Origin: Deefgea piscis
GTDB taxonomy: Bacteria > Pseudomonadota > Gammaproteobacteria > Burkholderiales > Chitinibacteraceae
Assembly: GCF_013284055.1 (NCBI RefSeq)
Contig: NZ_CP054144.1
Span: 1 to 42,722 of the forward strand
DNA: 42,722 nt
Reading direction: 5' to 3'
Of the stretch, positions 1 through 42,722 are shown piece after piece (the first letter of the stretch is position 1; each line of letters opens with the position of its first letter). The translations under genes were made by a program, and so were the position numbers. The notes under the pieces are model-generated. The model made no database searches, was not told where the DNA came from, and saw only the letters and a program-made list of their open reading frames with translations.

Positions 1-129
1 TCGATCTGCCATAGCCCCAGAAATCGTATCCTCAAAAATAGGCTCGCAACCTGCTTTGCGCAGCGCGTCCGTCTGTAAGGCTGTGTCCTGCTCCGTTGTT
101 GATACCCGCGCATAGCCAATCAGTGCCAT
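1..129 (-). pseudogene. tnpR: Serine resolvase, N-terminal part (continues across the window ends)
   Basis: The minus strand from an ATG at 129 encodes 43 residues of a Tn3-type serine recombinase. It begins [11 protein letters not shown], with the catalytic Ser at residue 10, and runs to [10 protein letters not shown] at the window edge. Resolvases of this family continue with PGL(A)xALAYLR, and exactly that follows when base 1 is joined to base 42722 (minus strand). The gene is therefore cut by linearisation of a circle. The rest of the gene, at 42306-42722, carries several frameshifts, so the whole is scored as broken. Its likely role is resolving plasmid multimers at the adjacent res-like site. 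No Tn3 transposase is present in the window. Confidence 0.85.
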
Positions 130-138
130 TGCTCACCC

Positions 139-246
139 TTGTCCGTTATTCCGTCCATCTATCTTATTGTCCGAAAACCCATTAAGCAAGTACGTTATCG
201 GACAATATTCAGCTCGACCGTCTAATGATCGTTTGCCGGACAATCT
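139..246. promoter_or_regulatory. res-like recombination site upstream of the resolvase
   Basis: Directly upstream of the resolvase start lies a cluster of half-sites of the form TGTCCG / CGGACA. They are at about 140-145, 169-174 (TGTCCGAAAA), 193-206 (CGTTATCGGACAAT) and 235-244 (GCCGGACAAT). The pair spanning 166-206 is inverted. Tn3-family res sites consist of inverted half-sites of this kind next to tnpR, where the resolvase binds and also represses its own promoter. Subsite boundaries were not resolved. Confidence 0.6.
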
Positions 247-272
247 AGTAATGAAATTCAGACCGTAAAAAC

Positions 273-297
273 AAAAAAGGGCACAAAGTGCCCTTTC
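273..297 (-). terminator. Rho-independent terminator after the YjzC-like gene
   Basis: On the minus strand an AAAGGGCAC/GTGCCCTTT stem with a short loop is followed by a run of T. It sits a few bases beyond the stop of the small gene at 304-486 and would end its transcript. Confidence 0.8.
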
Positions 298-303
298 TAA
301 ATT

Positions 304-486
304 TTACCGTTTACTATTAGGTGTAGTATGCACAGGCACCCAACCATGACCAGACTGAGTCGTTGGAGGAAGCGGTTTATGATCTGCGACAGTCGCAAAG
401 TTTGGTTTTGCACCTCCCCTCGGACCGACCTCTTGAAAGATACCACCCTTGTTGCCTGTATTCGTACCCGGTTTTTGGGCTGCCAT
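304..486 (-). CDS. Small YjzC-like protein
   Basis: This 60-residue protein resembles the YjzC-like small-protein family: PGT near the N-terminus, then GGIFQEVGPRGG, then PLPPT and a polar tail. The family is widespread and its function is not established. The start is supported by an AAGGAA ribosome-binding site just upstream. The gene is monocistronic, with its own terminator at 273-297. Family recognition is by the VGPRGG and PLPPT signatures only. Confidence 0.7.
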   Translation of the reverse strand: MAAQKPGTNTGNKGGIFQEVGPRGGAKPNFATVADHKPLPPTTQSGHGWVPVHTTPNSKR

Positions 487-539
487 AATAATTCCTTTTC
501 TATCTGTACTACAGTGAATTCAGCAAGGTAGAAACCCAA

Positions 540-755
540 AAACTCGTAAACAATGTTGTAATTTCCACGCTATTACATTATTGTCACGCGTCTGCGTCAC
601 AGCAGGGTAGTGGATACTTGCCGAAAGAAAGAGTTCCACTTAAGCCGTTTATAGGTTGCAGCCTATAAACGGCTTTTTCTTTATTGCTCACATCTCGTGA
701 GTAATAATTATACTATATATAGATTTTTTACATAGCAAACATACTATATATAGTG
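540..755. other. Intergenic stretch with a strong hairpin, no gene seen
   Basis: No convincing reading frame is present between the YjzC-like gene and the higA stop. The notable element is the hairpin at 642-680. AT-rich sequence with repeated 'actatatatag' blocks (711-751) lies just beyond the 3' end of higA. A small RNA ending at the hairpin is possible but unproven. Confidence 0.5.
642..680 (+). terminator. Strong stem-loop terminator, plus orientation
   Basis: A perfect 12-bp stem GCCGTTTATAGG / CCTATAAACGGC with a short loop is followed by TTTTTCTTT on the plus strand. This is a textbook intrinsic terminator for plus-strand transcription, yet no plus-strand gene precedes it. It may end a small RNA starting in 541-640, or block transcription entering the minus-strand higBA operon from behind. 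Confidence 0.7.
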
Positions 756-1979
756 CTACTCCATTCGCTCAAACATTAGTTTGACGACGCCCTTACCCAA
801 ACAGTTGTGCAATAGCCGCCAATTTCCCGTTTCTCGTCTTACGCGCCCAGCAACGATTGAAATTGAAATCCCAAGCTCGCGTGCAAGCTGATGTGCATCT
901 TGTTGCAAGTAGCTTGTCCTTACTTTGCTTTGCAGCCAAGCGAATGACGTTATCAATGACTCTTGCGCAATCTGATCCGCTTCTTGTTCAATGGCTTGGC
1001 TCTGTTGCACCTTGTCGTCAAGATCGTCAGTAATTAATGGATTATCTGGATTCAAATGTTTTTGGATATGCGCCAGTTCATGCAGCAGCACAAACCAAAA
1101 GTTATCAAGCCGATCATGCCGCAATGTCATACCGATGATGGCTCGATCATTAAGTAGCATTGCCACACCATCGAGATACGTTTTCTGAAAATGCTCTTCA
1201 ACCACCAGCACGATACCGTATCGGGCAAGGTGTTCTTTGGCTAGCTTAGGCCCTGTATCAAAACTGGATAGTTTTACAACTTCGCGTAACAATAGATCGG
1301 TCACAACTCCTGGTTGATAGGGAACGTCAATCTTTTCATGAATAGCTTTTTGTTTTACCCGTTCCATCCAAGCTGCAAGGGCATAATCGTTCATGTTTCG
1401 CGTGCCACTTTGGCTCTGTGGCGCACGCAAAAATGCTAATGTATTTTTGTCGCCAGCCCCACCACGTAAAAAGCCACTAACTAACTCTTCAGCGCGATCT
1501 TTTAATTCTCTGGCACTTGCGATTAAACGCTCACCAAAATAGCCACGTGCATTCATTTCCACCAAAGGGAACTGTGAATAATCGAGTGTCGGATTATTTG
1601 ATAAGTCGATTTCTGGGTTGTCACTACCCAATAAGACTTCTGCCGGAATCCCGAGTCCTTTATGTAATCGCCGCATCATGGCCAGTGTAAGCGGACGTGT
1701 GCGTGCGAGGACTTCAGATACCTTACTTTGACTACCAATATAGGGAATCAATTCCTGACGTTTCATCCCCATCTGTTCTATACGAAACAAAATGGCATCA
1801 ATAGGATCAACAGGAGCTAATGGCGATACTTTTTGCTCATAATCCTGAATAACAAGTGCAAGTAATTCGATTTGTGCAGAGACATCTTCAGTAGGATGAT
1901 CAATATCCATCAAATAAATCAGGCGCTCGACAGCGCGAGCACGTTCTTGCTCATTTTTGATTATCTTGATCGAATTCAT
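756..1979 (-). CDS. higA: HigA-type antitoxin fused to ImmA/IrrE metallopeptidase
   Basis: This 407-residue protein has two parts. Residues 1 to about 120 match the HigA antitoxin layout: a helical N-terminus, then an XRE helix-turn-helix around 60-118 with GSQSKVSEVL as the recognition region. Residues about 200-390 form an ImmA/IrrE zinc peptidase domain with HELAH at 300-304. HigA antitoxins are usually about 100-150 residues, so the peptidase is an addition. The gene follows higB by 13 bp in the toxin-first order typical of higBA. It should bind its own promoter and neutralise HigB. Inference: the peptidase may cleave the antitoxin itself, HigB or another repressor in response to a signal. 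Confidence 0.85.
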   Translation of the reverse strand: MNSIKIIKNEQERARAVERLIYLMDIDHPTEDVSAQIELLALVIQDYEQKVSPLAPVDPIDAILFRIEQMGMKRQELIPYIGSQSKVSEVLARTRPLTLAMMRRLHKGLGIPAEVLLGSDNPEIDLSNNPTLDYSQFPLVEMNARGYFGERLIASARELKDRAEELVSGFLRGGAGDKNTLAFLRAPQSQSGTRNMNDYALAAWMERVKQKAIHEKIDVPYQPGVVTDLLLREVVKLSSFDTGPKLAKEHLARYGIVLVVEEHFQKTYLDGVAMLLNDRAIIGMTLRHDRLDNFWFVLLHELAHIQKHLNPDNPLITDDLDDKVQQSQAIEQEADQIAQESLITSFAWLQSKVRTSYLQQDAHQLARELGISISIVAGRVRRETGNWRLLHNCLGKGVVKLMFERME

Positions 1980-1992
1980 TTACTCACCCCAG

Positions 1993-2280
1993 TCATACAA
2001 ATCTTTTTTTATCATACTCAGCGTGCGTACCAACCCAGTCCACAACAACCATACCAAATTGGTACTTCACAACAACGATCAACCGGTAGTTGTTACCTCT
2101 AATATTGAAAATCACGCGATCTTTAGGCAAAAAATCTGCTGATCGATAATGATTCTTAATGTCTTGCGGTGTTTTCCAGTTTGCTTTCTCAACCTCTTTT
2201 CGCCAAACATCCAGCGCCGTGCGCGCATCAGCGTGCAAGTCTTTAAAGTGATCGAGTGCTACGACGTTGACTAGCTGCAT
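1993..2280 (-). CDS. higB: HigB-type toxin (mRNA endonuclease)
   Basis: This 95-residue protein matches the HigB toxin family: WKTPQDIKNHYRSADFL, then VIFNIRGNNYRLIVVV, then VGTHAEYDK at the C-terminus. HigB toxins fold like RelE and cut mRNA, usually at the ribosome. The gene is first in the operon, just upstream of the antitoxin. On a plasmid the pair is expected to act as a post-segregational killing or phage-response module. Length and all family blocks are intact. Confidence 0.9.
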   Translation of the reverse strand: MQLVNVVALDHFKDLHADARTALDVWRKEVEKANWKTPQDIKNHYRSADFLPKDRVIFNIRGNNYRLIVVVKYQFGMVVVDWVGTHAEYDKKRFV

Positions 2281-2570
2281 GCAGTGGATTCATTGAGCGT
2301 TAGTACATGAACAGATGATACATCCCTTTTTGGAATCAATCAATAATTTGAGCCATGGGATGCATCAAGCGTGCGGCACATACCAGCGAAGAACTACCAC
2401 ATCATTTGTTGAAAAAGTTGCCAACAGACGCCGAGGCACTTATTTATTATGAAGACAAGGGTGCATAATGAGTGCACTTATACAATATAAAAACAAATAA
2501 CAAAGTTATTTACAAAGACAAAACATGTAAATTAAAATACAAGTAACATAGAAATTAATCAGGAAAAAAC
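2281..2570. promoter_or_regulatory. Divergent promoter region of higBA and the Fic gene
   Basis: About 290 bp separate the start codons of two divergent genes, so both promoters should lie here. The half next to the Fic gene is very AT-rich. The other half contains a 37-codon frame (2355-2468) that I cannot support as a gene. A CAGGAAAAAAC ribosome-binding site precedes the Fic ATG. No clear operator was found. Confidence 0.5.
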
Positions 2571-4118
2571 ATGGGACGCCCCCAGCTAAGCGAGCAGGAC
2601 AAACTGGCACGTGCATTGAAAGAGCTGCATGCCGTGACCGGGTCTGACAAAGGCGTGGTGAAGGGCAACCAGCTCAAACCCGCCAGCCGCAAACTGCTGG
2701 TGGATAAAGCCTTCCTGCGTGAAGTCATCAAGGGCTGGTATTTCGTTTCTGATCCGCATGCCGACGATGGCGATACCACGCCCTTCTTTGCCAATTTTTG
2801 GGAGTATCTGGCCAAATATCTGGCGGAACGGTTTGGTACTGAATATTGCCTGAGTCCAGCTGATTCATTAAAGCTACATACCCAGTGCAACGTGATTCCA
2901 CAACAGGTCACGATTCATCTCGGCACCAACCAAACTCACAATCAAGAATTGGCACATGGCTATTCATTGGCGATGTACCCGTCTGGCGCGTTACCCACGA
3001 CGGATCAAGTCACCTTCGTGCAAGGTTTGCGCTGCCTGAAACCTGAAATCTGTCTAGTCAAACTACCTCCCAACGGTTACAAAAGCTGGGCAGAAGAAAC
3101 CCAGTTGTTACTGGCGACACTCAATGACCCAGACGCCGTCGCTGCTTTGTATACCACCAATGCCAGTGGTGTTGGTCGCATCGCAGGTGCCATGCGCGCC
3201 ATGGGGCGAGTAGCATTTGCCGATAACATCGTGCGCCAGCTGACTGGGTTGAATTACAAACTGGTTGAAACTAACCCTTATGAGCATTCAGTGGCTTATC
3301 AGCTGGGTAGCCCCAATGCCTCTCCCTTGTATGCACGGGTGAAGTTGCAATGGGAAAAACAGCGGGCTCGTGTTTTGCAGTGCAAACCAGCGGACTGCAT
3401 CACTCAACTTCCCTTTGAGGATTACCTTGCACGCATCGAGGCCATTAAAGTTCAGGATGCCTACCACAGCCTATCTATTGAGCGTTACCGCGTAACGCCT
3501 GAGCTGATCGCAAAAGTAGAACGTGGAGACTGGAGCCCAGATTTAAATCCGACAGACCGCCAACAAGTTGATGCTATGGCTGCTCGCGGTTATCTGGATG
3601 CATTTAATGGCGTCAAAGCATCCATAAGCGATTTACTGGCGACACAGGCCAATGCCGGTCAACTGTTTACCGATACCCACCAACGCTGGTATCAGCAGTT
3701 ATTCAAACCATCAGTCGATGCGGGTATTTTGCAAACCAGTGACCTAATCGGTTATCGGCGCAGCATGGTGTTTCTGCGCGGCTCGCTGCATTCGCCACCG
3801 CATTATGATCATGTGCGGGATGGCATGGCGGCATTGAAAGAATGCCTGTTGGCGGAGGAGGATGCTTTTGTTCGTGCCGTATTAGGGCACTGGCTATTTG
3901 GGTTTATCCATCCCTACATGGATGGCAATGGCCGCTTGGCACGTTTCACCATGAACCTCATGCTGGCCTCCGGCCAATACCCGTGGACTGTCATTAAAGT
4001 GGATCATCGCCAGGAGTATATGGCTGCACTTGAAGCTGCCAGCGTCGAACAAGATATTACCCCGTTTGCAAAATTCATTGCACGCTGTGTGAGCGACAGC
4101 TATTCAGCCTTCACCTAA
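2571..4118 (+). CDS. Fic-domain protein with AbiEi-like N-terminal region
   Basis: This 515-residue protein has a C-terminal Fic fold (about residues 370-510) with a complete active-site loop, HPYMDGNGRLARF, starting at His447. Fic enzymes transfer AMP or related groups to a hydroxyl side chain. The N-terminal 140 residues (KGWYFVSDP, then YLSPADSLKLH-type spacing) resemble the winged-helix start of AbiEi-type abortive-infection antitoxins. That resemblance is an inference from pattern. The inhibitory (S/T)xxxE(G/N) helix was not located with confidence. Start is ATG with AGGA six bases upstream. The gene is divergent from higBA and followed by the 4123-4162 inverted repeat. Its role may be toxin or stress regulator. 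Confidence 0.85.
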   Translation: MGRPQLSEQDKLARALKELHAVTGSDKGVVKGNQLKPASRKLLVDKAFLREVIKGWYFVSDPHADDGDTTPFFANFWEYLAKYLAERFGTEYCLSPADSLKLHTQCNVIPQQVTIHLGTNQTHNQELAHGYSLAMYPSGALPTTDQVTFVQGLRCLKPEICLVKLPPNGYKSWAEETQLLLATLNDPDAVAALYTTNASGVGRIAGAMRAMGRVAFADNIVRQLTGLNYKLVETNPYEHSVAYQLGSPNASPLYARVKLQWEKQRARVLQCKPADCITQLPFEDYLARIEAIKVQDAYHSLSIERYRVTPELIAKVERGDWSPDLNPTDRQQVDAMAARGYLDAFNGVKASISDLLATQANAGQLFTDTHQRWYQQLFKPSVDAGILQTSDLIGYRRSMVFLRGSLHSPPHYDHVRDGMAALKECLLAEEDAFVRAVLGHWLFGFIHPYMDGNGRLARFTMNLMLASGQYPWTVIKVDHRQEYMAALEAASVEQDITPFAKFIARCVSDSYSAFT

Positions 4119-4122
4119 ACAA

Positions 4123-4162
4123 AGATAACTAGATAACTAAATAGCTTGTTATCTAGTTATCT
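4123..4162. repeat. CTAG/GTTA-type inverted repeat, copy A
   Basis: A perfect 15-bp inverted repeat, AGATAACTAGATAAC (4123-4137) and its complement (4148-4162), lies between the convergent Fic and oxidoreductase genes. It belongs to the dispersed AT-rich repeat family seen around parA (18741-18823, 19735-19886) and at 20491, 21341 and 23171. It lacks a T-run, so it is more likely a protein-binding site than an intrinsic terminator. Confidence 0.75.
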
Positions 4163-4266
4163 AAATAACACCTTACCTAATGCAGGGCTTCTGCACATCG
4201 GCCAAAGCGGTCATTTAACACCCGCTGCGATGGCGCAGACCATCGTGCATGCTTCCATATGGACCT

Positions 4267-5343
4267 TCACTCATTTTCCGAATTCATTCGTAACTTGTTG
4301 TCTTCCGAGTGTTCTACGCCACGGATGACGACCTTGCCGAAGGGACCACGATCCAGCTCATCCAATCCGGTCTGCAAATCCGAAAATGGATGCTGTGCAG
4401 CGATAACGGGCTTGATGCCAGTGCGATCGATTGCGCGGATGACATCCTCCAGCACACGGCGCGGCCCGACACCGATGCCCTGAACCGTCGCCCGCTTTTT
4501 CAGCATGGTACCAACCGGGAGCGTTGCTCCCATCCCGCCGAAGACACCAATGACCGAAATTCGACCCTGATGAATCAGTGCGTCCAACGAGCGTTCGAGG
4601 TTGTCTCCACCAACCATCTCCAGAATGTGATCCGCTCCCCGGCCTCCGGTTAGTGCTACGACGGCTTGAGCCCACTCCGGCGTCGAATGACGATTAATAC
4701 CATGGCTTGCTCCAATCGCCTTGACACGCACAAGCTTGTCATCGTCGCCGGATGTCACGATCACGGTCGCCCCATGGGCAGCGGCAAATTGAACGGCAAA
4801 TAGCGATACACCGCCCGTACCTTGTACAACGACGCTCTGCCCCGCACGAAGATGCCCTAACTCGATCAATGCTTGCCAGGCGGTTACAGCCGCACAAGGC
4901 AAGGTGCTGGCTTGTACTGCGTCCAGCGATGAAGGTGCATGTACAAGCCACGCCTCTGGTAAAACCACATACTCGGACAGCATGCCGGGCAATGGCGGTC
5001 CACCCAATGCAGGCATCAGATCGCGTCCGGTTCCCGGCGCGGCACCATCCAGCCAATCCGCAGAAAATGCGCCTAGAACCGCGTCGCCGACGGCAAACCG
5101 ATGGCAGCCCGCACCTGTGGCAACCACCGTCCCCGCCATGTCCGAGCCAGGCGTGAACGGCATATCAGGTGTCAGCCCCATACCGTTCTGTATGATGAGT
5201 TTGTCTCGGTAGTTCAGGGACACCGCTGATACGCAGACCAAGACTTCATGGGCGTCTGGCGTGGGAACAGGAACTTCCACCAATCTGAGGTTCTCGCGCC
5301 CGAACTTGGGCAACTCCCACCGGCGCATTATTTTGTTGATCAC
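4267..5343 (-). CDS. Zinc-independent NAD(P)-dependent alcohol dehydrogenase / quinone reductase-like (MDR family)
   Basis: This 358-residue medium-chain dehydrogenase/reductase has a GroES-like N-terminus (SLNYRDKLI, PFTPGSDMAG) and a Rossmann domain with the GTGGVSLFAVQFA cofactor motif at about 174-186. The PxxPGxD(M/F)AG block is present. Structural-zinc cysteines typical of zinc alcohol dehydrogenases are absent. It should reduce an aldehyde, ketone or quinone with NAD(P)H; the substrate is unknown. The GTG start at 5343 is preferred because GAGG lies nine bases upstream; an ATG at 5328 is the alternative. It is divergent from a LysR regulator that probably controls it. Confidence 0.85.
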   Translation of the reverse strand: MINKIMRRWELPKFGRENLRLVEVPVPTPDAHEVLVCVSAVSLNYRDKLIIQNGMGLTPDMPFTPGSDMAGTVVATGAGCHRFAVGDAVLGAFSADWLDGAAPGTGRDLMPALGGPPLPGMLSEYVVLPEAWLVHAPSSLDAVQASTLPCAAVTAWQALIELGHLRAGQSVVVQGTGGVSLFAVQFAAAHGATVIVTSGDDDKLVRVKAIGASHGINRHSTPEWAQAVVALTGGRGADHILEMVGGDNLERSLDALIHQGRISVIGVFGGMGATLPVGTMLKKRATVQGIGVGPRRVLEDVIRAIDRTGIKPVIAAQHPFSDLQTGLDELDRGPFGKVVIRGVEHSEDNKLRMNSENE

Positions 5344-5456
5344 GATGACTTTCCTCTTGAGCTATTTCAATTCATCATGATATAAGAGAAAATAATTCTT
5401 CAGTGAGGACTATTTATCCTTGCATTGGTTACATTTTGGCGTCAATAAAACGAGTA

Positions 5457-6362
5457 ATGAGTGATCAACTCAGTGGGATTGCTGCTTTTGTGCAAGCAGC
5501 AGAAGCGGCCAGCTTTGCGGTCGCTGCCGAGCAGATGGGCTTATCGCGTTCTGCGGTGGGCAAGGCCGTTGCCCGACTGGAAGAGCGCCTTGGCGTACAA
5601 CTATTTCATCGCACTACGCGTAGTTTGAATTTGACAGACGAAGGCGCTCTGTTCTATGAGCGTTGCTCGGGTGCACTGGCTGAAATCAATGCCGCAGAAC
5701 AGAGTTTTGACGCAGGGCAGCATGAACCCGTTGGCCGCATACGCATCAGCGTGCCGGTCTTACTGGGGCGGCACTGCATTGCGCCAATTCTGGTAAATCT
5801 CGCAAGAGTGCATTCGCAATTGGAAATCGACGTCGCTTTTACTGATCGCCCGGTCGATTTGCTCGACGATGGTTTTGATCTGGTTGTTCGTACGGGATCA
5901 CTCGCTAACGAGTCGGACCTGAAAGCTCGCCGATTGGGCTCGCAAGCCATGGTGTTATGTGCTGCGCCGTCCTATCTTCAGAGCCATGGAACGCCTTTGC
6001 GGCTTGAAGATATTACGTCGCATGACACCCTTGCCTATGGCAAGGGCAATAGCGTTGTCCCTTGGCGCTTTACCGACCGAGGGCGTCAACACGAAATAAA
6101 AACAACTGGGCGGATTCGCTTCGATGACCTGGAAGCCATTGCCGATGCCGCGACTGGAGGTGTTGGCCTGGCTTGGCTCCCCTCATGGTTGATCGCAAAC
6201 CAATTAAATTCGGGACTATTGATTGAGGTACTACCGGAACTGCGTGGGCCAGGCTTTGATATTTTCGCAGTCTGGCCACTCGGACGCTATCTGCCGATGC
6301 GCATACGCGTCGTGATCGACGAGCTTGTCACTAAGATTCCATCAATGCTCGAAGTCAAATGA
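5457..6362 (+). CDS. LysR-family transcriptional regulator
   Basis: This 301-residue protein has the LysR winged helix at residues 1-60 (FVQAAEAASFAVAAEQMGLSR, then KAVARLEERLGVQLFHR) and a type 2 periplasmic-binding-like effector domain. The ATG at 5457 is chosen because it gives the standard LysR N-terminus; an upstream in-frame start at 5403 would add 18 unconserved residues. It is divergently transcribed from the oxidoreductase, with about 110 bp between, the usual layout for a LysR protein and its target. The inducer is unknown. Confidence 0.88.
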   Translation: MSDQLSGIAAFVQAAEAASFAVAAEQMGLSRSAVGKAVARLEERLGVQLFHRTTRSLNLTDEGALFYERCSGALAEINAAEQSFDAGQHEPVGRIRISVPVLLGRHCIAPILVNLARVHSQLEIDVAFTDRPVDLLDDGFDLVVRTGSLANESDLKARRLGSQAMVLCAAPSYLQSHGTPLRLEDITSHDTLAYGKGNSVVPWRFTDRGRQHEIKTTGRIRFDDLEAIADAATGGVGLAWLPSWLIANQLNSGLLIEVLPELRGPGFDIFAVWPLGRYLPMRIRVVIDELVTKIPSMLEVK

Positions 6363-6534
6363 TCAAGTCATACAACGAGAGAGAGCCTATCCTATCCGTT
6401 GCCTCTATTACGACAAACAGGTTCCTCACAGTTCGCGCCAATGTGATTTGAACCCAGTTGCCAAGATTTGATTGACCAACGACATTACGTAGCAAGCTAT
6501 TAACGTTTATTGGATAAGAAGTTTTCTGGTTGTC

Positions 6535-7062
6535 TTATGAGAGAAAATCTACACTACTAACTTGATAACTTGATAGCTTTGATTTTAGCATCCCCAATTT
6601 TGTTGCGTCTGACAACCCAGCCCGTCCATTTAACAGAACAAGATTGTCTGAATCAGAATCAGGCCATCCAGAGGCATCATCATCGACAGCAATCCATTCA
6701 TTTAAATGCAGCTTATTAAACTGCGCCCAATGCTTGATTTGCTGAAAGCGAGTTGCATCATTCCAATATGAAAGCGTTAGGCCATCATTGTATCTGGGCG
6801 TTTCCATAACTGAATGCCATGTTGATCCAATAACTCTTTCACGCAATCCGACAGGCAATAAATCACAAGTACTCTCAAAACCAAGCCTGCGCACCCAATT
6901 TGTACTGAGAACAATCTTGCAAGCTGAAAATTCAGATAGGGCATTAATCAGCAAAGGAGCCCACATAAAAAGCTCGCCATCACCATCCAAGATCGGTTTA
7001 CCACCTCGTAAATACACGGTGCTGGGGTGTAAAACGCCATCGAAATCCAAAAAAATAATCAT
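6535..7062 (-). CDS. HAD-like phosphatase domain protein (HAD_SAK type)
   Basis: This 175-residue protein opens with FLDFDGVLHP, the HAD catalytic DxDG motif. It continues with IVLSTNWVR (motif II, Ser/Thr) and WIAVDDDASGWP (motif IV acidic pair). The pattern resembles the small HAD domains described from 'Swiss Army Knife' RNA-repair proteins. It probably hydrolyses a phosphate ester; the substrate is unknown. Its start overlaps the stop of the preceding 70-residue gene by ATGA, which indicates translational coupling. The last codons are written in the plasmid's CTTGATAACTTGATAGC-like repeat sequence (6556-6577), so the C-terminus may be a recent end. Confidence 0.75.
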   Translation of the reverse strand: MIIFLDFDGVLHPSTVYLRGGKPILDGDGELFMWAPLLINALSEFSACKIVLSTNWVRRLGFESTCDLLPVGLRERVIGSTWHSVMETPRYNDGLTLSYWNDATRFQQIKHWAQFNKLHLNEWIAVDDDASGWPDSDSDNLVLLNGRAGLSDATKLGMLKSKLSSYQVSSVDFLS

Positions 7063-7271
7063 TGCAGGTCATCTAAATAAAAACAAACACCAGAGATAAA
7101 CAACGAATCGCCCTCCTGCCAACGCCGTTTTTTCTCATCAATTTGCGCCCAAAAATCACCAGACGCATCACGCCATGCGGCGGCAAAAGAATCTGCCACA
7201 GCACCGAATGAAGCACGTTCAAATAAGCACGTATTTTCGTCGAAAGTCCAAGCAATTCTCGCCTCAAGCAT
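7059..7271 (-). CDS. Hypothetical 70-residue protein
   Basis: A short acidic, aromatic-rich protein (several Trp and Phe) with no family I recognise. It lies directly upstream of the HAD gene with an ATGA stop/start overlap, and 13 bp after the 142-residue gene, so the three probably form one minus-strand operon. The initiator ATG is at 7271. Its partner role with the HAD protein is inferred from coupling only. Confidence 0.6.
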   Translation of the reverse strand: MLEARIAWTFDENTCLFERASFGAVADSFAAAWRDASGDFWAQIDEKKRRWQEGDSLFISGVCFYLDDLQ

Positions 7272-7284
7272 TTATCACCCCCAT

Positions 7285-7713
7285 TTAATTAATCAGCTCA
7301 ACACCGGTTGCTTGCAAAATAGTATGGCGAACATGTTTCATAAAAATATAAAGTGACATGCCATGCTCTTCAAGAAGAAATGTATCATTGCCACTCTTTA
7401 AAAAATTTAATGAAAATGCTTTTCCGATAGCATCAATAGCCGAACTTGAAAGCTCTAATCCGGGTAAGTTTGGCAACGCCATATTGCTCAAAGAAGGAAT
7501 AAATAGTACTTCTAACGAGTAATCAGAAAAAATATTAGTAATCAAAACAGGAGAACCAGCCGAGGATGACAATGTACAAATAACGGCAAAAGCCTCTGCA
7601 ATTCCCTCTCGACCTACGGAGCAATTTGAATTTTTAATCACCCAATCAGCAGCAATATAATATTGATTGATTGTTGGTGGCCAGTCAAAACTAAAATCAT
7701 CCACTTGAATCAC
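7285..7713 (-). CDS. Hypothetical 142-residue protein
   Basis: I recognise no family. The protein looks soluble and globular, with a mixed hydrophobic pattern (AFAVICTLSSSAG, SLYIFMKHVRHTIL) and no signal peptide or membrane helix. It appears to be first or second in a minus-strand operon with the 70-residue and HAD genes, separated by 13 bp from the next gene. The next gene upstream on the same strand is the basic KRGRPKK protein, 47 bp away. Confidence 0.6.
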   Translation of the reverse strand: MIQVDDFSFDWPPTINQYYIAADWVIKNSNCSVGREGIAEAFAVICTLSSSAGSPVLITNIFSDYSLEVLFIPSLSNMALPNLPGLELSSSAIDAIGKAFSLNFLKSGNDTFLLEEHGMSLYIFMKHVRHTILQATGVELIN

Positions 7714-7760
7714 CTCATAACATGAAGAGCAGTGAGAAATACAACCTTCATTTAAAAATA

Positions 7761-8090
7761 TTATTTTTCAAGTATTCGCAAATTATTAATAGCAGTTAAT
7801 ACTTTTATTCTGATGTCTTCAATGCGTACTTCTGATCCGCACGATTCAAAATTAGCTAATTTATCAGCTACATCAACAAGTTCAATGATTACATTATTGA
7901 TCATCACATTCGACAGTTGAAGCCGGTCTTTTTGGTTCTTCCTCAGCTTCCTATTTGCCTCAGCTACCTGCTTTCGTAGTGCTTCTTGCTGAGCCTCTGG
8001 CGTTAAATATTTTTTAGGCCGCCCACGCTTACCTGATTTTTTGTTATCACAATTTAGGAGGCTATTCTGAATACTATTTTGATCATCCAT
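7761..8090 (-). CDS. Small basic AT-hook-like protein divergent from the relaxase
   Basis: About 109 residues from ATG 8090; an in-frame ATG at 8162 would add 24 residues without a ribosome-binding site. It contains KRGRPKK, an AT-hook-like basic motif, then a Gln/Glu/Lys-rich helix (about 30-65) and a C-terminal helical region. It lies next to the oriT-like region and is divergent from the MobV relaxase, where plasmids often place a relaxosome accessory DNA-binding protein. That role is an inference; no MobC signature is seen. Confidence 0.6.
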   Translation of the reverse strand: MDDQNSIQNSLLNCDNKKSGKRGRPKKYLTPEAQQEALRKQVAEANRKLRKNQKDRLQLSNVMINNVIIELVDVADKLANFESCGSEVRIEDIRIKVLTAINNLRILEK

Positions 8091-8291
8091 AACTAACAGT
8101 ATGCTCACTTGGGTACACGACCCACCAGAGTAACATGTGATGCAGTGCCGAACAGTAAACACATTTATTTATAACGTTATAATAAATTATAATAGCAACA
8201 ACTGCCAACCAATATTATGCAAAATGACAACAACAATCCAATCTATTGAAAACCACCTCTTCTTTGGGGCATGGGGCATCCCCATCCGACG

Positions 8292-8342
8292 GTTATCCCA
8301 GCGGAGCGGATAACTAATAGTCGGTTCTTCTATAGGTTATAC
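8292..8342 (+). other. oriT: oriT-like region upstream of mobV
   Basis: Upstream of the relaxase is an inverted repeat, GTTATCC (8292-8298) and GGATAAC (8308-8314). It is followed by TATAGGTTATAC (8331-8342), which resembles the GTGTG/TTATAC nick region known from pMV158-type MobV plasmids. Position, inverted repeat and nick-like sequence fit a transfer origin about 40-90 bp before the relaxase start. The exact nick is not shown by the sequence. Confidence 0.5.
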
Positions 8343-8379
8343 TGATACCATTGAATAACAAGCACTTTTGGAGACATCG

Positions 8380-10044
8380 GTGAAAGAACAACGATTTCAG
8401 TTTGCACATGTCAATTTGTACTCACGCAGCCTTTCAACACTGACAACAAACAAAGGCGGAGCGCGTTGGACGATTGCCGACATCGCAGCCGAAGCCCGCC
8501 GAGATGCGGACAATTCACATCACGTGATAAACAAGAAAGAGCCTGTCATCATAGCGGGCTGCACGCTGTTTGAACTAGAAAACAAAGTCAACGAAAAGCT
8601 GGAAGCAGTGCGTATTGTCAGTAAAAAAGGGGTAGCAAAAAAAATCCGTTCTGATGCCAAAGTTTTAGCCGCTGCAATCTATTCATGGCCAGAAGCGATT
8701 GAAAATTTGGAAAAATATGAGCCGGGTGGATTAAATCCTAAAGCCTTACCTGAACGGATAAATAACTGGATTGAAGATGTTATAAAATTTCAAGAAAAAG
8801 AATTCAACAGCAAAATATTATGCGCAGCAGTACATTTAGACGAAGGATTTCCGCACCTACATGTTTATAGTTTATGTCTCGACAATGATGGGAAAATGTT
8901 GCATCCCGGATTTAGAGACAAAGAACAAACGATTAAAGAAGTTTTTCAAATTAGTGGCGATAAAAATATAGCCACTAAATCAGGCAACAGAGCATACATT
9001 GCGGCAATGAAGTTATGGCAAGATCGGTTTTACGAAGAAGTTTCTCAATTTCACGGAATGGATCGACTCGGTCCTAGAAGGCAACGCACACCAACACATC
9101 TATATAGATCACTCGACGCAAAAATTGTACGGCAGAAAATTTCAAATTCTCGCAGAAAAGCAAGAGATCAGGAGCTAAACGCAATAAATGAAGCTGCATT
9201 AATTTTAGGAAAAGTAAAAGACGCATCTAGAATAGTTGAACTTGCCGAAAAACTGACTACAGGCAACATCAAACTCCCAGAAATACAGCCATCATCCCCA
9301 TTAGACTCAAAAAAAGTTTATGCCATTGGTCTAAGCGCAGCAGGAACTGGAAAGAAAATATTGGGGCTTGGCCAAGAATTGTTTACACAAGAACAAATGC
9401 GAACGGCAATTAAAGCATCCGCCAATGAAGCAAACCTTCAAGCAAGAAGTATCGAACAAAAACGCTTTGAACCATTGATTAACACAGCAAAAGAAATATC
9501 AACACTCCCCGGCGAAGTTGACGAATTAATTAAACAAAAAATAGAACTAACAAAAGAAATAACAGAGCTAAACAAAATTAGACAAGTAACCGAAACATTA
9601 GCAAACGAAAATCGATGGGAAATCAGCGCGCAGACAGGGAAAACTCTAGGTGAGGTTGATACCGAAGTTAGTTCAGCATTAACAAAAAACGATGAATTTA
9701 AAATCGAGAGACATAAGCGAATTTTAAATCTACTGCAACGTGAAAGAAAACCTCTAATTGGCCGCATCGTCCAAGGAGCCATTGGCAGACTAGCCCAGCT
9801 TGCCAACATGGCAATCCGCTTTTCAAATGGAGATTGGAATCAAGTCAACTGGAACTCCGTTGAAGAAGATGCGGCTCGTGACGCTCTAAATAATGACAAT
9901 CAACCTATTGAAGCCATCATTCAGCAATTTGAGCACAATGCGCCAACATGGGCTGATCCACAAATTGCAAAACAAAAGATGGATGAATACAGACACTCCG
10001 CCGATGCATGGCTCAATAGTAATGACAGCACTTTTCAACCATGA
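8380..10044 (+). CDS. mobV: MobV-family (Mob/Pre) relaxase
   Basis: A relaxase of about 554 residues. The N-terminal third carries the MobV motif HLDEGFPHLHVY (about residues 152-163), the metal-binding H-x-D-E-x-x-P-H-x-H triad that positions the nicking reaction at oriT. The C-terminal half is a long charged helical region (about 330-450), typical for contacts with the coupling protein or dimerisation. Start choice: GTG at 8380 has GGAG six bases upstream, whereas the TTG at 8368 would overlap that Shine-Dalgarno sequence. No conjugation machinery is present, so the plasmid is mobilizable rather than self-transmissible. Confidence 0.9.
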   Translation: MKEQRFQFAHVNLYSRSLSTLTTNKGGARWTIADIAAEARRDADNSHHVINKKEPVIIAGCTLFELENKVNEKLEAVRIVSKKGVAKKIRSDAKVLAAAIYSWPEAIENLEKYEPGGLNPKALPERINNWIEDVIKFQEKEFNSKILCAAVHLDEGFPHLHVYSLCLDNDGKMLHPGFRDKEQTIKEVFQISGDKNIATKSGNRAYIAAMKLWQDRFYEEVSQFHGMDRLGPRRQRTPTHLYRSLDAKIVRQKISNSRRKARDQELNAINEAALILGKVKDASRIVELAEKLTTGNIKLPEIQPSSPLDSKKVYAIGLSAAGTGKKILGLGQELFTQEQMRTAIKASANEANLQARSIEQKRFEPLINTAKEISTLPGEVDELIKQKIELTKEITELNKIRQVTETLANENRWEISAQTGKTLGEVDTEVSSALTKNDEFKIERHKRILNLLQRERKPLIGRIVQGAIGRLAQLANMAIRFSNGDWNQVNWNSVEEDAARDALNNDNQPIEAIIQQFEHNAPTWADPQIAKQKMDEYRHSADAWLNSNDSTFQP

Positions 10045-10047
10045 AAA

Positions 10048-11325
10048 TCACACGGACATTAACTCCCCCCAGCTAGTGGTATATCTTGGCGTTCTGTGGC
10101 ATTGCTTCATCTGGCTGCTGTGCCCCATCAGTTCCGCTGCGCTCTTCACCGTATGGCGACCGTATTTCTGGTTAATGCTGTCTAGCGCGGCCATAAGTTT
10201 GGCGCGTTGCGGTGTAGTATCAGGAGCGAATAAATCTGGTTGGGTGTGAGCTTTGGCCTGAATGCCATCTAACATGACTCCGGCTTTCTGGTAGGGGTAG
10301 CCGGGGATGAAAATTTGTTTTAACCCGGCCAGCGCGGCGCCTTGCAGCGTTAATGTGTCGTCGCTGGGTATGGTGAGGGGCACGACGATGGAGCGGGATA
10401 GCTGTGGGTCGCGCTCGCAAAAAGGGTTGGTGCGGATAAATACGCTGATCTGGCTGGCGACAGACTGCTGGCGACGTAGTTTTTCGGCGGCGCTGGCCAC
10501 ATGCAGCGCGATGGCGGCTTGCAATTCGCTCAGCTGGCTGGTTTTTTGGCCAAACGAGCGAGTGGCAATGATTTGCCGTTTGGCGGACGCGGCATCTTCC
10601 AAATTAAGGATGGCTTCGCCGTTCAGCTCACGAATGATGTGCTCCATCAACACGCTGTAGCGCCGCCCCATTGCATTCGCAGGCGAGTTTTTTAGCGCGT
10701 ACACCGAGCCGATACCATCCGCAGTCAACCGTTGCGCCAATTTGCGGCCGATACCCCATATTTCATCCAATGGCAGCGTTTTTAGTAGTGCGTCCCAATC
10801 GGCTTGGGCTATCTCGTGGGTATTGCAAACCCCATTAGTAGCCCACGGCTGGATTTTCTTGGCGATGTGATTGGCCAGCTTGGCTAAGGTTTTACTCGGC
10901 GCGATGCCGACGCTAACGGGAATGCCGGTGCGTCGTGTGACATCGGCACGCATGTTCTGGCATTAGGCTGTGACTGCGGTAATGCCGCTCAGGTCTAAAA
11001 AACTTTCATCAATCGAGTAAATTTCCTGCTGAGGCGCATATCGGCCAAGGATAGCCATAACGCGGCGGCTTAAATCGCCATACAGAGCGTAATTGCTAGA
11101 AAAAACTGCAATGCCGTGTTGTTCGATCAGCTCTCGAATCTGATAGAGCGGCACCCCCATCGGCACGCCGAGCGCCTTGCTCTCATTGCTGCGCGCCACT
11201 ACACAGCCATCATTATTCGAAAGGACCACGATAGGCCGGGTACGTAATTTGGGCTGAAACACCCGCTCACACGAGGCGTAGAAATTATTGCAATCGACCA
11301 GCGCAATCTGGCGCAGCGGTAGCAT
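10048..11325 (-). pseudogene. umuC: UmuC-like DNA polymerase V subunit, interrupted by an in-frame stop
   Basis: Two parts in the same frame make a near-complete Y-family polymerase. The N-terminal 120 codons (11325-10963) contain [15 protein letters not shown] and [10 protein letters not shown] with the catalytic Asp/Glu residues. The remainder (from about 10959) has VSVGIAPSKTLAKLANHIAKK and the little-finger region. A TAA at 10963-10965 separates them, where homologues read about AYGQNMR. The triplets TAA TGC in place of the expected Tyr-Gly look like one inserted plus one lost base. It is either a real knockout or a consensus error. It overlaps umuD by one base. Confidence 0.85.
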
Positions 11326-11774
11326 TAAAACTGCCTCGCAATGCCCGATACCACACCAAACACTTCAAACTCCTGTTCGGGGCTGACGGTGATGGGCTGG
11401 TAATCAGGGTTGGCCGGCTGCAAAATCAGGTTTTTCCCACAGATCAGTAGCCGTTTCAGCGTAAATTCACCATCCAGTGTGGCGACCACAATATCACCGG
11501 ATTTAGCCTGCCTACCCCGGTCCACAATCAACAAATCGCCGTCACAGATATGCTCTTCTATCATCGAATCGCCTTTGGCGCGCAACAGCAACGTGGATGC
11601 CTTATCCTGAATCATATGCTCGTCCAGACTCAGATAATCATCCAGATAACCTTCAGCTGGGCTGGGAAAACCAGCGGGGATAGGCGTAGCGCAATAAGCG
11701 ATACGATTGGTGGGCTGATCTGGCGGGCAGCGAAAAACCCTCCAGTGCTGATCGTGCAAAAGTTCGGCTGACAT
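11325..11774 (-). CDS. umuD: UmuD-like S24 autoprotease
   Basis: This 149-residue S24 peptidase has the nucleophile in AKGDSM (Ser70), the general-base Lys in FTLKRL (Lys107) and a likely Ala34-Gly35 autocleavage site in IPAGFPSP. In UmuD, RecA-stimulated self-cleavage activates polymerase V for translesion synthesis. Its stop overlaps the umuC start (TAATG type), so the two are coupled. Upstream is a LexA-like palindrome at 11790-11803. All key residues are intact, unlike umuC. Confidence 0.9.
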
Positions 11775-11789
11775 TTTAACAAACCATAC

Positions 11790-11803
11790 AGAACGAATGT
11801 TCT
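11790..11803. promoter_or_regulatory. LexA-like palindrome shared by umuDC and the SRAP gene
   Basis: AGAACGAATGTTCT is a palindromic GAAC-N4-GTTC site. It lies 15 bp before the umuD start codon and 46 bp before the SRAP start codon, in the only intergenic gap of two divergent SOS genes. GAAC-N4-GTTC is the core of LexA sites in Bacillus and of some alternative proteobacterial LexA proteins; it is not the E. coli CTG-N10-CAG box. It probably controls both directions. Confidence 0.65.
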
Positions 11804-11849
11804 ATATTCTGGGCTTTACTACGCAGAAAGTAAACTGGAGGAGACAGAC

Positions 11850-12542
11850 GTGTGCGGACGATTTGCACTATATGCCGATACAGCCTTGATTCGGGAACGC
11901 TTCCAGTTACGCGATCTACCAACAGGATTTGCGCCACATTACAATTTTGCCCCTAGCCTGCCACTACTGACGATACGCCCAGACGCACAGGGAGGGCGCG
12001 TAGCCAGAATGCGCCGCTGGGGCTTGGTGCCGCATTGGGCGGCAGACGCTAAAATCGGGAACAAGCTCAGTAATGCCCGTGCCGAAACCGCATGGCAAAA
12101 GCCTTCATTTCGCGATGCCTTCCACATTGGCCGCTGCATTATCTCGGCTTCAGGCTACTACGAATGGCAGACACGGGAAGAAGGCGGCAAACTGGTTAAG
12201 CAGCCGTATTACCTGTACGCACAGAGCGGCGAGACGCTGGCCATGGCCGGGCTGGTTTCGTTATGGATAGCCCCGGACGGTAGCAAACTGCCGACCTGCT
12301 GCGTGCTGACTACCACACCAAACAACATGACCGCTGAGATTCACGAACGCATGCCGGTTCTGCTGACTAGCCCTGCGGCAGAGGAAATTTGGCTGAACGA
12401 CGACAGCCCGCTAGGTGCAGTGCGTGAGCTTTGCGCACCGTGCAATGAGAATTATTTGCTAACCCATATGGTCAGCAGACGTGTGAATGCCGCAAGGGAA
12501 AATGATTCAGGACTAATGGCGATTTATGCCGATCCGCAGTAA
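11850..12542 (+). CDS. yedK: SOS response-associated peptidase (SRAP/YedK/HMCES family)
   Basis: This 230-residue SRAP protein has catalytic Cys2 directly after the initiator (M-CGRF). It also has the NARAET block, YYEWQ with the active-site Glu, and IHERMPVLL with the active-site His. SRAP proteins crosslink covalently through Cys2 to abasic sites in single-stranded DNA and protect them. The start is a GTG at 11850 behind a strong GGAGGAG, which places Cys second as the chemistry requires. The gene is divergent from umuDC and probably under the same LexA-like operator. Confidence 0.92.
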   Translation: MCGRFALYADTALIRERFQLRDLPTGFAPHYNFAPSLPLLTIRPDAQGGRVARMRRWGLVPHWAADAKIGNKLSNARAETAWQKPSFRDAFHIGRCIISASGYYEWQTREEGGKLVKQPYYLYAQSGETLAMAGLVSLWIAPDGSKLPTCCVLTTTPNNMTAEIHERMPVLLTSPAAEEIWLNDDSPLGAVRELCAPCNENYLLTHMVSRRVNAARENDSGLMAIYADPQ

Positions 12543-12547
12543 CGTGA

Positions 12548-12946
12548 TTAACGTAAGCGCGCCAGTTCTACACGCCCCAACTGCTGCCGTAGCTGTTGAT
12601 TTTCAGCATCCAGACTGCTTAAAGCCGATCTCAGTTGTAAAATTAACTCATGTTGCGCGCTAGCCTGCTCAGCAAGTGATTTCTTGTCAGCTACATGCTG
12701 CCGAATATACGCCATACATTTCTGAATTTCGGCGTTGGCCGCATCAACACAAGCGTCATAACCGGCTTGGTAGCCTTGGTTATAGCCATTATTCAAACCA
12801 CGCTCATAACCTTCATCAATCCCCTGATTGTAGCCAGCCGTTCGGCCTTGCAGAATCCCCGTCGCAATCCCTTCATTGAATCCCTGAAGACGACCAGAGT
12901 GCCGTTCAGCCATAGCACGCTCAACAGACCCATAATAGTTACTCAT
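12548..12946 (-). CDS. Protein with 12 tandem GxxxG tetrads and a coiled coil
   Basis: About 132 residues from ATG 12946. From residue 18 to 65 glycine occurs at every fourth position for 12 tetrads (GRLQ, GFNE, GIAT and so on to GYDA). This is the 'deca-GX3' pattern seen in Yae1-type proteins and in the FliH/YscL family, where such helices pack through a glycine face. The C-terminal half (about 80-130) is a Leu/Gln-rich coiled coil. Function on this plasmid is unknown. An in-frame ATG at 12967 is possible. It lies divergent from the XRE regulator. Confidence 0.65.
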   Translation of the reverse strand: MSNYYGSVERAMAERHSGRLQGFNEGIATGILQGRTAGYNQGIDEGYERGLNNGYNQGYQAGYDACVDAANAEIQKCMAYIRQHVADKKSLAEQASAQHELILQLRSALSSLDAENQQLRQQLGRVELARLR

Positions 12947-13016
12947 GATGCGCCAGCCCCTATCCACCTTGTAATCAAATTCACGCCAACAAGTATCGTC
13001 AGCCAGAAGAAATGTA

Positions 13017-13045
13017 GAATATAATCGTAATTGTAGATTATATTC
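13017..13045. promoter_or_regulatory. Inverted-repeat operator upstream of the XRE regulator
   Basis: GAATATAATC (13017-13026) and its exact complement GATTATATTC (13036-13045) are separated by 9 bp, in the gap between the divergent GxxxG-repeat gene and the XRE gene. Position and symmetry fit an autoregulatory operator for the dimeric XRE protein 40 bp downstream. Binding is inferred. Confidence 0.6.
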
Positions 13046-13084
13046 CGTGGAGCTGTAGTCGCCAAATGCTCAATCTTGTGCCTG

Positions 13085-13345
13085 ATGACACAAGACTACG
13101 AGCAACTCAAAAAACGACTGGCACTCAATATCAAGATCGCCAGAAAAACGGCAAAGATGTCGCAAGAGGCACTGGCTCTGAACGCTGATGTAGATCGCAC
13201 ATACGTCTCACAGCTGGAACGGGGCATCGCCAATCCATCATTATTAATTTTGTGTCGATTGGCAGATATTTTGCAGGTGGATATTCTTGATTTACTTGCC
13301 AGATCAACTGACATGGCCAGCCATGAAGGTGATTCGTCTATTTGA
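13085..13345 (+). CDS. XRE-family small regulator
   Basis: About 86 residues, nearly all a lambda-repressor-like helix-turn-helix: KMSQEALALNADVDRTYVSQLERGIANPSL is the canonical block (helix 2-turn-helix 3 with the ERG motif). The ATG at 13085 is preferred over a TTG at 13076. Such regulators often control the nearby genes or restriction-modification systems; none of the latter is seen here. A perfect inverted repeat lies upstream at 13017-13045. Two genes for exported proteins follow on the same strand. Confidence 0.85.
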   Translation: MTQDYEQLKKRLALNIKIARKTAKMSQEALALNADVDRTYVSQLERGIANPSLLILCRLADILQVDILDLLARSTDMASHEGDSSI

Positions 13346-13394
13346 GTGGGGGCGCAGCACATTTTGATCAATTTCACGTCATGTGGAGCAAATT

Positions 13395-13832
13395 GTGCAT
13401 CGTACTGTCGTCATTTTTCTAGCTATTACCATCGGCAATGTAGCATTCGCAGCCTCAAGCGATTCAATCACCTCAGTGCAAAACGCATTTGAATGCAAAC
13501 AGCGTCTTGCCGACACACCAGCCATACGATCTGCTTTAGGCAATAAAGAAAAAAGTGAACTACGTGAAACGGGTCTAAGTGGCAATTACACGCTCAGCCA
13601 GCCCATCAAAGTTTTTGGCTACGAACTTCATAACGTCCATATCTCTGAAGATGCTGACACCGGAACCAGCTACAGCATCACCCTCCCCAAAAGTGAACTG
13701 AAAAAACTAGCACAAACGGCCAAACTGAAAGCCAATGATGGCAGCTACTACCGTGCCTTCAAAGGCGGGCATATCGAAGCAGGCAACAGCGCCCCCGGCA
13801 GCATTGCCCTGTCATGTATTTGGGCGAACTAA
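13395..13832 (+). CDS. Exported protein of unknown function
   Basis: About 145 residues with a clear signal peptide (MHRTVVIFLAITIGNVAFA, then AS). The mature part contains two Cys residues (FECKQ and LSCIWAN) that could form a disulfide, and the segment LSGNYTLSQPIKVFG. GTG 13395 is chosen as start because GGAG lies six bases upstream; GTG 13383 would overlap that site. The stop is 3 bp before the next ATG, so it is co-transcribed with the lipoprotein gene. No family recognised. Confidence 0.65.
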   Translation: MHRTVVIFLAITIGNVAFAASSDSITSVQNAFECKQRLADTPAIRSALGNKEKSELRETGLSGNYTLSQPIKVFGYELHNVHISEDADTGTSYSITLPKSELKKLAQTAKLKANDGSYYRAFKGGHIEAGNSAPGSIALSCIWAN

Positions 13833-13835
13833 ATC

Positions 13836-14663
13836 ATGCGGATTTCACTTTTTATCACCAGCATCTCGGCCACTGCTTTACTAGGCTGCACCACGACCCC
13901 CATGCAAGACGGAAGTACCAAAGTCACTATTAGCCCAGCGCAACTTATTAAATTGCCTCAAGCAGCAGCTGACCAGCCAATTCAACGCAACAACCCCAAT
14001 TTTTATAGCAATGGCACAGCACTTGTCCTTGCTGAGCACCGGCAAGCACTGAATGCGACACCCCGAGGTTTTCTTGCACTTGGCAATGCGTGTGGCTATG
14101 CCATCTTGCACGCAACGATGTCAGGCCAAGAGCTTCGTGCGGACGAAGTCGATGAATGCGCGAGGCACTATCAGAGTCTGGCAAGCAATACCAAACAGCA
14201 AGAAATACAGTCATCGCCAGAACTGGCCAAACTCAGCTGGGGCGGTGCAGATCGCGAACAGATCAAAACTGCGTTTAGCCATTTTGCAAATACTGTAATA
14301 CGTGACTTGAAGGGAAAAAATCAATTCTTTGTGCGAACAAAAGTCGGCATCCGCTGGTTCGACCAGCAGGCAAAAGCATACGTAGTAGATATTGCATATG
14401 GTGCTCACTCGGTCAGTCGCGGCAACAACATTGTGTTGAAATACCTACCCGACCCCTTTTTACTATCCGGCACAGCGGATGACTATCGCAACGTTGAAGC
14501 AGTTAAAAATCGTTACGGTTACTTCATCTGCAATCTGTACATGACAGGCTCAGCCAAGACCAAAAAATCAGGTAGCAATATCGACCGGCTACTGGTAATG
14601 GATATTGATCGCTTTGATTGTTTAGATGACAGCGGCAAGATTAAATTAACGGGAAGCAAGTAA
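13836..14663 (+). CDS. Putative lipoprotein
   Basis: A 275-residue protein with a short signal sequence ending in a lipobox, SATALLGC (Cys18), followed by a Thr-rich linker and a soluble domain. It is probably anchored to the outer or inner membrane. The segment RGFLALGNACGYAILHATM is the most hydrophobic mature part. It starts 3 bp after the exported protein gene, so the two may work together in the envelope. I do not recognise the domain. Confidence 0.7.
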   Translation: MRISLFITSISATALLGCTTTPMQDGSTKVTISPAQLIKLPQAAADQPIQRNNPNFYSNGTALVLAEHRQALNATPRGFLALGNACGYAILHATMSGQELRADEVDECARHYQSLASNTKQQEIQSSPELAKLSWGGADREQIKTAFSHFANTVIRDLKGKNQFFVRTKVGIRWFDQQAKAYVVDIAYGAHSVSRGNNIVLKYLPDPFLLSGTADDYRNVEAVKNRYGYFICNLYMTGSAKTKKSGSNIDRLLVMDIDRFDCLDDSGKIKLTGSK

Positions 14664-14717
14664 ATCGCGCCATCCCGCTATAACGGAATTAACGACACAG
14701 GTTCGGAGGAGAACGGT

Positions 14718-15029
14718 GTGAATGACAAAAATATGAATCAGGTGCTGAATGAAATGGAAAAAACAGCACAGGTCATCGAAGCTTTTGTAGCGGCAGCCGT
14801 CCCCGATCAGCTATCGCACGATGGTTTTCTGGTGGCGCAGTATTTCCCACAATTCATCCGCAGGCATATCGCGGATATTCAAAAATTACAGCTGACTGAA
14901 CACTGCTACCCGGCCTTGCCCGAAAACACAGATGATCCGGTTCGAGCAGACGTGGATCGCATTCACCTACAGAACCAGAACGTTTCGGCTTGGCTCAACG
15001 AACAAATCACACACACGGGAAAAAGATGA
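14718..15029 (+). CDS. Hypothetical 103-residue protein
   Basis: A GTG start at 14718 behind GGAGGA gives a soluble, mostly helical, slightly acidic protein (MNQVLNEMEKTAQVIEAF at the start). No family recognised. Its stop overlaps the next ATG (ATGA), indicating coupling with the short exported protein downstream. It may belong to the same operon as the lipoprotein, 54 bp upstream. Confidence 0.6.
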   Translation: MNDKNMNQVLNEMEKTAQVIEAFVAAAVPDQLSHDGFLVAQYFPQFIRRHIADIQKLQLTEHCYPALPENTDDPVRADVDRIHLQNQNVSAWLNEQITHTGKR

Positions 15030-15244
15030 AAACCAAAATATTATTGGCTTTCATCTTCAATGGCATAACTGCAACCGCTCTTGCAGAAATGCCGGTAGTT
15101 CTACTTGATGAACCCATTAAACAACAAAAGCAATTCACGCATAAACGCTCAGAAAAGCAAACCGATCATCCAGACACAGCCTCAGCTGGCGGCGTAAAGC
15201 GCGCCAAAAATCCACGTAAAGCTTCCAGCTCACCAACCCGCTGA
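15026..15244 (+). CDS. Short putative exported protein, 3' end antisense to kfrA
   Basis: A 72-residue frame starts at ATG 15026 inside the stop of the previous gene. It has a signal-like N-terminus (MKTKILLAFIFNGITATALA) followed by a charged tail. Its last 79 bp overlap the 3' end of the convergent kfrA-like gene on the other strand, so the tail may be read-through into foreign sequence. The signal peptide and coupling argue that it is expressed; function is unknown. Confidence 0.5.
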   Translation: MKTKILLAFIFNGITATALAEMPVVLLDEPIKQQKQFTHKRSEKQTDHPDTASAGGVKRAKNPRKASSSPTR

Positions 15245-16083
15245 GCAGCCAATTCAGCAGTACGAGCAGCCTCTTCACGAACTTTTTCGAACGCGGCACG
15301 CTCTTCTTTTAGCTCAGTTTGAAGAGCAACTTCCCGGTTTTCTGCCGCCAAAATACGAGATTCAGCTTGGCTCAGCAACGCGGATGCAGTATGCGCAGAC
15401 TGCTCTGAAAGGCTCAATCGTTTATTCAACTCGACGGCCTGCGCTTTTAATTCATCACGTTCAGATATTGCAGACTGGCGCTCAAGATCAGCAGCCGACT
15501 TGTCCGCATGAGCCCGATCTAACTCAGCTTTCAAATCAGCAACGCGCAGCTCAAGCTCTTGATTCCTAGCAATCTCAGTATTGCACGCCGATTGCAACGC
15601 AAGTTTCTCGGACTGCAATTCATTATTAATCGCTTGTTCATTTTGAATAAGCACCTGAGCATCACCCAATGCTTTTTCACAATCAACCAATTGAAGCTGC
15701 AACGCCTCAAATTCAGCACGAACCCCTTCAAAAGCCTCACTTAACTGAGAACGCAAGGTTTCAGCCTCAACACGCTCCGCCTCCCAGCCAGACTGAGCCG
15801 CAAGCAAACTTTCATTGGCCAAGTCTTGAGCATCTTTCCAAAGATTTGCGACCAATACCTGAGCCGACTGAAGTACTGCTGGTGGCACGACAACTTCAAC
15901 AGGTGCAGCCGTTGCAGTTTGAAGACGCCGCCATTCCTTCATTACTACAGACGCCGCATTCATATCAACACCCGCTTTTGCACGAACAGCGGCAACAGTT
16001 GGAAAATCCGCACGGCCAGATTCTTCATACAAAGCTTTAGCAGCAACAAGTACGCGCTCACGAATCGCCTGATCGATGTCCAT
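15166..16083 (-). CDS. kfrA: KfrA-like plasmid DNA-binding coiled-coil protein
   Basis: About 305 residues. The N-terminal 100 residues form the KfrA-type DNA-binding domain (AIRERVLVAAKALYEESGRADFPTVAAVRAKAG). Residues about 120-290 are a continuous Ala/Glu/Leu coiled coil. KfrA proteins bind operators near their own promoter, form filaments and support plasmid stability. ATG 16083 is chosen because GGAG lies seven bases upstream; the in-frame ATG at 16146 would add an unrelated hydrophobic stretch. A symmetrical operator lies at 16112-16130. Confidence 0.82.
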   Translation of the reverse strand: MDIDQAIRERVLVAAKALYEESGRADFPTVAAVRAKAGVDMNAASVVMKEWRRLQTATAAPVEVVVPPAVLQSAQVLVANLWKDAQDLANESLLAAQSGWEAERVEAETLRSQLSEAFEGVRAEFEALQLQLVDCEKALGDAQVLIQNEQAINNELQSEKLALQSACNTEIARNQELELRVADLKAELDRAHADKSAADLERQSAISERDELKAQAVELNKRLSLSEQSAHTASALLSQAESRILAAENREVALQTELKEERAAFEKVREEAARTAELAAQRVGELEALRGFLARFTPPAEAVSG

Positions 16084-16111
16084 ACCAAAACTCCATAAGA
16101 AAAATAACAAT

Positions 16112-16130
16112 ATAAGAATAATATTCTTAT
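16112..16130. promoter_or_regulatory. Operator-like inverted repeat upstream of kfrA
   Basis: ATAAGAATA and TATTCTTAT are perfect complements around one central base, about 30 bp before the kfrA start. KfrA proteins typically autorepress at a symmetric site here. The site is seen; the binding is inferred. Confidence 0.6.
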
Positions 16131-16146
16131 TTTTCTTCTTATGCAA

Positions 16147-16507
16147 ATATTATTTAGATCATGTTTAAGTGACGCGACACATGAAAATTCAAAATTAAGT
16201 GGAAGATGGGTCAAGTGGTCGTGGAATACCCCCGCCCCGGCAATTTGGGGCAAGGATATGCCGCGAAAGCCACTTGATGCAGCTGGAACGACCAAACGCT
16301 CAGGCCAAGGAGGGGGGTTTGCTTTTCAACCCAACCCCCGCGAGCCTGCCGGGCGGCACCGGCGCGAGAATCCAAAACCGAAGCGGTTTTGGTCGTAGGG
16401 ACGACGAAAAAGTGAAGGATTGAAGCCGCAACGCGAGTGAGACTAGAAGCGCAGCGACGAAGGCTCAATGCGCAGCACGAAAGCCTGACCCGAAGAGGCA
16501 CCCCCAC
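16147..16507. other. Gene-free block with hairpins, candidate origin region
   Basis: No credible gene lies in this 360-bp stretch. It changes abruptly from AT-rich to GC-rich sequence. It contains a perfect 9-bp hairpin CCAAAACCG/CGGTTTTGG (16372-16392) immediately followed by GTCGT/ACGAC (16392-16405). In ColE2-type plasmids the origin is a short site downstream of rep. This block and 16751-16906 are the two candidates. Confidence 0.4.
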
Positions 16508-16750
16508 CTATGACTTTGGCAACATCGCTTTCAAATGAGCTAAATGAGCGCGAGCAACATCACGATCAGTCAAAAGCAAATTATCCGGGGCCTGAAGATT
16601 TAAAATCTTCAACACATTAGAAAGGTAAGGTTTACGAGCACCAGAAAGCTGAGAAAGAGCATTCAAAATAACAGAATCACCCTGAGTTTCACGCAACCAA
16701 GCTAAAACACGGCGATCACGATCATTCGCCAAAATCACCAAATCATCCAT
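16508..16750 (-). CDS. Hypothetical 80-residue protein downstream of rep
   Basis: A small protein starting MDDLVILANDRDRR, with likely helical segments (RRVLAWLRETQG, LTDRDVARAHLAHLKAM). The region ILNALSQLSGARKPYLSNVLKIL has a helix-turn-helix-like spacing, so DNA binding is possible. It lies about 150 bp after rep on the same strand. No family recognised. Confidence 0.55.
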   Translation of the reverse strand: MDDLVILANDRDRRVLAWLRETQGDSVILNALSQLSGARKPYLSNVLKILNLQAPDNLLLTDRDVARAHLAHLKAMLPKS

Positions 16751-16906
16751 CTGGAACCTCCAAAGTAACCCAGCCCTCCGGCCTGCTGGCCTCCAGACTG
16801 GCCGTCACTGGGCTGCTGCCCAGCTCGGCAAGGGCTTCGCCTGCTGGCTCAACCCTTCAAAGCATTTTGATAAGCACACAAAATACAAAAACAAACCCAA
16901 TGATCG
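16751..16906. other. Short gene-free gap after rep, candidate oriV
   Basis: About 155 bp between the rep stop and the 80-residue gene, with GC-rich inverted motifs such as GGCCTGCTGGCC (16790-16801) and CTGGGCTGCTGCCCAG. ColE2-type replicases initiate at a compact origin just 3' of rep, so this is one plausible place. No iterons were found. Confidence 0.35.
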
Positions 16907-18127
16907 CTATATTTCAGGTAGAGCTAGAAAAAAATCAGCATCAAAACCCACAGCATCCCCAACCCCTAAAGTGCCCCCCTGCGGGGCAGATACCTGATGT
17001 GCAGCATACTTAACATCAAGGGGAGCCGGATTAGTTGCCCGGAGTGTCACCACAGAAAGCGGCTTTTTGACCTCTTCCAGCACATGCTTGTACTTGGCCA
17101 CAGTCTGCCGTGATAGGCTTGCAGCCTGTGCAATGGCCTCATGCAACAGCGCTTTCCCCTGTTGCTGCAATGCCCGGCAAGCAGCGCGAATCCGGCCTTC
17201 AGTTTTCTGTTTGCGGGCAGAATGGGTGCGTTCCGCCGCCAGCGCCTGCTTTTCTGGCAGCGATAGGCTTTGATCGAGCTGCATCACCCCACGATGGCAA
17301 CGCCCTGACCCGGTGTACTTGTCCCACGTCCAGCGGGCGACGGACTTCACCGTGGCCCGCAGATCGGACAAGCTCAAATCAGCTGAAAAGCCAAGATTCC
17401 GAAAAGCGTTGTGATTGTGTACAAAGGCTTCCAGCAAGCGCGTAAAGCTCAAAAATGAGCCCTCTTCCTTCTGCCGATTAACGATTGAATAGGCATAGAA
17501 GCGCAGCTTCTCGAACATGATGCAGTTACGCGAGTGAGAAACGGCATCCAGATTGGGGCTTTTCGCCCACGGCGAAGCGCTGGCCAACTCAACGCTGTCG
17601 GCTAGTTCGGAAAGCTCATAGACATGACTGTGTAGTTCTGAAGTCCGCCACCATTGATGCCCAGGAGTTTTGGCAACAGGGCCGCTGTGATATTCAGGGT
17701 CAGCATTCAACTCGCGGGACCATGCCGAATAGATCGCCTTCATGTACTGGATCGGCTTGGATCGAGCGCGCTCTGACGTGCAAACGGGAGCGATCGCGTA
17801 GTAGAGATGCGCGTGGCCGCTTTGTCGGTTCTGAACAATCAGATTTGGCTCGGGTAGTCCTTTGTCTTGCCAGATCATTGCATTGTCGTGGTCAAGGTCA
17901 AAGATCAACCAACTAACAAAACCAGCCCGGTTAATTTGCATGTAGGGGTATTTGATCGCGTAGTCGCGGGGGCGGATCAGTGCAGCTGTCTTGTTATCGC
18001 TACAGCGCGCTAGATAGGCCGCTTCTTCCAGCAGCCGGTGCAGCGCAGTGCCTTCCTGCTGGAAGCGCTGCAACAGCTCGTTTTCAATAACAGAAGCGCT
18101 TGATTCACTTTTTAAAGGTTGTGCCAT
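16907..18127 (-). CDS. repA: ColE2-type replication protein (replicase/primase)
   Basis: A protein of about 406 residues with the replicase signature: YPYMQINRAGFVSWLIFDLDHD, then PNLIVQNRQSGHAHLYYAI, and a PriCT-like region (ARWTWDKYTGSGRCHRG). A C-terminal helix-turn-helix segment, EAIAQAASLSRQTVAKYKHVL, probably contacts the origin. ColE2-type Rep both binds the origin and synthesises the primer, so a single protein is enough. ATG 18127 is preferred over 18154. Expression is probably set by the antisense RNA just upstream. Confidence 0.9.
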   Translation of the reverse strand: MAQPLKSESSASVIENELLQRFQQEGTALHRLLEEAAYLARCSDNKTAALIRPRDYAIKYPYMQINRAGFVSWLIFDLDHDNAMIWQDKGLPEPNLIVQNRQSGHAHLYYAIAPVCTSERARSKPIQYMKAIYSAWSRELNADPEYHSGPVAKTPGHQWWRTSELHSHVYELSELADSVELASASPWAKSPNLDAVSHSRNCIMFEKLRFYAYSIVNRQKEEGSFLSFTRLLEAFVHNHNAFRNLGFSADLSLSDLRATVKSVARWTWDKYTGSGRCHRGVMQLDQSLSLPEKQALAAERTHSARKQKTEGRIRAACRALQQQGKALLHEAIAQAASLSRQTVAKYKHVLEEVKKPLSVVTLRATNPAPLDVKYAAHQVSAPQGGTLGVGDAVGFDADFFLALPEI

Positions 18128-18159
18128 ACCCTGCCACCCGCTAAGCGGTCGCAAAAATC

Positions 18160-18188
18160 TTGCAAAAAGGGGAGTTGGTCAGTAGAAT
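18160..18188 (+). promoter_or_regulatory. Promoter for a countertranscript RNA against the rep leader
   Basis: TTGCAA (18160-18165) and TAGAAT (18183-18188) are separated by exactly 17 bp on the plus strand, facing away from rep and into its leader. This is a strong sigma-70 match with optimal spacing. Confidence 0.65.
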
Positions 18189-18194
18189 CAAGGA

Positions 18195-18314
18195 TGCATG
18201 TTCTCCTTGAGTTTTGCTTTTCAAAAGGTCGCCAAACCTAGAAAGACTCTACAGTGCCAACAGCCCTACCCGATCATGCAAAAGCCGCCTCGCCAAAGGC
18301 GGCTTTTTGCTTTT
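18195..18314 (+). ncRNA. Candidate antisense RNA controlling rep (RNAI-like)
   Basis: Transcription from the promoter at 18160-18188 would start near 18195 and end at the hairpin terminator at 18281-18314, giving about 120 nt fully antisense to the rep mRNA leader. ColE2 plasmids control copy number with an RNAI of similar size in the same position. Promoter, terminator and location are seen; the RNA and its role are inferred. Confidence 0.6.
18280..18314 (+). terminator. Intrinsic terminator of the antisense RNA
   Basis: The stem AAAGCCGCCT/AGGCGGCTTT with a short loop is followed by TTTGCTTTT on the plus strand. It closes the candidate countertranscript and is also a stable hairpin in the rep leader read from the other strand. 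Confidence 0.75.
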
Positions 18315-18324
18315 CTAGTCTGTT

Positions 18325-18612
18325 CTATTCTTCATCTATTTTCCGAGTTGCATTTTTTGGAACCCAAGGCTCAAGGTTCATCGAAAATTCAGTCACACCC
18401 AACTGCTTAATTGCGCTGGCTGCACCATCAATACTTTTAAAATAACGCATGCCGCCGCGTGCAGCGCCCAACACAGACTCTGCGCCGTTTACACGAAAGA
18501 CTACAACCAGTCCTTCTGGTTCTGCTCGAACACTTGCAGCCGTGATTCCGCCAAAGCCTGCAAACTGCTTGGCAGCCCTCGGCTCAACGATATTTACAAA
18601 TAAGTCAGCCAC
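18325..18612 (-). CDS. Hypothetical plasmid backbone protein
   Basis: About 95 residues from a GTG at 18612 with GGGG upstream; in-frame ATGs at 18651 and 18675 are alternatives without ribosome-binding sites. Its core, ITAASVRAEPEGLVVVF, then LGAARGGMRYFKSIDGAASAIKQLGV, looks like a small alpha/beta domain. I think related proteins occur on other proteobacterial plasmids, but the function is unknown. It lies between the partition genes and rep. Confidence 0.55.
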   Translation of the reverse strand: MADLFVNIVEPRAAKQFAGFGGITAASVRAEPEGLVVVFRVNGAESVLGAARGGMRYFKSIDGAASAIKQLGVTEFSMNLEPWVPKNATRKIDEE

Positions 18613-18740
18613 ATTTATACCCCAATTTTTTGCATCGTGCAAATTATGCATCAATAGTAATTCACGTTGAAACAAAAATCAATTTCGTACCATGAAAAGC
18701 TAAGAAACCATCAATTTGTCAAAAACGTGCAATGACAAAA

Positions 18741-18823
18741 TTCTAACAAGTTAGTTAGATAGATAACTAGTTAGTTAGTTATCTATCTAGTTATATTGTT
18801 ATCAAGTTAGCTAGATAACTTGA
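18741..18823. repeat. CTAG/GTTA-type repeat block downstream of the partition genes, copy B
   Basis: A dense run of TTAGTTAG, ATCTAG and TAGATAAC units, including a perfect 13-bp inverted repeat AGATAGATAACTA (18757-18769) / TAGTTATCTATCT (18776-18788). The block runs into the last codons of the ribbon-helix-helix gene. With 19735-19886 it brackets the parA operon, so it is a candidate centromere (parS) array. Confidence 0.75.
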
Positions 18824-19100
18824 GATACGTTCGTAATGCGTCTTCAACCAGCTCCGTCTCGGTGACGCGAGTTCCCGTTTTCTCTGTTCTTTCAAAGGCT
18901 TCGCGACGTAAAGCTACGATCAAATCAACTGGTAAGCGAAATGCTTTTTGCTCTTTGGGCTGAGTCGTTACAGCCGCCGCATCCGGTTTGCTATCCCCAG
19001 TAGCGGGCTTTTCAGCTTGGTCTGCACCAGCGCCATCTAAAAATGCATTCACATCTTTCTTGGGTGAGCCCAGTTTGCTCAGGTCTGGTTTGCCTCTCAT
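18807..19100 (-). CDS. Ribbon-helix-helix partition partner of ParA
   Basis: A 97-residue protein with a disordered, Ala/Asp/Pro-rich N-terminal half and a C-terminal domain (EQKAFRLPVDLIVALRREAFERTEKTG, then ELVEDALRTYL) that has the strand-helix-helix pattern of a ribbon-helix-helix DNA binder. Its ATG overlaps the parA stop (ATGA), the usual layout for type Ib partition loci in which a small RHH protein binds the centromere and stimulates the ATPase. The final residues LKLSS are encoded by the adjacent repeat array. Confidence 0.8.
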   Translation of the reverse strand: MRGKPDLSKLGSPKKDVNAFLDGAGADQAEKPATGDSKPDAAAVTTQPKEQKAFRLPVDLIVALRREAFERTEKTGTRVTETELVEDALRTYLKLSS

Positions 19101-19723
19101 TCCAGCACCTCACGGAAAAAGGCTTCCATTTCGGCAATCGCAGATTGATCCCGGCCCAACTCTAAAACAACAGCACCTTCGCCGATAGCGCGGCGAAATG
19201 CCACACGCTCACAAACTTTGGTCGGTAGTACACGCAAGCTATGCTCAGCCAAAAACTCAAGCATCTCGGCGGCATCTTTAGTACGCGGGTCAACACGGGT
19301 CAGCAGAACACGAACATCCAGCTCCGGGTTGTAATCGCGGGCCATCTCAACCACCTCAAGCAAATCGGTCATGGCCGCAGCGTCAAGGTTAGAAGCGCCA
19401 ATTGGAATGATGGCGCGCTGCGCCAACAGAAGAGCCGAACGCAAACCAACTGAGTCACGACCACCGGCATCCACCACCACATGCTCAAACCCAGCAGCAA
19501 GTTGCTTGCCTTCAGCCAAAATCGCTTTGCCGGTTAGGCAGGTTGTTGTTGGGGATGGATTGAAATCCGTCTCACGCCGCCATGCTGCCCAGCTCGCAGC
19601 GCTGGCCTGCGGATCGCCATCAATAAGAAGCGTTTTGCCTTGCCGCGCTAACATCACGGCGAGATGGACTGCGGTCGTTGTTTTGCCAACACCGCCTTTT
19701 GTATTCACAACAGCAAATCGCAT
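19097..19723 (-). CDS. parA: ParA-type partition ATPase
   Basis: A 208-residue P-loop ATPase with the deviant Walker A motif KGGVGKTT at residues 9-16, Walker A' in LLIDGDPQ and Walker B-like VVVDAGG. The short length without an N-terminal helix-turn-helix marks a type Ib ParA, which positions plasmid copies on the nucleoid. It is first in an operon with the ribbon-helix-helix partner and preceded by the repeat array 19735-19886, the likely centromere and operator. Confidence 0.92.
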   Translation of the reverse strand: MRFAVVNTKGGVGKTTTAVHLAVMLARQGKTLLIDGDPQASAASWAAWRRETDFNPSPTTTCLTGKAILAEGKQLAAGFEHVVVDAGGRDSVGLRSALLLAQRAIIPIGASNLDAAAMTDLLEVVEMARDYNPELDVRVLLTRVDPRTKDAAEMLEFLAEHSLRVLPTKVCERVAFRRAIGEGAVVLELGRDQSAIAEMEAFFREVLE

Positions 19724-19734
19724 ACAGCCTCCGA

Positions 19735-19886
19735 GCTATCAAGTTACCTAGTTAACAAGTTATACATTCAATGAAGTGACTGTATATCACTCTTCAGAAA
19801 AAGGCAAAACAATTGTATAACATGATAACTAGTTATACAGTCACCTAGGTACCATGATAAAAAGCACCCTAGTTAGCTTTATAACG
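19735..19886. repeat. parS: Candidate centromere upstream of parA, copy C
   Basis: The 280-bp gap before parA contains several CTAG/GTTA units, for example AAGTTACCTAGTTAACAAG (19741-19759). It also has an inverted pair GTATAAC (19815-19821) / GTTATAC (19832-19838) and a second small dyad AGTGA/TCACT near 19783-19800. Type Ib partition loci carry such repeats upstream of parA, bound by the small partner protein. Confidence 0.65.
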
Positions 19887-20006
19887 AGATGTTGCAACGC
19901 CGTTACGCAAGCACCGCACAGCTTATGGAACACGTCAGTTAGGCGTATAACGTAAAGCCAAAATTTATGGCGTAGCACAGCAACCTTTTCTCGGAGCATC
20001 TGACCA

Positions 20007-20477
20007 GTGAAGCATCTTTTCCAAATACTCGTACTTTCCGTCGCGGCATCAACGGCCATTGCAGCCCCATCTAAACTTGTGCCCATCTCAGCAGAGCAGC
20101 AGTCGGCAATCCAAACCCAATTTGAAGTCAAAACCAAAGACAAGAATTTAGCGGAAGCGGTTGGCCAAGCCAAAGAGAACATCGGAAAGTTTCTTGAGGT
20201 CGAATCCTGCATTGCCAATTTCAGCGGCTCGCAACTGAACTTATATGCAGCACCGGGAAAACAATTTGCGGACATGAACTACTGGCCCGTTATGGCCAGT
20301 GCACGCAAGCATGTACGTGACACATGCGTAACCGTTACGAAGATTCAGGGCTGGAAGTTATCGGCCAAGAACAGCCTTGTATTTGAAGTGGTCTACACAG
20401 CGGACGACAGCGGCGAAATCGTGAAGAAGCATTACGAAGTCCAGAAGCAGGGCGATGACAGCTGGCTATTCATTTAA
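20007..20477 (+). CDS. Exported protein of unknown function
   Basis: A 156-residue protein with a signal peptide (MKHLFQILVLSVAASTAIA, then APSK). The mature domain has two Cys (VESCIANF, VRDTCVTV) and ends in HYEVQKQGDDSWLFI, an arrangement like small periplasmic alpha/beta domains. The start is GTG at 20007 with GGAG upstream. It is alone on its strand after the centromere region and is followed by a repeat copy at 20491. No family recognised. Confidence 0.65.
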   Translation: MKHLFQILVLSVAASTAIAAPSKLVPISAEQQSAIQTQFEVKTKDKNLAEAVGQAKENIGKFLEVESCIANFSGSQLNLYAAPGKQFADMNYWPVMASARKHVRDTCVTVTKIQGWKLSAKNSLVFEVVYTADDSGEIVKKHYEVQKQGDDSWLFI

Positions 20478-20490
20478 CAGGAACGGCGTA

Positions 20491-20541
20491 CAGTTACATA
20501 GCTACCAATATAACTTGTTACCTAGCTATCTAGGTAACAAT
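20491..20541. repeat. CTAG/GTTA-type repeat, copy D
   Basis: Contains a perfect 9-bp inverted repeat, GTTACCTAG (20517-20525) and CTAGGTAAC (20530-20538), plus flanking TAGCTA and TAACTTG units. It lies between two plus-strand genes and shares sequence with the blocks around parA. Confidence 0.75.
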
Positions 20542-20554
20542 CAGGGCATACGAA

Positions 20555-21322
20555 ATGAGCACAGAAATAATTAGAATTTTAGTTCCCGGCGACGATCAAG
20601 ACACCAATGCAATTTCAATGGCATTTAGTTATGCAGAACAAATATATGAACTAAAGAAAGGCGAAGACTGTGAAGTGATCCTGTTTGCTCCCGGCAAAGA
20701 CAGCCTAAAATTCACAACGCTATCTTCCGCACTTGGCGAAAAAAACGCAAAAACGCTGCATGATGGAGGTAGTCTTGCCCTGCCATCAGGCATTCGCATG
20801 CGAGCAGAGACAATCAGAACATTGAAGTGGCTCAACAAGCCTAGCATCGTCATCTCTGTTTACTCTGATCAGAAAATGCTGGACCAAATCGACTCGACAA
20901 AGAACGTAATCGGCATTATTGCAGTACCCTACGCTCCTGATGCTCTAGAGTCATGGCAACAAACATGGTCTCCGATTGTGCATGGCGCAGCAACAGAGCA
21001 ACCCACCAAAAAGCTACTTAATGATCCGCTCTTTGAACAAGCCTTAGTGTCACTGACAGCCAGTATCAATTTATCGCACACAGTATTACACCCACGCGAT
21101 AAAGAGCACACAGAACAAACGCTACGAATCCTCAGAGCCAATGATCACAAAGAAGAAACAGAGAATATTCGCTCATGGGCAATCAAGCATGGCTGGCACC
21201 CAAAAGCCGCTGATGAGCTAGAAAAATTAGCTCAGAGAATTTTATCTATGGCATCAAAGCCTAAAATGTCAGACCCAGCGTTAGCCCAGCGCAGGTATGA
21301 TTATTGGCGCTCAAAAATCTAG
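20555..21322 (+). CDS. Unrecognised 255-residue protein
   Basis: I do not recognise this protein. It is soluble, without signal peptide or membrane segments. The N-terminal region (IRILVPGDDQDTNAISMAFSYAEQ, then EVILFAPG, then PSIVISVY) has the strand-helix alternation of a Rossmann-like domain. The C-terminal region after about residue 170 is helical and ends in LAQRRYDYWRSKI. It is convergent with the two-gene operon at 21391-22985, whose second protein has a loosely similar N-terminal fold pattern. Base composition is more AT-rich than the replication core. Confidence 0.6.
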   Translation: MSTEIIRILVPGDDQDTNAISMAFSYAEQIYELKKGEDCEVILFAPGKDSLKFTTLSSALGEKNAKTLHDGGSLALPSGIRMRAETIRTLKWLNKPSIVISVYSDQKMLDQIDSTKNVIGIIAVPYAPDALESWQQTWSPIVHGAATEQPTKKLLNDPLFEQALVSLTASINLSHTVLHPRDKEHTEQTLRILRANDHKEETENIRSWAIKHGWHPKAADELEKLAQRILSMASKPKMSDPALAQRRYDYWRSKI

Positions 21323-21340
21323 CATATAGCCACCGACCAA

Positions 21341-21380
21341 AGCTAACTAGATAACTTGATAGCAAGTAATCTAGTTAGCT
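21341..21380. repeat. CTAG/GTTA-type inverted repeat, copy E
   Basis: A perfect 12-bp inverted repeat AGCTAACTAGAT (21341-21352) / ATCTAGTTAGCT (21369-21380) with a TAACTTGATAGCAAG loop. It sits between two convergent genes, like copy A at 4123-4162. Confidence 0.75.
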
Positions 21381-21390
21381 CACAGCATTT

Positions 21391-22449
21391 TCAAATGTCT
21401 CCATAAATATCGATCATTCCTCGAACTGCTTGCTTAACATCGCCCTGCTGCAAAGCAGTTGCAAATATTTGCTTCAGCTCAACAAACTCATCAGGGTTCA
21501 GTGTCATCTGATGCCCATAGTAACGCCAATGATAACTCTCCATGCAATTTGGTATTGGCGCTGATAACCAATAACAACTACTACTTGCAGACAAATTATC
21601 CTCGGAAACTTCATTGAAAATCTGAACTAATTCTTGAAACTGAAGGAAACTATTTATTGGATGAATTGAACGATGCGTTGACAACTCCAATCCAGCAGTA
21701 AATGAATCACCAGATACCAATATATTCAACCAGTATCTATCCGACTTTATTGGCCTGATAGGACTGGCCATAAAGTTTCTTTCTTTCTCATACAAAGGCG
21801 TTTTTGTTCTTTGATACACAGCACGTATCACAACAGGCAATAAATCCGACAAATAAGGCAAAAGAACATCATTAAGTTCTAGCACATTTATGTCAGCAAT
21901 CTCATCTCGCATCGCTACATTGAAATTTCTAGCGCCAAACTCGGCTTCAGAATTTGAAATGAGTTGAGGCATATTTTGTACGATAGCATCTATACTTTTA
22001 AGTAAGTCCTTCTCACCTGTTTGCCGCAGGTTTGATTTAAAGTATCTATCATTACTATCTTTACCAGATAATTTTCTCCATGCAGAAAAAGCCATTAAAG
22101 CCGCTTTATAGTATTGGCCATTAACAGCTTGTCTAGCATTTTTTTGATAGGCGTCATTGATTAAGTAAGATACCAGCTCCCATTGAGAGCGCCTTAATGG
22201 ACTGTTCGATTTATATAACCGAATAATTTCTCGAACAGAACTAGCCACATTTGCCAATAAATCACCGAACTCCGCATTTTGCACACTTGCAGATTCCAGT
22301 AATGATCGCGCTAGATCAGATGTACTTGTTTTTTTTCCAGAAGCACTAAACCGCTCTTTTAGCGCCTCAAAACGCTTCATAAAGACGTCATCAACGCGGA
22401 AACTAATTAGTTTATTTTGATCATCTTGTTTCGAATCATTTTTGCTCAT
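21391..22449 (-). CDS. Unrecognised 352-residue protein with possible RHH-like N-terminus
   Basis: Residues about 15-55 (KLISFRVDDVFMKRFEALKERF, then STSDLARSLLESA) have the spacing of a ribbon-helix-helix DNA-binding domain. The remaining 300 residues are a mostly helical region with no family I recognise. ATG 22449 is chosen because GGAA lies six bases upstream; TTG 22461 would extend by four residues. It lies 14 bp after the stop of the 173-residue gene, so the two form an operon. A regulator or toxin-antitoxin-like role is possible, but nothing decisive is seen. Confidence 0.6.
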   Translation of the reverse strand: MSKNDSKQDDQNKLISFRVDDVFMKRFEALKERFSASGKKTSTSDLARSLLESASVQNAEFGDLLANVASSVREIIRLYKSNSPLRRSQWELVSYLINDAYQKNARQAVNGQYYKAALMAFSAWRKLSGKDSNDRYFKSNLRQTGEKDLLKSIDAIVQNMPQLISNSEAEFGARNFNVAMRDEIADINVLELNDVLLPYLSDLLPVVIRAVYQRTKTPLYEKERNFMASPIRPIKSDRYWLNILVSGDSFTAGLELSTHRSIHPINSFLQFQELVQIFNEVSEDNLSASSSCYWLSAPIPNCMESYHWRYYGHQMTLNPDEFVELKQIFATALQQGDVKQAVRGMIDIYGDI

Positions 22450-22463
22450 GATCATTTCCAACT

Positions 22464-22985
22464 TTAGATAACATCAAATTTATTCAAAATTTTAATTCGC
22501 TGATCTTCTGGCAAACCATGATGCACATCTATAATCTTCACGCGACAAACGCCACCGCGCAATTGATATGAATTCGCATGTACAGCGATTGGTGTCACAC
22601 CACCTAAAAATCTGGCCTTAATTTTGTCCAAAAAACTAGCATAGATTACTGCATCACATGAACCGCCACGCATAGCCAGATCAAATGTGTCTGGTTGCAA
22701 TATCCATTGCGATACAGGTCTGCGACCCCCTTCATCTGGCAATCCGGCGTAATAGCATTCAATAAAATCAAGCCGACATCCACTTAATTCATCGGCAATC
22801 ACTTTGTTTACAAGAAAATCAGGAACATCACCAAAAGAGCAGAACGTAGCCCCAATATTTCTGGCCGTAGAAAGCTCGACGAACAAGATTTGTGCGGTAG
22901 CTAACTCTTTTACCTTTGACAGCGCTATAGCGTATTGAGCAAGACAAGGCTGCAAAGAGTTCCCGGGATAAAAAATATGTTTCAT
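22464..22985 (-). CDS. Unrecognised 173-residue protein
   Basis: Start at ATG 22985 is supported by GGAG five bases upstream; an upstream in-frame ATG at 23027 lacks one. The protein begins MKHIFYPGNSLQPCLAQYAIAL and shows alternating strand and helix segments (TAQILFVELSTARN, GSCDAVIYASF, VCRVKIIDVHHGL), suggesting an alpha/beta fold. It is the first gene of a two-gene minus-strand operon. Function unknown. Confidence 0.6.
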   Translation of the reverse strand: MKHIFYPGNSLQPCLAQYAIALSKVKELATAQILFVELSTARNIGATFCSFGDVPDFLVNKVIADELSGCRLDFIECYYAGLPDEGGRRPVSQWILQPDTFDLAMRGGSCDAVIYASFLDKIKARFLGGVTPIAVHANSYQLRGGVCRVKIIDVHHGLPEDQRIKILNKFDVI

Positions 22986-23170
22986 GCCAACTCCAGTATA
23001 CGTGCAATGATTTTTAGATTTACACAAAATTTAGGCGTAAGCAAGCCTTACTTGTCAAACGTGGATTGGCCGCAACCAACCTGTTGGTCTACTCATACTG
23101 CAATGAAAAGTCCAATCACATGAGCATTTAGAAAACGTAGCGGCCTGTTTATGTGATGGGGACAGGATGT

Positions 23171-23251
23171 AGTCATCTAGTTATCAAATCTAAATGCCAC
23201 TTAGCCATCTAGGTAGCAAGTTATCTTGCTAACTAGGTAACTTGCTATCTT
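23171..23251. repeat. CTAG/GTTA-type repeat block, copy F
   Basis: An 80-bp run of CATCTAG, TAGGTAGCAAG, TTATCTTGC and AACTAGGTAACTTGC units between the backbone and the first IS element. It is the last copy of the family on the replication side; none was found in the 25-42 kb accessory region. Confidence 0.7.
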
Positions 23252-23294
23252 CTATTTTAAAGGTACTTCTCTAGACTGAATCGCCCCGAGTTTT

Positions 23295-23414
23295 CTAGAC
23301 ACTGCCAAGCCTTTCGAAATACTGCTTTTCATACTCTACTGGTGATAGCCCATTATTGAAACTATGGCGGCGCTTGGGGTCGTAAAACATCTCGATATAA
23401 TTGAACACACACAT
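23295..23414 (-). pseudogene. IS3-family transposase remnant (3' end)
   Basis: The minus strand reads FNYIEMFYDPKRRHSFNN, then GLSPVEYEKQYFERLG and a stop. This is the C-terminal end of an IS3-family OrfB of a different type from the neighbouring intact element. It is cut off exactly where the inverted repeat of the next IS begins (23415). Confidence 0.8.
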
Positions 23415-25010
23415 GGGGATGCGGATAAAATCTTGGACTGGTTTTATGTAATTAACCCAAGCCTTTTTCGATATTCAATCGGACTAACTGCGCCGAGTGA
23501 AACCTTAATTCGCTTTTCGTTATACCATCGAATGTAGGTGTCGACCATCTGAGTGAATTGCTCAATGCTAACTCCCGCCCAGTCCCGATAATAAAATAAC
23601 TCCGTTTTCAAGCGCCCAAAGAACCCTTCGCAAGCCGCATTATCTGGTGAGCATCCTTTGCGAGACATGGATCGAACCAAGTTGGCATTGCTTATCCTTG
23701 TCAGCCAACCTGGCCAGCGGTAATGGGCTCCACGATCAGAATGAATGATAGGCCGCTCTTCGCGCTGAGCAACTGTTTCGATAGCTGTATCGAGCATCGT
23801 ATTGACGAGATCCGCATTAGGGTGCGTTCCAATGCTCCAGCTAATGACTAAGCCATCAAAGCAATCGATGATGGGCGACAAGTACACTTTGCCAGCAGGA
23901 ATATGGAATTCTGTAATGTCGGTCAGCCATTTCTCGTTCGGCGCAGCCGCTTGGAAATCGCGATTGATTAGGTTATCGGGGGCTGGGCTAATTTCGCCTA
24001 AGTATGAGCCATAGCGGCGTCGTTTCGGCTTGGAAACTAGCAACCCTTCCTGCTTCATTAAGCGCTGCACGACTTTCTCGGATAGGATGATGTCCTGCTC
24101 AGCCAAGGCCGCCTTCATGCGTCGGTAGCCGTAACAACGGTAATTCTGCTCGAAGATATCGCAGATGGTTTGCCGAACTGCAAGATATTTGTCTCCTGCT
24201 TTCAAGCAAGTTTTATGGTAGAAGTACGAGCTTCGTGGCAGCCTAAGCTGAGCCAATAGCTCAGACAGGCTGTATCGTTCTTTTTGGGCTTCAACCAACA
24301 GAGTTTTTTCTCGGTTACCCAGCTTCTGCAGATCAACGGCCACACTTTGTTCCAAGACTTCATTGGCGATTTTTAGAAGATCTCGCTCGAGTTGAAGCTG
24401 TTGCAGGTCGTTTTGTAGTATTTCGAGCTGGAGCTTTACTTGATCTGGCGAAAAATTGTCGTTAACTTTCATTGATACGGGGGCCTCATGGCCGAGTAAC
24501 TGGTTTTTCCAGTTGTACAGCGTGACCCTGCAAACCCCAAATTTCTCTGCAATCGCCTGAGCACTTCCATTTCGAACGCAAAGTGCCATGACCCCAGCTT
24601 GCTTTATTGAATCGGGGTAACTGATTTGTTTAAAGCTACCAATTATCCTTTTTCTGGACTCAGGAAATACCTCGCCAATCCAATCGCTTAATACGCTTCG
24701 ACAAGGGTAGCCCAATGCAGAAATGGTGCTCGCAATACACTGACCATGCGCTCGGTAATGCTCAACAGCGATCTGCTTCTGCGTTTGCGAATATCTTGGT
24801 TTCCTACGTGCATAGCCCGCTGGTAAGTCGAGCATCTGTACGTATTCCCGATACCAGCCTTTCAAGGCATTCTTGGTTGGGTAACCCAACTGACGTAAAG
24901 TTGGTCCGACGCGTTTACCTAGTTGAATATATAGCTGAACAGCACGCAATCTATCTTCGTACGAATACATGAACTACCCCTTAGTAGTCCAAGATTTTAT
25001 CCGCATCCCC
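23415..25010 (-). mobile_element. IS3-family insertion sequence, apparently complete
   Basis: The element is bounded by a perfect 25-bp inverted repeat starting GGGGATGCGGATAAAATC, at 23415-23439 and 24986-25010, and carries one long transposase gene. Flanking triplets differ (CAT on the left, CTC on the right), so there is no target duplication. Its left side abuts a truncated IS3 gene, consistent with rearrangement after insertion. It separates the plasmid backbone from the biosynthetic arm that starts at 25179. Confidence 0.88.
23444..24970 (-). CDS. IS3-family transposase, single-frame
   Basis: A 508-residue transposase with two helix-turn-helix regions at the N-terminus (about 1-60 and 110-165), a Leu-zipper-like helix (about 175-225) and a DDE integrase core. 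In the core, LTDITEF carries the first Asp, HSDRGAHY the second, and CEGFFGRLKTE the Glu. IS3 elements usually encode this as two overlapping frames joined by frameshifting; here both parts lie in one open frame. Intact, so probably active. Confidence 0.92.
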   Translation of the reverse strand: MYSYEDRLRAVQLYIQLGKRVGPTLRQLGYPTKNALKGWYREYVQMLDLPAGYARRKPRYSQTQKQIAVEHYRAHGQCIASTISALGYPCRSVLSDWIGEVFPESRKRIIGSFKQISYPDSIKQAGVMALCVRNGSAQAIAEKFGVCRVTLYNWKNQLLGHEAPVSMKVNDNFSPDQVKLQLEILQNDLQQLQLERDLLKIANEVLEQSVAVDLQKLGNREKTLLVEAQKERYSLSELLAQLRLPRSSYFYHKTCLKAGDKYLAVRQTICDIFEQNYRCYGYRRMKAALAEQDIILSEKVVQRLMKQEGLLVSKPKRRRYGSYLGEISPAPDNLINRDFQAAAPNEKWLTDITEFHIPAGKVYLSPIIDCFDGLVISWSIGTHPNADLVNTMLDTAIETVAQREERPIIHSDRGAHYRWPGWLTRISNANLVRSMSRKGCSPDNAACEGFFGRLKTELFYYRDWAGVSIEQFTQMVDTYIRWYNEKRIKVSLGAVSPIEYRKRLGLIT

Positions 25011-25033
25011 CTCTTTCTTACTTGCTCCACCTA

Positions 25034-25047
25034 TTGACCCACATCAA
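25034..25047 (+). promoter_or_regulatory. FNR/DNR-type box upstream of the GNAT-led operon
   Basis: TTGACCCACATCAA matches the FNR-family consensus TTGAT-N4-ATCAA at nine of ten defined positions. A TAATGT hexamer at 25070-25075 begins 22 bp after the box, the spacing of a class II FNR promoter. This predicts a start near 25082 and a leader of about 97 nt before the GTG at 25179. A near-identical 19-bp sequence precedes the opposite arm at 39402-39420. Confidence 0.6.
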
Positions 25048-25178
25048 ATAATTACAACAATCAAAATTTTAATGTACACTTCGCACCGAAAAAAAATCAT
25101 ACTTCGAAAGAATTTACCAAGCTTACTTGCATTTCGCAGTATGTTTGGCAAAAGACATAAACTAGGGTTTCTTACTTC

Positions 25179-25826
25179 GTGACAAATTGTGATTTCAAAA
25201 CTACTTTGATTGCCTACCTTTCTAGCAAAGCTGACTCAGGAAGTGCCCTCCTAGTTCACCACGCTAGTGCTGACCGTGCCCCGCTAACAGATATTATTCG
25301 CCACCGAAATAAGACATATGCCGAACATGGCTTGAATTATTTGATTGCTGGGTTAGGTGATCTAGATGGAACTCCAGATCCAATAGATCTACGTAGTGAG
25401 CATGTGTGGGTAGTAGAAGATGGCTTAATCGTAGCTTCTCTACGCATGACAGCCCATCCATTCGAGATAGGAGATGTTATTCAATTGTTACCCGCTTTAA
25501 ATAAAGTGGGGCAAGGACATATTGAATTTGGCCGACTGGCTATTAGCAGTCGTAATCCCATAGCATTTGAGCAGCTTATGGCGACGGCCTGTCTATATGG
25601 TATTTCTCATAGATATACGGGCATCGTTGGAATGTGTCGCGCTGTACAAAAAAGGCTATTTGAGCGTTTCGGCCTAACTACCGTGACCAACGAACCATTT
25701 TTAGTACCTGCCCGCAATAATGGTACTTATTGGGTAATGGAAACCGACTGGAATCGTCTTTCCATCGCCCTTTCCAGAAAGTACAGCATAAAAAACCCCC
25801 AATCAGAAGCGCTGCATATTGCATAA
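25179..25826 (+). CDS. GNAT-type N-acyltransferase, LuxI/FeeM-like
   Basis: This 215-residue protein has the layout of autoinducer-synthase-like acyltransferases: RHRNKTYAEHG near residue 45, an acidic segment (DLDGTPDPIDLRSEHVWVVEDGL), strand VASLRM, GHIEFGRLAIS at about 112 and YTGIVGMCRAVQKRLFERFGL. Such enzymes (LuxI, FeeM and related) move a fatty-acyl group from acyl carrier protein to an amine. It is the first gene of a six-gene operon. It may acylate the product's amine; the family call is moderate. Start is a GTG at 25179. Confidence 0.65.
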   Translation: MTNCDFKTTLIAYLSSKADSGSALLVHHASADRAPLTDIIRHRNKTYAEHGLNYLIAGLGDLDGTPDPIDLRSEHVWVVEDGLIVASLRMTAHPFEIGDVIQLLPALNKVGQGHIEFGRLAISSRNPIAFEQLMATACLYGISHRYTGIVGMCRAVQKRLFERFGLTTVTNEPFLVPARNNGTYWVMETDWNRLSIALSRKYSIKNPQSEALHIA

Positions 25827-25847
25827 CAATCTAAGGATTAGCACATC

Positions 25848-26588
25848 ATGACGACTGAAAATCAGTTGAACTTTGACGTATTTTTTGCCCAATTGGATAG
25901 CAAACTTGATCATCTTTGGAGTGAGATCATTAAGAGCTCACCTTTAGCTAAATCGGTACTGAGCGGTGAGGCAACCAAAGAGCTTTATGCCATTTATATG
26001 ATTGAGACTTATCACTACACCTCACACAATGCGCGCAATCAAGCTTTAGTTGGTACGCGCCAAGATATTGAAAGCTTGCCATATTTAAAATTCTGTTTAG
26101 AACATGCCGCCGATGAAATTGGTCATGAGCGTATGGCACTCCATGATGTACGTAGCATTGGCCTACTGAATATTCAAGATAAGCCACCCCGCCCCTTATT
26201 CGCAACTGAAACACTAATTTCTTATCTTTACTGGATTTCTCTAACAGGCAATCCGTTACAGCGACTTGGATACAGCTACTGGGCAGAAAGCTGTTACCAC
26301 TATATAGATCCGTTGATTCAAGGAATCCGACAAACCCTAAATTTACAGCCTGCTCAGCTTACTTTTTTTATCGCACACTCTGATATTGATGCGGATCATT
26401 TTGAGCATGTTAAAGCAATCATTCGGCGTAGCTGCAAAACAGAATCCGATTTAGAAGCAATTGAATATGCATTAGAAACCACGCTAAAGCTTACAGGTCA
26501 GATGTTGGATGCCGTCTATGACGAGTACCAGAAACTTCTCAGTGGAACATCGAACCGATACAGTTTCCTTCTCCAAGCTGTGAGTTAA
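25848..26588 (+). CDS. Haem-oxygenase-like diiron oxidase (HDO superfamily)
   Basis: A 246-residue all-helical protein of the iron-containing redox enzyme family (relatives: UndA, BesC, the central domain of SznF). Candidate metal ligands fit the family spacing: Glu90-x2-His93 in DEIGHE, Glu147 in YWAESCY, and His177, Asp181 and His184 in HSDIDADH. HDO enzymes use O2 at two irons to oxidise amino-acid or fatty-acid substrates (N-oxygenation, C-C cleavage, desaturation). It lies 21 bp after the GNAT gene and 2 bp before the DUF3419 gene, so it is a pathway enzyme rather than a housekeeping one. Confidence 0.82.
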   Translation: MTTENQLNFDVFFAQLDSKLDHLWSEIIKSSPLAKSVLSGEATKELYAIYMIETYHYTSHNARNQALVGTRQDIESLPYLKFCLEHAADEIGHERMALHDVRSIGLLNIQDKPPRPLFATETLISYLYWISLTGNPLQRLGYSYWAESCYHYIDPLIQGIRQTLNLQPAQLTFFIAHSDIDADHFEHVKAIIRRSCKTESDLEAIEYALETTLKLTGQMLDAVYDEYQKLLSGTSNRYSFLLQAVS

Positions 26589-26590
26589 CA

Positions 26591-27673
26591 ATGGCGAATT
26601 ATTTTAAAAACCTTAACTACACGCTTGGAGATGAGGATCCAACACCTGAATTAGCGATGTTGCCAGTAAGCAGCGCTCATGTGTTGGCGATTGCCGATTG
26701 CGGTAGTCGCATCGTTCCATTACTTGCGAAGAAACCATCAAAGCTTACATGCGTAGATATAAACCGAGAGCAACTAGCGGTGTGTGAACTACGCATTGCA
26801 TTGCTTCGTGATGTTTCGCTTACAGAATACAAGCAGTTCCTTGGCTATGAAGGATTGATGCCACCTGAAACCAGGAAAGCTATATTCAACCAACTTTCAC
26901 TGAATGATGGCGCACGGAATATTCTCCGCGATATGTTTGAGAATATTAGTTGGGGCAGTATGCTTTACTGCGGAAAATTTGAACAAATGCTGCGTAAGCT
27001 TAAAGCAATAAACTCATTGTTTACAGGTAGTGCTGGCAGAGGTATTTTCGATTGTACTAACCTTTCAGAGCAACAGACATATTATCGGACCTCATTTCCA
27101 CATTGGCGTTGGCGATGTGTGCTGGCGTTGCTCGGCAACTCTACAGCCCTTAACTCTTTGCTTTATAAGGGAGATTTTCCAAAAAAAAATCGCCCATCTA
27201 GCCATTTTTCTATTTACAACCAGATCTTTGATACGTTACTGGGAAAACGTCTGGCTCGAAAAAGTTTTTTCTTACAGATATTATTTTTTGGAGAGATCCG
27301 CTATCAAGATGGATTGCCCTTGGAATGTTCTCCAGATGTATTTGAAGCAGCTAAGGCTGGGGCAAAACAATGCCAAATATCATTCTCTCATAATGACGTT
27401 TTTGTTGAGTCTCAACGGCATTATGACCTTGATTTTGTTTCGTTATCTGATGTTCCATCTTTTTTATCTCCAGATCAAGAAAACCAGTTCCTAACACGAT
27501 TACGCCTGAATCTAACACCTGGAGGGAAAGTGGTCGTCCGGGCTCACCTGCGTCAACCTTGGCCAGAAATGGAGGGCTTTGTTGATGTTAGTCAGAAGTA
27601 TCAAGACTCCGCAGAAAGTGAATCTACTCAGTTGTGGTCGTTCCACATCTACGAACATCAATTATTGGCTTAA
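26591..27673 (+). CDS. DUF3419/BtaA-like 3-amino-3-carboxypropyl transferase
   Basis: A 360-residue SAM-dependent enzyme resembling BtaA. HVLAIADCGSRIVPLL is the SAM-binding loop, LTCVDINREQLAVCELRIALL the acidic loop with the BtaA-type pattern, and FEQMLR and LTPGGKVVVRAHL complete the Rossmann fold. BtaA attaches the 3-amino-3-carboxypropyl group of SAM to diacylglycerol to begin betaine-lipid synthesis. No BtaB methyltransferase partner is present, so this homologue probably modifies another acceptor. A SpeD-like gene follows 14 bp later, raising the possibility that it uses decarboxylated SAM. Confidence 0.75.
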   Translation: MANYFKNLNYTLGDEDPTPELAMLPVSSAHVLAIADCGSRIVPLLAKKPSKLTCVDINREQLAVCELRIALLRDVSLTEYKQFLGYEGLMPPETRKAIFNQLSLNDGARNILRDMFENISWGSMLYCGKFEQMLRKLKAINSLFTGSAGRGIFDCTNLSEQQTYYRTSFPHWRWRCVLALLGNSTALNSLLYKGDFPKKNRPSSHFSIYNQIFDTLLGKRLARKSFFLQILFFGEIRYQDGLPLECSPDVFEAAKAGAKQCQISFSHNDVFVESQRHYDLDFVSLSDVPSFLSPDQENQFLTRLRLNLTPGGKVVVRAHLRQPWPEMEGFVDVSQKYQDSAESESTQLWSFHIYEHQLLA

Positions 27674-27687
27674 CAAGGAATTCATCT

Positions 27688-28077
27688 ATGGACGATACGG
27701 GCTACCATTATATTATTGACATGAAAGTTCGTTCAGCTGCTGTGCTCAATTCACCATTATTGCTTCAACGAATTTTTGATGAGGCTTTGCTTAGCTTCAC
27801 TGTACTCAAGTCTGATTATTTTCAATTCTCTGGTGGCGGGGAAGGGGTAACGGGATTTTTCTTGTTATCAGAATCCCACTGTTCATATCACACCTATCCA
27901 GAGAATAATTACATCGCTATCGACGTATTCACGTGCGGCAAGGATCCTGGAAACATCGCAGCGATTCTTGCCAAATCACTGGATGCAGTTACTTATAATT
28001 CGCGATATATCCTGCGTGGCTCAAAGCAAGCCGGATTAGTAATGCAACAAAATAAATTTGCGGCTTTAACGTCATGA
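27688..28077 (+). CDS. speD-like: SpeD-like pyruvoyl-dependent decarboxylase
   Basis: A 129-residue AdoMet decarboxylase-type proenzyme. The self-cleavage pair Glu62-Ser63 lies in LLSESHC, with His68 in YHTYPE and Cys83 in VFTCGK, exactly the numbering of catalytic residues in small bacterial SpeD. The auxiliary Ser55 is Thr here. Cleavage would turn Ser63 into the pyruvoyl cofactor. Canonical SpeD makes decarboxylated SAM for spermidine; some homologues have shifted to ornithine or arginine. ATG 27688 is chosen for its AAGGA site eight bases upstream. No spermidine synthase gene is nearby, so its role here is pathway-specific. Confidence 0.82.
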   Translation: MDDTGYHYIIDMKVRSAAVLNSPLLLQRIFDEALLSFTVLKSDYFQFSGGGEGVTGFFLLSESHCSYHTYPENNYIAIDVFTCGKDPGNIAAILAKSLDAVTYNSRYILRGSKQAGLVMQQNKFAALTS

Positions 28078-28152
28078 TTTATTCGCATTCTTACTTATTT
28101 TTGTATTTGTTGTATCAACAATATTTTCTAATTTAACTAATAGTTATTAATA

Positions 28153-28491
28153 ATGATTACTGCAACTTTTATTTTTGATAAAAAACAATTTGACGATCAG
28201 TTCCATGCTCTGGACAAATTAATTGCAGATGCAGCTCGAGCTTCAACCGATTATTTGGGTGAAGAGACGTGGGAAAATCCCACTTCCGGTCGGATTTCAA
28301 CAGTTTACTATTGGCGTACGGAAATTGGCTTACGTGAGTTAATGGTCAACCCTCATCACTTGGAGGCAAAACGTAGATATAGTGAATGGCTAAGTGGTTA
28401 CCGAGTCGAGATTGCTAAGGTGCTTCGCTGTTATGGAGATGGTTTACTTTCATCCACAGTAGAGCTTTCTGAAATGATAACAACAGCCTAA
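28153..28491 (+). CDS. Small alpha-beta-barrel protein (ABM-like)
   Basis: This 112-residue protein has the pattern of antibiotic-biosynthesis-monooxygenase-type ferredoxin-fold dimers: STVYYWRTEIGLRELMVNPHHLEAKRRYSEWL, a 'strand then W/H-rich helix' block, and a closing strand EIAKVLRCYGDG. Such proteins act as cofactor-independent oxygenases, haem-binding proteins or substrate chaperones. It starts 75 bp after speD-like in the same operon. The family call is from pattern only. Confidence 0.5.
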   Translation: MITATFIFDKKQFDDQFHALDKLIADAARASTDYLGEETWENPTSGRISTVYYWRTEIGLRELMVNPHHLEAKRRYSEWLSGYRVEIAKVLRCYGDGLLSSTVELSEMITTA

Positions 28492-28505
28492 GAAGGAGCC
28501 TAAAC

Positions 28506-29699
28506 GTGCATTTTATGCAACCGCACTCACTTCTTCATCGAGCGCTAGGTTTCTTCTTCGTAATAATTATATTATGGGGGATATGTATATTAACAACTAA
28601 TTTATTACACATTCCCAGCCCATCAAAATTATTAGGTCTAGGCTTGGAGTTGACCCCCCCCTCAAAGAGCAGCTCTTATTTTGATGCACGTTCAATTTCC
28701 CCTGCTCCGTCGGTTCGACCGCTTACTCAGCATCCAATTAAGCTTGATTTATTGATACCTTGGAAAAATGGTGCAACATTATCGCTTAATGAATTTTTAA
28801 AAGAGACCCATACTAACGCAATAGTTGTTCTGCACGAAAATAAGATAGTCTATGAGCGTTACTTTAATGGTTACACAGAGAGTTCGTTACTGCCATCCTA
28901 TTCGGTTAGTAAAGCAATTTTAGCTACTTTAGTAGGTATTGCTATTGACGAAAAGCGTATTGCTTCAATTAATTCTGATGTTCGTCCTATGCTACCTAAT
29001 GAAATTCGCCATCAGTACCCATATCCCATACGTACATGGGACTTATTAAATATGCGTGCGGGCATAGCGATTCCTGAAACCTATGATAGTATTTTTTCAA
29101 AAATCGCAGAAATGTATATTTCAACCGACTTACGTCGATTCATCACAAGTATACCCTCGCCTTCTGGTCATCCAGGTGCACGTTTTGAATATAGAAGCGC
29201 AGAATATTTACTACTTGGTGAGGTCTTACGACAGGCAACGGGCCAATCGCTATCTAGTTATTTACAGAAATCTATTTGGCACCCAATGGGTGCTGCATAT
29301 GATGCAACATGGAGCCTAGACAGTTCCACATCTGGTATTGAGAAGGCATTTTGTTGTATCAATGCCAGAGCCAGCGATTATGCGCGTTTCGGCCTACTTT
29401 ATCTCAATGAAGGGATTTGGAATGGTAAACGTATAGTGCCTGCAGATTGGATCAGACGAACTCGCATTCCAACGGGATATCGTGAATCATTGGGTTATAG
29501 TCACGGTTGGTGGATTCCACCCAAGAGTAGCAAAGATGGTGATTTTTCAGCAATCGGTATCTATGGCCAGTATGTTTATATCAATCCGACAAAACGTACT
29601 GTTATTGTCAAATTGAGCGATCATGGTGCAGAAGCAGATGAAATACTGACCTTGCAAGCATTTCAAAAAATATCGCAGAGCATACAACAAAAATATTAA
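28506..29699 (+). CDS. Membrane-anchored serine hydrolase (class C beta-lactamase-like)
   Basis: A 397-residue protein. An N-terminal hydrophobic helix (about 12-32, LGFFFVIIILWGICILTTNLL) anchors it in the membrane with the catalytic domain outside. The SxxK nucleophile motif is YSVSKAILATLVGIA (about residues 137-151), with a Tyr-x-Ser-type second motif in YRSAEYLLLGEVL and HGWW near the third. Relatives include NylB-type amidases, esterases and D-peptidases. In a biosynthetic operon it may release an acyl or peptidyl group during export, a pro-form activation step. GTG start with GGAG seven bases upstream. Confidence 0.8.
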   Translation: MHFMQPHSLLHRALGFFFVIIILWGICILTTNLLHIPSPSKLLGLGLELTPPSKSSSYFDARSISPAPSVRPLTQHPIKLDLLIPWKNGATLSLNEFLKETHTNAIVVLHENKIVYERYFNGYTESSLLPSYSVSKAILATLVGIAIDEKRIASINSDVRPMLPNEIRHQYPYPIRTWDLLNMRAGIAIPETYDSIFSKIAEMYISTDLRRFITSIPSPSGHPGARFEYRSAEYLLLGEVLRQATGQSLSSYLQKSIWHPMGAAYDATWSLDSSTSGIEKAFCCINARASDYARFGLLYLNEGIWNGKRIVPADWIRRTRIPTGYRESLGYSHGWWIPPKSSKDGDFSAIGIYGQYVYINPTKRTVIVKLSDHGAEADEILTLQAFQKISQSIQQKY

Positions 29700-29761
29700 G
29701 CTTTTTTTCCTAGCCCAATTTTATAGTCATAATGTGAAACAATCGACACAAGTGAAAACGC

Positions 29762-30043
29762 GTGGCGATTTTTCGCCTTAATATGAGCCCTTACAAAGTA
29801 CGCACTTTATTTAACCAAAGTCGGGGTGCTGCTGGCAGTCGAAGCTTGGTGTGGATGTTGGCCGCAGAAGGCATTCAAATTAGCCGTTACAAAGCCAGAG
29901 CCTTGATGCGCGAAGCGAATTTACGTAGCAAACAACCTGGGCAGCACCGATATAAGGTCGCAAAAGATGAGCGCCCTGATATTCCAAACTTACTTAATCG
30001 TGAATTTAATCCGCAACGACCAAATCAAATTTGTGAGGTAGCC
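29762..30043 (+). pseudogene. IS3-family OrfB fragment
   Basis: This N-terminal piece of an IS3-type OrfB (MSPYKVRTLF, then GSRSLVWMLAAEGIQISRYKARALMREANL and REFNPQRPNQI) stops where the next IS3 element begins. The remaining catalytic region is missing. It is a relic of an earlier insertion after the serine-hydrolase gene. Confidence 0.8.
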
Positions 30044-30095
30044 TGAGTTTGGTGGACACGCCTGTTTGGTAAAATCGAGCCAACAGGAGGCCGTA

Positions 30096-30410
30096 ATGAG
30101 TAAAAAAGAAAATCAACGTTACACACCGGAATTTAGAAGTGAAGCGCTTAAGTTCGTCAGCGAACAGGGTATGTCCGTGGCGCAGGCTGCCCAGCGGCTC
30201 AATATGTCTGTCGGTACTTTAGCGTCGTGGAATACCCAAGCACGTAAAACTCATCTGGCTAAGCCACCTGAATCGCTCAACGTCACCGAACTCACCGCCG
30301 AGTTAAAGCAGCTGCGCAAAGAATTGGCTGAGACCAAAATGGAGCGCGATATTTTAAAAAAGGCCACGGCGTACTTTGCCAGGGAATCACTGCCAAGTAC
30401 GCGTTCATAA
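30096..30410 (+). CDS. IS3-family transposase OrfA
   Basis: A 104-residue OrfA with a helix-turn-helix (YTPEFRSEALKFVSEQG, then QAAQRLNMSVGTLASW) and a Leu-zipper helix (LTAELKQLRKELAETKMERDIL). A run of six A followed by G at 30356-30362 is the usual site for the -1 frameshift that joins OrfA to OrfB. OrfB is dead here, so OrfA alone can at most act as a regulator. Confidence 0.85.
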   Translation: MSKKENQRYTPEFRSEALKFVSEQGMSVAQAAQRLNMSVGTLASWNTQARKTHLAKPPESLNVTELTAELKQLRKELAETKMERDILKKATAYFARESLPSTRS

Positions 30411-30982
30411 AAGCCGAGCGGTTGCATTACCCTGTAAAAATCCTCTGCCGTGTGCTTTCTGTTTCACGAGCAGGATTTTATGGCTGGATGAAACGAGCGC
30501 CATCCAAACGCCATCTTGAGGACGCGAAACTGCGCATTGCGATTCGCACCGCAGATACCAAAACGCGCAGCACGTATGGAGCAAAGCGTTTACAAGATGA
30601 GCTGGCGGATGACGGCATTATTGCAGGAAGGGACAGGATTGCTCGGTTACGGCGCGAGGCGGGGATTAGATGCATTCAAAAACGAAAGTTTAAAGCGACC
30701 ACCAATTCCAATCATGCATTGCCAGTTACAGATAATTTATTAGGCCAAGAATTTAAGCCCACTCGACCTAATCAAGTCTGGGTGAGCGATATCACCTATG
30801 TTTCGACGGATGAGGGCTGGTTGTATTTGGCGGGAATCAAAGATGTGTTTACTTGCGAAATCGTCGGCTACGCAATGGGTGCGCGGATGACGTAAGAATT
30901 GGTGAGTCAAGCGTTGTGGAATGCCGTGAAATGGAAGCGGCCACCTGCAGGACTCATCTTGCATTCGGACCGAGGTAGCCAA

Positions 30983-32437
30983 GGCAGATTCAACCGGTCG
31001 TCGCAACACTCGTTTGTTGAACAGATTTTAGATACTCATTCAGTGCTTCGATAGGAGTTTTACAACCGAGTGTTTTTCTGGGCCGGCTGTTTAGTGTATT
31101 GGCTACAGCTTGAATCTCTTGGGCACTCCATCGCGATAAGTCAGTGCCTTTCGGGAAGTATTGCCGCAAAAGACCATTCGTATTCTCGTTTGTGCCACGC
31201 TGCCATGGACTGTGAGGGTCGGCAAAGAAGACCTTTATTCCTGACTCAATAGTAAAGCGGGCGTGATCTGATAGCTCCTTCCCTCGGTCCCAAGTTAATG
31301 ATCGCCACAATTGGGCAGGTAGGCTAGTCACCGTCTTCTTCAGTGCATTGCCCATGGTGACGGCTCCATAGCCGGCAAGTGCGGGGCCGTTCTTCACTCG
31401 AGGAGTCTGCCCATAGCCCTCCTCACGAGGCAGATGAACGAGCATGGTGAATCGACTCGATCGCTCGACCAAAGTCCCTATCGCGGATCGGTTCAAACCA
31501 ATGATCAAGTCTCCCTCCCAGTGCCCTGGTAGAGCACGATCCTCCACCTCAGCAGGGCGATTGGAGATCATAACGTCTTCGCTAACATGTGCCCACGCTT
31601 TGGCCTGTGCTCTGGCTCTCGGTACGCGCAATGCCCGTCCAGTACGCAGGCAGCTCACCAGATCACGCTTGAGAGCTCCCCGACCCTGTATATAGAGGGC
31701 CTGATATATGGCTTCGTGTGAGATTCGCATAGATTCGTCACCTGGGAAGTCAATTTGAAGTCGATTGGCAATCTGCTCAGGCGACCAACCATTGACCCAT
31801 TTACGGTCACCGCGATGTGGTTTATTTCGTCCCTTGAACGGCGTCTGTCTAGGTCCTGCAATCTCAAGTCCATCAGTACCATGAACTTTACCCTCCAAGC
31901 GTTCTTGCACGTAGTGGCGCAATCGCAGATTAGTTACCAGTTTCGCTGGCTTCGGTCTTTTAGCCGCCAGTTCCGCCTTCCACTGTGCGACTGAAGCACG
32001 ATATTCGAGTCGGCCACTACGAGTTGCTGCGTTACGAGTTAACTCCCGAGACACTGTCGACGGACTTCGCCCAAGGCGGCGAGCAATCTCACGCACACCG
32101 ACACTTTGCGCTTGGAGTAGTCCAATTTCTTCTCGCTCAGCGAATGATAAGTATCTTCCTGATATGTGCTTAGACATAAACAATGGCATCCCGCCGCGAT
32201 AACGGAACCAGCGTGTGCCTACTGCTTGCGATACGCCAACGGCCTCCGCTGCCTTTTCGCTTGTGATTCCGGTAGCAATCTGTTCCCAAAATAACCGCTC
32301 GGTTTCTCGGCGAAGTGATGGCGCACCTGGCGAGCGCATCGCACCTCGCCCCGTCAACTTCAGCATCCACCCTGCAAGTCGTCCCATATATACACCTTCA
32401 TAATAATACGGTGTTGCGACGACCGGTTGAATCTGCC
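30983..32437 (-). mobile_element. IS30-family insertion sequence, complete
   Basis: Perfect 27-bp terminal inverted repeats beginning GGCAGATTCAACCGGTCG lie at 30983-31009 and 32411-32437. The element is flanked by CAA on both sides, a 3-bp target duplication inside the IS3 orfB. It carries one intact transposase on the minus strand. The clean duplication marks it as the youngest insertion in this stack. Confidence 0.92.
30990..32387 (-). CDS. IS30-family transposase
   Basis: This 466-residue transposase has two helix-turn-helix motifs (TSEKAAEAVGVSQAVGTRWF and REIARRLGRSPSTVSREL) and a DDE core (HWEGDLIIG, LTWDRGKELSDH, PWQRGTNENTNGLLRQYFPKGTDL). The ATG at 32387 with GAAGG upstream is used because a longer upstream frame would begin outside the inverted repeat. 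The stop lies inside the left repeat. Intact. Confidence 0.93.
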   Translation of the reverse strand: MGRLAGWMLKLTGRGAMRSPGAPSLRRETERLFWEQIATGITSEKAAEAVGVSQAVGTRWFRYRGGMPLFMSKHISGRYLSFAEREEIGLLQAQSVGVREIARRLGRSPSTVSRELTRNAATRSGRLEYRASVAQWKAELAAKRPKPAKLVTNLRLRHYVQERLEGKVHGTDGLEIAGPRQTPFKGRNKPHRGDRKWVNGWSPEQIANRLQIDFPGDESMRISHEAIYQALYIQGRGALKRDLVSCLRTGRALRVPRARAQAKAWAHVSEDVMISNRPAEVEDRALPGHWEGDLIIGLNRSAIGTLVERSSRFTMLVHLPREEGYGQTPRVKNGPALAGYGAVTMGNALKKTVTSLPAQLWRSLTWDRGKELSDHARFTIESGIKVFFADPHSPWQRGTNENTNGLLRQYFPKGTDLSRWSAQEIQAVANTLNSRPRKTLGCKTPIEALNEYLKSVQQTSVATTG

Positions 32438-32828
32438 CAATATTGTGCGCACAATTATCGTCGGCTGATTGCGCAGTTTGGGTTGAAAGCCTCGATGTCA
32501 CGCAAGGGCAATTGCTATGACAATGCACCGATGGAAAGCTTCTGGGGCAGTTTGAAGAACGAGTTGATTCATCATCATCGCTATACAAAACGTGAATTCG
32601 CCATCAGCAGCATCAAGGAATACATAGAAATATTTTATAACCGTCAACGGCGACATTCTCGCCTTGGCAATGTAGCGCCTGCGGTATTTGCCCAAAAACT
32701 TCAACAAAAACCGCAAGTGCGTATGAAATAGGTGTGTCTACTATTGTCAGGACAGATCACATTATTGCTTACGAGGTGGAGCATAACACCTCTAATCAGG
32801 TGGCCAAATTCAGTGTGCCACTACATAT

Positions 32829-33320
32829 CTACAATTCGGTACTATACAGTAAACGCATTCGTAGCCAATGCATACAGGCAAGGTGCTGCAGGTCATGGCT
32901 ACGCAAGAGATGGGCCAATCCCAGTAAACTTACTTCTCCGTATGAGCCAAAATTAGCCCGCCGAGAGTAATCTTCAGTTTTCAGAGCTTTTAGCATTTTT
33001 ACTGTCTGGAGACGTGCTAATCTGAATTGCATCAGCACCTGCTTAGGATCAGCTTGTTTATATTGATTTAGCTCTGCCAGTAAGTAACCATCAAGTGACG
33101 GTAACTCTGGCATTGTTTCATTAACTGTGCGATGAAAACGGTGTTGATACCCTTGAATTTCTATATCCAACAAATGACATAGTTGGCCAGTTATAGCGAA
33201 TCTCTCTCCTGGTATCCCATCCCAACTTTCGGGCTCCTGGTGAAAAAGTAGAGAAGGGAAATCATCAAATAGATTTTTAAGCTCATCAGGCATCGCCAGT
33301 AAGTGATCGAAAATATGCAC
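32829..33320 (-). CDS. DinB-like metal-binding helical protein
   Basis: This 163-residue protein fits the DinB four-helix fold: His in ITGQLCHLLDIEIQGYQHR (about residues 43-60) and HDLQHLACMHWL near the C-terminus give the metal-binding His set. DinB proteins include thiol transferases and stress enzymes of undefined function. The GTG start directly abuts the permease stop and has a strong AGGAGG inside that gene, so it is the last gene of the minus-strand operon. It may protect against or modify the pathway product. Confidence 0.7.
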   Translation of the reverse strand: MHIFDHLLAMPDELKNLFDDFPSLLFHQEPESWDGIPGERFAITGQLCHLLDIEIQGYQHRFHRTVNETMPELPSLDGYLLAELNQYKQADPKQVLMQFRLARLQTVKMLKALKTEDYSRRANFGSYGEVSLLGLAHLLRSHDLQHLACMHWLRMRLLYSTEL

Positions 33321-34748
33321 TTAACCTCCTGTCAATGAAATCAGCAAGTATCCTGCACTACCAACCAAAATTACATTAAACAAGGCTAACAAGAAGGCAA
33401 AGCGGATTAACTCCTGCTCTTCTTCTGCGCTGCCTTTTGCCAAGCCAAGTAATAATGCGACGATAGGCATCGATCCAAGTGCCGCATGACCCGCGGCGCT
33501 GTTTTGTACAGCAGCCAGTACGGACAATACATTTTCAGGCAAATTCATATGGGCAATTGACGGCATTACAATTGCATTCCCCCCCACATTTGAGCCTGTT
33601 ATATAACCGGCCAGCCCACCAAACGCGGCAATTAGAGGTGCTAAGGCAGCAGTGTCAAGACTACTTAGCGCCAAACGAACGCCATCTAAAAAACCAGCTT
33701 TTACTAGCAACTGGGACATAAATAAGAAGAAAAAGATGGTAATCAAAGGACGCTTTGCGCGTGAAAGGAAAGGCTTTGCTAACTCTTCTCCACCTAGTTT
33801 CACCATCAAAATGAAATTTACCAGTAGTAGCGCAATGCCCGGAGAGGCAAGTGGTTTCCAGCTAACCTGCTCGCCATGAATAACCCATAGAGTATCGAGC
33901 CCCAGACTCAGATTTGTTGCTTTTAATGAAATGATTGCGATCAACAGTGCTGCATAAGGCCAAGCCTCAACAGGAAAACGGATATTAGATTTCAAATGTA
34001 AGCGAGCCCAAATGATCCCAACTAAGGTGACTGTTGCTGCAGCCCCTACACCAGCTACTTCTGGGCCAACATCGCGACTAATTAGGTGGAGTATGCTTAC
34101 AAATGCAACAGAGAATACAACCCCTAAGGCATAAGCAGTAACTTTACGATGCCCTGCTAACCAAAGCGCCAGCAGAACTCCGGCCGTAAATACAGGGGCG
34201 CTGGTCCAGGCCGTCCATGCTCCAAGAGTTTGTGAAGGCAATCCAGCGAGTTCGGCACCAATTACTGTGGCGAGCCCAAGGGTTCCCCAAGGCATAATAC
34301 ACATACCAGTCAGAGCAACCCTCAGCGCTACTTTTCTCCCCATTAGCGCAATCAGCAGAGGAACAGTCGCAATAAGCGATACGCCAAAGCCGGTCATTGC
34401 CTCTAGTAAAGGGGCAAGTCCGAGCACCAAAAAAACGACTTGTGCTGCGCCCTGCCAACCCAACTGTTTCACCCATTTAGATAGAGCATCATTTGCTCCC
34501 GCTCGCTCCAAATAAATTACAAATACCAGACCTGGCGCAATAACAAAAGCTGTACTCATGAAGAGCACTAACGAGTCTACAAAAACGCTACTCAATGTGC
34601 TGAATAAAAAAGGCTGTGCCACATCAAATAGCCATAATAAAAACGCCAAAAGTGCACCGCCAAGAGCGGCATACATTGGAGGTTTCCGGAAACCCATAAT
34701 CATTGTTATAACGAGAACAATAGGCGAAAGTTGGAGAATTGATGTCAT
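33321..34748 (-). CDS. LctP-family permease
   Basis: A 475-residue integral membrane protein with about 12 hydrophobic segments. It has the L-lactate permease family block EAMTGFGVSLIATVPLL at about residues 114-130 and the family C-terminal GSNVGGNAIV and AVQNSAAGHAALGS region. LctP permeases carry 2-hydroxy- or 2-oxo-carboxylates with protons. In this operon it could import a carboxylate precursor or export the product. It lies 80 bp after the HAD gene; a hairpin ACAGAGCC/GGCTCTGT (34768-34789) in that gap may tune expression. Confidence 0.85.
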   Translation of the reverse strand: MTSILQLSPIVLVITMIMGFRKPPMYAALGGALLAFLLWLFDVAQPFLFSTLSSVFVDSLVLFMSTAFVIAPGLVFVIYLERAGANDALSKWVKQLGWQGAAQVVFLVLGLAPLLEAMTGFGVSLIATVPLLIALMGRKVALRVALTGMCIMPWGTLGLATVIGAELAGLPSQTLGAWTAWTSAPVFTAGVLLALWLAGHRKVTAYALGVVFSVAFVSILHLISRDVGPEVAGVGAAATVTLVGIIWARLHLKSNIRFPVEAWPYAALLIAIISLKATNLSLGLDTLWVIHGEQVSWKPLASPGIALLLVNFILMVKLGGEELAKPFLSRAKRPLITIFFFLFMSQLLVKAGFLDGVRLALSSLDTAALAPLIAAFGGLAGYITGSNVGGNAIVMPSIAHMNLPENVLSVLAAVQNSAAGHAALGSMPIVALLLGLAKGSAEEEQELIRFAFLLALFNVILVGSAGYLLISLTGG

Positions 34749-34828
34749 TGCATACTTTTTAATGGCTACAGAGCCATTAAAGGCTCTGTACAGGGAAGAA
34801 AGGGAAACTGCTAAGCAGACTAAAATTA

Positions 34829-35446
34829 TCAGCTGAGAGATTTCACAATAGTCTGTGCTTGAAAGGCTGATTTCAGATCGCGTAAATTGTCATAGCTTTC
34901 TCGATTAGGAAAACGCTGTCGAATATGCTCGGGAGCATTAATAAACGCTCCAAAGTCGGCTTTTTCAAGCATTCCTAAATCATTAAAAGAATCACCTGCC
35001 GCAAGTACAGTAAAACCTAGGGATTGCATTGCAGCAACCACCTTAGGTTTTTGATCATCCAATCTAGCTTTCCATCCACTTAGATAGCCATCATCACCAA
35101 CTGTAAGATTGTGACAAAAAATACTAGGCAACCCTAGTTTAGGAGCTAGTGGACCTAAAAATTCATAGAAGGAATCCGAAACTAAAGCAACGGGCCAAGA
35201 AGATCTCAGCTCATCTAGAAACTCGCGCGCGCCTGAAAGTGGTTCTACAGAACACACGATTTCCTTCAGATCATGATAAGCAATCTTCCTAGAGCGAAGA
35301 GTTTGTATCCGATGCTGCATTAGCAGCGAGAAATCAGGCTCATCCCTCGTAGTAAGCTTTAACTCATCCACCCCTGTTGCCTGAGCAATTTCAATCCAAA
35401 CCTCAGGTAGGAGTACTCCTTCCACATCAAGGCAGACAAAAATCAT
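34829..35446 (-). CDS. thrH-like: ThrH-like HAD phosphatase / phosphotransferase
   Basis: About 205 residues, matching ThrH: VCLDVEGVLLPEVWIEIAQATG (nucleophile region; the second Asp of DxD is Glu, as in ThrH), LVSDSFYEFLGPL (motif II) and AAGDSFNDLGML (motif III). ThrH hydrolyses O-phosphoserine and can pass the phosphate to homoserine. The SbnA-like enzyme in the same operon is expected to consume O-phosphoserine, so both may draw on one pool, or this enzyme may dephosphorylate an intermediate. ATG 35446 has AAGGA five bases upstream, inside the end of the FAD gene, so they are coupled. Confidence 0.8.
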   Translation of the reverse strand: MIFVCLDVEGVLLPEVWIEIAQATGVDELKLTTRDEPDFSLLMQHRIQTLRSRKIAYHDLKEIVCSVEPLSGAREFLDELRSSWPVALVSDSFYEFLGPLAPKLGLPSIFCHNLTVGDDGYLSGWKARLDDQKPKVVAAMQSLGFTVLAAGDSFNDLGMLEKADFGAFINAPEHIRQRFPNRESYDNLRDLKSAFQAQTIVKSLS

Positions 35447-37292
35447 AACAATCCTTTTCAATTAATGGCTCGGCCAGAATACCAAGACACTCCAGAACCG
35501 CACCTTGAGCATCACTCAAAGCACGGGAATACGCACCCGCAGAAGGGATATAGTGGTTGTAATAAGTAGCCCCCTCAGTTAGCGGCCCCAGTACCCACAA
35601 ATTTTCTACTTTGCATCCGGCTTGATTCAGTGGGCTACCATGCCCCACAATCTCGACCCCATCCAAGCCCTGAGAGTTGTAAACAGGACGAACTATACCA
35701 GCCGAAAATAAATCTGCCAGAACCGATGAATCTGTGTTTAACAGGCCGCTGCTAGGAAGACGAGCACTAATTAGCCAGTCAAGTTCCGGCAAATGATTGC
35801 TGTTAAGCTGATAGCGTTCTTTATGCTCAAGCCAGACAGGCTCGTCACCTGGGTTTGCAAGTTTTACAACGCCAGCGGCAATCAGTGCAAGAAAGTCTTG
35901 ATGCCTCTCTTTTTGAGGCCCTGCAACCGTGCGATTAATTAAAGGAACCCAGCTAGAATAAAAATCACGATGTGACGTTTCATTTAACCCTTTGAAATCA
36001 ATTAGGCTACGGAGGGTGTCCCTTAAGTCCCGCCATACTTCTAAAGCCGCTTTGATTGGGCTATTAGTCAAACCCGAAGCTCCTTCAGCCAAATCCTCTT
36101 TGATAAACTGCACTAGCCAATCAACATATTTATCGCCACTTAAACCAGGCGGTAGCTCTGTTGGCAAATACTCCAGTGGGTCAAACGATCCATATTGCTC
36201 TGCGAGTGCAGAAAACAGTTCATCTAGTTTTGCGCTGCGGAAGGCGTGTGCTAATTGGTCGCGCAACTGATCATTTGATAGATCTGAGGATTCTGTAATT
36301 TGCTGATGCGTCAAATAAAATGCCGCACGCATTTCAGCTATCATCAATGGCAATATATCGTCAACAAAATCAAGCTGTCCTTCTTTGTTTTGCTTACGTA
36401 ATTGTAACTGTAAACCCGGGGTTATAAAAAGAGGCTGATGTCGTTTTCTTGTTGTTGTTGTCTCAGGCCTTACTCTAAATGGAAGCCCTGTGCGGGAGTA
36501 TAATACAATCAGTGGCTCGTTCCCTGAAGGAAGATAGTGACTCAGGCCATCCTCACGGATATACCGACCACCCCTGCCGCTACTTAACGAGGCAAGAACA
36601 TCCATTGTTGCGAGACCGAAGCCTTCCACCCCCACGACTGTACCGGCATCTATTTCTGCAATACTTGCAGGCAATGGATAAACATCAGTGATATGACGCT
36701 TAGTTTGCGTTACCACTTTTCGACCTGTATGCCCCAGTGTGAGAAAAAGTTTATCAACTTCGATATCGATTTGGGCTTCGCTCGAAATTAGAAAGCCGCC
36801 TTCGGTTGTAGTTTGTAATTTAATGGCGCGCTCTCTATGTAGCTGTAAGCTAACATTAGGAGGAAGGATCGATGTAATATTTTCAAAACTCCAAGCCAAA
36901 TACTCGCCAATCAATCGTCGCGGTAAAAAGTCTGTCTGGGCAACCAATTTCTGGTCAGTTGCATCAGGCTGCTCGTTAAAACTAATACCACGAGCAATGC
37001 ACCATTGGTAAAAGTCAGGTCCTGTACGTTCTATAGCGCTCTGATTGGCAGCATAATCGGGGAAAACAGAAAGCTGAAAAGCCACAGTATTTAATAATAA
37101 ATAATCTGGCTGATCACAACTATGCAAACCAACTCCTGGCTGATTAGGTTCGAATATTATTATATGTAAGTGCTGTTCCTTGAGTTCTGTGGCCAAAGCT
37201 AGCAAGCGTTCAAGAATTGCCAAACCTCTCGAGCCTAAACCGATAATACCGACTCGGAGTAACGTGGGAACTTCAAATTTGGGGGTTACCAT
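35427..37292 (-). CDS. Large FAD/NAD(P)-binding oxidoreductase
   Basis: This 621-residue protein begins with a dinucleotide-binding motif (VGIIGLGSRGLAILERLL, residues about 14-31). It has an FAD-type acidic end (IIIFEPNQPGVGLHSCDQPDYLLLN) and a second Gly-rich region (TVVGVEGFGLATMDVL). This matches the FAD-NAD(P)-binding family related to flavin N-monooxygenases. It probably oxidises an amine or amino-acid intermediate, for example N-hydroxylation of diaminopropionate; that is inference. It overlaps the SbnB-like gene by 7 bp and the HAD gene by 20 bp, so the three are coupled. Confidence 0.75.
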   Translation of the reverse strand: MVTPKFEVPTLLRVGIIGLGSRGLAILERLLALATELKEQHLHIIIFEPNQPGVGLHSCDQPDYLLLNTVAFQLSVFPDYAANQSAIERTGPDFYQWCIARGISFNEQPDATDQKLVAQTDFLPRRLIGEYLAWSFENITSILPPNVSLQLHRERAIKLQTTTEGGFLISSEAQIDIEVDKLFLTLGHTGRKVVTQTKRHITDVYPLPASIAEIDAGTVVGVEGFGLATMDVLASLSSGRGGRYIREDGLSHYLPSGNEPLIVLYSRTGLPFRVRPETTTTRKRHQPLFITPGLQLQLRKQNKEGQLDFVDDILPLMIAEMRAAFYLTHQQITESSDLSNDQLRDQLAHAFRSAKLDELFSALAEQYGSFDPLEYLPTELPPGLSGDKYVDWLVQFIKEDLAEGASGLTNSPIKAALEVWRDLRDTLRSLIDFKGLNETSHRDFYSSWVPLINRTVAGPQKERHQDFLALIAAGVVKLANPGDEPVWLEHKERYQLNSNHLPELDWLISARLPSSGLLNTDSSVLADLFSAGIVRPVYNSQGLDGVEIVGHGSPLNQAGCKVENLWVLGPLTEGATYYNHYIPSAGAYSRALSDAQGAVLECLGILAEPLIEKDCYDFCLP

Positions 37293-38293
37293 CTGTTTGT
37301 TTCCTCAAAAAAATGAGGAATTGCAATGGCGTGGTTTTGCTCAAGAGCTTCATCATAAATTGCTTTTCCTAGGGCCAGGTCTAGTATGCCCATCCCGAAA
37401 GGGGAGTAAACCAATGGACGGCTGTCATCGACACTGATTTGTCCGCGAATAAGCTCAGCCAGAGTTCCTGTAACAAAATCACGACTTCCAGTCAATTGCT
37501 CCGCCAAATGCGGGCTGGTGCTTGCTTTTAGACAATGGTCGACATCATCAAAGATATTCCAAGCTCCGACAATTAGTTCAGGAGCTATATCTCGTAAGGA
37601 GATATTCAATACAATTTGCCCCGGTCTGAATCGCATAGGTTCCAACACATAGGGCGTGCCAGCATTCGTTGCAAATACCACGATATCGGCTTCAAGAGCG
37701 GCAGAGAGATCTATCGCGACCCCTGTTTCTGCATCACTTTGCTCTGCAGCATAGTTACTGAAGGCTTGTGCAGAAGCTGCGTCTTTATCGTAAACAGAAA
37801 CTTTTTGTAGTTGCCAATCATCCGCAAAAAACATATCTAAAATGTTGCGCGCAATAATGCCTGCCCCAATAAAGGCAATGCTTTCTACTTTTCGATGCTG
37901 TTTATTAAGCCAAAAAGCGCCTAGTACAGCAGATGCAGCAGTTCGAGCAGCACTGATCAGAGATGCCTCTAGACAAGCAAAGGGGTAGCCAGTTTCTTGG
38001 TCATTCAAAATTAATACCGCAGAAGCACGAGGAATGCCTTGGCGAATATTATCCGGGAAGCTTGAAATCCACTTAATCCCAGAAACATTGACATCTGAAT
38101 GAATCGACGCAGGTAACGCGATAATTCTATTTTTCTCATTTTGTGGGAAGCGTAGAAAGTAGCTATCCGGATTGACGGTTTCTCCATCGTGATGTGCAAG
38201 ATAACTCGCTTCAACACTGTTAAGAGTCTGACGTGGGTTTTCGGCTAAAATCTTCTTAATTACAGCGCCAGGAATTATATTAAATTCAAACAT
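37286..38293 (-). CDS. sbnB: SbnB-like N-(1-amino-1-carboxyethyl)glutamate dehydrogenase
   Basis: A 335-residue member of the ornithine cyclodeaminase family with the SbnB signature: SGIKWISSFPDNIRQGIPRASA, LEASLISAARTAASA and a Rossmann motif FIGAGIIARNI. SbnB oxidises the conjugate made by SbnA with NAD+, giving L-2,3-diaminopropionate and 2-oxoglutarate. It lies 34 bp after sbnA in the same operon. In staphyloferrin B, zwittermicin and alanosine pathways the pair supplies diaminopropionate. Length and blocks are complete. Confidence 0.88.
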   Translation of the reverse strand: MFEFNIIPGAVIKKILAENPRQTLNSVEASYLAHHDGETVNPDSYFLRFPQNEKNRIIALPASIHSDVNVSGIKWISSFPDNIRQGIPRASAVLILNDQETGYPFACLEASLISAARTAASAVLGAFWLNKQHRKVESIAFIGAGIIARNILDMFFADDWQLQKVSVYDKDAASAQAFSNYAAEQSDAETGVAIDLSAALEADIVVFATNAGTPYVLEPMRFRPGQIVLNISLRDIAPELIVGAWNIFDDVDHCLKASTSPHLAEQLTGSRDFVTGTLAELIRGQISVDDSRPLVYSPFGMGILDLALGKAIYDEALEQNHAIAIPHFFEETNRW

Positions 38294-38327
38294 ATAAGAT
38301 CAAAAATCCAAATAAGTTAACAAGATA

Positions 38328-39350
38328 TTAAGCTAGCAAAATGGGGGTGCGCTCTTCTGGCTCGCCCTCAAGGATCGTTCCAAAATGGCTTTCCACCCAC
38401 AAATCATCATAAATTGTGTCCAAATAGCGCTCCCCTAAGTCAGGAGAAATAGCAACAACTGTCGCGTCTTTAGGAAGTCGTGCACTCCAAGCTTTAACAG
38501 CGGCAAGAACAGTACCAGTTGAGCCTCCAGCCAATAAACCGTTACTGCTCGCCATGTAGCGGCACATTTTGACTGCTTCCGACTCTGCGATCATTTCAAA
38601 GGCATAAATACCTTTCGGTGAATATATTTCAGGACGACGGCTTGTCCCTAAGCCTGGGATATACCGCTTGGATGGCGCAAAACCAAAAGTCACTGAGCCG
38701 ATGCTATCTACCGCTATAACTTTTGTTTCTGGATGAAATTCATTGAAATACTTTACGCAGCCCATCAGAGTCCCGCCGGTTCCTGCGCCTATAAATAGAT
38801 AATCAATTTTTTCAAATGTGTCTGCAATTGCTTGTGCAGTTCTTCTGTAATGAGTAAGTGGATTTTCAGGGTTTGCATACTGGTTTAGCCAGCAATAATG
38901 TGCATCCTGTTTCAACATTTGCTGTATGTAAGCAATGCGCGACCCTAAAAATCCACCATTTTCATCCCTCTGGTCAATCACGATTACGTCGGCACCAAAT
39001 GCTTTCATCATTTTTATGTTGTGTGCTGAAGTATTTGGATCAACAACGCAAGTAAATTGATAACCGCGTTCCGCACAAATCATGCTTAGGGCTACACCTA
39101 GACTACCTGAAGAAGACTCAATCAACTTAGTGTCAGGGGTGATTTGACCTCTAGCCTCCAGGTCCTCAATCATGCCTAATGCTGCTTTTATCTTGACAGA
39201 GCCTGCTGGATTCAACGCTTCGAGCTTCAGATATAACTTTTTTATTCCCAAGCCTTGAACATGCATGAAGTTGTGATCGTTAATTATTCTTGATAAAGGC
39301 CCCACAGACGCGCCTAGAAATGTAAGTGAATCTCTCAAAACGGCCACCAT
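38328..39350 (-). CDS. sbnA: SbnA-like PLP-dependent 2,3-diaminopropionate synthase
   Basis: A 340-residue cysteine-synthase-fold enzyme: NPAGSVKIKAA holds the PLP Lys (Lys53), ESSSGSLGVALSM the substrate-binding loop, and GAGTGGTLMG the phosphate cradle. It fits SbnA, which joins O-phosphoserine and glutamate into N-(1-amino-1-carboxyethyl)glutamate. Cysteine synthase is the alternative, but the adjacent sbnB decides. It is the first gene of a six-gene minus-strand operon with an FNR-type box 55 bp upstream. Confidence 0.88.
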   Translation of the reverse strand: MVAVLRDSLTFLGASVGPLSRIINDHNFMHVQGLGIKKLYLKLEALNPAGSVKIKAALGMIEDLEARGQITPDTKLIESSSGSLGVALSMICAERGYQFTCVVDPNTSAHNIKMMKAFGADVIVIDQRDENGGFLGSRIAYIQQMLKQDAHYCWLNQYANPENPLTHYRRTAQAIADTFEKIDYLFIGAGTGGTLMGCVKYFNEFHPETKVIAVDSIGSVTFGFAPSKRYIPGLGTSRRPEIYSPKGIYAFEMIAESEAVKMCRYMASSNGLLAGGSTGTVLAAVKAWSARLPKDATVVAISPDLGERYLDTIYDDLWVESHFGTILEGEPEERTPILLA

Positions 39351-39405
39351 AAAATTACAAAAGATTACAAAAGATTACTTAGTAAGTATTAATTTAACTG
39401 CTTGT

Positions 39406-39419
39406 TTGATTTTGGTCAA
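39406..39419 (-). promoter_or_regulatory. FNR/DNR-type box upstream of the sbnA-led operon
   Basis: On the minus strand TTGACCAAAATCAA matches TTGAT-N4-ATCAA at nine of ten positions. A TACTAA hexamer 21 bp downstream could be the -10, predicting a short leader before the ATG at 39350. The surrounding 19-bp sequence matches that upstream of the GNAT-led operon (25033-25051) at 16 positions. Confidence 0.6.
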
Positions 39420-39542
39420 TTTGCGGTAAGTAAATGTTGGATTTTTGTATTTTATTGGAGTGCACTGTAAGGGCTCAGCCGTACCACAGCAATTTCTTCA
39501 CTGACTCTGGCATGCTGCGCTTTTTATCTCTGGAGCGGTAGC

Positions 39543-40160
39543 ATGGGCGTTCGTCGATCGGATCTGAGTTTGAAAGCGGTGCATATTTGGCGAGCCAGCG
39601 GCTTGACTCAGGCTGCGTTTTGTCGCCAGCATGGATATAAGCGTGCTACTTTTTCAAGCTGGGTGAAACGCCATCAAACCCATTTATCCGCCACCACGAC
39701 TTTTGATGCAGCACCCATAACAAATTCGTCCATTGCCCCGCTGACTTTGGTGACGACGCAATGGCCAACGCCCAGTGCCGAAACATTGCAGCTGCGTTTG
39801 GCCAATGGGGTCGATTTGACCTTGCCGACCAGCACCTGCGCCACTTGGTTGGCGAATCTGCTGCGCGCTTTGGCATGTTGCCGCCATTCGCTTCGCTGCA
39901 ATTGGTTGTCGAACCGGTCGATATGCGCCTTGGTATCGAGGGTTTGTCGGCCAAGATTCATGCCCGTTTGCAGCGTTCCCCCGTCGAAGGGGCTGCGTAT
40001 GCGTTTCGCAATCAGCGCAGCAATCGCCTCAAAGTACTGCTGTGGGATCGCTCTGGCGTCTGGTTGGCGCAACGGCGTTTGCATCACGGTCGATTTGTTT
40101 GGCCACAATCGGGCGATGCGGTGTTTACGCTGGATGCGGCGCAGTGGCAATGGTTGGTGA
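39543..40160 (+). CDS. tnpA: IS66 TnpA, open through tnpB
   Basis: The N-terminal half is a normal IS66 TnpA: LKAVHIWRASGLTQAAFCRQHG and FSSWVKRH form the helix-turn-helix, then the QLRLANGVDLTLP block. TnpA usually ends where tnpB starts. Here the expected stop region reads GCATGTTGCC, so the frame runs on for about 95 more codons antiparallel in sense to no known domain. A lost stop codon (or sequencing error) near 39876 is likely. GGAG precedes the ATG. Confidence 0.7.
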   Translation: MGVRRSDLSLKAVHIWRASGLTQAAFCRQHGYKRATFSSWVKRHQTHLSATTTFDAAPITNSSIAPLTLVTTQWPTPSAETLQLRLANGVDLTLPTSTCATWLANLLRALACCRHSLRCNWLSNRSICALVSRVCRPRFMPVCSVPPSKGLRMRFAISAAIASKYCCGIALASGWRNGVCITVDLFGHNRAMRCLRWMRRSGNGW

Positions 40161-40216
40161 GCGGTGTCGATTGGCAACGACTCGCGCCGCCACCGCTGTC
40201 AGAATACGCCTACTAA
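39875..40216 (+). CDS. tnpB: IS66 TnpB (Orf2)
   Basis: About 113 residues from ATG 39875, the standard IS66 TnpB start. LVVEPVDMRLGIEGLSAKI is followed by the hallmark AYAFRNQRSNRLKVLLWDRSGVWL and a C-terminal PQSGDAVFTLDAAQWQWLVSGVDW. TnpB is needed for IS66 transposition; its mechanism is unclear. A longer upstream in-frame start at 39761 lies inside tnpA and is not used. Confidence 0.85.
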   Translation: MLPPFASLQLVVEPVDMRLGIEGLSAKIHARLQRSPVEGAAYAFRNQRSNRLKVLLWDRSGVWLAQRRLHHGRFVWPQSGDAVFTLDAAQWQWLVSGVDWQRLAPPPLSEYAY

Positions 40217-40310
40217 TTCACGGTAAGGGTGAATAAAATAGTTGTCGCAGTATTGCGCTATACAGCATGTAATATATGATTCCTAGGGTAATACCCTGTA
40301 AAATCAACAC

Positions 40311-41941
40311 ATGGATCTCGCTCAAGAACTCGCCAATTCAAACCTACCTGCCGCAGTCCGTGCGGCGATTTTGGCGCAATCTGAGTTACTCACTCAGCAA
40401 GATCAACAACTCAAGCAATACGTCTCCGACATCCAAAATAAAACGCAAACCATCGAAGCGCTAACGATGGAATTGGCCTATCTGCGCCGCATGCGTTATG
40501 GCGCTAAGACCGAGGTGATGAGTAGCGAGCAGCAGGATTTGTTTGAAGAAGCGCTCGATGCCGATATGGCCGCGCTGGAAGCTAAACTCGCCGCCGAGCA
40601 AGCCAACAACACCCCCGAAGTCAGCAACAAAACGCCACGCATTCGCGCAGGTCGCCAAGCCTTACCGGCGCACTTACCGCGTACTGATATGGTTCATGAA
40701 CCTGAATCATGCACCTGCGGCCAATGTGGTCAGGGTTTAGTTAAAGTCGGCGAAGACATCAGCGAGCAACTGCATGTGCAACCGGCGGTGTTTAGCGTGC
40801 TGCGCCACATTCGCCCGCAATACGCCTGCCGCAGCTGCCAAACGATGACCGCTGCACCGATTCCGGCGGCGATCATTCACGGTGGTTTGCCCACTGCGGC
40901 CACTTTGGCTTGGGTGATGGTCAGCAAATACGTCGATCATTTACCGCTGTATCGGTTAAGGCAAATCGCCGAACGCAGCGAAGTGCCGTTAGCAGAAAGC
41001 ACGCTGGCCAGTTGGGTTGGCACCGTCGGCTGGTGGTTGCAGCCATTGGCGGATCGATTGCGTGAACGACTTAAAAGCGAATCGGTGCTGCATGCCGATG
41101 AAACGCCAGTCAAACAGCTTGATCCGGGCAAAGGCAAAACCGCGTATTTATGGGCGTATCGCAACACGCCTTTGAGTGGCAGTGCGCCGATCATTTTGTT
41201 CGACTATCAAGGCGGTCGCTCGGGTCAACACGTCCGCGATTTCCTCACCGATTGGCAAGGTCAACTGATGGTCGACGATTACGGCGGCTACAAAGCGCTG
41301 TTCAAAACCGGCGTGATTGAGCTCGGTTGCTGGGCGCACGCACGACGCAAATTCTTCGAATTGCATCAGGCCAACGGCAGCCCGATTGCCGCAGAGGCAC
41401 TGCGTCGAATTGGCGAACTGTATGCACTGGAAGCGCAGGCTAAAGATTAAAACCCCGAGCAACGCTTGGCGCTACGCCAGCAAGCCGCGCAGCCTAAACT
41501 GCTCGAATTCAAGATTTGGTTGAATGAAACCGGTAGCAAAGTCGCGCCCAATAGCGCCCTGGCTAAAGCGATCATTTACAGCCAAAGGCGCTGGGCGGCG
41601 CTTGAACGCTACGCCCAAAGCGGCATCGCGCCAATCGATAACAATCCGGTCGAAAACAGCATTCGGCCGATTGCGATTGGCAAAAGAACTGGCTATTTGC
41701 AGGGAGCGAGCGCGCTGGTCAACGCGCTGCCGCAATTCAAACGCTACTGGGCACCGCCAAACTCAACGACCTCGACCCGATAGCCTGGCTCACCGACACC
41801 CTAGAAAAGCTACCCACTTGGCCGAACTGCCGCATCGACGAATTATTACCGCTACGAGCACTACAGAAACTTAAGCGTAACGGTGGTGGAGCGGCTGAGC
41901 CCTTACGTTTCGATTACGGCGCAGAAGTACGATCCCAATAA
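40311..41941 (+). pseudogene. tnpC: IS66 transposase TnpC, disrupted
   Basis: The first 379 codons are intact, with the IS66 leader (coiled N-terminus), the zinc-binding CTCGQCGQG / CRSCQTM and DDE core parts (LHADETPVKQL, MVDDYGGYKALF). A TAA at 41448-41450 interrupts where relatives read about KTPEQRL, and the frame continues unchanged after it (to NNPVENSIRPIAIGK). A lost base near 41682 in GGCAAAAGAAC shifts the final part NWLFAGSERAG into another frame. Both lesions lie in short homopolymers, so they may be consensus errors. Confidence 0.8.
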
Positions 41942-41949
41942 ATGTAATG

Positions 41950-42217
41950 TCGGTTTAATCAGGAAACAGGGCAGCTGCAAATCGAGATTAAGGGCTGCCC
42001 AGCCGCAAAGTGTTGAAGCGCAGCGCATCTGCCAAGAAGACTTGAACGAAGTGATTGCTACTTTGTCCAAGATAAAACCACCATCGAACGCGGGTTGTTT
42101 GATGAAGAACTAGTACCTGAGGAGCTGACCCAGCTGCGCATGGGAAAAATTATCAAAGACAAATTTCCCGAACTGGACGCCGAAGATCAGGAGGCAGTAC
42201 GGTCAACCGCTCAGTGA
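41950..42217 (+). pseudogene. Remnant of an unrecognised gene
   Basis: In two frames joined by single-base shifts the plus strand reads about FNQETGQLQIEIK, then EAQRICQEDLNEVIATLSK, then TTIERGLFDEELVPEEL, TQLRMGKIIKDKFPELDAED and a stop at 42215-42217. It looks like the charged C-terminal end of a larger protein, cut off upstream by the IS66 element. I do not recognise the family. Confidence 0.5.
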
Positions 42218-42305
42218 TTAGCCATGGTTAAATGAATAATCGATCACTTGTTGTTTGAATGTTTGCCATTTCAGAAGGCGAATGCACTAAATAGGAGTCG
42301 TCTTC

Positions 42306-42722
42306 ATTTGCAACTTGCAGAGCGCATACAGCGCAGTCTGCCGATCTTGAGTCGTGCTGCGGCCTCGCGGACGTTCAGCCCGTTAGCGACAAGTTCCCGA
42401 GCCCGGTGTAACTTGTCCGCTGGTTACGACCGGCTTGCGTCCACCCTTTCGTCCGCGTGCAGCGGCGGCAGTCAATCCAGCCTAGTACGCTCACGGATCA
42501 GGTCGCGCCGAACTGACCCAATGCACCGAAAACATGGAAAATCAACCGTCCCTGATGGGTGGTATCAATACTTTCGGTTAGCGACTGAAAGCCGACACCA
42601 CGTGCGTCCAGCGCTCCTACTGTCTCAATCAGGTGCGCAGTGAGCGGCCAAGCCGATCCAGCCCCAAAACAACCAGTACGTCACCGGTCGCGTAGATAGG
42701 CCAGCGCAGTGGCCAAGCCGGG
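42306..42722 (-). pseudogene. tnpR: Serine resolvase, C-terminal part with several frameshifts
   Basis: Read from 42722 down, the pieces PGLATALAYLRD, GDVLVVLGLDRLGRSLR, HLIETVGALDARGVGFQSLTE, FHVFGALGQF, RDLIRERTR, AAARGRKGGRKP and ELVANGLNVREAAARLKIG match Tn3-type resolvase in order, including the C-terminal helix-turn-helix. At least five single-base shifts separate them. It is the continuation of the frame at 129..1. The enzyme is either dead or the consensus at the contig edge is poor. Confidence 0.85.

Follow-up and report, generated by a model that had tools for sequence, protein, structure and literature searches.

In the staphyloferrin B (sbn) system, SbnA and SbnB provide L-2,3-diaminopropionate (Dap), and NIS synthetases adjoin sbnA and sbnB. 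The betaine-lipid synthase BtaA transfers an aminocarboxypropyl group from S-adenosylmethionine (SAM). To these two systems, each of which resembles a part of the locus analysed here, can be added the LuxI-type AHL synthases and FeeM, the L-aspartate N-hydroxylases CreE and FzmM (structure 8CP2), and the L-alanosine (aln/ala) pathway, which, in the sections of PMC11705231 and PMC7347517 consulted, is proposed to proceed via carrier-bound Dap, an acyl-CoA-dehydrogenase-like hydroxylase and a cupin.

The window (the whole stretch of DNA analysed) is an entire contig of 42,722 bases from Deefgea piscis that carries plasmid genes (replicase, ParA, KfrA and Mob_Pre); its ends showed no overlap when compared, and we treat it as plasmid-like. 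Twelve open reading frames form two converging sets, here called arm A (25179-29699, + strand) and arm B (39350-32829, − strand), and all twelve lie at the positions and on the strands given by an earlier sequence-only reading of this DNA. Insertion sequence (IS) material separates the arms and borders both on the outside, a setting of which that reading made no mention. The features are as follows.

23444..24970, − strand: IS3-type transposase, outer flank of arm A
25179..25826, + strand: arm A gene 1, GNAT with a LuxI/FeeM-type predicted fold
25848..26588, + strand: arm A gene 2, haem-oxygenase-like diiron oxidase (HDO; PF14518, 64.1 bits, cut-off 28.9)
26591..27673, + strand: arm A gene 3, DUF3419/BtaA-like SAM-binding enzyme (PF11899, 102.5 bits, cut-off 28.2)
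27688..28077, + strand: arm A gene 4, SpeD-like pyruvoyl decarboxylase (PF02675, TIGR03330)
28153..28491, + strand: arm A gene 5, small protein, weakly ABM-like
28506..29699, + strand: arm A gene 6, beta-lactamase-fold serine hydrolase (PF00144, 100.1 bits, cut-off 27)
29762..32731, no strand assigned: IS3-family pieces split by an IS30-type gene (HTH_21, HTH_Tnp_1, rve, HTH_38), separating the arms
32829..33320, − strand: DinB_2/YfiT-like protein, last in arm B and a member by position only (PF12867, 28.3 bits, cut-off 24.8)
33321..34748, − strand: arm B gene 5, divergent LctP-type permease (PF02652, Lactate_perm, 49.8 bits, cut-off 27)
34829..35461, − strand: ThrH-like HAD phosphatase, assigned to arm B from position only
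35427..37292, − strand: arm B gene 3, CreE/FzmM-type FAD/NADPH N-hydroxylase (PF13454, 113.3 bits, cut-off 21.8)
37286..38293, − strand: arm B gene 2, SbnB (TIGR03944, 415.9 bits, cut-off 326.9)
38328..39350, − strand: arm B gene 1, SbnA (TIGR03945, 407.1 bits, cut-off 349.95)
39543..41450, + strand: IS66-type transposition genes, outer flank of arm B

The GC content is 41% in arm A and 45% in arm B; the main contig has about 50% over its first 12 kb. An Rfam scan of 23000-42722 gave no match at the gathering score. Among the 39 scanned window ORFs there is no NRPS or NIS synthetase family, as had been noted before.

Arm B resembles the sbn system in its pair of Dap genes: both proteins pass curated cut-offs, which upholds their earlier assignment, and SbnA is predicted to join O-phosphoserine and glutamate, with SbnB as the predicted enzyme that releases L-2,3-diaminopropionate. 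It differs from that system in that no synthetase of the IucA/IucC type occurs among the 39 ORFs. The third gene, a flavoenzyme that had been taken to suggest oxidation, encodes a homologue of an N-oxygenase: its sole sequence relative in the PDB is L-aspartate N-hydroxylase (8cp2/8cp5), to which it is homologous over nearly its full length (8cp2: E 1.8e-59, 205 bits, residues 12-598). The flavin-proximal arginines (Arg266, 409, 412 and 416) are kept. Of the five residues that contact aspartate in 8CP2, three are kept (Arg13, Arg276 and Arg416) and the other two are replaced (Asn413 by Asp, Arg577 by Ser). Unlike CreE and FzmM, the window enzyme thus lacks Asn413 and Arg577, stands in an operon with SbnA and SbnB, and has no CreD-type nitrosuccinate lyase beside it, no such family being found among the 39 scanned ORFs.

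These replacements recur in FAD proteins linked to SbnA/SbnB: position 577 is Ser or Thr in 20/20 and position 413 is Asp or Glu in 19/20, while Arg266, 409 and 412 are kept in all 20 and Arg276 in 13. All 20 linked proteins fall on one side of a single branch (98/93; 96% of 200 bootstrap trees) in a tree that is unrooted and has several rows with long branches. Among nine proteins counted as unlinked, six also have an acid at 413, so residue 413 alone is no marker of Dap use, and Arg577 is absent in two. The best reading of arm B is that it makes L-2,3-diaminopropionate and then N-oxidises free Dap directly, as homology, pocket residues and operon linkage together suggest. The flavin N-hydroxylase would oxidise an amino group of free Dap, made from O-phosphoserine and glutamate as the SbnA and SbnB families imply, one or more times, and might give N-hydroxy-Dap, an oxime or nitroso form, or 3-nitro-L-alanine, although how far the oxidation goes is a guess. 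Transport of this product, or of a related acid, would fall to the permease. Production of Dap followed by N-oxidation, as predicted here, is what arm B would share with the alanosine pathway, from which it differs in that a carrier, an acyl-CoA-dehydrogenase-like hydroxylase and a cupin are all unmatched among the 39 scanned window ORFs.

SbnA, SbnB and the FAD enzyme occur in this order in 17/17 FAD loci of the genus Pseudomonas; the three genes are also present in a Rhizobium and a Streptomyces plasmid. Permease copies (50-52% identical) accompany them in 8 of the 17 Pseudomonas loci; a search of plasmids with the permease gave three partial matches spanning 21-27% of the query. The FAD enzyme was found in 3/43 genomes of the host family and, at E <= 1e-40, in five of 398 genomes of the phylum (this one included; the other four 30-35% identical), and a search for SbnB in 61 relatives gave three matches. 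The ThrH-like protein (PRK13582, 224.9 bits, cut-off 133; TIGR02137, 213.3 bits, cut-off 223.4) and the DinB-like protein had no match in the loci of any arm B relatives and may therefore not be members of arm B; in the one Pseudomonas locus checked for this (L114), a GST-like gene is present instead. A ThrH-type activity might remove the O-phosphoserine that SbnA needs.

In arm A the diiron oxidase, besides exceeding the PF14518 cut-off and having a sequence relative in the PDB (3dde, 263 bits), retains all six candidate metal ligands (E90, H93, E147, H177, D181 and H184), which are kept in 20/20 rows spanning all six in an alignment of 21 rows, and its earlier identification stands. The SpeD-like protein, whose likely start is the ATG at 27688 rather than the GTG at 27634, matches AdoMet_dc (PF02675) at 82.6 bits (cut-off 25) and TIGR03330, the family of class 1b AdoMet decarboxylases, at 80.2 bits (cut-off 75.65). 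Comparison with 1vr7 shows that it keeps the pyruvoyl Ser, the His and the Cys, and the proline of HTxPE is also kept; residues S63, H68 and C83 of AdoMet decarboxylase are named in the part of PMC10407285 consulted, a paper that also gives residues diagnostic of SAM, as opposed to Orn or Arg, as substrate. It is the only PF02675 match in this genome, and the same holds for its counterpart in a relative, G300. The DUF3419 protein shares a Pfam family and a SAM-binding-type fold with BtaA, its predicted model being weakly class I methyltransferase-like; it had no sequence relative in the PDB, and Foldseek with the model gave no match at E <= 0.001. What sets it apart from BtaA/DUF3419 is an identity of only 21-24%, over part of its length, to the DUF3419 proteins of four Rhizobium/Shinella plasmid records, and its place beside HDO, GNAT and SpeD genes.

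Two labels given earlier to arm A proteins hold in part. The GNAT is LuxI-like in its predicted structure (mean pLDDT 74.7), which among solved folds comes closest to the AHL synthases, FeeM ranking 11th; by sequence it stays below the FeeM cut-off (PF21926, 17.4 bits, cut-off 27), PF00765 (Autoind_synth, LuxI AHL synthase) is unmatched at E <= 0.1, and unlike LuxI and FeeM it adjoins HDO and DUF3419 genes. The description of the fifth protein as ABM-like is weak, since it scores 14 bits, and its G300 copy 21.9 bits, against a PF13826 cut-off of 25; the gene has a chromosomal paralogue in the same genome (60%). The serine hydrolase has, judging from its sequence, a hydrophobic N-terminus. Arm A probably encodes a pathway that combines SAM-derived and acyl groups. 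In a putative order and on putative substrates, the DUF3419 enzyme would transfer an aminocarboxypropyl group from SAM, or an aminopropyl group supplied via the SpeD-like enzyme, the LuxI/FeeM-fold enzyme would N-acylate, the HDO would act next on the acylated amino compound, by oxidation or cleavage, and the last step would fall to the serine hydrolase.

The G300 chromosome carries all six arm A genes, their order unchanged (identities: GNAT 47%, HDO 72%, DUF3419 63%, SpeD 66%, ABM-like 72%, hydrolase 50%), in a stretch of 47.7% GC next to a flank of 65.9% GC. Thirteen Pseudomonas loci carry the core of GNAT, HDO and DUF3419 with other partners. A scan for HDO loci, which used short conserved patterns and is less than a full census, found DUF3419 (44-49%) adjoining HDO in 16 of the best 80 of 94 loci. 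Relatives of the DUF3419 protein are scattered: it occurs in 2/43 host-family genomes, and 274 genomes of the class gave four matches, namely this genome and three at 23%. None of 12 pattern matches in viral contigs was a relative, and a tblastn search of plasmids with the GNAT gave no match.

The earlier reading had joined both arms in one split pathway, in which arm A would modify or acylate the Dap of arm B. The convergence of the arms on one contig speaks for it, as does the presence of arm B elsewhere in 3/16 arm A genomes, so that the arms may cooperate in some strains. Against it, arm A is complete in G300 with no arm B match within 33 kb around it and no homologue of the FAD enzyme found genome-wide at E <= 1e-60, and the arm B core lacks nearby arm A genes in the Pseudomonas, Rhizobium and Streptomyces loci. 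The neighbourhood comparison that the reading had proposed thus finds each arm apart, and the arm A core with other partners: there is no arm B match (E <= 1e-4) in the flanks of the 16 HDO-DUF3419 loci from the best 80 of 94, none of these 80 shows the arms adjacent, and there is no arm A match in the stretches examined at the 17 Pseudomonas-genus FAD loci. Among 149 Pseudomonas-genus genomes, DUF3419 (E <= 1e-30) is present in nine, the FAD enzyme (E <= 1e-80) in 15 and both in two, an association that is not significant in a test with small numbers and little power (Fisher p = 0.23 two-sided; p = 0.56 one-sided, leaving out the genome used as search centre); in the 43 host-family genomes the two occur together in this genome only. 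With IS elements between the arms as well, we regard a single pathway as highly improbable. Those elements, present all round, and the low GC could also mean that an IS-rich plasmid merely carries both gene sets along as inert cargo, which we consider likewise highly improbable: 12/12 ORFs are open, the inspected catalytic residues of HDO, SpeD and the FAD enzyme are kept, and gene order is kept against distant relatives.

Different chemistry within each arm carries more weight. For arm B, the flavoenzyme might still act on aspartate, so that nitrosuccinate would supply nitrite and Dap would accept the nitrosation; such a route is proposed for one nitrogen source in L-alanosine, whose cluster has CreE/CreD homologues (sections consulted of PMC11705231 and PMC7347517), and the homology to aspartate N-hydroxylase, with its three retained contacts, fits it. 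The loss of Arg577 and the acid at 413 in the linked enzymes argue against it, the N413E exchange in the 8CP2 enzyme having abolished aspartate hydroxylation in the portion of PMC10404684 consulted, and so does the window's lack, among its 39 scanned ORFs, of a CreD-type lyase and of the cupin, carrier and acyl-CoA dehydrogenase; we judge this route unlikely. It is somewhat less unlikely that arm A serves membrane lipids or acyl signalling, as a betaine-lipid or AHL-like pathway and not one of the antibiotic type, to which the DUF3419/BtaA family, the AHL-synthase-like fold of the GNAT, and a fatty-acid-desaturase-like gene near the GNAT-HDO pair in two Bacteriovoracia loci (L044 and L045) would point. 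The scattered, island-like distribution (2/43 family and 9/149 Pseudomonas-genus genomes), accessory enzymes that vary among lineages, and GNAT scores below the Autoind_synth and FeeM cut-offs weigh the other way.

Our preferred reading is of two separate, apparently undescribed small-molecule gene sets side by side on a plasmid-like contig; neither operon is named in the titles and abstract openings of the open-licence papers searched. With good though incomplete confidence, we take them to be two independent, horizontally moving biosynthetic operons, bordered by IS elements, with the chemistry proposed above. More tentatively, and with a good deal of doubt, the flavoenzymes linked to SbnA/SbnB might form a new carrier-free class of enzymes that N-oxidise free Dap (yielding an N-oxy or nitro amino acid that mimics aspartate, for example 3-nitro-L-alanine), and arm A a new pathway family in which a DUF3419 transferase would receive decarboxylated SAM from SpeD, with LuxI-fold acylation of its product and oxidation by the diiron HDO to follow. 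Treating the arms separately avoids a misleading hunt for one joint product. Arm A would place DUF3419, and a predicted AdoMet decarboxylase outside spermidine synthesis, in a biosynthetic context. Arm B, scattered over Pseudomonas, Rhizobium, Streptomyces and the window contig, offers a testable case in which the fold of aspartate N-hydroxylase would have been adapted to a diamine through changes at residues 413 and 577, and, if the reading is true, would be a carrier-free route to N-oxidised diaminopropionate, as against the carrier-bound route proposed for alanosine in the consulted sections of PMC11705231 and PMC7347517.

The open reading frames of interest converge, six facing six:

25179-29699, + strand: arm A, encoding GNAT, HDO, DUF3419, SpeD, ABM-like and serine hydrolase proteins
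39350-32829, - strand: arm B, encoding SbnA, SbnB, an FAD enzyme (35427-37292), ThrH, an LctP-type permease and DinB

Pfam and NCBIfam bore out most of the gene names proposed by the sequence-only reading, with the GNAT and the ABM-like protein falling below curated cut-offs. The DNA between the arms is IS3-family material split by an IS30-type gene, and on the outer sides IS3-type genes border arm A and IS66-type genes arm B. GC content is 41% in arm A and 45% in arm B, versus 50% over the first 12 kb of the main contig. The window makes up all of contig C2 (42,722 bases), on which a domain search found plasmid genes (a PF03090 replicase, and ParA-type, KfrA_N and Mob_Pre genes); the contig is plasmid-like, and its ends show no overlap of the kind that would indicate a closed circle. 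The plasmid backbone also encodes a Fic-domain protein (2571-4118) and an M78 peptidase-domain protein (756-1979).

The core of arm A recurs well beyond this plasmid. Scanning species genomes with an HDO alignment turned up 94 relatives. Among the best 80, a DUF3419 gene (44-49% identity) lies directly 3' of HDO in 16 loci (13 Pseudomonas, 2 Corallococcus, and one Lysobacterales MAG), and a Frankia locus is a seventeenth, its DUF3419 only 21% identical. An upstream GNAT was matched by tblastn in 14 of the 16; of the other two loci, one (L026) has runs of N there and the contig of the other (L083) starts inside HDO. SpeD, ABM-like, hydrolase and arm-B proteins had no match (E <= 1e-4) in the best 80 of the 94 loci, within flanks of up to 10 kb on each side. 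The two genes that follow the core differ by lineage: each of the 13 Pseudomonas loci has one for a BioF-like PLP enzyme and one for an AMP-binding enzyme, and both Corallococcus loci have an Asp/Asn-hydroxylase-like and an Acetyltransf_6-type gene. A second GNAT-HDO family is found on a P. coronafaciens plasmid (L003, 6114-11171), with similar loci elsewhere; it comprises a phenylacetate-CoA-ligase-like enzyme, GNAT, HDO, flavodoxin, an EamA transporter and an alpha/beta hydrolase, and there adjoins anthranilate synthase genes. Two Bacteriovoracia loci (L044, L045) carry a fatty-acid-desaturase-like gene near the GNAT-HDO pair, which suggests an acyl-lipid role.

A complete arm A stands alone in one other genome. 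Besides the window, an HDO search of 150 relatives gave a single match (73% identical), in a member of the same family (G300) that has all six genes in the same order and orientation (identities: GNAT 47%, HDO 72%, DUF3419 63%, SpeD 66%, ABM-like 72%, hydrolase 50%). Its arm-A stretch has a GC content of 47.7%, and the left flank 65.9%. No arm-B protein was matched in the 33 kb read around it, nor was an FAD homologue found in that genome at E <= 1e-60; SbnA and SbnB (50-52%) are located in a different cluster. Searches of the family (43 genomes) and of the order (399 genomes) each found DUF3419 in two genomes, Deefgea and G300; FAD was found in 3 of the 43, namely Deefgea and two at 35% that lack SbnA/SbnB linkage. 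On contig C1 of G300 (L020, about 462-469 kb; 7119-10600 and 11542-13839 of the locus) lie genes for a carrier protein, an acyl-CoA-dehydrogenase-like protein, SbnA, SbnB and an adenylation enzyme, preceded by a PEP-mutase-like gene; this layout, in the bearer of a stand-alone arm A, looks alanosine-like. The Deefgea chromosome encodes a paralogue of the ABM-like protein (60% identical; L002, C1 at about 3,077,000), beside which no other arm-A gene was matched in the 3.1 kb seen.

Arm B likewise has its own core. We sampled 149 Pseudomonas-genus genomes centred on G342, which contains the named Pseudomonas locus L034, and found FAD homologues (E <= 1e-80) in 15; 3 of the 16 arm-A genomes, G342 among them, have one at E <= 1e-10. 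With G342 counted once, these three and the other 14 loci of the sample make 17 FAD loci, all of which hold SbnA-SbnB-FAD in the window's order, and eight an LctP-type permease (50-52%). Arm-A proteins, ThrH and DinB were matched in none of the 17 (14-20 kb read per locus), and ThrH and DinB are therefore assigned to arm B by position only. At L114, the single locus tested, FAD and permease are separated by a GST-like gene, with a GntR/aminotransferase regulator coming after. In a second layout (L140, 4140-11430), SbnA is preceded by a DAO, a periplasmic-binding protein and a lysine/ornithine-type N-monooxygenase, a putative second N-oxygenase; ORFs at L141 and L146 are similar to this layout, domain testing having been on L140. 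The SbnA-SbnB-FAD core is also present on plasmids of Rhizobium sp. CB3171 (L024) and Streptomyces nigrescens (L025), on which the LctP-type permease had no match. A Methylomagnum plasmid (L005, 6232-12221) has a related FAD N-oxygenase without SbnA/SbnB, neighboured by an FAD oxidoreductase, a GST, a haloacid dehalogenase and a DMT transporter.

The sequence-only reading had joined the arms into one possible split pathway combining diaminopropionate (Dap) and SAM chemistry, to be refuted if each arm kept different partners. Among the same 149 genomes, DUF3419 occurs in 9 (E <= 1e-30), and both genes in two (G342 and G743) versus about 0.9 expected (Fisher p = 0.23, two-sided). As G342 was chosen for having both genes, the test was repeated without it (p = 0.56, one-sided). 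In G743 the two genes share a contig, hundreds of kilobases apart. There is thus no significant association; counts are small, and a weak one may exist. Together with the locus comparisons, which find the arms apart and with other partners, this leaves the single pathway unsupported.

The only PDB sequence relative of the arm-B FAD enzyme (E 1.8e-59) is 8cp2/8cp5, the L-aspartate N-hydroxylase of Streptomyces sp. V2, for which PMC10404684 gives Arg13, Arg276, Arg416, Arg577 and Asn413 as aspartate contacts and reports complete loss of aspartate hydroxylation with N413E. We aligned 29 FAD proteins, 20 linked to SbnA/SbnB and nine others, 8cp2 being provisionally counted among the latter. In the unrooted tree, where L146, L025 and L005 are among the long branches, all 20 linked proteins fall on one side of one branch (98/93; 96% of 200 bootstrap trees). 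Position 577 is Ser/Thr in all 20, and Arg266, Arg409 and Arg412 are kept throughout; position 413 is Asp/Glu in 19 and Arg416 and Arg13 are kept in 19, the exception each time being L146, which retains Asn413. Among the nine others, seven keep Arg577 (L005 and L118 have Ser) and six have Asp at 413, so the change at 577 and the linkage weigh more than 413 alone. In Dap an amino group replaces the side-chain carboxylate of aspartate, which the loss of carboxylate-binding Arg577 and the gain of an acid would fit; Arg276, kept in 13 of the 20 including the window protein, is no help to this reading. From the residue changes and the linkage we predict that the enzyme directly N-oxidises free Dap, residue 413 being expected to touch the second amino group of Dap. 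Successive oxidations have been reported for the FAD N-hydroxylase family, from which one may guess that N-oxidised Dap is oxidised further to 3-nitroalanine.

For arm A, the nearest folds to the GNAT model (mean pLDDT 74.7) are the AHL synthases MesI, RpaI, LasI and BjaI (TM about 0.5-0.6), FeeM ranking 11. Six candidate HDO ligands (E90, H93, E147, H177, D181, H184) are kept in 20 of 21 rows, each covering all six; the remaining row, the cut L083 protein, shows the last four. The spacing of these four equals that of SznF E281, H311, D315 and H318, and that of the first two is unlike SznF E215 and H225, as numbered in PMC11705231. The DUF3419 model (mean pLDDT 84.7) weakly resembles SAM-dependent methyltransferases, a structure search returning nothing at E <= 0.001. 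PF02675 matches once in the Deefgea genome and once in G300, each time in arm A, and the search is positive in E. coli and seven further control genomes; SpeD is hence not a second copy of the housekeeping enzyme. We infer a pathway in which SAM would supply an aminobutyrate or aminopropyl unit, and which would include acylation and oxidation.

Staphyloferrin B requires NIS synthetases, and arm B differs in that none was seen among the 39 window ORFs scanned. With the alanosine pathway, arm B as predicted would share N-oxidation of Dap; the reviews PMC11705231 and PMC7347517 describe that pathway as keeping Dap on a carrier and employing a cupin and an acyl-CoA-dehydrogenase-like hydroxylase, and these alanosine-type proteins had no match among the 39 ORFs. 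Neither operon is named among the papers listed by literature searches, which covered few subscription papers. The gene sets first noticed in the sequence were rightly and usefully described, and two uncharacterised operon families remain, one of which yields a sharp and cheaply testable biochemical prediction.
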